A DNA stretch of 51,760 bases, taken from contig CAADGU010000353.1 of assembly GCA_900696625.1 (NCBI GenBank), positions 1 to 51,760 of the forward strand, in the 5' to 3' direction. The DNA is from an uncultured Chloroflexota bacterium (GTDB taxonomy: Bacteria; Chloroflexota; Anaerolineae; Promineifilales; Promineifilaceae). This document shows positions 1 to 51,760 of the stretch, one piece after another (position 1 is the stretch's first letter; each line of letters begins with the position of its first letter). Position numbers and translations under genes: made by a program. Below the pieces are notes generated by a model. The model made no database searches. It saw only the letters and a list, made by a program, of their open reading frames with translations, and was not told the DNA's origin.

Positions 1-639
1 ATCTACCCGGTATTCACTCACCCGGTTCTGTCCTGGCGCGGTCAGCCAGATATGGGTATTATCCAAAACGACAATATCTTCCAGTTGGCCCCCGGCCAAT
101 TCATACGGGAATTCTTGAAATTGGGTGGAGTTGGGGTTGAAAACAGCCAGTTTATTGGCAGCGCGTTCTAAGAACCAGACACGGCCGTCTGGCGATAGAT
201 CAATGCCTGTGGGCGCGCTGTTGGTGGTGGGAATGGCATATTCCACTATGCTGCTTGTGGACAGCGTTAACCGGCCAATTTTGTTAGCCGCATTTTCGGT
301 GAACCATATGGTGTCATTGCCATCATACACCAGGTCATACGGTTCGCTGTTGGCGGTGGGCACGGTTATTGTGGTGAAAACATAGTCAACGGTGCTGGTG
401 ACGACCAGGCGGCCGATGGCATTGGCATCCGGCACGGTAAACCAGACGCGGGCCGGTGGACCGGCCGTTTCCACCACAATGTGGAAAGGATGTCCGTTGG
501 GAACCGGGTATTCGTGGATGAAGCCTAAATCAGGTAGTCCATTAGTTGTGGTCGGAGCGGCTTGCATCGTGTTGAATAATGATAAGGTAGCCAACATAAC
601 GGCCGTGACAATGACCCAAAAGGCTTGCATTTGTTTCAT
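1..639 (-). CDS. Secreted streptogramin-lyase-like (Vgb/NHL propeller) protein, 3' end outside window
   Basis: The reading frame is open for 213 codons from ATG at 639 to the window edge, so the C terminus is missing. The first ~27 residues form a signal peptide: a short basic start, a hydrophobic core, then an Ala-type cleavage site near MQA/AP. The mature part carries repeated propeller blades with IWFTENAANKIGRL and SPDGRVWFLERAANKL, the pattern of virginiamycin B lyase and related NHL-like beta-propellers. Such proteins are often exported and many have no proven enzyme activity, so I call the fold and not the reaction. The start overlaps the stop of the upstream ABC ATPase gene in an ATGA, which implies translational coupling. 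Both genes probably belong to a surface or export function. Confidence 0.75.
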   Translation of the reverse strand, partial: MKQMQAFWVIVTAVMLATLSLFNTMQAAPTTTNGLPDLGFIHEYPVPNGHPFHIVVETAGPPARVWFTVPDANAIGRLVVTSTVDYVFTTITVPTANSEPYDLVYDGNDTIWFTENAANKIGRLTLSTSSIVEYAIPTTNSAPTGIDLSPDGRVWFLERAANKLAVFNPNSTQFQEFPYELAGGQLEDIVVLDNTHIWLTAPGQNRVSEYRVD

Positions 640-1931
640 ACACGTTCAATCTCCACGGCCGTAACTACTGGGGCCGCTGCGTCGGTCAGTTGGGGCGAGG
701 TCATCTGCTTCTCGGCGGCATAGCTCCAGGTAGCGGGCATGGCAATCAGGCCATCCATTTCATCGGCGCCGCCGGGAACCACGCGAAAGGTGTAAGCCCG
801 TTGGTGATAGGCATAACAAAAATGGGTCTGGCCGTCGTGTACGGCCGTCGTCACCTCATAGCGGGCGGGCAGCAGCGGCAGCCGCTCGATATGGTACCGC
901 ACCAGCCCCGGCCCATGCAGCCGCCCTAAATCCAGCCCGGCCAATTTGGTATTGGGGCCATTCACATGCACCCCATCTTGCCGGAAGATTGCCAGCCCAA
1001 ATTCCGGGTTATCCACCGGCCGATGGGCCACATATTGCATTTCAATGGTCAGCGGCTCGCCGGTGAGGAAGACATGGTTTGCTTCACCTTGCGCATCCAG
1101 AAAGCGCACGGCCGTAATATCAACACCAGATGAATCCGGCGTGGGGGCAACGGCCGTGCTGCTTGCCGGCGCTTCCTTTTCATACGCATACGCCTGGTAC
1201 TCGGCGGCCACATCCTCCACCGTACCCAATGCCCGCATCTTGCCTTTATCCATCCATAGCATATGGGTACAAAGGGTGCGCATCACGTTCAGGTTATGGC
1301 TGACCATGATAATGGTCACGCCGTCTCGCCGCATTTGCAAAATGGCGTCCAGACATTTGGTCTGGAATGCCTGGTCGCCCACCGCCAAAATCTCATCCAC
1401 AATCAAAATATCGGGCTGCATGTGAATGGCCACGCTAAAGCCCAGCCGCATATACATGCCGGAAGAGTAATGTTTAACGGGCATTTCAATGTATTCACCC
1501 AATTCCGAAAAGGCCACAATGTCATCAAAGCGCGCATCGGTGGTGGCCTCATCCAGCCCCAGCAGCGAGGCATTCAGGTATATATTTTCCCGTCCGCTCA
1601 AATCGGGGTGGAAACCGGCCCCCAGTTCCAGCAAGGCGCTGACACGACCCCGCACAATGATACGGCCATTTGACGGCCGTAAAATCCGGGCAATCAATTT
1701 CAAGGCGGTGCTTTTGCCACTCCCATTTCGCCCCACAATGCCAAAACATTGGCCCGGTTCCACCGTGAAGCTCACATCCCGCACCGCCCACAAATCCCGC
1801 TCTTCATCTTGATGCCGCGAAAAAGATGAAATCAGCGTGTGCCAGACAGAGCGTGGTCGCTCCTTTGAAAACACAAACCGCTTGCTCACGTTCTGAAACG
1901 TGATAACTGGCTCAACATCTTCAATCATCAA
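636..1931 (-). CDS. Wzt/TagH-type ABC transporter ATPase with C-terminal sugar-binding domain
   Basis: A 431-residue ATPase for ABC-2 type export of polysaccharide or teichoic-acid-like polymer. Walker A GRNGSGKST is near residues 67-75, the signature YSSGM near 155-159, Walker B DILIVDE near 174-180, and the switch His (VSHN) near 212. After the nucleotide-binding domain and a linker, residues ~265-410 look like the beta-sandwich Wzt C-terminal domain, which in O-antigen exporters recognises the modified end of the chain. No Wzm-like permease lies next to it: upstream is an acyl-CoA dehydrogenase and downstream a Vgb-like protein. The permease must therefore be outside the window or elsewhere. 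It is coupled by ATGA to the downstream gene. Family call is firm; the substrate is unknown. Confidence 0.9.
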   Translation of the reverse strand: MMIEDVEPVITFQNVSKRFVFSKERPRSVWHTLISSFSRHQDEERDLWAVRDVSFTVEPGQCFGIVGRNGSGKSTALKLIARILRPSNGRIIVRGRVSALLELGAGFHPDLSGRENIYLNASLLGLDEATTDARFDDIVAFSELGEYIEMPVKHYSSGMYMRLGFSVAIHMQPDILIVDEILAVGDQAFQTKCLDAILQMRRDGVTIIMVSHNLNVMRTLCTHMLWMDKGKMRALGTVEDVAAEYQAYAYEKEAPASSTAVAPTPDSSGVDITAVRFLDAQGEANHVFLTGEPLTIEMQYVAHRPVDNPEFGLAIFRQDGVHVNGPNTKLAGLDLGRLHGPGLVRYHIERLPLLPARYEVTTAVHDGQTHFCYAYHQRAYTFRVVPGGADEMDGLIAMPATWSYAAEKQMTSPQLTDAAAPVVTAVEIERV

Positions 1932-2022
1932 AAAATGCCCTCTTTTTCATAAAACAAGCGGGCATTTTAACCCAAAAAGCGCCACTGAACCAAACCGGCT
2001 CAATAGCGCTCTGGTCTTATTA

Positions 2023-2054
2023 ATTGGCAATTGCCAATGAGCAATTGCCAATTG
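2023..2054. repeat. AATTGCC palindromic repeat after the dehydrogenase gene
   Basis: A perfect 16-bp palindrome ATTGGCAATTGCCAAT (2023-2038) is followed by a direct repeat of CAATTGCCAAT (2028-2038 and 2042-2052). It sits just past the stop of the acyl-CoA dehydrogenase on the minus strand and may form a terminator-like or REP-like hairpin. There is no clear T tract. Confidence 0.5.
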
Positions 2055-2058
2055 TCAA

Positions 2059-3207
2059 CTATTTACGGAACAATTCGCGCACAATAATGTTGCGCTGAAT
2101 CTGGCTGGTGCCCTCGTAAATCTGAAAAATTTTGGCGTCGCGCATCAGCTTTTCCACCGGATACTCGGCCATGTAACCGTACCCGCCAAACACCTGCACG
2201 GCATTGGTGGTCACTTTCATGGCCGTGTCGGCAGCAAATGCTTTGGCATAAGCGGCCAATGTGGTGTTGCTGACACCGGCATCATACGCCCAGGCGCATT
2301 TCCACACTAGCAGCCGCGCCGCTTCCACCTCAATAGCCATATCGGCAATCATATGGCCGATGACCTGATGTTTGTAGAGCGGCTGGCCCCAGGTGCTGCG
2401 CTCTTTGGCGTAGCGCACACATTCGTCCAGCGCCCGCTGCGCCACGCCCACCGACCCGGCGGCTGTGCCGGGGCGGCTGCGGTCGAACACCTTCATGGCG
2501 ATGATAAAACCATCCCCTTCTTTGCCCAACAGGTGGCTGGCAGGCACTTTGACGTTATCGAAGATGACTTCGGCCGTGTCCGAAGCGTGCTGCCCCATCT
2601 TGTCGAACGGTTTGCCCACGCTCACCCCTTCCCAGTTGCGGTCAACGATGAAACAACTCATGCCGTTGTAGCGGGTGTTGGGGTCGGTGTAAGCAAAGAC
2701 AGTGTAGAAGTCGGCCACTGTCGCCCCGGTGATGAAGGTTTTGCTGCCGTTGAGGAGGTAATGGTCGCCTTCTTTGCGGGCGGTGGTTTTGATGCCGGCC
2801 ACATCGGAACCGGCTTCCGGTTCGGTGGCGCAGTAGCTGGCCATCTGCCCTTCGGCCATACGGCCACAGTATTCTTTTTTCTGCGCTTCGTTCCCGGCAA
2901 TGAGGATGGGCAGGATGGCCAGCCCATTCACGGCGATGGCCGTACTCATGCCGGAGCAGCCCCAGGCTAACTCTTCACCGACAAGGATTTCTTCAAACAG
3001 GCTTAACCCCATGCCGCCATATTCTTCGGGTACATTCTGGCAGGTGAAGCCCATTTCCTGCGCTTTTTTGACGATGGGCCAGGGGTATTCGTGGCTTTTG
3101 TCGTAATGCTCGGCGTGGGGGGCAATCTCTTTGCGGGCAAATTCGCGGGCTAATTGTTGGATTTCTTGCTGTTCTTTGGTGAGACCAAAATTGACTGTGC
3201 TGTGCAT
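2059..3207 (-). CDS. Acyl-CoA dehydrogenase
   Basis: A 382-residue FAD-dependent acyl-CoA dehydrogenase of normal family length, catalysing alpha,beta-dehydrogenation of acyl-CoA and passing electrons to ETF, as in fatty-acid or branched-chain amino-acid breakdown. The N-terminal helical domain begins LTKEQQEIQQLAREFAR. The family signature ATEPEAGSD lies in the middle. The C-terminal motif YEGTSQIQRNII places the catalytic Glu near residue 365, the position used by medium/short-chain enzymes. RERS-type substrate specificity cannot be read from sequence. The ATG at 3207 has GGAGAAAT about 4-9 bases upstream. It does not match its neighbours in function and contains no exact ACGGCCGT, although near-matches occur. 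Confidence 0.92.
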   Translation of the reverse strand: MHSTVNFGLTKEQQEIQQLAREFARKEIAPHAEHYDKSHEYPWPIVKKAQEMGFTCQNVPEEYGGMGLSLFEEILVGEELAWGCSGMSTAIAVNGLAILPILIAGNEAQKKEYCGRMAEGQMASYCATEPEAGSDVAGIKTTARKEGDHYLLNGSKTFITGATVADFYTVFAYTDPNTRYNGMSCFIVDRNWEGVSVGKPFDKMGQHASDTAEVIFDNVKVPASHLLGKEGDGFIIAMKVFDRSRPGTAAGSVGVAQRALDECVRYAKERSTWGQPLYKHQVIGHMIADMAIEVEAARLLVWKCAWAYDAGVSNTTLAAYAKAFAADTAMKVTTNAVQVFGGYGYMAEYPVEKLMRDAKIFQIYEGTSQIQRNIIVRELFRK

Positions 3208-3228
3208 GATATTTCTCCAAATATGTTT

Positions 3229-3275
3229 GTAGTAGGCGATTCATCGCCTTCTGACGGCACTAAAGTGCCTACTAC
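3229..3275. repeat. Clover-like structured intergenic repeat
   Basis: The outer arms GTAGTAGGC (3229-3237) and GCCTACTAC (3267-3275) are perfect reverse complements. Between and partly overlapping them are two small hairpins, GGCGAT-tc-ATCGCC (3235-3248) and GGCAC-taaa-GTGCC (3256-3269). The whole can fold as a three-way junction or as one long stem. It lies between two same-strand genes, so it may act in RNA. It resembles REP/MITE-like dispersed repeats. Confidence 0.7.
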
Positions 3276-3298
3276 GAACGGTTTTCATCCTTCGCGGA

Positions 3299-3865
3299 TC
3301 AGGTTGGTTCTGCAGGCGTCTCTTCTTCTTTGGCAGGCGGTGGCGGTGGTGGTGGCGGTGTGGCCAGGTCAGTGGTTTCGGCCAGGGTCAGGTCTATGGT
3401 CATAATGCCATCTTCATGGCCGGTGTCTATGAGGGTGGTACGGGCAATCGCCCCTTTGTTGGCAATGGGGCCATCTACATGCACTTTAGCCAGGGTAAAA
3501 CCGGCGATGTCGCCCTCCTCGCCAATGACAATATCGCCGATATTGGCGACTTTGGTGCCGTTGGGGGTATCCACTTCGCGGCCGCGCAGTTTGCTCAGGC
3601 GCACCCAGGTGGCGGCCCCTTCAATTTCGGCTTCTTCGGCGATGACATCGGGGTTATTCACCAGGATGGCGTCTATGCCAAAGACGACGACGGCGGTGCG
3701 GGGGATGAGGTAGGTTTTGCGCCGGATCATGCCTTCTTGTCCAGTGAAGATGCCGGTGATGGCGGTGAGGTCGTTGTTGAGGTAAATATCTTTGACGGCG
3801 CCGAGGTTACGGCCGTCTAACACAGAATAGATCGGTTTATTGAGTAAATCTTTCCCCAGTCGCAT
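3299..3865 (-). CDS. Double PRC-barrel domain protein
   Basis: A 188-residue protein with two PRC-barrel-like halves. One starts RLGKDLLNKPIYSVLDGRNLG (residues ~2-75), the other is around LRGREVDTPNGTKVANIGDI (~93-160). PRC barrels are small beta domains found in photosynthetic reaction-centre H subunits, in RimM and in many uncharacterised bacterial proteins, where they mediate protein or ligand binding. The C-terminal 25 residues are low complexity with eight consecutive prolines, then acidic residues, probably disordered. The start ATG at 3865 has AGGAGAG upstream at good spacing. No signal peptide or membrane segment is seen, so it is probably cytoplasmic. Exact function unknown. Confidence 0.8.
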   Translation of the reverse strand: MRLGKDLLNKPIYSVLDGRNLGAVKDIYLNNDLTAITGIFTGQEGMIRRKTYLIPRTAVVVFGIDAILVNNPDVIAEEAEIEGAATWVRLSKLRGREVDTPNGTKVANIGDIVIGEEGDIAGFTLAKVHVDGPIANKGAIARTTLIDTGHEDGIMTIDLTLAETTDLATPPPPPPPPAKEEETPAEPT

Positions 3866-4002
3866 GAGTTTTTCTCTCCTTCACACTTCAGCGAATAAAT
3901 GACGCACTGCATCCAGCGGGATTATAGTCTCACTTTGGTTGGGGGTAAAGAAGCTGCTTTGAGATTGGAAGATTAGAGATTGGAGATTATTAGCTCCAAT
4001 CT

Positions 4003-5115
4003 CTAATCCCCTTCCGAAAATACCATACACAGATTGCTAAAAGGAAGCTGCGTACCAATGTGTTCTATGCCGTTGACGACGGCGCGCACGGAGTAAAATT
4101 GGTTGATGAGGGGGTTGGGCAGTTGGGCGGTGCAGAGGTACTGGCCGTCTTCCAGGCGACATTCCCCCGTTACCCACGCCTCATCCCGCCAATAAATCAT
4201 CTGTGCTTCTTCCAGGCGTGTACCGGGCGGCAGTTTCATACTGTAGGTGATGTCGCTGAGGACGGGCGTTTGCTGGCAGACCTCGGCGCTCAGGTCGGTC
4301 ATCAGCAGATTCCCGGCTAAGTACACGCCGGGTTCCGGGTAGGCAGAGGTGGTGGTGAGGGTCACGGCCGTTAAATCCACCAACGGGCAGCCGACTTCAT
4401 CCCGTTCCACCGGCAGCGTGAGCGTGGCCGATTCTGCCGCCGCCAGAGCAAAGGACTGCTGCCGGTTGCCCTGGGTCAGGGTCAGGTCGTATGGCGCGGT
4501 GGCATACGAGACTACGCCATCTACTACTTCCATATCACCAATGTCTGGCAGCCCTTCGATTTCCAGCGAAAAGTTACCCACATCACCCTGTTGCAGGGGC
4601 AGGGCATACTGCCGGCAGCCGTGGTCGTCTTGCTCCTGGCAAGTGAGGGCGCGATCACGACTCCCGCCTGCGCGGGGGTCGGCGTGCGTGGCGTGCAGTT
4701 GGGGTGAGCCGGCAGGTGGTAGTTGGATGAGCAGGGGGTGCGGCGTAACAGGGCATTGGGCAGCAGGCAGGATCATGGTCGTTAGCGCCGGTTCTCCTTC
4801 GCAGGAGAAAGCGGCCAGCGGCACGATGGTTTCGGTAGTCCGGTAGCCGGGCTTTTGTACCCGAATCTGGTAGGTGCCTGTGATGCCGGTCAGGGTGACA
4901 CGGCCGTTCACTCTCTCTGGATACGCCACCCACTCGCCGCCATTAACCCGGTAGCTTACCAGCACTCCGTCTAGCCGGGTATTCGTTTCGTCGAGAATGG
5001 TAACGGTGACGGCCGTGTCCATTCCGCAAGGCGTCGCCGCCGGCGGCGTTTCCGGCGTCTGGCAGGCCGCCGCCAACAACCCAATAAACACCACAAGAAG
5101 CATGTAATTCTTCAC
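4003..5115 (-). CDS. Lipoprotein with carboxypeptidase-regulatory-like (PEGA-type) N-terminal domain
   Basis: I place the start at GTG 5115. GAGGGG lies just upstream (5122-5127), and from this start a typical lipoprotein signal leads into the lipobox LAAAC, whose Cys would be lipidated. An ATG further upstream (5211) would overlap the DinB-like gene and add a low-complexity Gly/Glu/Asp stretch, so it is less likely. The mature N-terminal ~100 residues (VTVTILDETNTRLDG, GITGTYQIRVQKPGYRT) look like a CarboxypepD_reg/PEGA beta domain. The rest has no family I recognise and has several Cys pairs, fitting an extracytoplasmic disulfide protein. Likely a surface lipoprotein, function unknown. Confidence 0.7.
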   Translation of the reverse strand: MKNYMLLVVFIGLLAAACQTPETPPAATPCGMDTAVTVTILDETNTRLDGVLVSYRVNGGEWVAYPERVNGRVTLTGITGTYQIRVQKPGYRTTETIVPLAAFSCEGEPALTTMILPAAQCPVTPHPLLIQLPPAGSPQLHATHADPRAGGSRDRALTCQEQDDHGCRQYALPLQQGDVGNFSLEIEGLPDIGDMEVVDGVVSYATAPYDLTLTQGNRQQSFALAAAESATLTLPVERDEVGCPLVDLTAVTLTTTSAYPEPGVYLAGNLLMTDLSAEVCQQTPVLSDITYSMKLPPGTRLEEAQMIYWRDEAWVTGECRLEDGQYLCTAQLPNPLINQFYSVRAVVNGIEHIGTQLPFSNLCMVFSEGD

Positions 5116-5164
5116 CTGTTCACCCCTCATCCCGGCGTCCTCGCCGCCGGCGTCCTCGCCGCCC

Positions 5165-5608
5165 TCACCTGCTCGTCCCCAGCGCCGCTTCCGCTTCATC
5201 CAGATGTTCATTGCGGTGCAGGGCGCGGATGACCCAGCGTTTTTGGTAATTGTAGATTTCGGCCAGCAGGGTGGGGTCGTAACTTTCCAGGCGGGCGTCT
5301 AGCGACACGGCCGTGTCCAGGGCAATACGTACCGCTTCACGCGGCGGCACAGCCGCCCACAGCGGCAAGGACAGGTCATTCACAAAAATGTCAATCTCCG
5401 GTATGAACAGCGCGCCGTTCTTCTCTGTCATGTCCAACACATACATCACCCGCCGGTCCCACCAGGCGATATGAGCATACACAATGCCCACCGTCCAATG
5501 TTCACCGACGGGGTGCTGCATATCGGCATCTGTCAGCCGAGCCGCCAGGGCACGCATCCGCTCGGTGGACGCGCGGTTCTGTTCGATAAATGAGTGATCC
5601 AGGGTCAT
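5165..5608 (-). CDS. DinB-superfamily protein
   Basis: A 147-residue four-helix protein of the DinB/YfiT/maleylpyruvate-isomerase N-domain superfamily. Near residue 46 is HWTVGIVYAHIAWWD, and near 131-135 is HRNEHLDE; the histidines fit the family's metal site. Such proteins are small cytoplasmic metal-binding proteins or thiol transferases, and the reaction cannot be assigned from sequence. The ATG at 5608 is preceded by GAGGAGAAAAACGT, a good ribosome site. The gap to the downstream lipoprotein is about 50 bases on the same strand, so they may be co-transcribed. Confidence 0.75.
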   Translation of the reverse strand: MTLDHSFIEQNRASTERMRALAARLTDADMQHPVGEHWTVGIVYAHIAWWDRRVMYVLDMTEKNGALFIPEIDIFVNDLSLPLWAAVPPREAVRIALDTAVSLDARLESYDPTLLAEIYNYQKRWVIRALHRNEHLDEAEAALGTSR

Positions 5609-5631
5609 ACGTTTTTCTCCTCGGCCGACTC

Positions 5632-5666
5632 AGACCCCTAAGGGTTTCAGAAAACCCTTAGGGTCT
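5632..5666. repeat. Long intergenic inverted repeat (REP-like)
   Basis: AGACCCCTAAGGGTTT (5632-5647) pairs with AAACCCTTAGGGTCT (5652-5666) with one bulged C and a loop of four bases. Each arm is itself nearly palindromic (CCCTAAGGG / CCCTTAGGG). It lies between the DinB-like start and the insertion-sequence remnant. No poly-T tract, so a REP-like element is more likely than a terminator. Confidence 0.65.
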
Positions 5667-5789
5667 TGCCTGGGGCGATACATTTTCATCTTCATGCTGC
5701 TCCAACAAATGTTGAAAATCGGTCATGCCCTGGGTAAGACGGGCGCTGAGCCAATCTACCTGGTTGCCGATGTGCTGCGTAAAACTCAT
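5658..5789 (-). CDS. Possible small protein or gene remnant next to the IS
   Basis: A 43-residue reading frame starts MSFTQHIGNQVDWLSARL and ends in a TAA inside the REP-like repeat. The frame extends upstream to an ATG within the IS terminal repeat (5813), so the insertion may have removed the original 5' region. The encoded peptide is amphipathic and acidic at the C terminus. There is no clear ribosome site and I recognise no family. Treat as a possible remnant of a gene broken by the insertion or by the repeat. Confidence 0.3.
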   Translation of the reverse strand: MSFTQHIGNQVDWLSARLTQGMTDFQHLLEQHEDENVSPQARP

Positions 5790-5804
5790 CTTTTGCACGG
5801 TTCC

Positions 5805-6688
5805 ATTAGACATTATCGGAAATAAGACAGCACCTCAAAAGGCTGTAAAATCGGCCATACACATAACAAAAACAAGAGGTGCTGTTCATGCTATCTTACG
5901 ATCAAGTAAAGGATAAACCCACTATCTTACAGGCCTTCACGGATCACACGCAAGCTGAGTTTGAAGAGTTACTAGCCGCCTTTACTATTGCTTGGCAACA
6001 GCTTATTGAAGAAGAACAGGCGCAGCGTGAACGAAAGCGTAAACCAGGCGGTGGGCGAAAACCAAAGTTAGAAACGATGGCTGATCGGCTTTTCTTCATT
6101 CTGTTTTACCTCAAGACCTATCCCTTGCAAGAGGTATTGGCCTTTCTATTCTCAGTCAGCCCGGGTCAGGCCAATGAATGGGTTCTTCGTTATGCCAAAG
6201 TTTTGCAGCGCGCTTTGGACAATCTTGGTCACTTAACTGAGCGTGACGGGGAACGTCTGGGTGAGGCTCTCCATGAGCAAGAGCCTCTGTCATTTACTCA
6301 AGACGGGAGTGAAAGAAGGCGGCAGCGCCCAAAAGATACCGACAAACAGAAACAATACTACAGGGTAAAAAGAAGTGCCACACGGTCAAGAATCATTTGG
6401 TCATTCAACCTGACAGCCGTCGTGTTTGGTATTTGAGTCTCACCACGCCAGGTAAAAAGCATGACAAAAAGTTAGCCGATGAAGCCAATCTGTGCTTTCC
6501 TTCGTTAGCGGTTGTGGAGCAAGACACAGGATTTCAAGGTTTTGCGCCTGAACATGTCCTTATTGGAAGCCCGACTTTGACGACCTGGTTATGGAGTTGG
6601 CTTGTGGGTTACACAATCTACGAGTTGCTCATCGTTCTCCTGTAGAAACGATTAATCTTACTGATCTTTATTTCCAATAATGTCTAAT
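5805..6688. mobile_element. Decayed IS5-like insertion sequence, internally deleted
   Basis: The ends are near-perfect 21-bp inverted repeats: ATTAGACATTATCGGAAATAA at 5805-5825 and its complement at 6668-6688 with one mismatch. At about 880 bp it encloses a single transposase region in three different frames, so it cannot move by itself. The exact target duplication is unclear because the outermost ATTA/TAAT bases are themselves complementary. It contains no ACGGCCGT, unlike nearly all surrounding DNA, which fits a foreign origin. Confidence 0.85.
5888..6680 (+). pseudogene. IS5-family-like transposase, frameshifted and internally deleted
   Basis: ATG 5888 follows AGAGGTG. The first segment (frame of 5888) carries the helix-turn-helix domain: GGGRKPKLETMADRLFFILF, YPLQEVLAFLFSVSPGQANEW, and the first catalytic Asp in FTQDGSERRRQR. 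At the A-rich GTAAAAAGAAG (about 6365-6375) homology moves by -1 into GKKKCHTVKNHLVIQ, KKHDKKLADE and QDTGFQGF (second Asp). At about 6563-6570 it jumps to a third frame, giving PDFDDLVMELACGLHNLRVAHRS and a stop at 6678. The stretch between, which normally holds the basic region and catalytic Glu, is missing. The first shift could be a programmed -1 site, as in some IS, but the deletion makes the product inactive. Confidence 0.88.
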
Positions 6689-6710
6689 ATACATTTTCAC
6701 TCGGCGTAGA

Positions 6711-6860
6711 GACAATACACCTGCGCCCAGAGAGGTATCCAGGCCCGTCGTCTCCATCGCTCCTGTTCTGGGCACAAGGTAAAAAAGCTCTCGATTTAGT
6801 CGAGAGCCTTTTGTTTACCTGAGCCTTGTTTCCGGTGCGGGGTCTACCCTGGGTCGCTCC
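6711..6860. repeat. Dispersed intergenic repeat, copy A
   Basis: About 150 bp aligns with 46760-46901 (copy B). Shared blocks include GTATCCAGGCCCG, AAGCTCTCGATTTAGTCGAG, TTTACCYGAGYCTTG and GGGGTCTAYC, with small indels between. The two copies are 40 kb apart. The 5' flank with GTAGAGACAATACACC also resembles the loop of the hairpin at 7038-7062 (GTAAAGACAATTCACC). Confidence 0.75.
6787..6807. terminator. Intrinsic-terminator-like hairpin in repeat copy A
   Basis: GCTCTCGA (6787-6794), loop TTTAG, TCGAGAGC (6800-6807): an 8-bp perfect stem flanked by six A on the left and CTTTTGTTT on the right. The symmetrical A/T flanks would let it terminate transcription in both directions. Confidence 0.65.
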
Positions 6861-7037
6861 CGCGATGACGGCGTCAGAAAGAGTAGGCGGTTTGGCGGTC
6901 AGGACTTTAGATAGTTTGATGCCTCCCAGGGTATCGTGGAGATACGGCCGTTGCCCACAATGCACCGTATCGCAGGAAGCCTAAATCCCGCCCTGTTTCC
7001 AGGGACAGATGTGCCCAGGTAATGGTATGAATTTTTA

Positions 7038-7062
7038 CCCGGTGTAAAGACAATTCACCGGG
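7038..7062. repeat. Hairpin with AAAGACAAT loop
   Basis: CCCGGTG (7038-7044) pairs with CACCGGG (7056-7062) around the loop TAAAGACAATT. Flanking ATGAA and TTCAT extend the stem after a bulge. The loop and inner stem resemble the left part of repeat copy A, suggesting a common repeat family. Confidence 0.55.
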
Positions 7063-7164
7063 GTTCATCAGCCAGAAAACGCTAATGGTTATGTTACAAT
7101 AGAGGCCATTCCCACGGTAAGAATTTCATCCATCACTGGCGCGGGCCAGATAGGAGGCATAATC

Positions 7165-7980
7165 ATGCAAGACGAACAGTCCGTAGATAAGATGAGGCGA
7201 CGTATTCAGGAGTCATTGATCGAGTCGCAGCAGGAACAACTGCGCGAGCAGTATGGGATGCAGTTTCAATATATGTCTGACGAGTTATCACCGGAATCAA
7301 AAATCGAATGGCAGGATTATCTACTTGAATTTGAGCGCCAGTTTGAAAACGCGCAAACCATTACAGTGCGGGAACGGATTGGCAATCCAGCGCTGCCACC
7401 GCTGGCGGAGATACCGGCGGCGGCGCTGGAAGAGACGATAAATAACCTGCTGGACTTACTGGCCGAACACAGCATTGTGATTGATTTTCTAGGCGAATGG
7501 GATGACCAGATGGCTTACCGTTTTATCACCGAAGAATTGCTGGATGAACAAATGGACGACATTCACATTGACGGGATGTTCACCCATTTTGAAGCGGCAA
7601 CGCCGGCGTATGATGTGCAAATGTGGGTAGAACACTTTGTGCGGGATGTTTTCTGGCAAGAGCGTAAATACTTCCTGTCAGGGCTGGAAAAGCGCCCGCT
7701 GTACAACAGTAAAGGCGAACCGGTGACGCCGGCAGAATTCACGCAAGAATTGGAAGCTGTGTGGGCGCTGTTGCCGGCCGAAACCCGGGTTAACGTCCAG
7801 CCTCTGGTTACACAAGTGGGGGAAGATGAAGGGGAGGTCACGGCCGTTATCTCCTGGCTTCATCATCATCAACCGTACCAGGTTGAATCCACCTTCCGCC
7901 TGCGGCCCAGCCCTTATGGCGGTTGGGACGTGGTGCAGACTTCCTTGCTGGCCGATTTGCTCACGGCGTTGAATCAATAG
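7165..7980 (+). CDS. Uncharacterised protein upstream of a CHAT peptidase
   Basis: A 271-residue, strongly acidic, soluble protein with no signal peptide or membrane segment; I do not recognise a family. The N-terminal ~35 residues are a charged helix (KMRRRIQESLIESQQEQLRE). The middle is rich in Trp/Phe/acidic helices (FLGEWDDQMAYRFITEELL, MWVEHFVRDVFW). The C-terminal ~60 residues look like beta strands (VTAVISWLHHHQPYQVESTF). ATG 7165 has a strong AGGAGG nine bases upstream. It ends 43 bases before the CHAT gene on the same strand, so the two are probably one operon and this could be an adaptor, substrate or regulator of the peptidase (inference from position only). Confidence 0.7.
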   Translation: MQDEQSVDKMRRRIQESLIESQQEQLREQYGMQFQYMSDELSPESKIEWQDYLLEFERQFENAQTITVRERIGNPALPPLAEIPAAALEETINNLLDLLAEHSIVIDFLGEWDDQMAYRFITEELLDEQMDDIHIDGMFTHFEAATPAYDVQMWVEHFVRDVFWQERKYFLSGLEKRPLYNSKGEPVTPAEFTQELEAVWALLPAETRVNVQPLVTQVGEDEGEVTAVISWLHHHQPYQVESTFRLRPSPYGGWDVVQTSLLADLLTALNQ

Positions 7981-8023
7981 AAGTGACGGACAATGATATC
8001 CCCTTTTCCCGCTAAGAGACGCC

Positions 8024-9769
8024 GTGAGCAAACTGTTTCCCGTTATTCTGCAATTTCACAAACAATCCGTCAATGCCCCAGATGGTGGGCTGACGGCGCA
8101 TTATCAGGTGCAGGTCGTCCGGGCGCCAGGGCAGGGATGGGGCGGGCCGATGTTAACGACGGGCCTGGATGCCAACCAGATACGGGCCTTACGCGCCGCC
8201 TATCGCGGTTTCCTGGTGCGGCAGCAGGCGCGTGGCGAGGTGGCTGGGGAGTGGACGTCTTTCCCTTTACAACAATTAGGCGATGAATTGTTTACCGCTT
8301 TGCCGGAATCGGTGCAGGCGCGTTTGCAGCAGGCGCAGGGGTATGCCGTGGCGCGCGGCGGGCATTTGCAGATCACCCTCTCGTTTGACCCATCGGCTAC
8401 TGGCCTGCTAGATTTGCCCTGGGAACTGCTGCACGATCCACACGGCCGTTTCTTTTACACGTTGCGCGGCGAAGGCATTACCCGCAACCTGTTGCTGCCC
8501 ACCGCCCCCCAAACCGGAGCGCCACTCTTGCCCAAAGCCACGTTGGGCTGTTGGGCCGAACCCGCAGGCTTAGAAGCATTGGCCGAACGCCGCCGTTTTG
8601 CGCCCGCGCCGGGCCATGCCGGTGGCTTCACCTGGCTGCAAGGGCCAGACAGCCTGGGCCAGGTGCAGCGCGCCCTGGAAACGGGTGCGTATGACAGCCT
8701 GCATCTGGTGGCGCACGGCCGTACCGGTTCCGCCTGGGATTTTGCCATTGCCCTGGAAGATGGGTACGGCCGTGCCCACTGGTTTGGCCCGCAGCAACTG
8801 TCCCTGCTCCTCAGCCACTATCCGGCCATTCGTTTTGTGTACCTGGACGTGTGCGCCGCCGGTGATAATCAGGCGATTGGCCTCGCTGTTGAAGAGGCAG
8901 ACGCCATGCCACCAACGGCCGCGCCGGGCGGGGCCGCCGGGCAGCTTTTGGGGGCAGGCGTGACGGCCGTTGTGATGATGCAAGACCGCATCAGCCAGGC
9001 GGCCGCCGGGCAAATGGCCGAACGTTTTTACCAGGAATTGGCCGAGGGACACACTGTAGCGGCGGCCATGACGGCCGCCCGCCGCGCCGTGCAGTTGCAA
9101 CAAGGAGACGTTATCCATTGGAGCGTACCGGCCCTGTACCGGCAGCAGCCCACGCCGCAAACAACCAGTAAACTGGCGGATTGGGTGCTGGATAAGGTGG
9201 CGACGCCGCCCGTGTTAGGCGGGCTGTTCGCCGGGTTGGCGCTGGCTGTGTTGGTAGGCCATCTCTCCTTCAAGCTAGGGCAGACACGGTTAAACGTCTT
9301 GTCAGAATGGGTGCGTTTGCCGCCCCTGTTGGCTGCCTGCGCCTTGCTGCCCTTGCTGGCAGCGGTGATGACGCGGGCCGGACAAAACCAACTGGCAGAG
9401 AAATATGGGTATCACGGCCGTAGCTGGCTGCCGTTTCTGTGGCACAAGTATTTCAGCGCCTTTGTCTGGGCCATGATGGCCTGGTGGCTGCTGTGGTTCA
9501 TCTGGTGGGGGATTTACGCGTCCGGGTTGGCGCCAGGGCCGGCGGCGCGCCAGGTATTATGGGCCGCCGGGCTGACGGGTGTGGCGCTGGCCGCGCATAT
9601 CGGCGCCCGCCAGGCAATCCGGCAAGATTTATTGTTCCGGCGTGTTGGCTTTTCGTTGTATCACGGTGGTTTAGTAGACGCGCTGCTGCTGCTTTTCTTG
9701 TTATTGGCGCCGCCTTTCTTACCGCTGCTGGCCTGGTTGCTCTGGCAAAGTGTCTGGCAAAGTGTCTGA
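8024..9769 (+). CDS. CHAT-domain peptidase with C-terminal membrane segments
   Basis: A 581-residue caspase-like (clan CD) CHAT protein. Residues ~100-375 form the CHAT domain: LPWELLHDP near 131-139, catalytic His 231 in LHLVAHGR, catalytic Cys 277 in VYLDVCAAG, then GAGVTAVVMMQDRIS. Residues ~396-575 hold about five hydrophobic helices, two of them very Trp-rich (MMAWWLLWFIWWG), so the peptidase is tethered to the membrane with the catalytic domain probably cytoplasmic. The start is GTG 8024; the ribosome site is weak. The 3' end overlaps the convergent zinc-finger gene by 51 bases. The last coding bases contain three near-copies of GCAAAGTGTCTG. CHAT proteases act in programmed death, defence or regulated proteolysis; the substrate is unknown. 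Confidence 0.85.
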   Translation: MSKLFPVILQFHKQSVNAPDGGLTAHYQVQVVRAPGQGWGGPMLTTGLDANQIRALRAAYRGFLVRQQARGEVAGEWTSFPLQQLGDELFTALPESVQARLQQAQGYAVARGGHLQITLSFDPSATGLLDLPWELLHDPHGRFFYTLRGEGITRNLLLPTAPQTGAPLLPKATLGCWAEPAGLEALAERRRFAPAPGHAGGFTWLQGPDSLGQVQRALETGAYDSLHLVAHGRTGSAWDFAIALEDGYGRAHWFGPQQLSLLLSHYPAIRFVYLDVCAAGDNQAIGLAVEEADAMPPTAAPGGAAGQLLGAGVTAVVMMQDRISQAAAGQMAERFYQELAEGHTVAAAMTAARRAVQLQQGDVIHWSVPALYRQQPTPQTTSKLADWVLDKVATPPVLGGLFAGLALAVLVGHLSFKLGQTRLNVLSEWVRLPPLLAACALLPLLAAVMTRAGQNQLAEKYGYHGRSWLPFLWHKYFSAFVWAMMAWWLLWFIWWGIYASGLAPGPAARQVLWAAGLTGVALAAHIGARQAIRQDLLFRRVGFSLYHGGLVDALLLLFLLLAPPFLPLLAWLLWQSVWQSV

Positions 9770-10627
9770 AAAAGTGTCAATCGTTACCTGTAAGGTGGGC
9801 AAGGCGGCGATAGGGACAAGGGGAAAGGCAGCGGTACCGTTGGCGTCGGTCACGGCCGTTTCCTCCCGCCCGCCATACGCAATGGTGACTTGGCGGTCAC
9901 CGGCGTTGGCCAGCCCTGGCCGGTCTACGTGAACCATGAGCGCGCAGCCGGTGGCTGACAGGCGGGCGGCTCGCACAGAGACGTGCCAGGCCACCGGCTG
10001 CCCCACGCGCCGCGACAGCAAATGCCATGCGTCGCCCGTTTCGGCGCTGCTCAAGACGGGCACGGCCGTACCGGGCGCCGGTTGTAATTGTAACTGGTGG
10101 CCTTGTGGCGACACGGCCGTCTGCACATCCACCGCCCGCCCCCATACGGCCGCAGCCGAACTTGCCAAGTAAACAGCCAGCGCCGCTAAATAGCGCCGCG
10201 CCGCGGCCACAACGGCCGATTGTGTTGGCGGTAAGGAGACGCCGGCCAACGCCACATCAAATGCTTCCGGCGTCGCCGGTGGTTGGGCAAACAACAGGGG
10301 TAGGGCGGCCACCGTCTCGCTCACTGCGGCGGCGGCGGGTTCACCCAATTCCGCTTGCAGCAAGTCCACCAATACCTGCTGCGGCGTCATGGCGTAGGCT
10401 GCGGCGGCCATACCGGCTACGGCCGTAAACGACAGCGACGCCAGTTCCTCATAGGCAGCAGCGCAATTCGGGCAGCGCCCCAGGTGTGCCATTTCCGTTG
10501 CATACAACACATCCACGTCCTCCCCTGATAGTTCGGCTGTCACCATTTCCGCCAGCTTTTCATCATCCAGGTGCGGCCCGGCCGGTTCCGTCAACATGCG
10601 GCGCAGATCGTCTAACTGGTCATTCAT
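9719..10627 (-). CDS. Zinc-finger anti-sigma-like protein with C-terminal beta domain
   Basis: A 302-residue protein, third in a sigma-factor operon. Near residues 49-56 is HLGRCPNC, the His-x3-Cys-x2-Cys core of zinc-binding anti-sigma domains; an upstream helix (HLDDEKLAEMVTAELSG) matches the usual layout. Residues ~70-165 are Ala-rich helices without a clear transmembrane segment. The last ~130 residues look like a beta-sandwich with ETAVTDANGTAAFP. It probably holds the cognate sigma factor inactive in the cytoplasm. The start ATG overlaps the upstream stop in an ATGA, so it is translationally coupled. Its 3' end overlaps the convergent CHAT gene by 51 bases. Confidence 0.7.
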   Translation of the reverse strand: MNDQLDDLRRMLTEPAGPHLDDEKLAEMVTAELSGEDVDVLYATEMAHLGRCPNCAAAYEELASLSFTAVAGMAAAAYAMTPQQVLVDLLQAELGEPAAAAVSETVAALPLLFAQPPATPEAFDVALAGVSLPPTQSAVVAAARRYLAALAVYLASSAAAVWGRAVDVQTAVSPQGHQLQLQPAPGTAVPVLSSAETGDAWHLLSRRVGQPVAWHVSVRAARLSATGCALMVHVDRPGLANAGDRQVTIAYGGREETAVTDANGTAAFPLVPIAALPTLQVTIDTFSDTLPDTLPEQPGQQR

Positions 10628-10896
10628 GCGTCATTCCCCAGGTCATACAGCGCGGCATAGGCCAGGCCAGCCAGCGCTTCATATTCTTGAAAACAGGCGG
10701 GGCAGAGGTCCAGGTGAACGGCCGTTTCCATGTACAAATCGTCCACGGCCTGGCCGGCCATCTCGTCGCTGACAAAAAGGGGCAGGCTTTCCCGGCAACG
10801 CTGGCAATCTTCAGCCGGCGCCTGGCCGGTCGGTGACAAACGCAGCGACGACAACAAGTGACGCCAGGGAAGCGCGTTATCAACCGCCATTTTCAT
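10624..10896 (-). CDS. Small zinc-finger protein in sigma-factor operon
   Basis: A 90-residue protein with HLDLCPACFQEYEAL near residues 62-76 (His-x3-Cys-x2-Cys), the same zinc-finger pattern as the downstream 302-residue protein. A second pair, CQRC near 31-34, may complete a metal site or form another. It overlaps the sigma gene upstream by 17 bases and the next gene by four (ATGA), so all three are made as one unit. It probably acts as an anti-sigma factor or an adaptor between sigma and the larger protein. The short length leaves no room for an output domain. Confidence 0.7.
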   Translation of the reverse strand: MKMAVDNALPWRHLLSSLRLSPTGQAPAEDCQRCRESLPLFVSDEMAGQAVDDLYMETAVHLDLCPACFQEYEALAGLAYAALYDLGNDA

Positions 10897-11743
10897 CCCC
10901 TTCTGGCTGCCCCAAGATAAGCAGTAATTGCTGCTTTTCGGCCGGCGGCAGGCTGCGCAGCGTTTGCAATATGCGGAACTTCACCATGCGAATTTCGTGC
11001 GGCCGTTTCTGCAATAACCCGGCAATCTCCTTAGGGCTAAGACCCTCCAGAAACAACATGTCGGCCACCAATACCTGTTGTTCGCCGGACAAATGCTGGC
11101 GGAAAAAGGCTTTTAGTTGGGCGCGAATTTCACGATCAGACACGCTGATTTCCACTTTCCGTTCGGATGAGCCAGGCCTGGCTGGTGGTGCCGAGGGCAC
11201 GGCCGTTTCCCGTTCGGCTGCTGCTTCCGTTAATGCTTCCCATGATAACGGATTTTGGCCGCCGCCGCGAAAAACGGCCGCGCGCTGGCGGGTTACGTCA
11301 ATGGCCTTGCGCCGGGCAGCATTCAGTGCGTAGACGAGGAAGGCACGGGGAGCGTCCATTCCATTCTGGCTCAGGCGGCTCTGCAAATCGGCCAGCGCGG
11401 CCTGAACCACATCTTCCCGCTCCTCCGGCGCACCGGCCAACTGGTATGCCTGCTGCCGCAGAAAATGGCCCAATTCCCACCAGGCGCGTTCGTAGACGGC
11501 CGTCCCCGGCTGGCGGCAGGCGTCGTGCAAGATAGCCGCGTAGCGCTGCCAGATTTGAGCTTGCACGGCCCCGGTCATCTCTCCCACTACCTGGCCAGCC
11601 AGCGCCGCGTAAATAACCGCTGCCAGGTCATCTACTTCTACCAGGCGCCACTCTTGCGCCGCTAAATACTGTCTGACCAGTTGCGTACAAACAGCCAGAT
11701 CAAAACGCGGTTCGGCCGTCACGATATGGTTTTGCGTCTCCAT
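10880..11743 (-). CDS. ECF-like sigma-70 family factor
   Basis: A 287-residue sigma-70-family protein. Residues ~80-155 resemble region 2 (WWELGHFLRQQAYQL, EEREDVVQAALADLQSRL, FLVYALNAARRKAIDVTRQ). A variable linker follows (~156-205), then region 4 at ~215-265 (LSGEQQVLVADMLFLEGLSP, KEIAGLLQKRPHEIRMVKFR), the -35-recognition helix-turn-helix. An ~80-residue N-terminal extension is longer than in classical ECF factors. It is first gene of an operon with two zinc-finger proteins and is divergent from the small secreted peptide gene. It likely directs transcription of neighbouring CHAT or peptide genes, though its promoter cannot be identified by eye. Confidence 0.78.
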   Translation of the reverse strand: METQNHIVTAEPRFDLAVCTQLVRQYLAAQEWRLVEVDDLAAVIYAALAGQVVGEMTGAVQAQIWQRYAAILHDACRQPGTAVYERAWWELGHFLRQQAYQLAGAPEEREDVVQAALADLQSRLSQNGMDAPRAFLVYALNAARRKAIDVTRQRAAVFRGGGQNPLSWEALTEAAAERETAVPSAPPARPGSSERKVEISVSDREIRAQLKAFFRQHLSGEQQVLVADMLFLEGLSPKEIAGLLQKRPHEIRMVKFRILQTLRSLPPAEKQQLLLILGQPEGDENGG

Positions 11744-11781
11744 CCGTCTTTCTTAATTAAGCGCGCCTTGCTGAAAAAACA

Positions 11782-11831
11782 CCGATGGCCATCGGGTTTA
11801 TCCACATTCCGGCCGGGTTCACTGCCCGGCC
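11782..11831. promoter_or_regulatory. Palindrome and hairpin in the sigma/peptide divergent region
   Basis: Between the divergent sigma and peptide genes are a 14-bp palindrome CCGATGGCCATCGG (11782-11795) and a hairpin GGCCGGG-ttcactg-CCCGGCC (11811-11831). The hairpin ends about nine bases before the AAGGAG ribosome site of the peptide gene. The first could be an operator, the second an RNA leader structure. Confidence 0.4.
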
Positions 11832-11852
11832 CCACTCAAAAGGAGAAACCTG

Positions 11853-12062
11853 ATGATTCGTATAAAACAAAAGCTGGTTCATATTTTGTTGCCGGCTCTG
11901 CTGCTGGCGTTGTTTGCCATGCCAGGCATGAGCGTGGGTGCTGCCAGGTTAACAAATAACAACCCACAGTATACCGTAGCCCTGCAAACCGGGATCGGTG
12001 ATATTCCAGTCATTCTTTGCAACGGTGGTAGCAGCTCTGGTGGTAACTGTGGCGGTGGATAA
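11853..12062 (+). CDS. Small secreted Gly/Ser/Cys-rich peptide
   Basis: A 69-residue product with a clear Sec signal peptide: basic MIRIKQK, hydrophobic LLPALLLALFAMPG, and an Ala cleavage site around residue 30. That leaves about 39 mature residues ending in CNGGSSSGGNCGGG, with two cysteines in a Gly/Ser-rich tail. AAGGAG lies ten bases before the ATG, so translation should be good. It sits alone between two sigma-CHAT units, has a hairpin in its leader and two hairpins after it. I recognise no family. Possibilities are a signalling or bacteriocin-like peptide, or a structural surface peptide; none is proven. Confidence 0.65.
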   Translation: MIRIKQKLVHILLPALLLALFAMPGMSVGAARLTNNNPQYTVALQTGIGDIPVILCNGGSSSGGNCGGG

Positions 12063-12126
12063 AGTAAGCGCCTTTATCCATTGAATGTTGTAGGAATGCC
12101 GGGCGTTCATCTGTTGGACGCCCGGC
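12056..12126. terminator. Two terminator hairpins after the small peptide gene
   Basis: TGGATAAAG (12056-12064) pairs with CTTTATCCA (12072-12080) and overlaps the peptide stop codon. GCCGGGCGT (12098-12106) pairs with ACGCCCGGC (12118-12126) just before the end of the convergent TPR-CHAT gene. Both stems are 9 bp and perfect. The second is probably a shared, bidirectional stop. Confidence 0.6.
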
Positions 12127-12133
12127 GCCCATT

Positions 12134-15100
12134 TTAAGGCAGGCCAAAGATTTGCAGGCCGCCCCATTGCGCCGAGGGCAAACCAGCCTGGTGGGCTGCC
12201 CGCTGCGCCAGGGCCAGCGCCATCGCCGCTCCGGCCCCGTTGTGCCAATGGTGATAAAAAGACGCCATCAATGCCGGCATTGACTCATCCTGAACCGGCC
12301 ACAAACTGCTGACCACGCGCTGCGCCCCGGCCGCCAGGCAGGTGATGGTCAGGCTGACATGTTCGTCGCCGGCGTAAACCAGGCTGTGGCCGCCGCTGCA
12401 CGCGGAGAGCGTCACCAGGGGCGGCAAGGGGGCCAACTGCCACAACTCGTCCAACAGCACGTCCCGATCATACAGGGACATACCGCTGAAACGGCCGGAA
12501 AGCCCATCGTAAAAAGCGTGGCTGGCGATGTGCCAGAAGGTAAAACGGGCGGCCAGGCCCTCTTCCCCGGCGAATGTCCGCAGATGATCCCAGGTAGCGG
12601 CCGTGTCCCGCAATTCACGACCGGCCGGCCCCAGCAGAGGGCTGAGCAGCGCCGCTTCCCGGTTTACGGCCGGCAGTGGCTGGCGCCCCCCGTGAAATTC
12701 GGCGATGGCCAGCAGCAGCCCGGCCTCTTCTGGCGGGCAGGCGGCCAGGGGACGCTGCCACATAAGCGACAAACTATGCAACGAAGGAACCAACACGGGT
12801 ACGCAGGCGGCCGCTAACGGCCGTTTCCCCAGGCGGAGGGCCGGCCAGGGCAGCCGGTGTAGCTGGCGGTGCGGCGAAAGGATGAGGGTGGTGGCCGGCG
12901 TTAATTTTTCTTGCACCCAATCGGGCAGCAGCCAGGCGCCCAGCCGCGCCAGGGCGCGTTCCGGCAAGGCGGCGCCCGTTTGCGCTGGCCGGGTTGCTGT
13001 TTGCAGCGCCAGGCGGATAGGGGGGGAGACGGCCGTTTCCCAGGCGCGGCGTACACGCGGCGTCAGCAGCACCGTACACAACGCATCTCCGGCCAGATAA
13101 TAATCCAGCGCCAGCCAGTTCTGTCCCAGCTGGCGGTTGGCCTGGCGGCGGAACTGCTCCCAATTAAAAGCAGCCAGGGTGATGGCTTCCGGCTGTTCCC
13201 CCCATTGTTGCCGTTCATGTTGTCCCTGCAACTGGTCATATGCCTTGACCTTTTCCACCAGTTGTTGGCGGAGCGTGGCTGCCTCCGCCGGTGGTAACGC
13301 CTCCGATGTAAGGGCAAGACCCGGCCACAGTTTCTCTTGCAGCCAGTTGATCTCGGCCGCCAGATCGTTCAAAGCCATTGACTCCACAGGATTCAAGGGA
13401 CGCAGATTACTGGCCACCCGGCGGGTTACCGTTTGCGCTTTGCTTTCCTCTATAAATTGCAGCGCGTCCTCATGGGCCGCTTCCGAATGGGCGGCCTGCT
13501 GTGTGGCCAGGTGGATGGCCGCATCCAGGTAAGGCAAGGGGCGGGCCAGAAATGAGCCGGCCAGCGATGGTTGCCACAACCCCCGGCGCAAACGGGCCAT
13601 CGCCCTGGACATTTCCTGGTAATGGGTCAGAGCAACAGACTGTTTGCCCTGATCGCGGGCCACACCGGCCAGTCCGGCCTGCGCCTGCCAGTCAATATCT
13701 GGCAGTACGCCCGCGCTTAAGTCCAGCGCCCGCTGCCAGGCTGTCTGTGCAGCCGCTTCATTACCTGTCTGCCAATAATAACGGCCCAAAGCTATGGCGC
13801 AGGCGGTCTGTTCAAAGAGCAGCCCCATTTCGGCAAAACTGGCTTCGGCCGCTATTAAATGAGGCAACGCCTGATCATATTCTTGAACAACACAATACAG
13901 TTCACCCAACAATCGCCGTGACAAAGCTGCTTCATTTGCGGCATTTTCTTGTTGCGCCATTGATAGCGACTCTTGTAAGCAGGCAATCGCCTCTCTATCT
14001 TTGTTTTCGTAATACAGAGTGGCCGCCCGGAGATTATAAATCTCATAAAGATACTTGCCTGATTGAGTAAGTTTGTAATGGGTAGCGGCTTTTTCCAGAA
14101 AGCGGTGGGCCAGATGAAACTGCCCCAACTTCAACCAGCAATAGGCCAGATGTTTTTCACAGGCAGCCGTTCGATAGGGGATATTGAGAACTTGTAGACG
14201 GCTATATGCCAATTCCAAAAAATGTAGAGATTGTTGATAGGATCCCCATCGAAAACAGACCTGCCCCTGATTCGACAGGCAGACAGTAGGAAGCCATTCG
14301 TTACCCGTCTGCTCATACAAGATCTTTGCCTGGGCAAAATAAGCAAGACTGGCAGCGTAGTTCCCTTTCAGCATTTCTAATCGCCCGCTATCCAGTAAAG
14401 CGTCTGCTTTCAAGCCAACAATTTCATCACTGGCATAAATTTCTCTGGCCTGGCGTAGGGCTTGACCAGCTTCACGCAATCGCCCCGTTTCATTGTAGAG
14501 TTGGGCTAAGGCTGCATAGCATTGTGCCGACCATAAGGGCAAATCAGCCATTTTAAACAACGCCAGCGCTTGGTCAAACCTGGCCTCGGCTACGGCAAAG
14601 CGGTCCTGAGACAAATACGCTACGTAGGCCAGTTGAAAGTAAACCTGGGCTGTTAGAACATCCGCAGGCGTTGATTGAAACTGGGCCATAGCCTGCTCCA
14701 GGCAGTTTTGGGCTTTGGCAAAGTGGGATTGGCGGCGCAGGCGGCTGGCGTGGGTGAGCAGGCAGCGCCCCAGGCCGATCTGGTCGTTTTGCGCCTGGTA
14801 AATTTGTTCGCTGGTCTCGGTTAGCTCTCTGGCCTGTTCAAAATTGCCAATGAGCAGGTGGGCGTAGGCCAGGGAAAGGCGGCAGTCGGGGAGCAGGTGG
14901 TCAAAACCGGCGGCTTCCAGGCTGTGCAGGGCATTGGTTAATGTGGCGGCGGCGTCTTTGAAGTTGGGGCGCGTCCAGGGCAGGGCGTTTTGCTGCCAGT
15001 CACAGGCGGCCAGCCAGCCAGGTTCGTCTAGTTGGACAAAAGCGGCGCGGGCGCGGGTGATGGCGGCTTCCACCAGCTGCGGCCGCACCCAGGCGTTGGC

Positions 15101-15367
15101 GGCGCGGGCCAGGTGCCAGGCGGCCAAACCCTGAAGAAAGGGGTCATGGGTGTGGGCAGCGGCTTCGGCTACGGCCGTGACTGCCCAGCTATGTTTGGGC
15201 TGCGTCAGCGCCAGTTGGGCGGCGTGGTCGGCCAGGCGGGCTAGCAGGGGGCGGTCCAGGGGGGGCAGTTGCGCGGCCAGATGGGGCAGGTTTTCTGGGG
15301 ACAGACGGCCGTGAAAAAGCCGTTCTGCCTCTGCCAGGTAAGCCGCCGCGGAAGGTTGTTGCTCCAT
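12134..15367 (-). CDS. TPR-CHAT peptidase
   Basis: A 1077-residue protein. Residues ~120-620 are tandem helical TPR repeats (for example LGRCLLTHASRLRRQSHFAK, ACEKHLAYCWLKLGQFHLAH), a protein-binding superhelix. The C-terminal ~330 residues are a CHAT caspase-like domain. The predicted catalytic His is ~950 in FWHIASHAF and the Cys ~990 in TLSACSGG, followed by CLAAGAQRVVSSLWPVQDES, the typical CHAT strand-helix. No signal peptide is seen, so it is cytoplasmic. The gene starts 12 bases after the 271-residue partner gene, which overlaps a sigma gene: one operon. TPR-CHAT proteins are known as regulated proteases (Csx29 in type III-E CRISPR is one, also linked to a sigma factor). No CRISPR or Cas gene is present here. 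Confidence 0.9.
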   Translation of the reverse strand: MEQQPSAAAYLAEAERLFHGRLSPENLPHLAAQLPPLDRPLLARLADHAAQLALTQPKHSWAVTAVAEAAAHTHDPFLQGLAAWHLARAANAWVRPQLVEAAITRARAAFVQLDEPGWLAACDWQQNALPWTRPNFKDAAATLTNALHSLEAAGFDHLLPDCRLSLAYAHLLIGNFEQARELTETSEQIYQAQNDQIGLGRCLLTHASRLRRQSHFAKAQNCLEQAMAQFQSTPADVLTAQVYFQLAYVAYLSQDRFAVAEARFDQALALFKMADLPLWSAQCYAALAQLYNETGRLREAGQALRQAREIYASDEIVGLKADALLDSGRLEMLKGNYAASLAYFAQAKILYEQTGNEWLPTVCLSNQGQVCFRWGSYQQSLHFLELAYSRLQVLNIPYRTAACEKHLAYCWLKLGQFHLAHRFLEKAATHYKLTQSGKYLYEIYNLRAATLYYENKDREAIACLQESLSMAQQENAANEAALSRRLLGELYCVVQEYDQALPHLIAAEASFAEMGLLFEQTACAIALGRYYWQTGNEAAAQTAWQRALDLSAGVLPDIDWQAQAGLAGVARDQGKQSVALTHYQEMSRAMARLRRGLWQPSLAGSFLARPLPYLDAAIHLATQQAAHSEAAHEDALQFIEESKAQTVTRRVASNLRPLNPVESMALNDLAAEINWLQEKLWPGLALTSEALPPAEAATLRQQLVEKVKAYDQLQGQHERQQWGEQPEAITLAAFNWEQFRRQANRQLGQNWLALDYYLAGDALCTVLLTPRVRRAWETAVSPPIRLALQTATRPAQTGAALPERALARLGAWLLPDWVQEKLTPATTLILSPHRQLHRLPWPALRLGKRPLAAACVPVLVPSLHSLSLMWQRPLAACPPEEAGLLLAIAEFHGGRQPLPAVNREAALLSPLLGPAGRELRDTAATWDHLRTFAGEEGLAARFTFWHIASHAFYDGLSGRFSGMSLYDRDVLLDELWQLAPLPPLVTLSACSGGHSLVYAGDEHVSLTITCLAAGAQRVVSSLWPVQDESMPALMASFYHHWHNGAGAAMALALAQRAAHQAGLPSAQWGGLQIFGLP

Positions 15368-15379
15368 GCGGCTATTGTA

Positions 15380-16195
15380 TCAGCTTTGCGGGGTTTCCAG
15401 TACCAGGCGTAAATCGGCGGTGCGCAGTTGTCCGGCTTCGTCCAGGATGTCATCCAGGCGCAGGGGAGGGAAGTGGGCACGGCCGTAGGCGTCGAGTACG
15501 GCCGTGTGTGCATAACTGCCCCAATGCAGGCTGGCTTGCAGCGGCGGCAGTGGTGTTTCGGCGGCGGCCAGCAGTTGCAGGCGCAGCAGTTCCGGCTCCT
15601 CCACCGGTCGGATTGCTTCCAGCAGTGTTTCCACCGGTTGATCCGCTATCGTCACCTCATCGTGCAAAAGAATGATGCTTTCATCTTCCAGCAAAGGGGC
15701 GGCGCGGCGGTAAACCAGGTCAGGCGTGGGGAAGAGCAGTTGTTGTAGTTGGTCAAAAAGCACCTGCCAGGTAACGCGCCAACCATTGGGGGTGAGTTGC
15801 GCAATTTCCCGTTGGGGCGGGGGCGTCTTCTGCAAAAAGGTTAGCTCGTTGATGGTGGCGGGGGGGGAAGGAAGGGGGGTACGGCCGTCTGTTTCCAACA
15901 GGGACAGCGCCTCAATAAAGGTCTGGTACAGGGAGGGGGCGGCCATCATCCTGCCCCAAAATGCGGGGTAACGTTCGCTGATATCCACGCCCATCAGGGC
16001 ATCATGCAATACCAATGAAAACATCTCCATGTCACTTTCGTCAGTTTCTGGCGATGGCATCTGCCCGGCGACGAGGGCCAGTAACTGGTCAGCCATGGCC
16101 GGCCATGGCCCTGGTTCCACGGCCTGCGACCGCAATGTAGCCAATTTTTGCTTGATCCAACCGGACGCCGCTTCTTCGCTATCTGCTCTACTCAT
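15380..16195 (-). CDS. Sigma-linked partner protein, possible anti-sigma without zinc finger
   Basis: A 271-residue soluble protein between a sigma factor and the TPR-CHAT peptidase; I recognise no named family. The N-terminal half is helical. The C-terminal ~100 residues look like beta strands ending HTAVLDAYGRAHFPPLRL, which resembles ETAVTDANGTAAFPLVPI in the 302-residue zinc-finger protein at the other sigma locus. Part of that likeness (TAV) is encoded by the ACGGCCGT motif in both, so it must be weighed with care. The start overlaps the sigma gene by eight bases. By position it may be the anti-sigma factor or the substrate/adaptor that links the protease to the sigma factor. Confidence 0.6.
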   Translation of the reverse strand: MSRADSEEAASGWIKQKLATLRSQAVEPGPWPAMADQLLALVAGQMPSPETDESDMEMFSLVLHDALMGVDISERYPAFWGRMMAAPSLYQTFIEALSLLETDGRTPLPSPPATINELTFLQKTPPPQREIAQLTPNGWRVTWQVLFDQLQQLLFPTPDLVYRRAAPLLEDESIILLHDEVTIADQPVETLLEAIRPVEEPELLRLQLLAAAETPLPPLQASLHWGSYAHTAVLDAYGRAHFPPLRLDDILDEAGQLRTADLRLVLETPQS

Positions 16196-16973
16196 ATTTA
16201 TCCTGCCAATCAGCCCAAATCTTTCTCAGGTTTTGCAGCGCGTCAAAATGCAGCTTGTGAATGGCGCTGCTGCTCCGGTTGAGCGCGGCTGCAATTTCGG
16301 TAAACGTCATCTGCTCAAAATAGCGCATGAGAATGATCTGTTTACGGGCGTCAGAGGTTAACTGGTCAACGGCCGTCAACAACGTGTGCCGCAGTTCGAC
16401 CGTATCCTCTGGGCTAGGGATGGATAGCTGTGGCCATATCCCTTCCCAGGCATCCCAATCATCTATCTGGTGTGTATCTACGGCCGTTTCCGCATAGCGC
16501 CTGTGTAACTGTTTCAAGGTAACGGTTTGCAGCAAAACGTAAGCCCAGGGGTCAAAATCGGTGTCATAAGGAAAGCGGGCATTCAGAAGTTGGGTGGCGG
16601 CGGCAGCGGCGCAATCGGCGGCCATTTCCTGCTTTTCGTTGTGGGCAGGCGGGGATTTTTGGCGGCAAAGATAGTTATAGGCCCACCGTTTGAGTTTGTC
16701 ATACAAGGGCAGCCACAGGTCGGCGCGCCGCTCCTGCTGGATTTGCCAGAGATAGGGCTGCCACTTTTCATAAAATGCCACCACCCGCCAGACGTACTCT
16801 TCGGGCCGGTGATTTTCTGAATTGTCCAGAAAGTGCTGTGCGCGACCCCGATCCAGGTTTGCCAGGATGATGGGGGTAATGCTGTGGGCGAAATCCTCCC
16901 CTTTCTGGATAGCTACTATTTGAATGGCCTGTTGCAGCGCCGCTGTCACTGCCTCTTCGTCCCAACTCGTCAT
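16188..16973 (-). CDS. ECF-like sigma-70 family factor, second copy
   Basis: A sigma-70-family factor of 261 residues from ATG 16973, which has AAGG six bases upstream; a TTG at 17006 would add 11 residues. Region 2 is at about residues 80-160 (LYDKLKRWAYNYLCRQ, DPWAYVLLQTVTLKQLHRR). Region 4 is at about 205-255 (LTSDARKQIILMRYFEQMTF, TEIAAALNRSSSAIHKLHFD). It overlaps the 271-residue gene by eight bases and heads an operon with the TPR-CHAT peptidase. It is not a close copy of the sigma at 10880-11743 but fills the same place next to a CHAT gene. Promoter TATAAT at 17014-17009 on this strand may drive it. Confidence 0.78.
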   Translation of the reverse strand: MTSWDEEAVTAALQQAIQIVAIQKGEDFAHSITPIILANLDRGRAQHFLDNSENHRPEEYVWRVVAFYEKWQPYLWQIQQERRADLWLPLYDKLKRWAYNYLCRQKSPPAHNEKQEMAADCAAAAATQLLNARFPYDTDFDPWAYVLLQTVTLKQLHRRYAETAVDTHQIDDWDAWEGIWPQLSIPSPEDTVELRHTLLTAVDQLTSDARKQIILMRYFEQMTFTEIAAALNRSSSAIHKLHFDALQNLRKIWADWQDKYE

Positions 16974-17006
16974 AATTGCCTTTGCCGGTGCGTAGTCTGA
17001 TGGCAA

Positions 17007-17373
17007 AGATTATAGAGGATGCTGCTGCCCATGAAAAGAAGTCGAAACAGATGTAAGAAATGGCACGCGGGGCAGGATAATAATGGGTAGTGGGAGGTCA
17101 CATGTGCCAGTAAGCAAAGTCACGGCCGTGCGCACAATGGATGGGTACGGCCGTGACCTTTACCCTTGATGTACAGGTTAGATCATTACAATCACGTGAC
17201 AAAGGTCACATGAGCACAAACGCAATTTTCAGTAAACTGCGCTTTGCCAATACAGTCATTCCCCTCATCCAGCCATAGGATTCCCAACCCTTGCTGGTGG
17301 GTTGTAGTTGTTCCTGACACCAGAAATCGAATGGATGGTTGGCGGCATTGACTATTGGTACAGGAGGGTTATT
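17007..17373. promoter_or_regulatory. Divergent control region between sigma operon and zinc-ribbon cluster
   Basis: This 367-base region has no gene. It holds TATAAT on the minus strand (17014-17009) before the sigma gene. An 11-bp inverted repeat GTCACGGCCGT / ACGGCCGTGAC (17119-17129 and 17147-17157) is built from two copies of the ACGGCCGT motif. GGTCACATG occurs twice (17097-17105 and 17204-17212), and a CRP/FNR-type palindrome lies at 17195-17210. Before the lipoprotein gene, CAACCC and GGGTTG can pair near 17285-17303. Confidence 0.5.
17195..17210. promoter_or_regulatory. CRP/FNR-family-like operator
   Basis: CGTGACAAAGGTCACA matches the TGTGA-N6-TCACA layout of CRP-family sites at nine of ten half-site positions (reading TGTGA-CCTTTG-TCACG on the minus strand). 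It lies midway between the divergent sigma and lipoprotein genes, so it could serve either. No CRP-like gene is in the window. Confidence 0.4.
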
Positions 17374-18111
17374 GTGCCAAAACAAGCTTCTCTTTTCCTC
17401 TATTTTTTAATAGCGGTGACGTTTATCCTGGTTGGCTGCGGTGCGGATATTGACCGGCGCGTCACGTTTTACCGCGACGAAGCCTGGAAAGCAGAGATGG
17501 AAATTCGCTTTCCGGCTGATCTGGTGGCCCTATTGGCCGCCTCGCCCGAATCGCTTGAAGCCGAGATCGCGCAGCAGGTGGCTGAATGGGAAGCAGAAGG
17601 CGCGCAGGTGAAGTGGAACTCCAGCCGCGAAGATGCCACCCTGATATACACGTTCGAAGTCGAGAGCGAAGGTTTAGAACTGCTGAATGAGATCGTGTTT
17701 GAAGATAACGCCACGATCACAGCCACAGAGGTTGACGGCCGTCGGCAAATCAACTTCTCCTATTTCGGATCCCGTAATCTGGTGGGCGCTAACAATGATA
17801 CGTTGACGCTGCAGGGCGGTGAAATCATTTCCAGTAATGGTGAGAAACTCAACAACGGCACAGTGCAGTGGGCGAATGCCAACGGCCGTATGAATGCCGT
17901 GCTGACCGAAAAAAGCAGGTCAGGTTTTGCCACATTTTTCCTTATCGTATTGGTATTGGGTGGATTGGGCGGCGGGTTATGGTATTACCGGCAGAAAAAC
18001 AGCCAGTCTCCGCCGCAGGTGGCGCCAGTTCAGACGGCCTTTTGCGCCAACTGCGGTACGCAGTTAAGCCCTCAGGCCAAATTCTGCCCCATCTGCGGAT
18101 ATAAACAATAA
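17374..18111 (+). CDS. Lipoprotein with transmembrane helix and C-terminal zinc ribbon
   Basis: I choose GTG 17374 because AGGAGGG stands five bases before it and the product then begins with a lipoprotein signal ending in ILVGC. An upstream ATG (17308) has no ribosome site. The extracytoplasmic part (~25-180) is mixed alpha/beta, with YRDEAWKAEMEIRFP at the start, and matches no family I know. A strong transmembrane segment (ATFFLIVLVLGGLGGGLWYY, about residues 187-208) leads to a C-terminal zinc ribbon, CANCGTQLSPQAKFCPICG. The layout places the ribbon in the cytoplasm and a lipid anchor plus sensor-like domain outside. It heads a run of zinc-ribbon genes on the same strand. Confidence 0.75.
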   Translation: MPKQASLFLYFLIAVTFILVGCGADIDRRVTFYRDEAWKAEMEIRFPADLVALLAASPESLEAEIAQQVAEWEAEGAQVKWNSSREDATLIYTFEVESEGLELLNEIVFEDNATITATEVDGRRQINFSYFGSRNLVGANNDTLTLQGGEIISSNGEKLNNGTVQWANANGRMNAVLTEKSRSGFATFFLIVLVLGGLGGGLWYYRQKNSQSPPQVAPVQTAFCANCGTQLSPQAKFCPICGYKQ

Positions 18112-18153
18112 TGACCCAGATGACTGATTTATCGGCACAACAAAGTGGTTGGT

Positions 18154-18181
18154 AGCTGGTGGCCACTATCAGCCACCAGCT
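18154..18181. terminator. Strong hairpin between zinc-ribbon genes
   Basis: AGCTGGTGGC (18154-18163) pairs perfectly with GCCACCAGCT (18172-18181) around an 8-base loop. There is no T tract, so it may attenuate or stabilise mRNA between the two genes instead of acting as a simple terminator. Confidence 0.5.
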
Positions 18182-18205
18182 GCCATTATTCATAGGAGGT
18201 TGTTC

Positions 18206-18661
18206 ATGCCTACAATTCAATGTCAGAACTGTGGGGCGGAGAATGTGGGGACGGTAAATTTTTGTAAGCAGTGTGGTAGCAAACTGGAACGGCCGTCTGC
18301 GCCGACTCCATCACCTGAGCCGAAGGCGTTTGCGGCTGATCTGCCAGCTTCAGGCACGGCCGTTGCCCCACCCTCTGTACGCATCGAAAACAAATTTGCC
18401 GCCCTTCACGGCATTGCCTCCCTCTGCCGGCTTTTGGCGTATATCTTTGCTGGTCTGGCCGTTCTGGGAGGGATTGTCGCCTTTTTTATCACCCTGTCCG
18501 ACTCCTTTTTTGCGGCAGTGGGCGCACTGATGGGCGCTCTCATCTGGGCCACCATCACATACATTTTCTGGCGGGTCATTGGCGAAAGCATTTCGGTGCT
18601 GCTGGATATTGAAGAGAATACCCGTCGTGCGGCGACTATTTTAGAACAACGTTTGCCGTGA
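18206..18661 (+). CDS. Zinc-ribbon membrane protein
   Basis: ATG 18206 is preceded by AGGAGG; an earlier in-frame ATG (18149) lies in the hairpin region and has no ribosome site. The 151-residue product starts with a zinc ribbon (CQNCGAENVGTVNFCKQCG, residues 6-24), then a Pro-rich linker, then two hydrophobic helices (LCRLLAYIFAGLAVLGGIVA and FFAAVGALMGALIWATITYI). It ends in a charged helix. It resembles many small zinc-ribbon-plus-two-TM proteins of unknown role. The ribbon and C terminus should both be cytoplasmic. Confidence 0.75.
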   Translation: MPTIQCQNCGAENVGTVNFCKQCGSKLERPSAPTPSPEPKAFAADLPASGTAVAPPSVRIENKFAALHGIASLCRLLAYIFAGLAVLGGIVAFFITLSDSFFAAVGALMGALIWATITYIFWRVIGESISVLLDIEENTRRAATILEQRLP

Positions 18662-18722
18662 TGATGACGGGCAGCCCCGGATGTTTCACGTAGCGACAAA
18701 TAAAGAATAACGGAGGCATGCT

Positions 18723-19568
18723 ATGAGTGACTTTTTTAATCGGGTGCGTTCGGGGGCGGGCAAAGCGGCTTTTGAAGCCGACAAACTGCGGCGGACACAG
18801 GCCATACAACTCAAAATCCGGTCACTGAACCAGGAGACGGAGAAGGTGTATACCCAGGTGGGGCGGGTGGCCTATACCCTGTACCAGCAAGAACAGGTGG
18901 CCCAGCCGGAGCTAAAGGCAGCCTGCGACCGGCTGGCAGCGGTGTTTGCCCAGATTGCAGCGCATGAACAGGAAGTTGAGCGCATCAAGGCAGAGGTATT
19001 TGTGGACGCGGCCGTGGCCGGCATCCAATACGGCCACATCTGCCCTAACGGGCACGGCCAGATAGCGCCGCAGGATTATTTCTGCCAGGTGTGCGGCGCC
19101 AAAGCCATTGACGTGCCGCCGCCCACCGGGCTGGCCTGCCCGCACTGCCACGCCCCGTTGCAGCCTGGGGCGCGGTTTTGCGCCAACTGCGGCCAGAGTT
19201 TGCCGCTCGCGGCGGCGACAGCGCCGGTTTCCAACCCCTGCCCCAATTGCGGCGCGCCCCTGCTGCCAGATGCACTCTTTTGCACGGAGTGTGGGCATAA
19301 GGTGACCACGCCCGAACTAAAATCTGAGGAAGCGCATGAGGTTGTGGACACGCTTGCACTGAGCGCAGCCGAAGTGGCCGTGCCTGACCCATTCTCGCCG
19401 GCCAGTGACATAGATGCGCCAGATGTGGTGATAGCGGCTGAAGAGGAAGCGGCCGTAACCACTCCACCAGACGAACCGCTAGCGCCACCCGCCGCCTGCC
19501 CGGTCTGTGGTGCGTCCCTGGTGGAGGGCGCCGCTTTTTGTACGGAGTGTGGCCATCACCTCAATTAG
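18723..19568 (+). CDS. Coiled-coil protein with four zinc ribbons
   Basis: A 281-residue soluble protein with a CGGAGG ribosome site before ATG 18723. Residues 1-95 form a helical coiled-coil region (IQLKIRSLNQETEKVYTQVG, AAHEQEVERIKAEVF). Four zinc ribbons follow: CPNGHGQ...CQVCG (~107-124), CPHCHAP...CANCG (~139-157), CPNCGAP...CTECG (~173-191) and, after an acidic, Pro-rich linker, CPVCGAS...CTECG (~259-277). No membrane segment is present. Multi-ribbon proteins of this kind (DZANK-like) act as protein or nucleic-acid binding platforms; the partner may be one of the membrane zinc-ribbon neighbours. Confidence 0.8.
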   Translation: MSDFFNRVRSGAGKAAFEADKLRRTQAIQLKIRSLNQETEKVYTQVGRVAYTLYQQEQVAQPELKAACDRLAAVFAQIAAHEQEVERIKAEVFVDAAVAGIQYGHICPNGHGQIAPQDYFCQVCGAKAIDVPPPTGLACPHCHAPLQPGARFCANCGQSLPLAAATAPVSNPCPNCGAPLLPDALFCTECGHKVTTPELKSEEAHEVVDTLALSAAEVAVPDPFSPASDIDAPDVVIAAEEEAAVTTPPDEPLAPPAACPVCGASLVEGAAFCTECGHHLN

Positions 19569-19888
19569 TTGTGAACGCAAACGGCCGTGAAAGAAAGTCT
19601 CAATCTTGTCAAAAAAGCAAGGAACGATTGAATTCTTTGAAGATGGCACTGTTATATTAGATGGCAACCAGGGTCATCTTAACCGGTAGCTCTGGTGAAA
19701 TGAGGCCGGTACCGACACCCCAAGGTGCAGAAGCCCGTTGCCTGATCGAAGTAACCCGGATTGTTCATGTATTCACGTCTATTGATGAGGAAATGGAACG
19801 TTTTATTGAAGAGCAAGAATGAGACCACTTTATGTTTATCAAACTTTTTAGTGATTGAATCTGCAAACCATTCAACCAGGAGAAACCC
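19569..19888. other. Intergenic stretch with possible decayed small gene
   Basis: This 320-base gap has one ACGGCCGT (19582-19589) and two overlapping short frames: a TTG-started peptide ending ...FFEDGTVILDGNQGHLNR at a TAG, and the ATG frame at 19661-19822 listed separately. A good AGGAGA ribosome site for the next gene ends the gap. No hairpin stands out. Confidence 0.4.
19661..19822 (+). CDS. Possible small protein, perhaps a frameshifted remnant
   Basis: A 53-residue frame from ATG 19661 to TGA 19822 (begins MATRVILTGSSGEMRPV, ends DEEMERFIEEQE). No ribosome site precedes it. An overlapping frame just upstream encodes QGTIEFFEDGTVILDG, which reads like the natural N-terminal part of the same protein, so a one-base shift near 19680 could have split one gene of about 75 residues. 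Family unknown. Confidence 0.3.
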   Translation: MATRVILTGSSGEMRPVPTPQGAEARCLIEVTRIVHVFTSIDEEMERFIEEQE

Positions 19889-20596
19889 ATGATTAACTGT
19901 CCCAATTGTAACACCCCCAACAGCCCCGAAAGCCGTTTTTGTATTAGCTGTGGTCAGACATTGGCCGGACAGGTGGCGGGCAATGGCGAAACGGCCGTCT
20001 CCGCTACCAACTTCATGCGGCGACAGTTGGGTATTGCCACCGCCCGGCTGCTCATTGCCCTGCTGCTCATCTGGTTGTTGCGCAGCATTTTGATCAACCT
20101 CTCCTTTGTCGAAGGGCTGCGCATTCCCGAAGTCCCCTTTGCCGTTGAGCAACTGATCACCTTCATCGCCTATGCCGTCGCCTTTGTCCTGCTGATAGGG
20201 TATACACAAACGCTGCGAACGGTTTGGGCGCACGCCTTTCCCTCGCTGGCGTCGTTAACGCCGGCGTTGGTGGGCATTATCTACGTTGTGCTACTTTCCC
20301 TGGCATACCGGGCGCTGCTGCCTCTCGTCATCAATCTGGTTGATGATCCCGGCGATTTTGTCCTGGCCCTACGGGTGGTATTGGTTATTCTGGCAATCAT
20401 TTTGCTGAGTTGGGCCGGCAAGGTGATTTACGACGCGCTGCCCGGCTGGTTGGGCAGCATCCGTATGGACACGCCAAAGGTAGATGATGGGCAGAGGGCC
20501 TGTTTGCACTGCGGCCTTTTGAATCAGGCGGCGATGAGCTATTGTGGTTACTGCGGTCATGCATTAAAGTCAGGCACAGAAGTTGCTTCTGACTAA
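19889..20596 (+). CDS. Zinc-ribbon membrane protein with ribbons at both ends
   Basis: A 235-residue protein with CAGGAGAAACCC before ATG 19889. It begins with a zinc ribbon (CPNCNTPNSPESRFCISCG, residues 4-22), passes through about four hydrophobic helices (LLIALLLIWLLRSILINL, FIAYAVAFVLLIGYTQTL, LVGIIYVVLLSLAYRALL, ALRVVLVILAIILLSWAG) and ends with a second ribbon (CLHCGLLNQAAMSYCGYCG). With an even number of helices both ribbons would lie in the cytoplasm. I recognise no transport motif. It belongs to the same-strand zinc-ribbon series and is followed by a terminator-like hairpin. Confidence 0.78.
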   Translation: MINCPNCNTPNSPESRFCISCGQTLAGQVAGNGETAVSATNFMRRQLGIATARLLIALLLIWLLRSILINLSFVEGLRIPEVPFAVEQLITFIAYAVAFVLLIGYTQTLRTVWAHAFPSLASLTPALVGIIYVVLLSLAYRALLPLVINLVDDPGDFVLALRVVLVILAIILLSWAGKVIYDALPGWLGSIRMDTPKVDDGQRACLHCGLLNQAAMSYCGYCGHALKSGTEVASD

Positions 20597-20603
20597 ACAA
20601 TGG

Positions 20604-20630
20604 AATTCCCAGCATGGTTCTTTGGGAATT
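20604..20630 (+). terminator. Hairpin after the double-ribbon gene
   Basis: AATTCCCA (20604-20611) pairs with TGGGAATT (20623-20630), loop of 11 bases, starting seven bases after the stop codon. The following TTAGGGGG is not a T tract, so termination strength is uncertain. Confidence 0.45.
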
Positions 20631-20646
20631 TAGGGGGTTGACAAGG

Positions 20647-20761
20647 CCCCTTCGACAAGCTCAGGGCAGGCTGTGATGCGTGATGAGTGATGCGTGACCA
20701 GAGAGACCACACGCATCACTCGTCACATGTCACGCCGAACCCCATGAAATCCTGTAGAGCC
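20647..20761. repeat. Intergenic repeat cluster: TTCGACAAGCTC element and GTGATGCGTG hairpin, copy 1
   Basis: CCCTTCGACAAGCTCAGGGC (from 20648), a short palindromic element common in many bacterial genomes, is followed by a 95-bp repeat (20667-20761). Within the latter, GAGTGATGCGTG (20685-20696) pairs with CACGCATCACTC (20710-20721) around ACCAGAGAGACCA. The same 95 bp recurs at 25476-25570 with about 85% identity. The two copies bracket the PD40 and carboxypeptidase-like genes. Confidence 0.75.
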
Positions 20762-20791
20762 CAAAAATTGAACGAATCTACCGGACACAGC

Positions 20792-23122
20792 ATGACTCAG
20801 CAAAAGTATTGCCCGCAATGTGGGCAGCCAAATGAGGCGGAAGCACGGTTTTGTGGCAATTGTGGCCGTGAACTGCCGCTGCTGCCGCCACTACCGGCAG
20901 CGCCGCCGCCGGGCAGACGGCGGGCCGGGGCGACGATAGCCGCTTCCTTGTTGATACTGCTGGCGCTGCTGGCAGTTGGCTGGATTGTGGTGTGGCCCCG
21001 GCTGCAACCATCGGATGGGCCACCGACTGCTCGGCCAACATCTTCGCCAACGGCCGTTACAGAGATACAAGCAGAACAACCAGTCGTTGCCGTCGCTGTC
21101 ACCGAAATGCCTGCCGCACTGGTAACAGACACGGCCGTACCCACTCCCTCCCCCTCAGCCACCGCTGCCATTTTCCCCACCATAACGTTGACGCCTACGG
21201 CCACCTCCTCGCCCACCCCTCTGTCGCCAACGCCGGCCTCCTTGCCGGACGAGATCGTTTTTCAATCCAACCGCAGTGGCAGCTTTGAGATTTACATTAT
21301 GCACAGCGATGGCAGTAACCTGCGGCGGCTGACCAACAATACCGGCGACGACCAATATCCGCGCGTCTCGCCCGACGGCCGTGCCATCCTCTTTGAATCC
21401 AACCGCGATGGCAACCCGGAAATTTACGTGATGAACCGTGACGGCAGCGGCCAGACCCGGCTGACTTTTAACACAGCTAATGACCGCCTGCCCGCCTGGT
21501 CGCCGGACGGTACCAAAATCACCTTCCAGTCCGGGCGCAGCGGTGACGCCGATATTTACATCATGAACGCCGACGGTTCTAACTTGCGGCGCGTCACGAC
21601 GACGGCCGAGCGGGAAGGGCATACCAGTTGGGGCATCCACAACCGGCTGGTATTTAACGCCAGCCAGGGTACATACTGGCAGATTTATGCCGCTGACGTG
21701 GACGGCAGAAACCGCCAGCGGCTGACCAACGGGCAGGTGGACGAGTATTCGCCGGAATGGTCGCCCGACGGCACACAAATCGTTTACGTCTCTGAACGAG
21801 AAAGCCGCGGCAACCCGGCGATTTTTGTGATGGACGCCGACGGCCGTAACCCGCGTATGCTCTACAACAGCCCTCTGGAAGATTGGGGCGCGGTCTGGTC
21901 GGCCAACGGGACGCAAATTGTTTTTACCGTGGAACAGCCGGATGGCACGGCCGACATCTACATCATGAACGCGGACGGCCGCAGCCTGCGCCTGCTCATG
22001 GAACGGGGCAGTTATCCCTCCTGGGCCATTGCCACACCCACGGTCAATTCGGCGGCGGGGGACACGGCCGTGCCTACCACCCCCGTTTTTCCCTTAACCG
22101 GGGCTGGCCTGCTGCCATTAACATTTGCCACATACGACGATTACACGCCCGCCCTCTCGCCTGACCAGCGCCGCCTGCTCGTTTCCGCCGAAATTGATGG
22201 CTACTGGCGCATCGTCGAGGTAGACCCCAACGGCGGCGGGCAGTTGCGCCAGCTTACTCAGGCTAACGTCAATTTTCACCATCCCCATTTTTCGGCCGAT
22301 GGCCTGACCATTCTGGCGGCTTCTGACCGGGATGGTGATATGGACATTTACCTGTTGAGCGCGCTGACAGGCGCTGTTGTGCAGCAGTTGACCAATACCC
22401 CTGGCGATGACTACTTTCCGCGCTGGCTGCCAGATGAGAGTGGTTTTGTTTTTTCCACAGATCGGCATGGCAACCACGAGGTGTACCTGGCCCGGTTAGA
22501 CGGAACACAAACGCGCCTGACCGACCATTCCGCCTACGACGGTTTTGCCTCCCCTTCGCCGGATGGGCGCCACATTGCCTTTTATTCCAGCCGGGATGGG
22601 GATTATGAGATATACGTGATGGACGTGGACGGCCGTAACCCGCAGCGCCTCACCTTCAGCCCTGGCCGTGATGCCTCTCCCACCTTTTCGCCGGACGGTG
22701 AATGGATTGCCTTTGAGAGTGACCGCAGCGGCCACTATGAGATCTACGTCATGCGCCGCGACCGCAGTGAGGTGCGCCAATTGACCAATCATACCGGCGG
22801 GAATTGGTTCCCTATCTTTTCGCCCGATGGCCTCTGGCTGCTGTTTCAGTCGGCGCGCAACGGAAACATGGACGTTTTTCGCCTGCCTTTTTTGAGCCGG
22901 TCGCTTTACCTGAGTACCCCTTACCTGGCCGGTGAGGATGTGAGACTGGTACAGCAAAAATTGTTTAACCTGGGGTACAGCCAGGTTGGCCCGGTGGACG
23001 GCATCTTTGGTCCGCAGACAGAAACGGCCGTGAAAGCGTTTCAACAAGCCAACGGCCTGACCGCAGACGGCGTTGTTGGTCCTGTTACCTGGGATCGGTT
23101 GTTTGGCGATAATGATGGATAA
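20792..23122 (+). CDS. Zinc-ribbon, transmembrane, PD40 beta-propeller and peptidoglycan-binding protein
   Basis: I place the start at ATG 20792, directly before the zinc ribbon; an earlier in-frame ATG (20687) lies inside the repeat. The 776-residue product has, in order: a zinc ribbon (CPQCGQPNEAEARFCGNCG, 7-25), a transmembrane helix (~48-66), a Thr/Pro-rich wall-spanning linker (~70-150), two blocks of TolB-like PD40 propeller blades (SPDGRAILFESNRDGNPEIY and similar, at least ten) and a C-terminal peptidoglycan-binding domain (VRLVQQKLFNLGY, DGIFGPQTETAVKAFQ, DGVVGPVTWDRL). The ribbon is cytoplasmic and the rest outside. It could sense or hold the cell wall and signal inward. The ribosome site is weak. 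Confidence 0.85.
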   Translation: MTQQKYCPQCGQPNEAEARFCGNCGRELPLLPPLPAAPPPGRRRAGATIAASLLILLALLAVGWIVVWPRLQPSDGPPTARPTSSPTAVTEIQAEQPVVAVAVTEMPAALVTDTAVPTPSPSATAAIFPTITLTPTATSSPTPLSPTPASLPDEIVFQSNRSGSFEIYIMHSDGSNLRRLTNNTGDDQYPRVSPDGRAILFESNRDGNPEIYVMNRDGSGQTRLTFNTANDRLPAWSPDGTKITFQSGRSGDADIYIMNADGSNLRRVTTTAEREGHTSWGIHNRLVFNASQGTYWQIYAADVDGRNRQRLTNGQVDEYSPEWSPDGTQIVYVSERESRGNPAIFVMDADGRNPRMLYNSPLEDWGAVWSANGTQIVFTVEQPDGTADIYIMNADGRSLRLLMERGSYPSWAIATPTVNSAAGDTAVPTTPVFPLTGAGLLPLTFATYDDYTPALSPDQRRLLVSAEIDGYWRIVEVDPNGGGQLRQLTQANVNFHHPHFSADGLTILAASDRDGDMDIYLLSALTGAVVQQLTNTPGDDYFPRWLPDESGFVFSTDRHGNHEVYLARLDGTQTRLTDHSAYDGFASPSPDGRHIAFYSSRDGDYEIYVMDVDGRNPQRLTFSPGRDASPTFSPDGEWIAFESDRSGHYEIYVMRRDRSEVRQLTNHTGGNWFPIFSPDGLWLLFQSARNGNMDVFRLPFLSRSLYLSTPYLAGEDVRLVQQKLFNLGYSQVGPVDGIFGPQTETAVKAFQQANGLTADGVVGPVTWDRLFGDNDG

Positions 23123-23158
23123 AAACAGTTGGCTGGTACCAGCCAACTGTTTTTATCC
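23117..23158. terminator. 42-bp perfect palindrome overlapping the stop codon
   Basis: GGATAAAAACAGTTGGCTGG (23117-23136) followed by its exact reverse complement makes a 42-bp perfect palindrome centred on GGTACC. It includes the TAA stop of the PD40 gene and ends ten bases before the next ATG. A run of five T near the right end allows it to work as a terminator in either direction, or as an attenuator before the carboxypeptidase-like gene. Confidence 0.75.
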
Positions 23159-23168
23159 GAGAAAGTTT

Positions 23169-24362
23169 ATGTTTTGCCCGAATTGTGGTTATCAGGTGGC
23201 TGACGGCGCGGCCTTTTGTGGGCAGTGTGGCCGGCAGATTGAACAGGTTGTTGCCAGGCCAGCGCCGGCGCAGCGACGCGGCCTGTTGGCGCTGGCGCTC
23301 TCCCTGCTGCTGGTAATTTTGCTTGGCGGGGCGGCCTGGTATGTGCTGCTGCGGCCGGAAAATGAGCCGGCGCCCCCACCCCGCAGCGCGGCGGCGTTTA
23401 GTGGGGATGTGGGGAGTACGGCCGTGCCTACCCAACCCTCCTCACCAACACCCACCAAAACCGCTGCCACTGTGGTCACGCCGGCACCCACCGCCAGCCA
23501 CACACCCGGCCCCATCCCCACCATTACCCCTGAGCCGACCCAACCGCCCACCTTAACGCCAACCCCTACCCCGACCGCGTCGCCAACCCGGACGCCGCCG
23601 CCCACCATCACCCCGCCACCATCACCCACACCGACGCCCACTTTAGACCCTGGGCCGGAGAATCTCGTCATCGGCCGTTCGGTAAATGGCAAACCCATTG
23701 AAGCCACACGGTTTGGCAATGGGCCGCAAACCATTATCTTTATTGGCGGCCTGCACGCCGGGTTTGCCCCCGGCACGGTGGCCCTGGCGCAGCAAACGGC
23801 CGCCCATTTTGAGCAAAATCCGGCGGCCATTCCCCCCAACCTGACGGTGTACGTCATCCTCTCCGCCAACCCGGACAGTCCGAATGCGTCGGGGCAGCTA
23901 AACGGCCGTCTCAATGCCAATCGGGTAGACCTGAACCGCAATTGGGATTGTAACTGGCTGTCGGATGCTCGTTGGCGAGGTAATGTGGTGCCGGACAGCG
24001 GCGGCCCCGCTCCCTTTTCTGAACCGGAAACCCAAAGCCTGCGCGATTTCATCCTGGAAAAGAATCCGGCGGCCGTCATCTTTTGGGAAGCCAGAGCAGA
24101 TAACGGGTTGGTTTCACCGGGAAATTGCGGCGCCCGCCACCAGCCTTCCGAATTGCTGGCTACGGCTTATGGCGCGGCGGCCGGCTATCCGGTGGCCGAT
24201 TTTGAGGTTTTGACCGGGCAGGTGCTAAATGGCGATGGCACGAACTGGCTGGCACAACAAGGCATCCCGGCCATCGCTATTTTGCTGCCCCAGTACAGCA
24301 ATATGGATTGGGCACATAATCTGGCCGGCATCCTGGCCGTGTTGCAGCACGAGGCGGAGTAA
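23169..24362 (+). CDS. Zinc-ribbon membrane protein with M14-carboxypeptidase-like domain, probably inactive
   Basis: Start at ATG 23169 (MFCPNCG); earlier in-frame codons lie in the previous gene. The 397-residue protein has a zinc ribbon (3-21), a transmembrane helix (~38-61), a Thr/Pro-rich linker (~65-160) and an M14-like domain (~165-397). Recognisable are FIGGLHAG (His 196), NRVDLNRNWD (251-260) and PFSEPETQSLRDF. Compared with the next gene, other key residues are changed: the Glu after the first His is Ala 200, the third metal-ligand His is Glu 307 (FWEAR against FWHSA), and the catalytic Glu is Leu 372 (AILLP against SIELK). It is therefore likely a pseudoenzyme that binds a peptide or wall fragment without cutting it. 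Confidence 0.75.
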   Translation: MFCPNCGYQVADGAAFCGQCGRQIEQVVARPAPAQRRGLLALALSLLLVILLGGAAWYVLLRPENEPAPPPRSAAAFSGDVGSTAVPTQPSSPTPTKTAATVVTPAPTASHTPGPIPTITPEPTQPPTLTPTPTPTASPTRTPPPTITPPPSPTPTPTLDPGPENLVIGRSVNGKPIEATRFGNGPQTIIFIGGLHAGFAPGTVALAQQTAAHFEQNPAAIPPNLTVYVILSANPDSPNASGQLNGRLNANRVDLNRNWDCNWLSDARWRGNVVPDSGGPAPFSEPETQSLRDFILEKNPAAVIFWEARADNGLVSPGNCGARHQPSELLATAYGAAAGYPVADFEVLTGQVLNGDGTNWLAQQGIPAIAILLPQYSNMDWAHNLAGILAVLQHEAE

Positions 24363-24366
24363 AGGC

Positions 24367-25416
24367 GTGGCACGGCCGTATGGATGGCAAAGGAAGTGCA
24401 TCCTCCTGCTTTTATTTTTGTGGGCGATGATTACCTGCCAGGCAGCGCCGCCCACAGTTTTGCCGCCAACGATTATAGCCCCGGTCACGGCCGTTATATC
24501 ATCAACAGTTGTCACGCCCACCACAGACACCCGCGCCCCAACCCTTGCACCAACCCCCGCGCCAACCCTGGCGCCACCGCCGGCTGGCACAGCCGCTCCT
24601 GCTATCACTGAAAAACCGGCGGCCGTGCTGCCCACAAAACCATCGCCAACGCTGCCCCCAACCCCCACGCCGGACAATCTCCCCCAGATTATCGGCGCCT
24701 CTTATGAAGGGCGGCCCATTTACAGTTATCGTTTTGGCAGCGGCCCCATTCCTATTGTTTTTGTGGGCGGTATTCATGGCGGCTATGAATGGAATACCAT
24801 CTTGCTGGCCTACCAGGCGATGGACTACTTTACCGCGCAGCCATCTCGAATCCCCGCCAACGTGACGATCTTCATCATCCCGGTGGCTAACCCCGATGGT
24901 TTGTTTGCTGTTACCCAGAAAGAAGGGGACTTTGCCGTTACCGACCTGGCAGAAGACACATTTCCGGGGCGATTTAACGGCCGTAACGTAGACCTGAATC
25001 GCAACTGGGACTGCCAATGGTCGGCCACGGCCGTGTGGCGCAACCAGCCGGTGAGCGGCGGCAGCCAGCCCTTTTCCGAACCAGAGAGCCGCGCCCTGCG
25101 CCATTTTTTCCTGGAAAAGCGGCCGGCGCTGGTTCTTTTTTGGCACAGCGCCGCGAATGGCGTTTTTGCCGCCGGTTGCCCGGAAACAGATGGACTTTCA
25201 CGGCAATTAGCCACCATTTTTGGCAGCGCCTCTGGTTATCCTGTTTATGAACGATTCGCCTATTATCCCGTCACCGGCGATGCTGGCGACTGGCTTTCCA
25301 CACAAGGCATCCCCAGTATCTCCATAGAACTCAAAACGCATGAGGCGCTTGATTGGGAAGAAAATCTGGCCGGCATGTTGGCTCTCCTGGCGCATTACAA
25401 CAAACAACTACAATGA
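24367..25416 (+). CDS. M14-family carboxypeptidase-like lipoprotein
   Basis: GTG 24367 has GGAG (24356-24359) seven bases upstream and follows the previous stop by four bases. The product (~349 residues) starts with a lipoprotein-like signal ending AMITC, then a Thr/Pro-rich linker to about residue 103 and the peptidase domain. Zinc ligands appear as His 137 in GGIHGGYEWN (with a Glu four residues on, where M14 enzymes usually have it three on) and His 260 in FWHSA. The substrate-binding Asn-Arg is in VDLNRNWD, and the catalytic Glu ~321 is in SIELK. It is a paralogue of the preceding gene that kept the active-site residues and lost the zinc ribbon. Likely trims peptides or cell-wall stems outside the cell. 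Confidence 0.78.
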   Translation: MARPYGWQRKCILLLLFLWAMITCQAAPPTVLPPTIIAPVTAVISSTVVTPTTDTRAPTLAPTPAPTLAPPPAGTAAPAITEKPAAVLPTKPSPTLPPTPTPDNLPQIIGASYEGRPIYSYRFGSGPIPIVFVGGIHGGYEWNTILLAYQAMDYFTAQPSRIPANVTIFIIPVANPDGLFAVTQKEGDFAVTDLAEDTFPGRFNGRNVDLNRNWDCQWSATAVWRNQPVSGGSQPFSEPESRALRHFFLEKRPALVLFWHSAANGVFAAGCPETDGLSRQLATIFGSASGYPVYERFAYYPVTGDAGDWLSTQGIPSISIELKTHEALDWEENLAGMLALLAHYNKQLQ

Positions 25417-25475
25417 GTGGCGCTCTAAATGGACATGCGCTTTCAAATGGGGCTTTTGGGGCACTCGGGGGGGGA

Positions 25476-25570
25476 CAGGCCATGATACGTGACGAGTGAT
25501 GCGTGACCAGAGAGACCACACGCATCACGCATCACGTTTCACGTTGAACCCCACGAAACCCTGAAGACCC
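25476..25570. repeat. GTGATGCGTG hairpin repeat, copy 2
   Basis: Aligns without gaps to 20667-20761 with 14 differences by hand count. The central stem GTGATGCGTG / CACGCATCAC and loop ACCAGAGAGACCA are unchanged. Outer bases differ but still pair in part, so the fold seems to be what is kept. Confidence 0.75.
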
Positions 25571-26112
25571 TCCCCATCCAGTTGCTGCAATCGGCTTTTA
25601 TATCCCCCAACTGGGGGAGATAAATATCCCCTGACACGCTGATGCTGCCAAAACAGGTTAGTTTTAATATTAGGCGGAGGTAAATATCTCCCAATAAGCC
25701 GATATCATCAGGCAGGTTGGATGTAATACTAACTGTAATAATAATGAGCTATTTATGTGTTTTTACAAATGACATACTCTGTCATTTATCTTGCCTTGTC
25801 ACCACCTCACCAATACCCAGACCCTGACGCCGGGGAATCTGGGATAATTTGAAACCTTTTATTCATGGGGAGATTATATACTTGGTAGGTGTGTCTTTCC
25901 GGGACGGATAAGGATTTGATGTTTCGTTACATCCGCTTCAAAGTGACCACTAGCCATGGGGCCAAAAACCTGAAGTCCGCGCACTCTCCCATTGTTGCTG
26001 TCGGATTCAAACATATAGAGGGTTGGAAAGGAACCGGCAGGTCCTCCATAAAAACAAAAATGATCAAACGTCACCACAAAGATGTATGTAACGATAATGG
26101 GAGTAGGGAGAA
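25571..26112. promoter_or_regulatory. Long AT-rich leader before the polysaccharide operon
   Basis: These 540 bases have no credible gene and no ACGGCCGT. They contain CCCCCAACTGGGGG near 25615, two similar blocks GGAGATAAATATC and GGAGGTAAATATC about 60 bases apart, and a perfect 8-bp hairpin AAATGACA-tactc-TGTCATTT (25767-25787). The last ~250 bases are more GC-rich. I could not match a known riboswitch. A regulated promoter plus structured 5' leader for the 14-gene operon is the simplest reading. Confidence 0.45.
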
Positions 26113-27003
26113 ATGAGTCGTTTCCGCTGGTTATTGGTGCAGTTGTTGGTTATGCTTTGCCTTTTTTTTAGTGTAGAGAGATTTGATTTTGGGCAGAAAA
26201 ACATTATTGATATTCATTCATTTGTTTATGTTATAGGGGCTGTGGCTGTTGTCTCTACGATACTGTTGCCTGCGGTTGCCAGATTGTCTGTTTCTTGGCT
26301 TATCTTGTTCTGGCTCTTCATTTATATTCTTTTCAAGTTATTGATGTCAGGTGATCGTTCTATTTGGGGGGGGATCTATACATACCTGACGCTGACGGAA
26401 GTGGCGTTTGTGCTGTTACTGGTTTTTCTGGCTCATCAGGTAGCACGGTATTACCATCAGTTGCAGCAGATGGTGGAATATCTGACTGTGGCTGATGCTG
26501 GTCGTCACTTGTTGAAGATAGCGGATGCGGATCAGGAAATTGGCCGGGAAATGTGGCGGAGCCGTCATTTTCACCGGGCGCTGAGTGTGATCATTATCAA
26601 GCCGGACAAACAAAGTATGGTAAAAGCAGCCCCACGTTTGGTGGAGGAGATTCAGCAGAATGTGGCGGAATTGTGGACGGCCGCGCGTCTCTCCCACACG
26701 ATTAAGGAACAGTTGCGGACGGTGGATATGGTCATGGAGGATCAGGAAAACGGCCGTTTTATTGTCCTTTGCCCTGAAATTGATGTCCAGGGCGCCAACC
26801 TGTTGACAGATCGCATCGGTAAAGCATTATCCAATCAGTTGGGAGTGATGATTTCTTGTGGTGTGGCTTCTTTTCCTAGAGAAGCGTTGACATTTGAAAC
26901 CTTACTTGCTGAAGCTGATAACCATTTGAAAATGTCGGATTATTATGCCGATGAGGCCGAAGTTTACCCCATGCAGCAGGAGAGACTGCGGACAGCGCCA
27001 TAA
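26113..27003 (+). CDS. Membrane protein with degenerate GGDEF domain
   Basis: A 296-residue protein, first gene of the polysaccharide operon. Four hydrophobic helices (~7-20, 36-56, 60-78, 92-110) lead through a coiled stretch into a GGDEF-like domain (~145-280). Typical diguanylate-cyclase neighbours are present: LRTVDMVMEDQENGRFIVLC in place of the usual R-x-x-D-x-V-x-R-x-GGDEF-x-x-x-L stretch, and GVASFP...LLAEADNHL near the end. The GGDEF motif itself is lost (EDQENG), so it should not make cyclic-di-GMP. It may bind a nucleotide or act as an assembly partner of the co-polymerase at 29213, which carries a similar module. GGGAG precedes the ATG. Confidence 0.75.
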   Translation: MSRFRWLLVQLLVMLCLFFSVERFDFGQKNIIDIHSFVYVIGAVAVVSTILLPAVARLSVSWLILFWLFIYILFKLLMSGDRSIWGGIYTYLTLTEVAFVLLLVFLAHQVARYYHQLQQMVEYLTVADAGRHLLKIADADQEIGREMWRSRHFHRALSVIIIKPDKQSMVKAAPRLVEEIQQNVAELWTAARLSHTIKEQLRTVDMVMEDQENGRFIVLCPEIDVQGANLLTDRIGKALSNQLGVMISCGVASFPREALTFETLLAEADNHLKMSDYYADEAEVYPMQQERLRTAP

Positions 27004-27079
27004 TTACGCATGGCCTGGAAGTTGTTTATCCTACAAGTGTCTGGCATTTAGGGATTTTCAGGTAAAAGGAATCAGTAAA

Positions 27080-27838
27080 ATGACAACTTTCCCCACAGAT
27101 GATACTTCCCAGGGAGACCAGGAGTTTACTTATCCAGAATATGTTCTCTCTTCATTATTATTATCGGTTGTTCCCCAAACCACTGAGATGCCCTGGTGGC
27201 AACAATGTCGGCCAGAGAAGCGGCTGCTGCAGGGAAAGTCATATCTCAGGGCCAAGCGCATCATGGATCTGGCGCTTGTTTTTGCTTCCTTGATTTTGGT
27301 ACTGCCCTTATTACTCCTTTGTGCGCTGCTTATTAAAATTGAATCCCCAGGGGGGCCGGTGCTGTTCAGGCAAAAACGCACCGGTATGGGCGGCCACCCA
27401 TTTTACATGTTTAAGTTTCGCACGATGACGCCGAATGCCGAAGATATGAAAAAAGAACTGGCGCATTTGAATGAGTTGCAATGGCCGGACTTTAAGATTA
27501 CCAATGATCCCCGCATTACCCGAATAGGGCGTTTTTTACGCAAGACGAGCCTGGATGAAATGCCCCAATTGTTAAATGTGCTGCGCGGTGAAATGAGCCT
27601 GGTTGGCCCTCGCCCTACCTCTTTCTCGCCGGAAACGTACAAGTTGTGGCATACAGAACGGCTGGATGTGCCGCCGGGGATTACCGGCTTGTGGCAAATT
27701 TTGGGGCGGGGTTCGATGGAGTTTGACGAGCGGGTAAGGCTAGACGTGGCCTACATTGAGCGGCGCTGTTTATGGCTAGATTTCCAGATATTGATGCGGA
27801 CATTTACGGCCGTATTGGGCCAACGAGGCGCCTACTGA
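27080..27838 (+). CDS. Polyprenyl-phosphate sugar-1-phosphate transferase
   Basis: Start chosen at ATG 27080, with AAGGA upstream; an earlier in-frame ATG overlaps the previous gene. The 252-residue protein is the short, monotopic type that moves a sugar-1-phosphate from a UDP-sugar to undecaprenyl phosphate, starting repeat-unit synthesis at the inner face of the membrane. Visible are one hydrophobic helix (DLALVFASLILVLPLLLL), VLFRQKRTG, FKFRTM, the catalytic Asp-Glu in TSLDEMPQLLNVLRGEMSL (159-160), VGPRP and PGITGLWQI. The first ~55 residues are an extra soluble extension. The stop overlaps the next start (TGATG). Confidence 0.92.
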   Translation: MTTFPTDDTSQGDQEFTYPEYVLSSLLLSVVPQTTEMPWWQQCRPEKRLLQGKSYLRAKRIMDLALVFASLILVLPLLLLCALLIKIESPGGPVLFRQKRTGMGGHPFYMFKFRTMTPNAEDMKKELAHLNELQWPDFKITNDPRITRIGRFLRKTSLDEMPQLLNVLRGEMSLVGPRPTSFSPETYKLWHTERLDVPPGITGLWQILGRGSMEFDERVRLDVAYIERRCLWLDFQILMRTFTAVLGQRGAY

Positions 27839-29100
27839 TGCCAGTCAAGATCGCCTATGTTATGTCTCGTTTCCCGCATCTACCGGAAACCTTTATTTTG
27901 CGGGAAATGAGCGAACTGGAACGGCAGGGTTGGCCGGTCGCATTGTATCCCCTGGCTGTGCAGGCGCAGCCGGTTGTCCATGCTGAAGCAGCGCGTTGGC
28001 TGCCGGAAATACGCCATATCCCCTTTGTTTCCAGGACGGTGGTGGCGGGCAACGGCCGTGCCTTTTGGCAGCAGCCCCCCACCTATCTACGTCTCTGGGG
28101 GCAAACCATTGCCGGGAATATCGTTGATCCGAACATGCTGGTGCGCGCCTGTGCCCTTTTCCCCAAAGCCGTGCAGGCGGCCGCCCAGATGCAGGCCGAA
28201 GGCGTCGGCCACATTCATGCGCATTACGCCACCCATCCCGCCTTTTTTACCTGGCTCATCCATCAACTCACCGGCATTAGCTATAGCCTCACGGTTCATG
28301 CCCACGACATTTTTGTGCGCACGGCCATGTTAGAGGCCAAACTGCGTTCCGCCAGCTTTGTTGTGGCAATTTCTGATTACAACGTGGCGTACCTGAGCCG
28401 GGTCATTGGCCCCTGGGTGCGGGAGAAGACGGCCGTTATCCACTGCGGTATTACCCCGGAGCTTTACCAACCCCGGTCAGCACCCGCCCAACCGGGGCAA
28501 CCCTTAGAAATCATCAGCATTGGCAGTCTGCAACCGTACAAGGGTCAGGCTTTTCTGGTGCAGGCATGTGCCTTGCTGAAGCAGGTGGGTATTCCTTTTC
28601 GCTGCCGCATCATCGGCGGCGGCGCAGAACAGTCCAATTTATTGAGCCTGATTGAACAATTGGGGTTACAGCAGCAGGTACAGCTTTTAGGCCCGCTGCC
28701 ACAAGAAGAGGTGGCCGCCCTTTTACCTACCGCCACCTGTTATGTACAGCCCAGCGTCATCATGCCGTCTGGTAAGATGGAGGGCATTCCGGTGTCTCTC
28801 ATGGAAGCGTTGGCCTGTGCGGTACCGGTGGTAGCTACAAATATATCGGGTGTGCCAGAATTGGTGCAGGATGGACACACGGGCACTCTTGTTCCGCCGG
28901 CCGATGCCGGGGCACTGGCACAGGCCATGCGGGACATATACCAATCACCAGAAGCTGCATTTGCTACGGCCGTAGCCGGCCGCCAACACGTCTTACACGC
29001 ATTCCATCTGCAACACAACGTTACTGAACTGGCTTCACTGTTCAAACGATATGCCGGGCAAGAGAGTCTGGCATTTCAACCACAGCCACTATGCAGTTAA
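27838..29100 (+). CDS. GT4-family glycosyltransferase
   Basis: A 420-residue retaining glycosyltransferase with the GT-B fold, adding a sugar from a nucleotide-sugar donor to the lipid-linked repeat unit. The ATG at 27838 shares its first base with the upstream stop codon. N-terminal domain: VMSRFPHLPETFILREMSEL and HIHAHYATHPAFFTWL. C-terminal domain: SIGSLQPYKGQ, IIGGGAEQSNL, and the donor-site EGIPVSLMEALACAVPVVAT with following GVPELV. The sequence is closest in style to colanic-acid WcaL-type enzymes. The sugar specificity cannot be read. It is followed by a 112-base gap before the co-polymerase gene. Confidence 0.9.
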   Translation: MPVKIAYVMSRFPHLPETFILREMSELERQGWPVALYPLAVQAQPVVHAEAARWLPEIRHIPFVSRTVVAGNGRAFWQQPPTYLRLWGQTIAGNIVDPNMLVRACALFPKAVQAAAQMQAEGVGHIHAHYATHPAFFTWLIHQLTGISYSLTVHAHDIFVRTAMLEAKLRSASFVVAISDYNVAYLSRVIGPWVREKTAVIHCGITPELYQPRSAPAQPGQPLEIISIGSLQPYKGQAFLVQACALLKQVGIPFRCRIIGGGAEQSNLLSLIEQLGLQQQVQLLGPLPQEEVAALLPTATCYVQPSVIMPSGKMEGIPVSLMEALACAVPVVATNISGVPELVQDGHTGTLVPPADAGALAQAMRDIYQSPEAAFATAVAGRQHVLHAFHLQHNVTELASLFKRYAGQESLAFQPQPLCS

Positions 29101-29212
29101 ACAAGTGGCCTGCGCAAGCCATGACGGTGGTGCAATGCGTAGAACACAACTGATAGCTGGCGAGTAGGCATGCCCTCTGCGGGAAGAGGCAAAGGGCAAA
29201 GGAAAGATAATA

Positions 29213-30337
29213 ATGGTGCAATTAAGGATGTATTTAGAAGCGCTTTGGCGCAATTGGTGGATAGTGGCACTGACGGCCGTTAGCGCCGTCATCCTCACAC
29301 TGGTGATCAATTCTATGGCACAGCCGGTTTACCAAAGCCGGCTGCAACTACTCATCGCGCCCAATATGACCGATTTCAGTGGCCGTGACCTCATCTACAG
29401 CCTGGACACGCTGGATAAACGCTCCATTGTAGCTACCTTCGTAGAAGTACTCAACAGCAATCGCATTCGCCGGGAAGCTCTGGATACGGTAGGGTTGGCC
29501 GGGGGAGCCGGGGATGATTACGAGATTTCGGCCGTCGCGCTGCCCGAAGCCAGTGTCCTGGAAGTGGCAGTGGCAGGGCCAGACCCGGAAACCACTGCCG
29601 CCCTGGCCAACGCCGCCGCCGCCCAAACCATCAGCTATGTTGGGCAAACCTACGATATTTACCGGATTGAGTTACTGGACCCCGCTTCTATACCGAAAAC
29701 GCCAATCAGCCCTACGCCTATACGCGATGCGTCCCTGGCGCTCTTGTTTGGTCTGGTTTTGGGCAGTATCCTGGCTATCTTGCGTGACCAGATACAACAG
29801 CCCATCAATGTGAAGTTGCGCCAATGGAACGCACACGATCACGCCTCCACCGCCTACAAGCGGGCCTACATGGAAAACCAGTTAGAACGTTTGCTGCCCA
29901 CGGAGGCGGACCAGCTTGTATTCAGTGTGATGCGGTTGGAAGGGCTGTCCCGTTTGGAATTGCCAGCCCACGTGCTGCACAACCTCCTGCACCGCATCGT
30001 CGCCATCATGCGGGATGAATTGCCTGGCCGAGATCTAATCGCCCGTTGGGATGACCATAGTTTTGCCGTCCTCATGCGCCATGTTTCTGACCCGGAACAA
30101 GGCCTAATCCGGCTAAACCGGCTGCAACACACGCTCTCTGAGCCAATTGAGGTGTATTCGGGCGGTGAAGTGATAAACCTGTCTCCGCGCCTGGCGGGTG
30201 TGGTTGGGCAACCCGATGACACGGTGTCCTCTCTCATTGAACGTCTGTCTGTAGCCACGCTGCGGGCCAGCAAAAATGGTCGTGGGCCTACGTTGTACTA
30301 TGAAGAAACCCATCAACCATCTACCCACCAGCGATAA
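29213..30337 (+). CDS. Wzz-like polysaccharide co-polymerase fused to a degenerate GGDEF domain
   Basis: A 374-residue protein. Residues 1-195 form a Wzz/PCP chain-length module: transmembrane helix ~16-33, periplasmic domain, the Pro-rich motif PISPTP (164-169) and a second helix ~173-190. No tyrosine-kinase (Wzc) domain follows. Instead, residues ~215-360 look like a GGDEF domain: ENQLERLLP, DELPGRDLIARWDDHSFAVL, LIERLSVATLRASKNGRG. In ARWDDHSF the canonical R-x-GGDEF is replaced by RWDDHSF (278-284), so cyclase activity is unlikely. The cytoplasmic module could bind cyclic-di-GMP or the GGDEF-like protein at 26113 and so tune chain length. AAAGGAAAG precedes the ATG. Confidence 0.78.
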   Translation: MVQLRMYLEALWRNWWIVALTAVSAVILTLVINSMAQPVYQSRLQLLIAPNMTDFSGRDLIYSLDTLDKRSIVATFVEVLNSNRIRREALDTVGLAGGAGDDYEISAVALPEASVLEVAVAGPDPETTAALANAAAAQTISYVGQTYDIYRIELLDPASIPKTPISPTPIRDASLALLFGLVLGSILAILRDQIQQPINVKLRQWNAHDHASTAYKRAYMENQLERLLPTEADQLVFSVMRLEGLSRLELPAHVLHNLLHRIVAIMRDELPGRDLIARWDDHSFAVLMRHVSDPEQGLIRLNRLQHTLSEPIEVYSGGEVINLSPRLAGVVGQPDDTVSSLIERLSVATLRASKNGRGPTLYYEETHQPSTHQR

Positions 30338-30358
30338 CAGGGTTATAGGAGCAAAACC

Positions 30359-31096
30359 GTGATCTACGTTGTCCTCGGTATGCATAAATCTGGTACCACC
30401 CTGGCCGCGCAAATTTTGCACCATTCGGGCATTAACATGGGTGAAAACCTGGAAAATGGCGTTTCCTATGACCAGGGCAACCAGTATGAGCGAGAATCTA
30501 CCTGGCGACTGAATGAAGATATTTTGCAGGCGCATCATCAGCGCAGCATTAACATTCGCCTGCCGGTAAATCCGCAATTATCGCCCGCACAGCGGGATAG
30601 GATGCGGCAAATTATTGCCTCTGCTAACCAACAATACACCCATTGGGGTTTCAAAGACCCGCGCACCTGTTTGGTCTACCCCCTGTGGGCAGCGGAGTTA
30701 TCGGAACATCGGTTGATCGTCATTTATCGTGATCCCACCGAACCCTGGCCCCGTTACCGGCCACGCCATGCCCGTAACCGTTACCGTGAGCCGTTCGTGG
30801 CCTGGAGATATTTGCAGAGTTGGTATGAGCATAATTTGAAAATCCTCTCTTACCTGAAAGAGACCACGCAACCATACATTGTGCTGGATTACCAGCAATT
30901 GGTGACAACGCAGGCTGAGTTTGAGCGGTTGCAGCAGTTTTTGGGGATGCCGTTGGTGGATCGGCGACGGCCGTCTCTCTACCGCAATCGGCCCCAAACT
31001 TATCCTGCTCTTTCTTTTGCTGGCTGGTTATTGAATAAACAAAAAGGATACCGGCCACAATCCATCTTGCAGCAATTTGAGGCATATCGGCAATGA
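30359..31096 (+). CDS. Sulfotransferase-family protein
   Basis: A 245-residue P-loop protein of the PAPS-dependent sulfotransferase type, which would place sulfate on a sugar of the polysaccharide. The 5'-phosphosulfate loop is GMHKSGTTLAAQ (7-18), the 3'-phosphate region is LIVIYRDPTEPW (near 119-130), and WGFKDPR lies before it. GTG 30359 has AGGAG upstream. The stop overlaps the start of the polymerase gene in an ATGA. A related function, such as phosphate or other activated-group transfer, is possible, but the motifs fit sulfotransferases best. Confidence 0.8.
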   Translation: MIYVVLGMHKSGTTLAAQILHHSGINMGENLENGVSYDQGNQYERESTWRLNEDILQAHHQRSINIRLPVNPQLSPAQRDRMRQIIASANQQYTHWGFKDPRTCLVYPLWAAELSEHRLIVIYRDPTEPWPRYRPRHARNRYREPFVAWRYLQSWYEHNLKILSYLKETTQPYIVLDYQQLVTTQAEFERLQQFLGMPLVDRRRPSLYRNRPQTYPALSFAGWLLNKQKGYRPQSILQQFEAYRQ

Positions 31097-32595
31097 ACAA
31101 GCCGCTTTCTATCAATCGCTTCATTGAAACCCCACTCCTGTTTGGGGTCGGTGCGGCCTTGTCAGGGCTGGTGGTGGGCACGGCCGTCCTTTTCACCGAT
31201 AACGTTTTGTGGCCGGCCGCTCTGGTTGGGGCTTTGCTGCTGGTATGGTTGGTCTTCAACCATCCCCATGCCGGGCTGGCATTACTTGTTTTTGCTACTT
31301 ACACTCGTTCTTCAGATGTGTTGGAGCATCAATACGGCATCCCTTCCTTTGTCTTGCCGCTGGCCTTGCTGCTGCTGGCGACTTTGTTCATGCGCTGGTG
31401 GTTTTTAGGTGAGCGGATTCATAACTGGGAGAGAACGGCCGTTCTCCTGGGCATTTATGGTCTGATAAGTTTTACCTCGTTGTTCTATGCGGCGGATAGC
31501 GGCCGTTCCCAGAACGCCCTGATAGAATTTGTCAAAAACTCCCTGTTGGTGTTTGCGGTGGTGCTGGCTATGCGGGACAGCCGGTCGTTGCGCGGGGTTA
31601 GTTGGGCCTTGTTGGCAGCCGGCATTTTCATGGGCAGTCTCACGGTTTATCAGCAATTGACCGGTACATATGAGAACACTTACTGGGGATTTGCCCAAAC
31701 AGAAGTCAAAAACATCATCGCTGACGTGAGCGATCATCGCGCGTCGGGGCCTGTTGGTTCGTCTAACTTTTACGCCCTGGTCATGGTGACGCTGGTTCCA
31801 CTGGCCCTGGATAGGGTGTGGCACGAGCGCAAACTGGTATATCGCCTGTTGGCTCTGTGGGCATTGGCCGTCTGTGTTCTTTCCGTCATCTTCACCTTTT
31901 CTCGTGGCGGTTTTATCGCTCTGGTTGTGGTGCTGGCGGTAATGATTATCCGTGAGTCGCTCAGCCCGCTCAAACTTTTGCTCAGCCTGGCCCTCTTGCT
32001 CGTCGTCTGGCAATTCATCCCGGCCAATTACACCGAGCGTCTGTACACCACATTGGACTTACTGCCCGGTAGTGGTGTAGATGCCCGCAATGAAGTCTCC
32101 TTTCGCGGCCGTACCAGCGAGGTGGTAGTGGCCTGGCTGATTTTTGCCGATCATCCTGTTTTGGGTGTGGGCCTGAATAACTATAAGTATTACTACCAGC
32201 AATATGCCCAACCATTGGGCTGGGATAATCGCCGGGAGGAGCGGGCCGCCCACAGCCTATATCTGGAAATAGCGGCGGAAACGGGGCTGATTGGTCTGGC
32301 GGCCTTTGGCGCGCTTGTGGGCGTGGCGCTGGGGCGGGCCTATCAAACGCAAAAAATGTTTATGCGCGCCGGCCGCTATGATGAAGCGGCATTGGCGTTT
32401 GCGTGGATGGTGGCTTTGATCGGTTATCTGGCAGCCTCACTCTTTCTGCACGGCGCCTATATACGGTATTTCTGGCTGTTAATTGGTATATTGCTGGCGC
32501 TGCCGCAAACCGCAGCCCGGCCACTGAAATCTCCGGAAATGACCACATCACCGCGTCACCTCCAGGAAAATGCCCAAGGAGAGCTTCCATGCTGA
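31093..32595 (+). CDS. Wzy/WaaL-like polysaccharide polymerase or O-antigen ligase
   Basis: A 500-residue integral membrane protein with about 11-12 hydrophobic segments. Family motifs include FTFSRGGFIAL, the large external loop containing RGRTSEVVVAWLIFADHPVL, GVGLNNYKYYY and AHSLYLEIAAETGLIGL, which mark the Wzy_C/O-antigen ligase superfamily. Polymerases and ligases cannot be told apart from sequence alone. In an operon with a Wzx flippase and Wzz-like co-polymerase, a Wzy-type polymerase is the more likely role. It is coupled to its neighbours at both ends (ATGA upstream, 7-base overlap downstream). Confidence 0.88.
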   Translation: MNKPLSINRFIETPLLFGVGAALSGLVVGTAVLFTDNVLWPAALVGALLLVWLVFNHPHAGLALLVFATYTRSSDVLEHQYGIPSFVLPLALLLLATLFMRWWFLGERIHNWERTAVLLGIYGLISFTSLFYAADSGRSQNALIEFVKNSLLVFAVVLAMRDSRSLRGVSWALLAAGIFMGSLTVYQQLTGTYENTYWGFAQTEVKNIIADVSDHRASGPVGSSNFYALVMVTLVPLALDRVWHERKLVYRLLALWALAVCVLSVIFTFSRGGFIALVVVLAVMIIRESLSPLKLLLSLALLLVVWQFIPANYTERLYTTLDLLPGSGVDARNEVSFRGRTSEVVVAWLIFADHPVLGVGLNNYKYYYQQYAQPLGWDNRREERAAHSLYLEIAAETGLIGLAAFGALVGVALGRAYQTQKMFMRAGRYDEAALAFAWMVALIGYLAASLFLHGAYIRYFWLLIGILLALPQTAARPLKSPEMTTSPRHLQENAQGELPC

Positions 32596-33479
32596 ACAAA
32601 AAGCCCATTTTTGTGAATGGTTTTCAGCGCGGCGGCACAAATATCCTGATGCAGCTGATTACGTCGCATCCCCAGGTGCGTGTTTTGGGGGGAGAGATGC
32701 ATGAGATTTTCTACGGCCGTGACAGCCAACCCATACAAAAATGGCTGCGGCGGCTTACCTGCACCCCTGTCTTACTCTCTACGCGCCAACATACCTTTTG
32801 GCCTTATCGTTATTTTGAACGCCGTGCTTTGCCAACGGCCGTCGGCCATTACGTAGACCTGCTCTTTTATTTTCACAAGCTTATTGCCTATAACCCAAGA
32901 TATGAAAACGGCCGTTCCCATCCCACCTGGGCCGACAAGAGTAAAACCCGTATGGCCTGTAAGTGCGTCAACGGGGTCGTACTCACCACACCACTCCTGG
33001 CCAAGATATACCCGGACGCCACTTTTGTGGCCCTGGTGCGCAACGGTCTTGCTTTGTGTGAAGGCTTTATGCGCCGGGGCTGGAGCGCCGAACGCTTTGG
33101 TCGGATGTACCAGACTGTTTGTAGCCAGATACTGCACGATGCCGGCCAGATGCAAAATTACCACATCATTCGCTTTGAAGAGTTAATGGCCGACCCCACC
33201 GCCACCGTGCGGCAACTATATGGAATGGCTGGCCTGGATGTGCAGGAGACTGAAAAGTTTAAGTTACAGGCCAAAAAATTGATGGGTCAAGATGGGCAGC
33301 GTGCTTACAACTTTGGCAACAAGGAGAAAGCGATGGTGTATGTGGCGCTGGATGAATTGAGCAGCTACCTGCGCCAGGATGTCAACGACAACCAGATTGC
33401 CCGGCTGGCAGATGCAGACAAAAGGGCCTTTTTACAAGAAGCGCAGGCGGCAATGAACGCCTTTGGCTACCTTTCATAA
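32589..33479 (+). CDS. Second sulfotransferase-family protein
   Basis: ATG 32589 has AAGGAGAG upstream and overlaps the polymerase stop by seven bases; longer versions run into the polymerase gene. The 296-residue protein has the phosphosulfate-binding loop VNGFQRGGTNILMQ (8-21) and LVRNGLALCEGFMRRG in the middle as the likely 3'-phosphate site. FEELMADPTATVRQLYGMAG is the helix typical of sulfotransferase C-terminal halves. It differs clearly from the protein at 30359, so the two probably modify different positions or sugars. Confidence 0.8.
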   Translation: MLNKKPIFVNGFQRGGTNILMQLITSHPQVRVLGGEMHEIFYGRDSQPIQKWLRRLTCTPVLLSTRQHTFWPYRYFERRALPTAVGHYVDLLFYFHKLIAYNPRYENGRSHPTWADKSKTRMACKCVNGVVLTTPLLAKIYPDATFVALVRNGLALCEGFMRRGWSAERFGRMYQTVCSQILHDAGQMQNYHIIRFEELMADPTATVRQLYGMAGLDVQETEKFKLQAKKLMGQDGQRAYNFGNKEKAMVYVALDELSSYLRQDVNDNQIARLADADKRAFLQEAQAAMNAFGYLS

Positions 33480-33485
33480 CCTGAT

Positions 33486-34967
33486 ATGCAAAACCAACAC
33501 CTGGCAAAAGCAACGCTTCGCGGCGCATTTTGGGGCTACGCCTCTAATTACAGTGGCAAATTGCTGGTGTTTATCAGCACGGCCATCCTGGCCCGCCTGC
33601 TCCTTAAGGAAGATTTTGGTATTGCCGGTTATGCCCTGGTGGTCATTGGCCTGCTAGAAGTGTTGGAAGGGTTGGGCATTGGTCCGGCCATCATTTACCA
33701 TCAAACTGATCCCAAGAAGCTAGACACCGCTTTCTGGATGGGTCTGGCAGTGGGATTTACTCTGTTTGTACTCACCTGGTTTGTGGCGGCCCCTCTTGCC
33801 GGTACATTTTTCCAGGATGCCCGCGCCGTGCCCATCACCCGCGTCCTGGGCTTCGAGTTCATCATTGGCGCCTTTGCCCTGGTTCATGCCGCCACCCTCA
33901 CCAAAAAATTGGCATTCGGCCGTAAATTCGTACCAGAGATGTCCCGCTCTGCCAGCAAGGGTATCGCTTCTATTGCCCTGGCGCTGATGGGTTTTGGGGC
34001 GTGGAGCCTGATCTTGGGTCATCTGGTGGGGGTACTGGTGCAAACGGTGGCGTATTGGCTGGTTGTTCCCTGGCGGCCTGCTTTCCATTTCCAACAGAAA
34101 GCGGCGCGCACATTTCTCTCTTACGGCGCCAGCGTCGCCGCCATAGATGTCTTGGGCATCCTCATGCTCAATATGGATTATCTGGTGATCGGCCGCTTTA
34201 TGGGGGCGGCGGCGTTGGGCGTCTATACATTGGCGTTTCGCGTACCAGAACTGTTGGTCAAGCAGTTTTGCAACATTATCGGCAACGTCACCTTCCCCGT
34301 TTACACCCAGATGCGCGACGATCCACAGGCACTCAAGCGTGGTTTCCTGATGACCACGCGCTACTTAACCATGATTACGATTCCCATGGGACTGGGATTA
34401 GCACTGGTGGCCGGGCCGTTTGTGTTAACCGTTTTTACAGATAAATGGGCGGAAGCCATTCCGGTGATGGCCGCAATCTCCATTTACACGCTGTTACGTT
34501 CCCTGGTTTTTAATGCGGGCAGCGTATACAAAGCGACCGGGCAGCCGGGATTGCTTTCCAAACTGAATTTTATCCAGGCCATTGTCACCGTACCGGCTTT
34601 GTGGTGGGTGGCCGTTACTTATGGCACGATTTTGGCCGTAGCCTGGATGCAGGTGCTGCTGGCGCTGTTCTCCGGTATTGCCAAGATGGCTATGGCGGCC
34701 CGGCTGGTAAACATTCCCTTACGTGACCTGGCGAGGACTTTTTATCCCAGTCTGGCAGCCGGTGGGCTGATGTCTGTGGCTGTTCTGGGTACAGCCTTGT
34801 TTCTAACGGATGTCATACCCCTGGTGCAACTGGTAGTGGAAACGGCCGTCGGCATGCTCGTCTATGGTGGTGTTATCTTCTTATTGCAGCCAGACGATAT
34901 GCGGAAAGCGATTGCCATGCTGCGTTCCGCTTTTTTTCCCAAAGCCAGCGCAGTGGCGGCTGATTAA
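33486..34967 (+). CDS. Wzx-type polysaccharide flippase
   Basis: A 493-residue membrane protein of the MOP (MATE-like) exporter superfamily with about 12-14 hydrophobic segments, moving the lipid-linked repeat unit across the inner membrane. The N terminus (LAKATLRGAFWGYASNYSGK) and the GIAGYALVVIGLLEVLEGLG region are typical of the Polysacc_synt_3/RfbX family. It follows the sulfotransferase by six bases. The ribosome site is weak, so coupling to the upstream gene is likely. Role agrees with a Wzx/Wzy-type pathway in this operon. Confidence 0.9.
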   Translation: MQNQHLAKATLRGAFWGYASNYSGKLLVFISTAILARLLLKEDFGIAGYALVVIGLLEVLEGLGIGPAIIYHQTDPKKLDTAFWMGLAVGFTLFVLTWFVAAPLAGTFFQDARAVPITRVLGFEFIIGAFALVHAATLTKKLAFGRKFVPEMSRSASKGIASIALALMGFGAWSLILGHLVGVLVQTVAYWLVVPWRPAFHFQQKAARTFLSYGASVAAIDVLGILMLNMDYLVIGRFMGAAALGVYTLAFRVPELLVKQFCNIIGNVTFPVYTQMRDDPQALKRGFLMTTRYLTMITIPMGLGLALVAGPFVLTVFTDKWAEAIPVMAAISIYTLLRSLVFNAGSVYKATGQPGLLSKLNFIQAIVTVPALWWVAVTYGTILAVAWMQVLLALFSGIAKMAMAARLVNIPLRDLARTFYPSLAAGGLMSVAVLGTALFLTDVIPLVQLVVETAVGMLVYGGVIFLLQPDDMRKAIAMLRSAFFPKASAVAAD

Positions 34968-34979
34968 CACTCGGCTGCC

Positions 34980-36155
34980 ATGAGGATTCGGATGAACCAA
35001 TTACCACTACGCATTCTCCAACTGGTGTCTTCCATGACCATCGGCGGCGCGGAACAAATTGTGCTGAGCCTGGCCGAACGCACCGACCCGCGCCGCTTTG
35101 AAATGCATATTGGCAGCCTGAGCGTCATCGGCCAGAACTCGTTACAGCCGGAATTCGAGCGGCTGTGCCTTCCCTTGCTGTCGCTGAATGCCCGGCGCTT
35201 TTATGACCCGGCGGTGGTGCAGGCCGTGTACCATTACGCCCGCCAGCAGCGTATTGATGTCATCCACACACATCTGACGGATGCCGATGTGGTTGGCCGG
35301 TTTGTGGGCCGCGCTTTGCGTATTCCGGTGCTGTCTACCATGCACAACATGCCCCACAACTACGCCCGCCAGCGTCGGGATCGCTACTGGCTGGAACGGT
35401 TTACGGCGCGGCACCTGACCACCCACCTGGTGGGCGTGTCACCTAAAATTCGGGAGTTATACATCAGTCAATGGCGCATCCCCCACGGCCGTATCAGCGC
35501 CATCTATAACTCGGTGCGGATGGAGCCTTTTCTGGCCGTTCCGGCCGGCGTCTCCCCATCCCGCCATTATCCTGGCCCCGTTATTACCAACGTGGCCCGC
35601 TTGAATCCGCAGAAGGCGCAGCACTTGCTGCTGGAGGCCGCGCCAGCCGTGCTGCAAAGCTATCCACAGGCAACTTTTCTCCTGGTAGGCAAAGGTCATC
35701 TGGAAAACGAACTGCGACAGCAGGCGCTGGCGCTGGGTATCAGCCAGCATGTCATTTTTACCGGCGTGCGCCACGATATTCCCGACATTCTGGCGCAGAC
35801 CGATATATTTGTGCTGCCGTCGCGTTGGGAAGGGCTGCCTTTGTCGGCGATTGAGGCGATGGCGGCAGCGCGGGCGGTGTTAGTGACGGATGTGGGCGGT
35901 AACAGCGAACTGGTGGAATCTGGGCGCTCCGGCGTGGTCATTCCGGCGGCCGATGTGGGGGCGTTGGCCGATGGCTTGCTGGCCTTATTGGCGGATGAGG
36001 CCGCGCGGCTGGCGTTGGGAGCGGCGGCCCGGCAGCGCGTGCAGCTTCTCTTTAGCACGGAACGATTTATTCAGCAGTATGAGGGGCTGTATACCCAACT
36101 GGGGCTGCATTTGCCCATCTCTCCATCTCAGTTGTTACAGGAGGTTACGGTATGA
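34980..36155 (+). CDS. GT4-family glycosyltransferase
   Basis: A 391-residue GT-B enzyme. Start at ATG 34980 or 34992; neither has a strong ribosome site. Motifs: SSMTIGGAEQIVLSLAER at the acceptor side, VIHTHLTDADVVGRF, NVARLNPQKAQHLLLEA, LLVGKGHLENEL, and the donor-site SRWEGLPLSAIEAMAAARAV with GNSELVESGRSG. This set is typical of GT4 enzymes in exopolysaccharide operons. The stop overlaps the next start (ATGA), so the two enzymes are translationally coupled and may act in sequence. Confidence 0.9.
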   Translation: MRIRMNQLPLRILQLVSSMTIGGAEQIVLSLAERTDPRRFEMHIGSLSVIGQNSLQPEFERLCLPLLSLNARRFYDPAVVQAVYHYARQQRIDVIHTHLTDADVVGRFVGRALRIPVLSTMHNMPHNYARQRRDRYWLERFTARHLTTHLVGVSPKIRELYISQWRIPHGRISAIYNSVRMEPFLAVPAGVSPSRHYPGPVITNVARLNPQKAQHLLLEAAPAVLQSYPQATFLLVGKGHLENELRQQALALGISQHVIFTGVRHDIPDILAQTDIFVLPSRWEGLPLSAIEAMAAARAVLVTDVGGNSELVESGRSGVVIPAADVGALADGLLALLADEAARLALGAAARQRVQLLFSTERFIQQYEGLYTQLGLHLPISPSQLLQEVTV

Positions 36156-37321
36156 GCTGGCAGCGTTTACATATAGCGATGATTATTCAAGCGTATTTGC
36201 CTCTTCTGGGTGGGGCGGAGCGGCAGTTGGCGGCCTTAGCGCCGCTGCTAGAAGAGCAGGGTGTAGATGTTTCTGTGATTACGCGGCGGTATCCGGGTCT
36301 GAAAAAGTTTGAACTGATAGAGGGCGTTCCGGTGTACCGGCTGCCTGTGCCGGGGCCAAAGCCGGTGGCTTCGCTGGCATTTAGTCTGGCGGCGCTGCCC
36401 TTGTTGGGGCGGCTGCGGCCCGATGTGATTCATGCCCACGAATTGTTATCACCAACGACAACGGCCGTTACCGCCAAACGCCGCTTGGGTATACCCGTCG
36501 TGGCTAAAGTGCTGCGCGGCGGCGTCCTGGGTGACCTGGCAAAACTGGAGCGTAAACCATTTGGCCGGCAACGGATGCAAACGTTCAAACAGCAGGTGGA
36601 TAGTTTCATCGTCATCAGCCAGGAGATTGACGCCGAATTGGCGGCGTGGGGTGTGACGCCAGAGAAGCGGGTTTTTGTTCCCAATGGGGTGGATACGGAG
36701 CGGTTTGCCCCCTTGCCGCCGCCAGAGAAAGAGCGGCTGCGGCAGCAATTGGGGTTGGGTGAGGGGGAAACGGCCGTGTACGCCGGCCGTCTGGTCCCGG
36801 AAAAATGTGTGGATCAACTCATCGGGTTGTGGCCACAGATCAGAGAAATTTACTCCCGCGCTCAATTGCTGGTGCTGGGTACAGGGCCGGAGGAAGTACG
36901 ATTGAAACAACTGGCCGGAGAGGGCGTCCATTTTCTGGGAAATGTAGCGGATGTGGCCCCCTATCTGCAAGCGGCCGACCTTTTTATTTTGCCTTCGGCC
37001 ACGGAAGGTTTGTCTAATGCCATGTTGGAGGCATTGGCCGCCGGGCTGCCGGTGATCGCTACCCGTGTCGGTGGCGCGCCGGACATCATTACTCACCAAA
37101 AGAGTGGCTGGCTGGTGGCCCCCCATCAGCCGGATGAATGGCTGGAAGCGATCTTAACGTTGTTTACGTTGAGGGATCGGCGGCATGATATGGGCTGGCA
37201 AGGGAGGCAAAAGGTGGTGGCAGCTTATGGGCTGGCAGCGACGGCGACGAAACTGGTGGAATTGTACGGCCGTGTGACCATGCCCACAACCCAGCCTTTG
37301 CCGGAAATGGTCATCAGGTAA
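36152..37321 (+). CDS. GT4-family glycosyltransferase
   Basis: A 389-residue GT-B enzyme coupled by ATGA to the preceding glycosyltransferase, with AGGAGG just before the start. Motifs: PLLGGAERQLAALAPLLEEQ, VIHAHELLSPTTTAV, PNGVDTERFAPL, AGRLVPEKCVDQLI, LGTGPEE and SATEGLSNAMLEALAAGLPV with GGAPDII. Donor and linkage are unknown. It probably adds a later sugar of the repeat unit. Ten bases separate it from the GT2 gene downstream. Confidence 0.9.
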   Translation: MSWQRLHIAMIIQAYLPLLGGAERQLAALAPLLEEQGVDVSVITRRYPGLKKFELIEGVPVYRLPVPGPKPVASLAFSLAALPLLGRLRPDVIHAHELLSPTTTAVTAKRRLGIPVVAKVLRGGVLGDLAKLERKPFGRQRMQTFKQQVDSFIVISQEIDAELAAWGVTPEKRVFVPNGVDTERFAPLPPPEKERLRQQLGLGEGETAVYAGRLVPEKCVDQLIGLWPQIREIYSRAQLLVLGTGPEEVRLKQLAGEGVHFLGNVADVAPYLQAADLFILPSATEGLSNAMLEALAAGLPVIATRVGGAPDIITHQKSGWLVAPHQPDEWLEAILTLFTLRDRRHDMGWQGRQKVVAAYGLAATATKLVELYGRVTMPTTQPLPEMVIR

Positions 37322-37331
37322 GGATTATTTC

Positions 37332-38504
37332 ATGGCGGTTATCATTTTTTGGTTATCAGTGGGGATGATATTTTATACATACATCGGTTATCCGGCGTTG
37401 TTGGCGGTGATGGCCCGCCTGTGGCCGCGCCCGGTGCAAACGGCCGTGCATACACCCACCGTCACCCTCTTGATCGCCGCTTACAACGAAGAAGAGATGA
37501 TTACCCACAAGATAGAAAACAGTCTGGCGCTCGATTATCCACCAGAACGCCTGCAAATTTTGGTAGCAGCCGATGGCTCGACCGACCGCACGGCCCAATT
37601 GGCGGCTGCCTATGCCCATCAAAACGTACTCCTGAATGATGAACCGGCGCGGCGGGGAAAAATGGCAGCCATTAACCGGGCCATGCCACGCGCCACCGGG
37701 GAAATTGTACTCTTTTCTGATGCCAATAATTTCTACCAGGCCAACGCGCTGCGGGAACTGGTGAAGCCGTTTGCCGATGCCAGCGTGGGCGCGGCCAGCG
37801 GCGCCAAGGTCATTGCCAAAGGGGACGGCGTATTGGGCGAGTCCGAAGGGTTGTATTGGCGGTATGAATCGTTCATCAAAGAAAAGGAAACGGCCGTGCA
37901 TTCCTCTGTTGGCGTGGCCGGTGAAATGCTGGCGATTCGCCGCTGCCTGTTTGAGCCGCCCCCGGACGATGTGATTAACGATGATTTTTATATGGCGGCG
38001 CGGCTGCTGCATCGTGGCTATCGCGTGGTGTATGTGCCGGCGGCGCGTTCTATTGAACGGATTTCGCCGACGGCTCAAGATGAAATGGCGCGGCGGGCGC
38101 GCATTGTGGCCGGTCGTTACCAGGCCATCTGGCGCAGCCGGGAGACAGTTCCCTGGAAACGGCCGTTACTCGCCTGGCAAATCGTCTCCCACAAGTTCTT
38201 ACGGCCGTTGGTACCGCTGGCGATGATAACCGCCTGGGGCGCTAACCTGTTGTTGGCTTTCCGGGCACGGCCGTTGGCCCGGCTGCTGTTGCTGTTGCAG
38301 ATAGGGTTTTATGGCACGGCCGTGCTTGGTTCCTACTTTCACCCTGGCGGCAAATTGGGCAAGATCCTCTATTTACCCACCTACCTGGTACATAGTAACC
38401 TGGCGGCCTTGCTTGGCCTCGGCCGCTTTTTGGTCGGCAAACAAACCACACGCTGGCAGCGTGTTCCCCGCCGCCAGCCAACCATTCCGAACGAGGAACA
38501 ATGA
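37332..38504 (+). CDS. Membrane GT2-family glycosyltransferase
   Basis: A 390-residue processive-type GT-A enzyme with an N-terminal transmembrane helix (~2-25) and three to four C-terminal helices (~275-365). The catalytic domain has TLLIAAYNEEEMI, the metal-binding/nucleotide motifs DGSTD and SDANN, the base region NDDFYMAARLLHRGY, and RRARIVAGRYQAIW in the place of the QxxRW motif. This layout matches hyaluronan/cellulose-synthase-like enzymes that can also help move the product. It overlaps the next gene by four bases (ATGA). Confidence 0.88.
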   Translation: MAVIIFWLSVGMIFYTYIGYPALLAVMARLWPRPVQTAVHTPTVTLLIAAYNEEEMITHKIENSLALDYPPERLQILVAADGSTDRTAQLAAAYAHQNVLLNDEPARRGKMAAINRAMPRATGEIVLFSDANNFYQANALRELVKPFADASVGAASGAKVIAKGDGVLGESEGLYWRYESFIKEKETAVHSSVGVAGEMLAIRRCLFEPPPDDVINDDFYMAARLLHRGYRVVYVPAARSIERISPTAQDEMARRARIVAGRYQAIWRSRETVPWKRPLLAWQIVSHKFLRPLVPLAMITAWGANLLLAFRARPLARLLLLLQIGFYGTAVLGSYFHPGGKLGKILYLPTYLVHSNLAALLGLGRFLVGKQTTRWQRVPRRQPTIPNEEQ

Positions 38505-39643
38505 TCATGGCCCACAAAATAGCCTTTGTTCAAAAAGGAACTGTGCCCCTGGCCAGCGCCCATGTGGCGCGTGTGTTGCAAGCCAACTTTCCCCAATACG
38601 AAGTCGAAATCATTGACATCAAAGAACTGCTGGCGCACCGCAAAGAGATGGCGTTGGTCAATATGGCCCACACTGTCAAAGAATACGGGCCAGCAATTTT
38701 GGTGGGCAAAAAAAAGGCCAAAGAGGGTTACTTCCGTACGCCCTATCTTTTTCACCAGATCAAACGCTTAATGACCGATAAGCTGGCTGATCCGGATTAT
38801 GTCTTTTCCTTTCAGATGCAATCTTTGTACGATGCCAGCGCGGCTCGGTTACCCCACTTTGTCTACACCGATCATACCAATCTGGCCAACCTGCGCTATC
38901 CCTTTCAAGACCGCAGCCGGTTATTTTCCCAACCCTGGTTGCAGCTAGAGCGCACCATTTACCAGAATGCTACCCACATTTTTACCCGCAGCCGCCATGT
39001 CACCAATTCCATTGTGGAGCAATATGGCTGCCAACCAGATAAGGTCACCTGTGTGTTTGCCGGGAGCAATTTACAGGCGGATACCAACCCACTGGATAAT
39101 GATGGTTACAGCAACAAAAACATCTTGTTTGTGGGGGTAGATTGGGAACGAAAGGGTGGGCCGGAATTGGTACGGGCGTTTCAACAGGTTTTGCAGGTAC
39201 ACCCTGACGCCCGTCTGACGATTGTGGGCTGTACGCCCCGGGTAGACGTGCCCCATTGTGAAGTGGTCGGTCGGCTGCCGCTGGCGCAGGTAAAAGAGTA
39301 TTATCGCCGTGCTTCGGTGTTTTGCCTGCCGACCAAATTGGAACCCTTTGGTATCGTTTTTATTGAGGCGTTTTCTTATAAGCTGCCGGTTGTGGCTGCT
39401 CAGGTAGGCGCGATTCCTGATTTTGTGATTCCCGATGTAAATGGTTACCTGGTAGAGCCAGGCGATGTGAGCCACCTGGCGCAGCGGCTGATTGAACTAC
39501 TGGCTGATCCGGCCAGGTGCCGGGTGTTTGGCGAGCAAGGCTTTCGCCTCGTTCAGGAAAATTACAACTGGGAAACTGTGGGGCAACGCATGAAAGAGCA
39601 GATTTTAGCCACCCTACCGATAACGTCTCAGCTTTTAGCTTAG
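38501..39643 (+). CDS. GT4-like glycosyltransferase (tandem pair, first)
   Basis: A 380-residue GT-B enzyme. The ATG at 38501 overlaps the upstream stop; ATG 38507 is an alternative. N-terminal FVQKGTVPLASAHVARVL differs from classical GT4 enzymes. The hinge region has VYTDHTNLANL and ERTIYQNATHIFTRSRHVTN, followed by ILFVGVDWERKGGPELVRAF, TIVGCTP and the donor-site TKLEPFGIVFIEAFSYKLPV with GAIPDFV. It is clearly related to the next gene, which shares TDYT, ASHICTRS and FHRKGGDLL in the same order, so the pair came from duplication. Confidence 0.87.
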   Translation: MIMAHKIAFVQKGTVPLASAHVARVLQANFPQYEVEIIDIKELLAHRKEMALVNMAHTVKEYGPAILVGKKKAKEGYFRTPYLFHQIKRLMTDKLADPDYVFSFQMQSLYDASAARLPHFVYTDHTNLANLRYPFQDRSRLFSQPWLQLERTIYQNATHIFTRSRHVTNSIVEQYGCQPDKVTCVFAGSNLQADTNPLDNDGYSNKNILFVGVDWERKGGPELVRAFQQVLQVHPDARLTIVGCTPRVDVPHCEVVGRLPLAQVKEYYRRASVFCLPTKLEPFGIVFIEAFSYKLPVVAAQVGAIPDFVIPDVNGYLVEPGDVSHLAQRLIELLADPARCRVFGEQGFRLVQENYNWETVGQRMKEQILATLPITSQLLA

Positions 39644-39663
39644 AAAGGGAGATTTTTGGCCTG

Positions 39664-40833
39664 GTGATGAATGCTTGTAAACCTCGTATTGCTGGCGCTT
39701 TAGTGGGTGATATTCACCGTGATCCGGCGGCGCACATTAAGTATGGTTTTTTCTTTGCGGCGCTGGCGGAGCATTTCCCGCTGGTGGAAATTTATGATGC
39801 CAGCCTGTATGGGGTACATCGCTATCTGAACGCATTGCAGGCATTTCACCCTGACCGGCAGCGGTGGCGTGAAAGTTTTTACAAGAATGTAACGGCGTTT
39901 CGCTGGCGTTCGCGGCTGGCGCGCGCACATTTTCAGACTATTCAAGAGGAAATTGATTTGATCGTACAGGTAGGCGTGTTGTTTGATGCGCGCTGGCAGA
40001 CAGGGGCGCTGCCGAGTTTGATTTATACAGATTACACGGCCCATCTGGCAGCCCAACGGCCGTCGGCCGGCCGTTCTCCTTTTTCGGCTGCGCAGCGCCA
40101 GGAATGGTTGGCCCTGGAGCGCGCGGCCTTTGCCGGCGCCAGCCACATCTGCACCCGCAGCGCGTTGGTGCGCGATTCCATCATCCAGGAATATGGCGTA
40201 AACCCCGAAAAGGTGACGGCCGTTGGCGCTGGCGTCAACTTTGCCGGGCTGCCCCAACCGGTAAAGCACCGGGAAACGGCCGCGCCGACGATTCTCTTCA
40301 TTGGCAAGGAGTTCCACCGCAAGGGAGGCGATCTGCTGTTGGCGGCATTTGCCCAGGCACGCCAGGAAGTGCCCGGCGCCAGGCTGAAAATGGTCACAGC
40401 CGTGCCCATTCCCTCTGCTTTTCCTGTTACGGGTGTGGAGATCATCCAGGCCACCTGGGATCGCCAGACCATTGCCACGCTCTATCGTTCTGCCGACCTG
40501 TTTGTGCTGCCTTCCCGTCTGGAAACGTGGGGTGATGTGCTGCTGGAAGCGATGAGTTATGGCTTACCCTGTATTGGTGTGACGGGCCAGGCGATGGAAG
40601 AGATCATTGACCATGAAACTAACGGGCTGATTGTCCCCGCCGAAGATGTGGATACATTGGCGCAAAGTCTGGTGCGCCTGTTAACGGACACCAGGTTGCG
40701 CCGCCAGATGGGACGACAGGCCCGCCTGAAGGTGGAAGAAAATTACCAATGGCCGGATGTGGCAGGACGTTTGGGTGACTGTATCCAACAAATAATGGAG
40801 CATGATGGGCAAAAATGGGTTGCCGGTTATTGA
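39664..40833 (+). CDS. GT4-like glycosyltransferase (tandem pair, second)
   Basis: I place the start at GTG 39664 (or ATG 39667); earlier in-frame codons lie in the previous gene, and GGGAG at about 39646 is a little far for either. The ~389-residue enzyme has LIYTDYTAHLAAQ, ERAAFAGASHICTRSALVRD, IQEYGVNPEKVTAVGAGVNF, LFIGKEFHRKGGDLLLAAFA and SRLETWGDVLLEAMSYGLPC. It is a diverged paralogue of the upstream gene. Its end overlaps the next frame by about 30 bases, so the three genes are tightly packed. Confidence 0.85.
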   Translation: MMNACKPRIAGALVGDIHRDPAAHIKYGFFFAALAEHFPLVEIYDASLYGVHRYLNALQAFHPDRQRWRESFYKNVTAFRWRSRLARAHFQTIQEEIDLIVQVGVLFDARWQTGALPSLIYTDYTAHLAAQRPSAGRSPFSAAQRQEWLALERAAFAGASHICTRSALVRDSIIQEYGVNPEKVTAVGAGVNFAGLPQPVKHRETAAPTILFIGKEFHRKGGDLLLAAFAQARQEVPGARLKMVTAVPIPSAFPVTGVEIIQATWDRQTIATLYRSADLFVLPSRLETWGDVLLEAMSYGLPCIGVTGQAMEEIIDHETNGLIVPAEDVDTLAQSLVRLLTDTRLRRQMGRQARLKVEENYQWPDVAGRLGDCIQQIMEHDGQKWVAGY

Positions 40834-41482
40834 ACCGCCGCTTATTGAACCGGCCAGGCGTTGGTTGAAAGGTAAACGCTGCCCCTGGATTACCTTGTTG
40901 GGTGTGGATGGCAGTGGCAAATCAACCGTGCTGGCGGAATTGGAGCGGGCGTTGGCGGCTACGGCCTATACCGGCCTGTTTGTGCTGCATCGCCGGCCAC
41001 AACTGGTGTTCCGGGCGGCAACCGCCAGCCGCGAGGGCAGCATTGAACATTACGGCAAAGCGCCTCACGGCCGTTTTCTTTCCGCCCTCAAACTGGTAGT
41101 TATATGGTTGGATTGGCTGGTAGGCTATTTTGTTCTGGTTCGGGGACGGCGAGCGCAAGGTGTTTTGGTGGTGGCCGACCGCCATTCGCTGCTGGATATG
41201 CTGGTAGACCCACTGCGTTATCGTTATGGCGGTTCGCCGCGCTGGGTGGAAATAGCCATACATTTCCTGCCGATGCCGGATGTGGTTGTGCTGCTGGATG
41301 CGCCAACGGCCGTACTGCAAAGCCGCAAACAAGAACTTTCTGTGGCGCAAACGGGGCAACTGCGCCAGAACTATCGGCAACTGGTGCAGGCGCATCCAAC
41401 TGGTTATGTGGTGGATGCCAGCCAACCATTAGAACATGTAGTGGCTGATGTACAGCACATCGTTGTTAAATCATGGGCGTGA
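40802..41482 (+). CDS. Thymidylate-kinase-like P-loop protein
   Basis: A 226-residue P-loop NTPase with Walker A LLGVDGSGKSTVL near residues 32-44, VVADRHSLLDMLVDPLRY (the Asp-Arg motif of dTMP kinases) and a lid-like SRKQELSVAQ. It is shorter on catalytic detail than housekeeping thymidylate kinase. Proteins like this are common at the ends of polysaccharide clusters, where they may phosphorylate a sugar or other small metabolite. It is the last gene of the operon and overlaps the preceding glycosyltransferase by 32 bases, if the ATG at 40802 is used. Confidence 0.75.
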   Translation: MMGKNGLPVIEPPLIEPARRWLKGKRCPWITLLGVDGSGKSTVLAELERALAATAYTGLFVLHRRPQLVFRAATASREGSIEHYGKAPHGRFLSALKLVVIWLDWLVGYFVLVRGRRAQGVLVVADRHSLLDMLVDPLRYRYGGSPRWVEIAIHFLPMPDVVVLLDAPTAVLQSRKQELSVAQTGQLRQNYRQLVQAHPTGYVVDASQPLEHVVADVQHIVVKSWA

Positions 41483-41620
41483 CCATGATGCATGGGAAAC
41501 ATGCTTTACTGTGTTTTTTGTTCCAGCCAGCAATGGCGGTCAAAATGAGAATTGCTGTCAAATGTAGTTAAGATCGGACACGTTTTACCAGACGAGTCGG
41601 GTCTACAAAGGAAGGTTCTT

Positions 41621-44600
41621 ATGGATATGAAAAACCGGCCGCGGCCAAAATTATCAGGCAGAGCAAGCAGTTTGTTGTTATTGCTGATACTGGGCATGAC
41701 ACTGGCTTTGTGGCAGTCGTCAGCCGGGGCGCAAGAGGGGCAGGATACGGCCGTCCTCATCACCGCCTGGCCCACAAAGCAAATGGCCGGGGCAGAAGCC
41801 GGGCCGCGTGCCTGGCTGGAAGCGCCCGACACGGCCAGAATAAATACCACCGCTACCATCCGGTTAATGAGCGATGGCGTCTCGACGCTGGGGGGGTATG
41901 AAGTCAAGCTAACTTACAACCCGGCACAAATGGCGCTGCTCACCGCCGAGGCCACGCCTGGTTGGGCCGGTGAGCGAGAATTGCTGCTGATGGGCACAGT
42001 GCGCCAGGCGGATGGGGTAATTCTCAGCAGCGCCAGTTGTCCGGTTGCTAACTGCTCAGCCACAGCTTATGCGGATGAGCCTCGTCTTGAATCTGGCACG
42101 GCCGTTGGCCCGGTGGAATTAGCCACTTTTCAGTTTGATGTGCGCACCAGTGGCGCTGTGCGTGTCAATGTAGCTGACATGCTGTTGGTCAATACGGCCG
42201 GGCAGGTGCTGTTGGCAAGTGGACGCTATGAAGCTGACAGTGTCCAGATTAGTCAGCCAACTGTGAAGGCTCTGGATTTGTCGGGCAACCAGGTGGTGAA
42301 TGATGCCGATGCGTACCTGGTGGTGAGTGCGTGGCAAGAGTTGGCGCGAGACGGCCGTTGCCTGGCGTCCACAATCACCGCTTATGATGTAGACGGCAGC
42401 GGCTGCCTGAACGTAGCCGATGTGCAAATGATTCTGGCAGCCTGGGGGCAACGAACCGTATCCCCGTCCACCCCGCCCAACCACACACCGCAGGCTGTTT
42501 TTATCGTTGATTCGTCTGGCGACCAGAGCGACGTGAATCCTGGTGATGGGCAGTGCCAGACGGCCGTTGGCAGCTGTACCTTGCGCGCGGCCATCCAGGA
42601 AAGTAACGCTCTACCCGGCGCCGATACCATCCACTTTGATATTCGTAATGCCAATGGTACCTGTCCTTCTCTGGTTACCATTACCCCCACCAATGAACTT
42701 ATCATTGACGCGGCCGACAACGCTGGCGTCACCATTGACGGTTACACCCAATGCAATGCTTCCGCCAATGATCAGTGGATCAACGGCAACGCTATTATCA
42801 AAATAGAAATAATGGGCAACAATTACGCCTATGTCTACGGATTGCATCTGTTGTCACCGAACAATGTGGTCAAAGGGTTGGCTGTGTATAACTGGCACCG
42901 GCAAATCCAACTGTTTGGCAGCCGCGCCCACCACAACACCCTGGTAGGCAACTTTTTCGGCACCAATGCCGCCAACACCTTTACCCAGGTTGCGCCCGGC
43001 ATTGAAGGCGAAGGCATCCGCCTGGGAAATGGCGCCAACCAGAATCTTGTTGGTGGAACTACGGCTGCCGAGCGTAACATCTTCTCCGGCAATGATCAGG
43101 ATGGTGTAGGGTTTCAGGGAATTGGTGTACAGGATAATGTGGTCATCAACAACTATATCGGCCTGAAGCAAAGTGGCACCGTGCGCCTGCGAAATGGCGC
43201 AGATGGTGTAGATGTGGCCGAAGGTGTGATCAATAACCGGGTCGGTGGCCTTAATCCGGGGGAGCGCAATGTCATCAGCGGCAACAATCGGGATGGTGTC
43301 GAACTTTCACACAACCTGGGGACACAAGGCAACCACATCGTCGGCAACTTTATCGGTCTGTCGCCGTCAGGTAATGAAACCATATACAATGGCGGCAGGG
43401 GTGTTACCTTTGAAGATCAAGTGACAGCCAACCTGGTTTACCGCAATGTGATTGTAGGGAATGGCGGCGACGGCGTGCGATTTTATACCGTCTATGATAA
43501 CCAGGTGTACGACAACTTTATTGGCGTTGCCCCCACCGGATTAGGGCCACGGGATGTCGTTATCCCCTTACCCGGTACGGAAAGTGGATTACAGACTATG
43601 CCCAACGGTTCGCGCCCATTCAGTGGTTATGGTCTGAGCGGGGTGTATATGACCGGTGGCAGCCAGGGAAACAGCATCACCCATAACATTATTGCCTACC
43701 ATCCAGAATATGGCATTTATCTGGATGCTGACAAAGGGTATCTGAGTTACGGCACGTGTGAAGCCTATTACAACACCTTCAGCCAAAACAGCCTGTTTGA
43801 CAATGTGGGGATGGGCATCCGGTTAAAGCCAGGGATTTGTGATGATGGGCTGGAGTATTTCCCAAATAATGGCATCCAGCCGCCGCAGATTACGGCGGCC
43901 ACAACCGTGCAGGTAACGGGGAATACCTGTGCGAACTGCCAGGTGGAACTGTTTCTGGCTGACAAAACCGTGGTGAATAATCCTGGTGGAGATAATTTTG
44001 GCGAAGGCAAAACGTATCTGACACAGGGCATGGCCAATAGCAATGGTAATTTCACCATCGCTGTCAGCGGGATAGCGGTGGGGGACATCCTGACGGCTCA
44101 TACCACTGATGATGATGGGAACACCTCGCAATTTGCCCGCAATGTGGAGGTGTTTGCGCCACCGACGCCCACCAATACGCCGATGGTGACGTCAACCAAT
44201 ACCCCGACTAATACGCCGATGGCGACGTCAACTCATACGCCGACAGCCACGCCAACCAACACCTTGACGCCGACGCCAACCAGTACAGGATCAACAACAC
44301 CCACGAATACGCCGACGCCAACGGGCACACTCTCGGCCACGCCAACCAATACACCGACGCCAACAGGCACGCTCTCGGCCACGCCGACCAATACGCCGAC
44401 ACCAACAGGCACGCTCTCGGCCACGCCAACCAATACGCCGACACCAACAGGCACACTCTCGGCCACACCGACCAATACGCCGACACCAACAGGCACGCTC
44501 TCGGCCACGCCGACCAATACGCCGACACCAACAGGCACGCTCTCGGCCACGCCAACCAATACGCCAACGCCAACGGGTACGCTCTCGGCCACGCCGACTA

Positions 44601-44701
44601 ATACGCCGACGCCAACGGGCACCACCGTAATACCGACAGCTACACCTTTGCCGCCAGGGTGGACGTATTTCAATTATTTGCCGCTGGTGCAACGGCCGTG
44701 A
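41621..44701 (+). CDS. Secreted cohesin/dockerin/CSLREA/beta-helix surface protein
   Basis: ATG 41621 has AAGGAAGG upstream. The 1026-residue product has a signal peptide ([15 protein letters not shown], cleavage near SAGAQ). A cohesin-like domain follows (~55-205; [20 protein letters not shown]), then a dockerin-like pair of calcium loops ([20 protein letters not shown] and [20 protein letters not shown], ~210-275), a CSLREA motif region ([20 protein letters not shown], ~320-340), a long right-handed beta-helix (~345-800) and a Thr/Pro-rich tail with seven 14-residue repeats. The end reads [10 protein letters not shown]. Probably a surface or matrix protein that can bind partners through the cohesin/dockerin modules and glycans through the helix. 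It follows the polysaccharide operon by 138 bases. Confidence 0.85.
44309..44622 (+). repeat. 42-bp coding tandem repeat ([14 protein letters not shown])
   Basis: Seven nearly identical 42-bp units plus a partial one encode a Thr/Pro-rich linker. Differences between units are mostly silent (ACG/ACA, CCG/CCA), which shows selection on protein sequence. Because the repeat lacks stops in other frames, long false frames appear on the opposite strand. It is likely unstable in copy number. Confidence 0.85.
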
Positions 44702-44706
44702 GCTCA

Positions 44707-44751
44707 CACAGTTGACCCTCCCTTTGAAACAGAAAGGGAGGGTCAACTGTG
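44707..44751. terminator. Bidirectional terminator hairpin, 19-bp perfect stem
   Basis: CACAGTTGACCCTCCCTTT (44707-44725) pairs perfectly with 44733-44751 around the loop GAAACAG. It lies exactly between the converging ends of the beta-helix gene and the FG-GAP gene and would serve both. Confidence 0.75.
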
Positions 44752-44764
44752 GTCACCTTCAAAT

Positions 44765-46414
44765 TTACCAGCAAACCTGATTACCAATCCAGGGTAAATA
44801 GATTTGGTAATCAGAATTCAGGGGAACGCTAGATGTTGTGCCTTGTGTTGGCATGACGGCCGTGCCCACAAACCCGGTGCGCTGGAAATCATGGCGAGCG
44901 GTGGGCCAGGGCATTAAAGAAGGGTAATAGGCAGCCGGCAGATCCCAGACATACAGCACCGCGGCCTGGCTGCCCGCCACAATCTCCACCAGGCAATCGC
45001 CATCCAGGTCGGCCAGCGTGGGTGCGGCGCGCAAGCCTTGCTTTTCCGACTGGCCTTCATGGTTTAGCGTGAGGGGAAAACCGGGTAGCGGTTGGCCCGA
45101 TGCACTCAAACCGTGTAAGCGGGCCTGGGCATTGGCGCTGCCGTCCGGGCTGTAGGTGCCAAAAAGAATATCGGGACGGCCGTCGCCCGTCACATCGCCA
45201 ATCACCGGTTCACTGGCAAACAACCGGCGTCCCTGGGCAAAGTTATACTGCCACATCAGGCTGCCATCTGCCTGATACACCCGTATGGTGCCATCTAACA
45301 TGCCCACCACAATTTCCAAAACACCATCACCATCCAGATCCCCCAAAGCGGGCGCTTGCGTGGGAAAGAAGTCGTTATGAATTGGCGCGCCACCCAGTTT
45401 AGCCACCTGCCAGCCTGTTTCGCGTTGACCGTTCGCTTGCAGCACCAGTAAACCACTGTTCGTTACATCCCGGTTCTGATTGGGGTCGCGCACTTTGCCA
45501 GCAATGACAATTTCAATATCGCCATCCCCATCCAGATCGCCCATTGAGGGTGCATCTCGGGTGAATTCAAGAAACAAGCCATTTGGATCGTTGGGGTTAA
45601 CGAGTGATTCCACGGGCCACGCGGGTAATGGATTTCCCTGAGCATTATAGGCGTGAACAAAGGCATGATCGCGCCCGGTGAGTAGTTCGGCGTAACCATC
45701 GCCATTGAGATCGGCCGTACCCACAAAACCCCAGATTCCGGCCCGGCGATATTGGGTGGGAAAGCCGGGCAGCAAAGCGCCATTCCCGAAGAAGGCATAC
45801 AAATTGTGGGTGGGGTCTTGTGGTGTACCGCCGGCGGATGCATTATTACTGGTGCCGGCAATCAATTCCAGTCTGCCATCGCCGGTCATATTAGCCATGG
45901 CGACCGTGAGAACTTCTGGCAGGCCACTGCCATATTGCACATTCCAGGCCATTTCTTGCGGCCACCCGGCGGCTAAAGAGCCGTTAGCGTGCCAGACATA
46001 AATTTTACCGCGCTGCCCAGGGCTGCTACCTGTGCCCCGTGTACCGGCTGCAATTTCCAGTAAGCCATCCCCATCCATGTCGCCAACGGCCAGCGGCCCG
46101 CTGATGCGCGGTGTACCCTGGCAACTGCTGCCCGTCTTCAGAGGGAAATTGGGCAGGACGGCGCCCGTGTGGCTCCAGGCCCACACACAGCCATGGCCAT
46201 CTGGCACTAATATATCTAACTGACCATCTTTATTGATGTCCACAACGGTAGGCGAACCAAAGGTAATGGTACCGCCCGCTTCAAAACGGGGGAAACCGGG
46301 GTGAGGCGGATAGTTTTGGGCAACGGCCGTCTGTTCCTCCGTTCGGTTCACTGCCCAGGCAAAGAGCATCAGAATCATTAAACTACTAAAGATTCGTTGT
46401 TTTCCAGTCCACAT
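44765..46414 (-). CDS. Secreted FG-GAP/VCBS beta-propeller protein
   Basis: A 549-residue exported protein with a signal peptide (IFSSLMILMLFAWAV) and GAGGAG before ATG 46414. It contains about seven FG-GAP-type blades, each with a calcium-loop signature: DINKDGQLD, DMDGDGLLE, DLNGDGYAE, DLDGDGDIE, DLDGDGVLE, DVTGDGRPD and DLDGDCLVE. The last has Cys in place of Gly. Together they form an integrin-alpha-like propeller. The C terminus DYQIYLPWIGNQVCW resembles the tail of the convergent neighbour (YLPLVQRP). Likely a surface adhesion or carbohydrate-binding protein. Confidence 0.88.
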   Translation of the reverse strand: MWTGKQRIFSSLMILMLFAWAVNRTEEQTAVAQNYPPHPGFPRFEAGGTITFGSPTVVDINKDGQLDILVPDGHGCVWAWSHTGAVLPNFPLKTGSSCQGTPRISGPLAVGDMDGDGLLEIAAGTRGTGSSPGQRGKIYVWHANGSLAAGWPQEMAWNVQYGSGLPEVLTVAMANMTGDGRLELIAGTSNNASAGGTPQDPTHNLYAFFGNGALLPGFPTQYRRAGIWGFVGTADLNGDGYAELLTGRDHAFVHAYNAQGNPLPAWPVESLVNPNDPNGLFLEFTRDAPSMGDLDGDGDIEIVIAGKVRDPNQNRDVTNSGLLVLQANGQRETGWQVAKLGGAPIHNDFFPTQAPALGDLDGDGVLEIVVGMLDGTIRVYQADGSLMWQYNFAQGRRLFASEPVIGDVTGDGRPDILFGTYSPDGSANAQARLHGLSASGQPLPGFPLTLNHEGQSEKQGLRAAPTLADLDGDCLVEIVAGSQAAVLYVWDLPAAYYPSLMPWPTARHDFQRTGFVGTAVMPTQGTTSSVPLNSDYQIYLPWIGNQVCW

Positions 46415-46993
46415 GGTGTGACTCCTCTTTGGAACGCATCATTAGACAGACGCAGCCCAAATTAAACGCGCATCAAGAACCTGTTTCAACGACGAAGGGG
46501 GAGTGTGTCAGGCGCTAAGGCGGGGTGGGGGGAACGGCCGTAACAGCGTGATAAATCCTCAAGTCGCTCCCTATAACCATAACTTCTTCACAAGTTGGGC
46601 ATCGCTCATCATGCCAACGGCCGTCATTGTAGAGATCGCCTTCTACCAATGTAATGGCCAAAAGGTACTACTGCTCATCCTGACAGCAAACAAGTTTAAT
46701 CTTTTGGTCTAATTAATTGGAGTTGATGGCAGACAATTTCAGGGTTATTCAGGCTAGATGACAATATTACACACGAGTACCCGGCGATGTATCCAGGCCC
46801 GCTGCTCCCATTCGGGGCAAAAGGTAAAAAAAGCTCTCGATTTAGTCGAGAGCTTTTTATTTACCCGAGTCTTGCACCGGGGGTCTATCTCGGTACGCTC
46901 CTACGGTCTATACACCCTGGCCATAGCGTAGGGTGCGTGTCAATTGATCCTATCACCAGACGGCTTCTGGTGAACTGGCACAACAATGGCGCT
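46415..46993. other. Gene-free stretch with repeat copy B
   Basis: This 579-base gap has two ACGGCCGT sites (46534-46541 and 46618-46625), repeat copy B, and the hairpin TCACCAGA-cggct-TCTGGTGA (46953-46973) about 20 bases after the RHS stop on the minus strand. The only frames are short and lack ribosome sites. In particular there is no immunity-like gene downstream of the RHS protein. Confidence 0.6.
46760..46901. repeat. Dispersed intergenic repeat, copy B
   Basis: Homologous to 6711-6860. It has the same hairpin, GCTCTCGA-tttag-TCGAGAGC (46833-46853), here with A and T tracts that lengthen the stem to about 13 bp and give a strong bidirectional intrinsic terminator. On the minus strand it would stop transcription of the RHS gene. 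Confidence 0.75.
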
Positions 46994-49900
46994 TTATGGC
47001 GGGCCGTAGGTACCCTCTGTCAGTTGATTCGCCCGTTGGACTCCGATGGAAAGGCCACTGTAATTTTCCACCGTGCCAAACTCTGTCTCGTAGGTGAAAA
47101 AGGGCTTGCTAAAGAAGTCACCCACAATCGGCCAGTCTGAAAGTGCGGGAATTTCTACCCCTAGCTCAAAACCAAAGTTAAATAACGGTTTACCCTGTTC
47201 CACAACACCTTCAGTAAGACCAACTGAACATTCGCCGGTTAGGGAGGCAACGTTCTCTTCGCCTACCTCTATGCCTACGTCGCCGCCAACCTTTAGTTCA
47301 GGCGATTCCGGTGAGGCGCAAACGGGGCCAAGGCAGAGGTATTCACCCAGCTTGTCTTTGAGCCACGCCTTCGCCCCACTGTGCAACTGTTCGCCCCAGT
47401 TTGTCAGCCGTTGGCCCCAGGTGGGTTCACCCTCCAGGCCCGATGGGTCTAGCCAGTTAACCGGATCGTTTTGGGCATAAGCGTAGAGATTGGCCTGTCC
47501 GCCATCAAACAGGAGCGGATCCTTTGCCGTCCAGCGCCCTACTTCCGGGTCATAATCACGCGCGCCAAAGCGGACCAGGCCGGTGGCCGGATCATAAAGG
47601 CCGCCGGCAAAACCGAAGGGCTGGAAGCCAGGATTGCTATCGAACAACACCCGGCCCCAGGCATCGTATTCCAGACGCTGCATAATCTGACCGGTGATGG
47701 TGTTGATCACCAGGAGCGGGCTGCCCAGGCGGTCACTGATAAGCCGATAGGTGATGCCACCACGAACCATATAGTCTGGCGTGTTGGCGCGGCTGCCGTA
47801 GACAAACAGGCTAACTACGTTGCCGCTGCCATCTAATTCGGCAATCGGGTTCAGTTTATTCAGGTAAAGGAAACGTTGAACCGGCGCGCCGTTGACCAGC
47901 CGCGAAACGCGCCGGTTGAAACCGTCCACGATGTAGGTGATCTGACTTTGGTCCGGCAGCGTCACCTGGGTGAGATTTCCGGCCAGATCGTAGACGTAGA
48001 TGGTGGTCTGGCTGCTGGTGCTTTTGCTCTGTAAACGGCCGTCCCGCGTATAACTGTAGCTGGTATTATCCACCGACACTAACTGATCTTGCGCATTGTA
48101 CGTGGCCGTGCGGGTTGACCCATTTTCCTGAGCCGTCAGCCGGTTGCCATTGGCGTCGTAGGTATAAGCGGCGATGGTTGCCCCGTTTTGCTGCACACTT
48201 GTCAGCCGCCCGGCGGTATCATAGCTGTAGCCGGTCGTGGTTGTCGTCCCGTTGATCGTCTCCGTCTTGTTTGTCAGGCGGCTGAGGGCGTCATAGCTGT
48301 AGCTGGCGCTAAAAACCGTCGGTGTACCCTGGCGTACCGTTATCGCGGTGAGTTCGCCAAACGTGTTGAAACTCCGCATTTCGGCCACTGTGCCCAGGTT
48401 GGTTGCCGTGATCAGACCGGTGAGAGGATGGCGGGTGAGGCTGATCGCGCCGGCCTGTGTCACCAGGTTATCACGATCATACTGGTAGGTGACGGCCGTG
48501 CCCCCCACCTCCCACGATTGCAGTCGCATAAAGTTGTCGTAATCTAATGCCACGCTGCCGTTGAATGGCCCTTGGGTTGTCACCTGTGTCACCAGATTAC
48601 CATCGTAGGCAAAACTCAGGTCTGCACCCCCTTGCCGCGTCAGACTGGTCAGATGACCGTTTGCCGGATCATATGTGTAGCCGATGGCCGTTCCCGGCAG
48701 CGTCATCGTCGTTTTCTGGCCGGTGAGGGGGTCATAGGCCAGCGTGGCTTGTTGGCCGTCAGGCCAGGTGATCTGGCTCAGGCGGCGGTCGTCGTCAAAA
48801 GTGGTCTGCAACTGCCAGTTGCCGGCGCCGAGGCCAGGTGGTGCATACGCGGTGGGCATTCCGTTCAGGTCATACGTAAAGGTGTGTTGGGGCCGGCCGG
48901 GCGGTGTCACACCGATGCGGTTGCCGTCCGCGTCATAGGCAAAGGCGATGGTGCGGTTGCCGGGTAATGTCTGGCTGAGCAAACGGCCGGCGGCGTCATA
49001 GCTGTAGGTGGTCACCTGGCCCAGCGGATCGGTGATGCTGTGTAGACGGCCGTCTGAGTTATAGGTATAGGCGGTCATGCGCACATGCTCCCCACTACCC
49101 TCGGTTAACTGTTGCACCTGGCCGCGGGCGTTGTAGCGGTAGGCAATGGGTTGATATCCTTCTCGCGTAAGGAGAATAATGCGGCCGCGGGCATCTAGCG
49201 TGGCAATCTGGTCCCGGCCAACCGGTGAACTGAGAGTCAGTGTGTTGTTATCCCGGTCATACCTTGTCAGCCATTGCTGATATTGCCCGGTGTCTGGATC
49301 GGTTAAGGTCGTCGTTTCCGCCCAGGTTACCACGCTCATCGGGTCCAGGGGATCAGCCAGGGTGACGTTGGCGGTGGTTGTGGCCTTCATCTGCCGCCCA
49401 CCGGCTGTCAGCAATGTGGTGGCGCTGGCCAGCGGGGCGCGCATCCCCCAGCGGGGATCAGGCCCGGCCGTCAGGCTGAGTTGCGTACCGTCAGGGCGGA
49501 GGATGGTGGTCGTCTTGTCTGGCCCAATCTGAACCAGGGTGGCGCCGCCATCGGCGCTGGTGAGGCGGCGTTCGCGGCCACCGGTGGCCAGGATGTGGGT
49601 GACGTAGCTGTCCTGCACACCGAGGCCAGTGGTCACGGTGACGGTCAGGGTATCGGTGGTTTGCACCTGCGCCAGCACCTGCACCAGGTTGTCCGGCCCT
49701 TCATCGCGTACCAGACGGCCGTCATCATCATACACAAATTGAGAGACGCCGCCACGCGGCCGGGTGTACGAGGCCAACAGCCCGCCCTCGTCGTAGTACG
49801 TGAAGGTGAAGGTTTCCTGGGCGGGATTGGTAACGGCCGTTAAATAGCCATCCCCATTCAGCGCCAGTTCGGTGCGTTGTCCCCAGGGGGCGATAAGCGC

Positions 49901-51760
49901 GGTGGGCTTCCCGGCGCTGTCCCGTTCAATTTGGGTCAGGTTGCCATCACGGTCGGTAATAGCGATGAGACGGCCGTTGCCATCATAGGTGAAGTGGATG
50001 ATGAGCGTTCCGGTAAGGGCGTCATACGTGTTCAGATGGCGGCCGCGCGGGCTGAATTCGTATAACTCTTGCCCGTTTGTGGCTGGCAGCAAGTAATGGT
50101 CGGCGGCAAAGGTGGGCAGAGCGGGCAGGGCGCGGCGTAGTTGGGCGCGGCCGTCGCTGAAATGCAGCAGGCCGTCCGCGGCCAGAACCAGCCCATGGCT
50201 GTTACCTTCGAGGCATGATTGGCGCAGTGGTTCATATTCGGGGGAAACGGCCGTGCCGCATCCCACCAGTTTTCCCGCATAAGTGGTGATGATGCCATCA
50301 GGCGTAACACGCCGGATTACCGACAGGCTCAGGTCATCCTGCCGGATGTACACCGTGCCATCAAGGGAAACGGCCACGTTGGTCGGTTGGCCAATGCTGG
50401 CCGTAATGGCCGCGCCGCCATCACCATTGGTTTCCGCCATGCGGTCACCGGCCACGCGGGTGAGCAACCCATCTGGCGTTACCCGGTTGACCGTATGTTT
50501 GGCATAGTCGGCGAAGTAGAGGGAGCCATCCGGCCCAAAGGCCAGACCATATGGGCGGCCCAAGATGGCCGACAGAGCCGGGACACCGGCCAGGTCTTCG
50601 TCACCTAATGGGCCAATGTTCCCGCCAACCACCGTCTCGATCACCCCGTTCGCATTGATGCGGCGGATACGTGGGGCTATATCCGGGTCAAAGATGATGA
50701 GGTTGCCGTAATCGGTGAAGTAGACCAGACCATCAGGTCCCGCTTTCACCGCCTGCAACCAGCTCAGGTGCGTCTGCGTGGCCGGGTGACCGTCACTGAA
50801 GATCAGGTCGCCGCTCCAGTCGTAGCTGCCAGCAATGGTGCTGATGATGCCGTCCGGTGCGATTTTGCGCACGTGACCATGTCCGTTGAGACCGAGGACG
50901 GTGATGTAGACAGCACCATCTGGTCCAACGTCAATGCCCCAGCCGCTGTACCCTAATGTCGCCTGGGTGGCCGGGCCGCCATCACCGGTGGGGTTACCAG
51001 ACTGGCCGTTACCACCAACGAGGGTAATCATGCCATCTGGCGTCTGTTTGTGGACAGCCAGACCACCGTTGCCCTTGTCCAGGGTGTACAGGCTGCCATC
51101 TGGGCCAACCGCCATATCGCTGAGGTAATCAACCACTGCCTGCTCGTAAAGAGTGGTGAGGGCGCTGTCTCCTAGTTCTTCTGTGGAAATAGAGGTTCCA
51201 TCTCCCAGGTAAAGGGTACGGCCGGCCGGATCATAAAAGTGCTGTACATTGAAGTGCCAGCCACCCAGCCCCAATAAGGCGCGCGCGTCCCACAGGCGCA
51301 CGGTTTGCTGGTAGGCGCGCTGCACGTAAGGAATGCAGACCACTGTGCCGCCATTGCCAGAGGTGCTGCCGCCACCGGGGGCCGCGCATTCGACACGGCC
51401 GAGCCACGACTGCTGCCGCGTGCTGTACTGGCCGAAACTGCTGCCTGCGCCATCATAGGGCGAGTAGTAAAACGGATAGTAACCATAGCCGATGCGGATC
51501 AGGGCGACGGCTTCGCCGACGACCGGATTGCCAAAGGCATCCAACCCGTCCCAATGAAAGGTATGGCTGAGGTTGGGTGTCATGTCCGGCACGGTGGGGT
51601 CGCCCAGGTTGGGGTGTTCCCAGAGCCACTCATAGTGATGCCCGGCGATCTCGATCTCCAGGGCGATGTGGCGCAGCCCATACAAGCCACCATCGGGAAC
51701 GGGGCCATCTAGCAGGCGCACAGTGATGTCCCGGTCAACCAGCCAGCCCGGCTGCCGGTC
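46994..51760 (-). CDS. Giant NHL/YD-repeat RHS protein, N terminus outside window
   Basis: The frame is open from the window edge to a TAA at 46994 (1588 codons seen). A GTG at 51721 is in frame but probably internal, because coding continues upstream (GWLVDRDITVRLLDG). Order of domains: a beta-rich region (HTFHWDGLDAFGNPVVGEAV), an NHL propeller (~210-530; GPDGSLYFADYAKHTVNRVT), many YD repeats (~570-1380; YDAAGRLLSQTLPGNRTIAF), and the RHS core (FGARDYDPEVGRWTAKDPLL, YAYAQNDPVNWLDPSGL). After DPSGL is a unique 146-residue tip with no family I recognise. This is the layout of teneurin-like and polymorphic-toxin RHS shells, where the tip is packed inside. Likely secreted or surface-bound; whether the tip is toxic is unknown. 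Confidence 0.9.
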   Translation of the reverse strand, partial: DRQPGWLVDRDITVRLLDGPVPDGGLYGLRHIALEIEIAGHHYEWLWEHPNLGDPTVPDMTPNLSHTFHWDGLDAFGNPVVGEAVALIRIGYGYYPFYYSPYDGAGSSFGQYSTRQQSWLGRVECAAPGGGSTSGNGGTVVCIPYVQRAYQQTVRLWDARALLGLGGWHFNVQHFYDPAGRTLYLGDGTSISTEELGDSALTTLYEQAVVDYLSDMAVGPDGSLYTLDKGNGGLAVHKQTPDGMITLVGGNGQSGNPTGDGGPATQATLGYSGWGIDVGPDGAVYITVLGLNGHGHVRKIAPDGIISTIAGSYDWSGDLIFSDGHPATQTHLSWLQAVKAGPDGLVYFTDYGNLIIFDPDIAPRIRRINANGVIETVVGGNIGPLGDEDLAGVPALSAILGRPYGLAFGPDGSLYFADYAKHTVNRVTPDGLLTRVAGDRMAETNGDGGAAITASIGQPTNVAVSLDGTVYIRQDDLSLSVIRRVTPDGIITTYAGKLVGCGTAVSPEYEPLRQSCLEGNSHGLVLAADGLLHFSDGRAQLRRALPALPTFAADHYLLPATNGQELYEFSPRGRHLNTYDALTGTLIIHFTYDGNGRLIAITDRDGNLTQIERDSAGKPTALIAPWGQRTELALNGDGYLTAVTNPAQETFTFTYYDEGGLLASYTRPRGGVSQFVYDDDGRLVRDEGPDNLVQVLAQVQTTDTLTVTVTTGLGVQDSYVTHILATGGRERRLTSADGGATLVQIGPDKTTTILRPDGTQLSLTAGPDPRWGMRAPLASATTLLTAGGRQMKATTTANVTLADPLDPMSVVTWAETTTLTDPDTGQYQQWLTRYDRDNNTLTLSSPVGRDQIATLDARGRIILLTREGYQPIAYRYNARGQVQQLTEGSGEHVRMTAYTYNSDGRLHSITDPLGQVTTYSYDAAGRLLSQTLPGNRTIAFAYDADGNRIGVTPPGRPQHTFTYDLNGMPTAYAPPGLGAGNWQLQTTFDDDRRLSQITWPDGQQATLAYDPLTGQKTTMTLPGTAIGYTYDPANGHLTSLTRQGGADLSFAYDGNLVTQVTTQGPFNGSVALDYDNFMRLQSWEVGGTAVTYQYDRDNLVTQAGAISLTRHPLTGLITATNLGTVAEMRSFNTFGELTAITVRQGTPTVFSASYSYDALSRLTNKTETINGTTTTTGYSYDTAGRLTSVQQNGATIAAYTYDANGNRLTAQENGSTRTATYNAQDQLVSVDNTSYSYTRDGRLQSKSTSSQTTIYVYDLAGNLTQVTLPDQSQITYIVDGFNRRVSRLVNGAPVQRFLYLNKLNPIAELDGSGNVVSLFVYGSRANTPDYMVRGGITYRLISDRLGSPLLVINTITGQIMQRLEYDAWGRVLFDSNPGFQPFGFAGGLYDPATGLVRFGARDYDPEVGRWTAKDPLLFDGGQANLYAYAQNDPVNWLDPSGLEGEPTWGQRLTNWGEQLHSGAKAWLKDKLGEYLCLGPVCASPESPELKVGGDVGIEVGEENVASLTGECSVGLTEGVVEQGKPLFNFGFELGVEIPALSDWPIVGDFFSKPFFTYETEFGTVENYSGLSIGVQRANQLTEGTYGPP

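Follow-up and report, generated by a model that had tools for sequence, protein, structure and literature searches.

The window, by which we mean the whole stretch of DNA analysed (51,760 nucleotides of an uncultured Chloroflexota bacterium), carries two adjacent groups of sigma factor, ZAS-type and protease genes, which we call module A and module B, together with a gene for a small, predicted secreted peptide. The features are:

17119–17157, no strand: inverted repeat GTCACGGCCGTA..ACGGCCGTGAC upstream of sigA, a possible operator
16188–16973, − strand: sigA, the sigma factor and conserved first gene of module A (TIGR02937 8.1e-14, Sigma70_r4 1.3e-10)
15380–16195, − strand: anti-sigma-like partner of module A, 271 aa, assigned by hhalign homology; 8 bp overlap with sigA
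12134–15367, − strand: TPR-CHAT cysteine peptidase, 1077 aa (CHAT 2.1e-32)
11853–12062, + strand: gene for a small secreted peptide with a Cys/Gly tail, 69 aa
11744–11852, no strand: promoter region from which sigB (−) and the peptide gene (+) diverge, with a CGTCTTT box at ~11745
11782–11795, no strand: palindrome CCGATGGCCATCGG in this common promoter region, the only copy in the genome
10880–11743, − strand: sigB, the sigma factor of module B (TIGR02937 1.5e-11), of a distinct family
10624–10896, − strand: short ZAS protein of 90 aa with an H...C..C motif, encoded by the second gene of module B, which is conserved
9719–10627, − strand: long ZAS protein of 302 aa, encoded by the third gene of module B, which is conserved and overlaps the short ZAS gene by 4 bp
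8024–9769, + strand: membrane CHAT peptidase, 581 aa (Pfam CHAT 7.6e-15), convergent and overlapping with the long ZAS gene

Within each operon the genes overlap or abut. The order in module A is sigma factor, ZAS-type anti-sigma-like partner and TPR-CHAT, and module B runs from its sigma factor through a short and a long ZAS protein to a membrane protease. The initial annotation had described a sigma factor and two zinc-finger proteins convergent on a membrane CHAT peptidase, and a sigma factor, a partner and a TPR-CHAT gene in one operon; all of these genes were found, with the CHAT and TIGR02937 matches given above. Its picture of two sigma/CHAT modules side by side holds for their presence but not for their independence, because both groups belong to a single cassette, which is found again with unchanged gene order in other genomes and includes the secreted peptide. 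The start of the locus, placed at 7165, also had to be moved: the relatives of the gene at 7165–7980 (+ strand) in L031, L055 and L056 adjoin no CHAT, sigma or ZAS gene, and we therefore rejected it as a member of the system (L-numbers label relative loci and G-numbers genomes; the class is Anaerolineae, the phylum Chloroflexota). This gene lies directly 5′ of the membrane CHAT gene and encodes a 271-aa protein of unknown family, whose relatives stand in other surroundings and of which only fragments are left in L061 and L062. Elsewhere in the window, fragments at 5879–6645 (+ strand) resemble a broken transposase gene when read by eye, and a short tandem repeat at 44359–44550 lies within a 1049-aa ORF. 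A gene run at 17308–24362 (+ strand), composed of zinc-ribbon proteins followed by a WD40-like PD40/peptidoglycan-binding protein and an M14 carboxypeptidase, is largely kept beside module A in L061 and L062.

The surroundings of CHAT genes were surveyed in 151 genomes of the phylum, taking CHAT regions regardless of their neighbours. An ECF-like sigma gene lay within four genes of 26 of the 64 CHAT ORFs, whereas 388 kb of control sequence from genomes of the same sample contained a single sigma gene (~0.026 per 10 kb); the sigma–CHAT association is far above chance. The genome of the window itself has five CHAT genes, four of which stand beside a sigma gene (the two described here, L058 and L060). 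A search with the partner in 249 genomes of the class recovered sigma–partner–TPR-CHAT triads in many families. Conservation of gene order, whose absence from relatives had been named as grounds for giving up the idea, was thus found: the order sigma, partner, CHAT is kept across many families. A search with sigB identified both modules together in L042, L044, L144, L145, L147, L149, L153, L154 and L156; L165 and L166 were added later. The whole cassette occurs in the same order in ~12 genomes of seven families (window and L043 included), a count that includes loci cut by contig ends and two whose TPR-CHAT frame is short or interrupted (L145 and L147). It is very unlikely that this neighbourhood reflects a mere general habit of Chloroflexota CHAT genes and that the two groups are unrelated. 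Module A occurs without module B in L040, L049 and L167, and module B has decayed to fragments in L061 and L062 (Anaerolineae ACE_CHL11 and BJ8), as unrelated groups would allow, but the fixed order and spacing in the ~12 genomes and the low sigma density of the control both speak against it.

Some relatives have further genes nearby. In L167 (same genus), nSTAND/winged-helix, TCAD9-EAD7 and NACHT genes, which are typical of conflict systems, follow behind module A (6544–13020, + strand), and in L154 a CHAT domain fused to NB-ARC and TPR is encoded divergently from module A (8121–10846, + strand). Phage carriage was rejected, as no relative was found in viral contigs.

The sigA gene has an ATG start, with a TTG at 17006, and encodes an ECF-like factor with an N-terminal extension of ~80 residues. 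Both sigA and sigB exceed the cut-off of TIGR02937, the sigma70-ECF superfamily model covering regions 2 and 4. The arms of the inverted repeat 5′ of sigA are conserved in L035, L061 and L062 and its spacer is variable; as a regulon-wide operator it was rejected because of its single genome copy. The search for a common sigA promoter motif gave nothing above shuffles. The 271-aa partner, which matched no NCBIfam model, has a ZAS-type N-terminal part, an LxFL linker motif and a beta-rich C-terminal part, and its zinc ligands are lost. An alignment of 11 module-A partners shows the three ligands of the N-terminal H...C..C to be invariant (H86/C90/C93), and in the clade of the window's partner (window, L035–L040, L061) they are replaced while the rest is kept. 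The window partner matches the zinc-bearing partners over its full length (hhalign, 2.4e-29), and in profile comparison module-A partners match the module-B ZAS proteins at 7e-9. Furthermore, the profile of the zinc-bearing partners gave a weak match to the anti-sigma factor RsiW (E 0.08), and the CHAT-adjoining partner in L069 lies above the zf-HC2 cut-off. The sigma ORFs adjoining CHAT in L065, L068 and L097 are 488–516 aa long and can be read as natural sigma–partner fusions, and the LxFL motif recurs in the linker of many partners of both modules. From the ZAS homology, the RsiW and zf-HC2 matches, these apparent fusions, the LxFL motif and the operon context we conclude that the partners are very probably anti-sigma factors. 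An AlphaFold model of the partner (pLDDT 49, from a three-row alignment) was too weak for a fold search.

Both CHAT proteins of the window have the features of clan CD peptidases, namely a CHAT domain with catalytic His and Cys. The TPR-CHAT protein bears a TPR superhelix at about residues 40–595 and its catalytic residues are H950 and C990; the His and Cys are invariant in 10 of 10 aligned sequences. Its AF2 model (pLDDT 56, likewise from a three-row alignment) had a well-modelled TPR part and a CHAT part below 50 and was too weak for a fold search. PADLOC yielded nothing beyond weak TPR and CHAT matches, and a single-protein scan with TPR-CHAT returned only 2 loci.

In module B, sigB belongs to a distinct family, with ~21 matches above 120 bits followed by a sharp drop in score, and both ZAS proteins carry H..C..C in their N-terminal segment. 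The membrane CHAT protein has three strong hydrophobic segments after residue 395, and its catalytic H and C are kept in L042, L144 and L145. This protein is the terminal member of module B in the window, L042, L144, L145 and L165. Beside the same sigma and ZAS genes, an M48-type membrane protein (~580–650 aa, HEL[AS]H) is found instead in L149, L153, L155, L156 and L157; four of these five exceed the Pfam M48 cut-off, the fifth, L157, being assigned from its sequence. Nine or ten hydrophobic segments were counted in each of three M48-type proteins scanned for them, and several of the M48-type proteins end in a zinc-ribbon-like C-terminus. Since two unrelated protease folds occupy one slot, proteolysis appears to be the needed function, which argues that the conserved feature is proteolysis rather than the CHAT fold. 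The exchange also makes a relay from protease to anti-sigma factor more likely; together with the conserved gene order and the ZAS-like nature of the partners, it lends partial support to the stand-alone relay suggested in the initial annotation. The C-terminal part of the long ZAS protein is beta-rich in the window, L042 and L144 and helical beside M48, and partners beside CHAT elsewhere are also mostly beta-rich at the end, with few exceptions, L145 being one (judged by eye). It is suggestive that this part may be the one recognized by the protease, with few independent changes and L145 as an exception.

We propose, with a probability of about 0.55, that the locus is a single two-tier regulatory cassette in which a protease would cut an anti-sigma factor and so free a sigma factor, with the peptide as a working part. 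The comparisons establish gene content and order, their conservation, the homologies, the catalytic residues, the exchange of proteases and the peptide gene as a conserved ORF; sigma binding, cleavage of the anti-sigma factor and the direction of the signal are here inferred. In module A, the ZAS-type partner would hold sigA, the TPR superhelix of TPR-CHAT would sense a trigger and the CHAT domain would cut the partner, setting sigA free in the cytoplasm. In module B, sigB would be held by the two ZAS proteins and released once the long one is cut by the membrane protease, which is CHAT in the window and M48 in other genomes. The secreted Cys/Gly peptide could be the output of one of the sigma factors or a signal read by one of the proteases. 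We slightly favour the anti-sigma factors as the proteins on which the proteases act.

Because the protease lies in or next to the sigma operon, the signal might also run in the other direction, and the same operons would fit a CHAT enzyme expressed by the sigma factor as an effector. CHAT and M48 would then be outputs: the sigma/ZAS pairs would sense redox state or metal via zinc and switch on caspase-like proteases with other protein targets, for instance in programmed cell death. ZAS factors that directly sense oxidation are known (PMC8999054), and module A in L167 stands beside the conflict-type NACHT, TCAD9 and EAD7 genes. We consider this explanation, the main alternative, rather improbable. 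In the window's partner clade the module has persisted without the zinc ligands, which speaks against zinc sensing in that clade, and an M48 protease of housekeeping type would be odd as a death effector; this loss and the M48 exchange count mildly against the alternative. Moreover, the tail of the long ZAS protein varies with the type of protease.

Convergent with the TPR-CHAT gene lies the 69-codon peptide ORF, which the initial annotation had missed. It has an AGGAG Shine-Dalgarno sequence, a signal-peptide-like start and the tail CNGGSSSGGNCGGG. An ORF of this kind is present at the same position in L042, L043, L044, L049, L144, L145, L147, L149, L153, L154 and L156, and the gene was found at 15 loci in total; the tails include CPGTGC, CPGSGC, CPGGDC, CPGGTC and CNGGGSNGGCGG, and the peptides of L042, L044 and L147 bear no Cys pair. 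Scored by stop-to-stop distance, Shine-Dalgarno sequence and signal-like N-terminus, the ORF was detected at 12 of 20 TPR-CHAT genes compared with 0 of 188 control genes, where the loci are partly non-independent and most had been seen before the test was written. Using only the peptide as bait in 59 genomes, we obtained matches in G443 and G440, with the cassette at both loci, and a weaker match in G431 at the same place beside a module A; this search yielded three new module-A loci. In addition, third codon positions of the ORF are the most divergent and second positions the least, as in coding sequence. The peptide very probably belongs to the system. Similar secreted Cys/Gly peptides are also encoded close to further sigma/CHAT or sigma/ZAS loci, in L111 (6736–6915, + strand) and L052 (13886–14089, − strand), and the peptide family may thus extend beyond the cassette.

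In cassettes with module B, the peptide gene and sigB have a common divergent promoter region. A CGTC-type box was found 5′ of the peptide gene at 7 of 10 loci, compared with 3.7% of control windows, and also in L165 and L166. In a subset this CGTC[CT]TT-type box is preceded by TTGTAAG at 16–18 bases, an arrangement that resembles an ECF-type promoter. The palindrome CCGATGGCCATCGG is conserved in L165 and occurs in diverged forms in L166, L144 and L042; with one genome copy it was rejected as a regulon-wide operator. Upstream of the peptide gene in L043, L044, L049, L149 and L153, sequence of the type CCTTTCTGG..CCAGAAAGGAGG could mask the Shine-Dalgarno sequence by pairing with it, and is a possible RNA or DNA control element.

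We think it rather unlikely that the peptide serves as a signal and not as an output alone. A special form of our preferred model would take it as a means of communication: after processing, for which the membrane protease is a candidate, the Cys/Gly peptide would be recognized by the TPR superhelix and set CHAT going, in a manner comparable to Rap–Phr pairs, where Phr peptides are bound by TPR receptors of the Rap type. In the 15 loci the peptide accompanies TPR-CHAT, also where module B is lacking (L049 and L167), but several TPR-CHAT loci have no peptide. RapF, RapH and AfsR are among the many TPR proteins matched by the TPR profile; the matches are generic, however, and the best scores go to designed TPR proteins and kinesin light chain. 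Likewise, one peptide weakly matched the Phr signal region (0.0073, below the cut-off), but the match covers the signal peptide only. We hold this form of the model to be rather improbable. The cassette shares with RRNPP pairs such as Rap–Phr the pairing of a TPR protein with a small secreted peptide gene, whereas its peptide gene is convergent rather than downstream in the operon, the product has a Cys/Gly tail and a protease is joined to the TPR part.

Comparison of the window with L061 revealed an abrupt change within the TPR-CHAT gene. The partner is 90% identical, and sigA and residues 1–177 of TPR-CHAT are at 85–88% identity with a dS of 0.28–0.42, whereas the rest of TPR-CHAT falls to 33–80% identity and its dS is saturated or exceeds 1.2; beyond it, the flank recovers. 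With such a sharp border, the sequences indicate that the TPR-CHAT body was replaced by recombination. A hypervariable TPR region as a general rule found no support, because pairs in other genera diverge evenly; we take the replacement as one event, since other pairs of relatives have no such break. At its most far-reaching, the cassette could serve cell-to-cell communication or kin recognition: two sigma factors would be freed by caspase-like and membrane proteases under the control of the secreted Cys/Gly peptide, the protease types would be exchangeable and recombined TPR-CHAT bodies would alter sensing. This is a speculative reading, to which we give slightly less credence than to the communication form of the model above.

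Among the known systems compared, Craspase (type III-E CRISPR: Cas7-11, Csx29, Csx30 and CASP-sigma) follows the same logic, in that Csx29 cleaves Csx30, the inhibitor of CASP-sigma (PMC10028731). As there, a TPR-CHAT protease stands beside a sigma inhibitor and an ECF sigma factor. The relation to Csx29 that had been suggested holds at the level of TPR-CHAT but not of family membership, as the window's TPR-CHAT reaches 15.1 bits on the Csx29 model NF041237 against a cut-off of 300. We saw no CRISPR array in the window, in line with the earlier statement that no CRISPR is present; all 24-mers listed with at least three copies lie in the tandem repeat near 44.4 kb, and Cas7-11 was not among the gene products scanned. 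In contrast to Craspase, where Csx30 is the inhibitor, the partner is of ZAS type, and the second sigma factor, the membrane protease and the peptide have no Craspase counterpart. Because of these differences, the failure of the Csx29 model and the lack of an array in the window, we place the cassette outside Craspase.

ECF54 sigma factors have conserved CHAT, subtilase and carboxypeptidase neighbours, have been proposed to be protease-regulated and are described without a cognate anti-sigma factor (PMC8999054). The cassette resembles them in its ECF sigma factors with CHAT neighbours and in the proposed regulation by proteolysis. However, ZAS partners are constant in the cassette, which is set apart from ECF54 by this description. 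Subtilases adjoin other Chloroflexota CHAT genes and not those of the window; a recurrent family immediately next to CHAT in L058, L064, L067, L069, L070, L071, L074, L080, L081, L084 and L086 (S8 subtilase in the members scanned) is reminiscent of the ECF54 surroundings. With ZAS anti-sigma factors of the RsrA, ChrR and RsiW type, both module-B proteins and 11 module-A relatives share the N-terminal helical H..C..C segment, next to an ECF sigma factor in the same operon, but the module-A partner of the window has neither zinc ligands nor a membrane segment and is beta-rich in its C-terminal part, and sigB has two ZAS proteins. Neighbourhoods of caspase-fold EACC2, ECF sigma and DUF1822 proteins in multicellular bacteria, for which a role in conflict is predicted (PMC8195603), likewise combine a caspase-fold protein, an ECF sigma factor and a helper, whereas the cassette proteins match neither EACC2 nor DUF1822 and differ in domain architecture. 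Among open-licence papers we found none that describes the two-sigma cassette, the exchange of proteases or the peptide. We file the cassette as putative protease-controlled sigma switching, under neither Craspase nor ECF54, the latter compared by its description.

If our preferred reading is true, the protease-to-sigma logic of Craspase would extend to a CRISPR-free and widespread system. The occurrence of CHAT or M48 beside the same sigma factor and inhibitors represents a natural experiment on the role of the protease, and the secreted peptide offers an experimental handle that can be synthesized and added. CHAT proteases, which are common and mostly unexplained in these bacteria, would gain a candidate substrate in the neighbouring ZAS protein.
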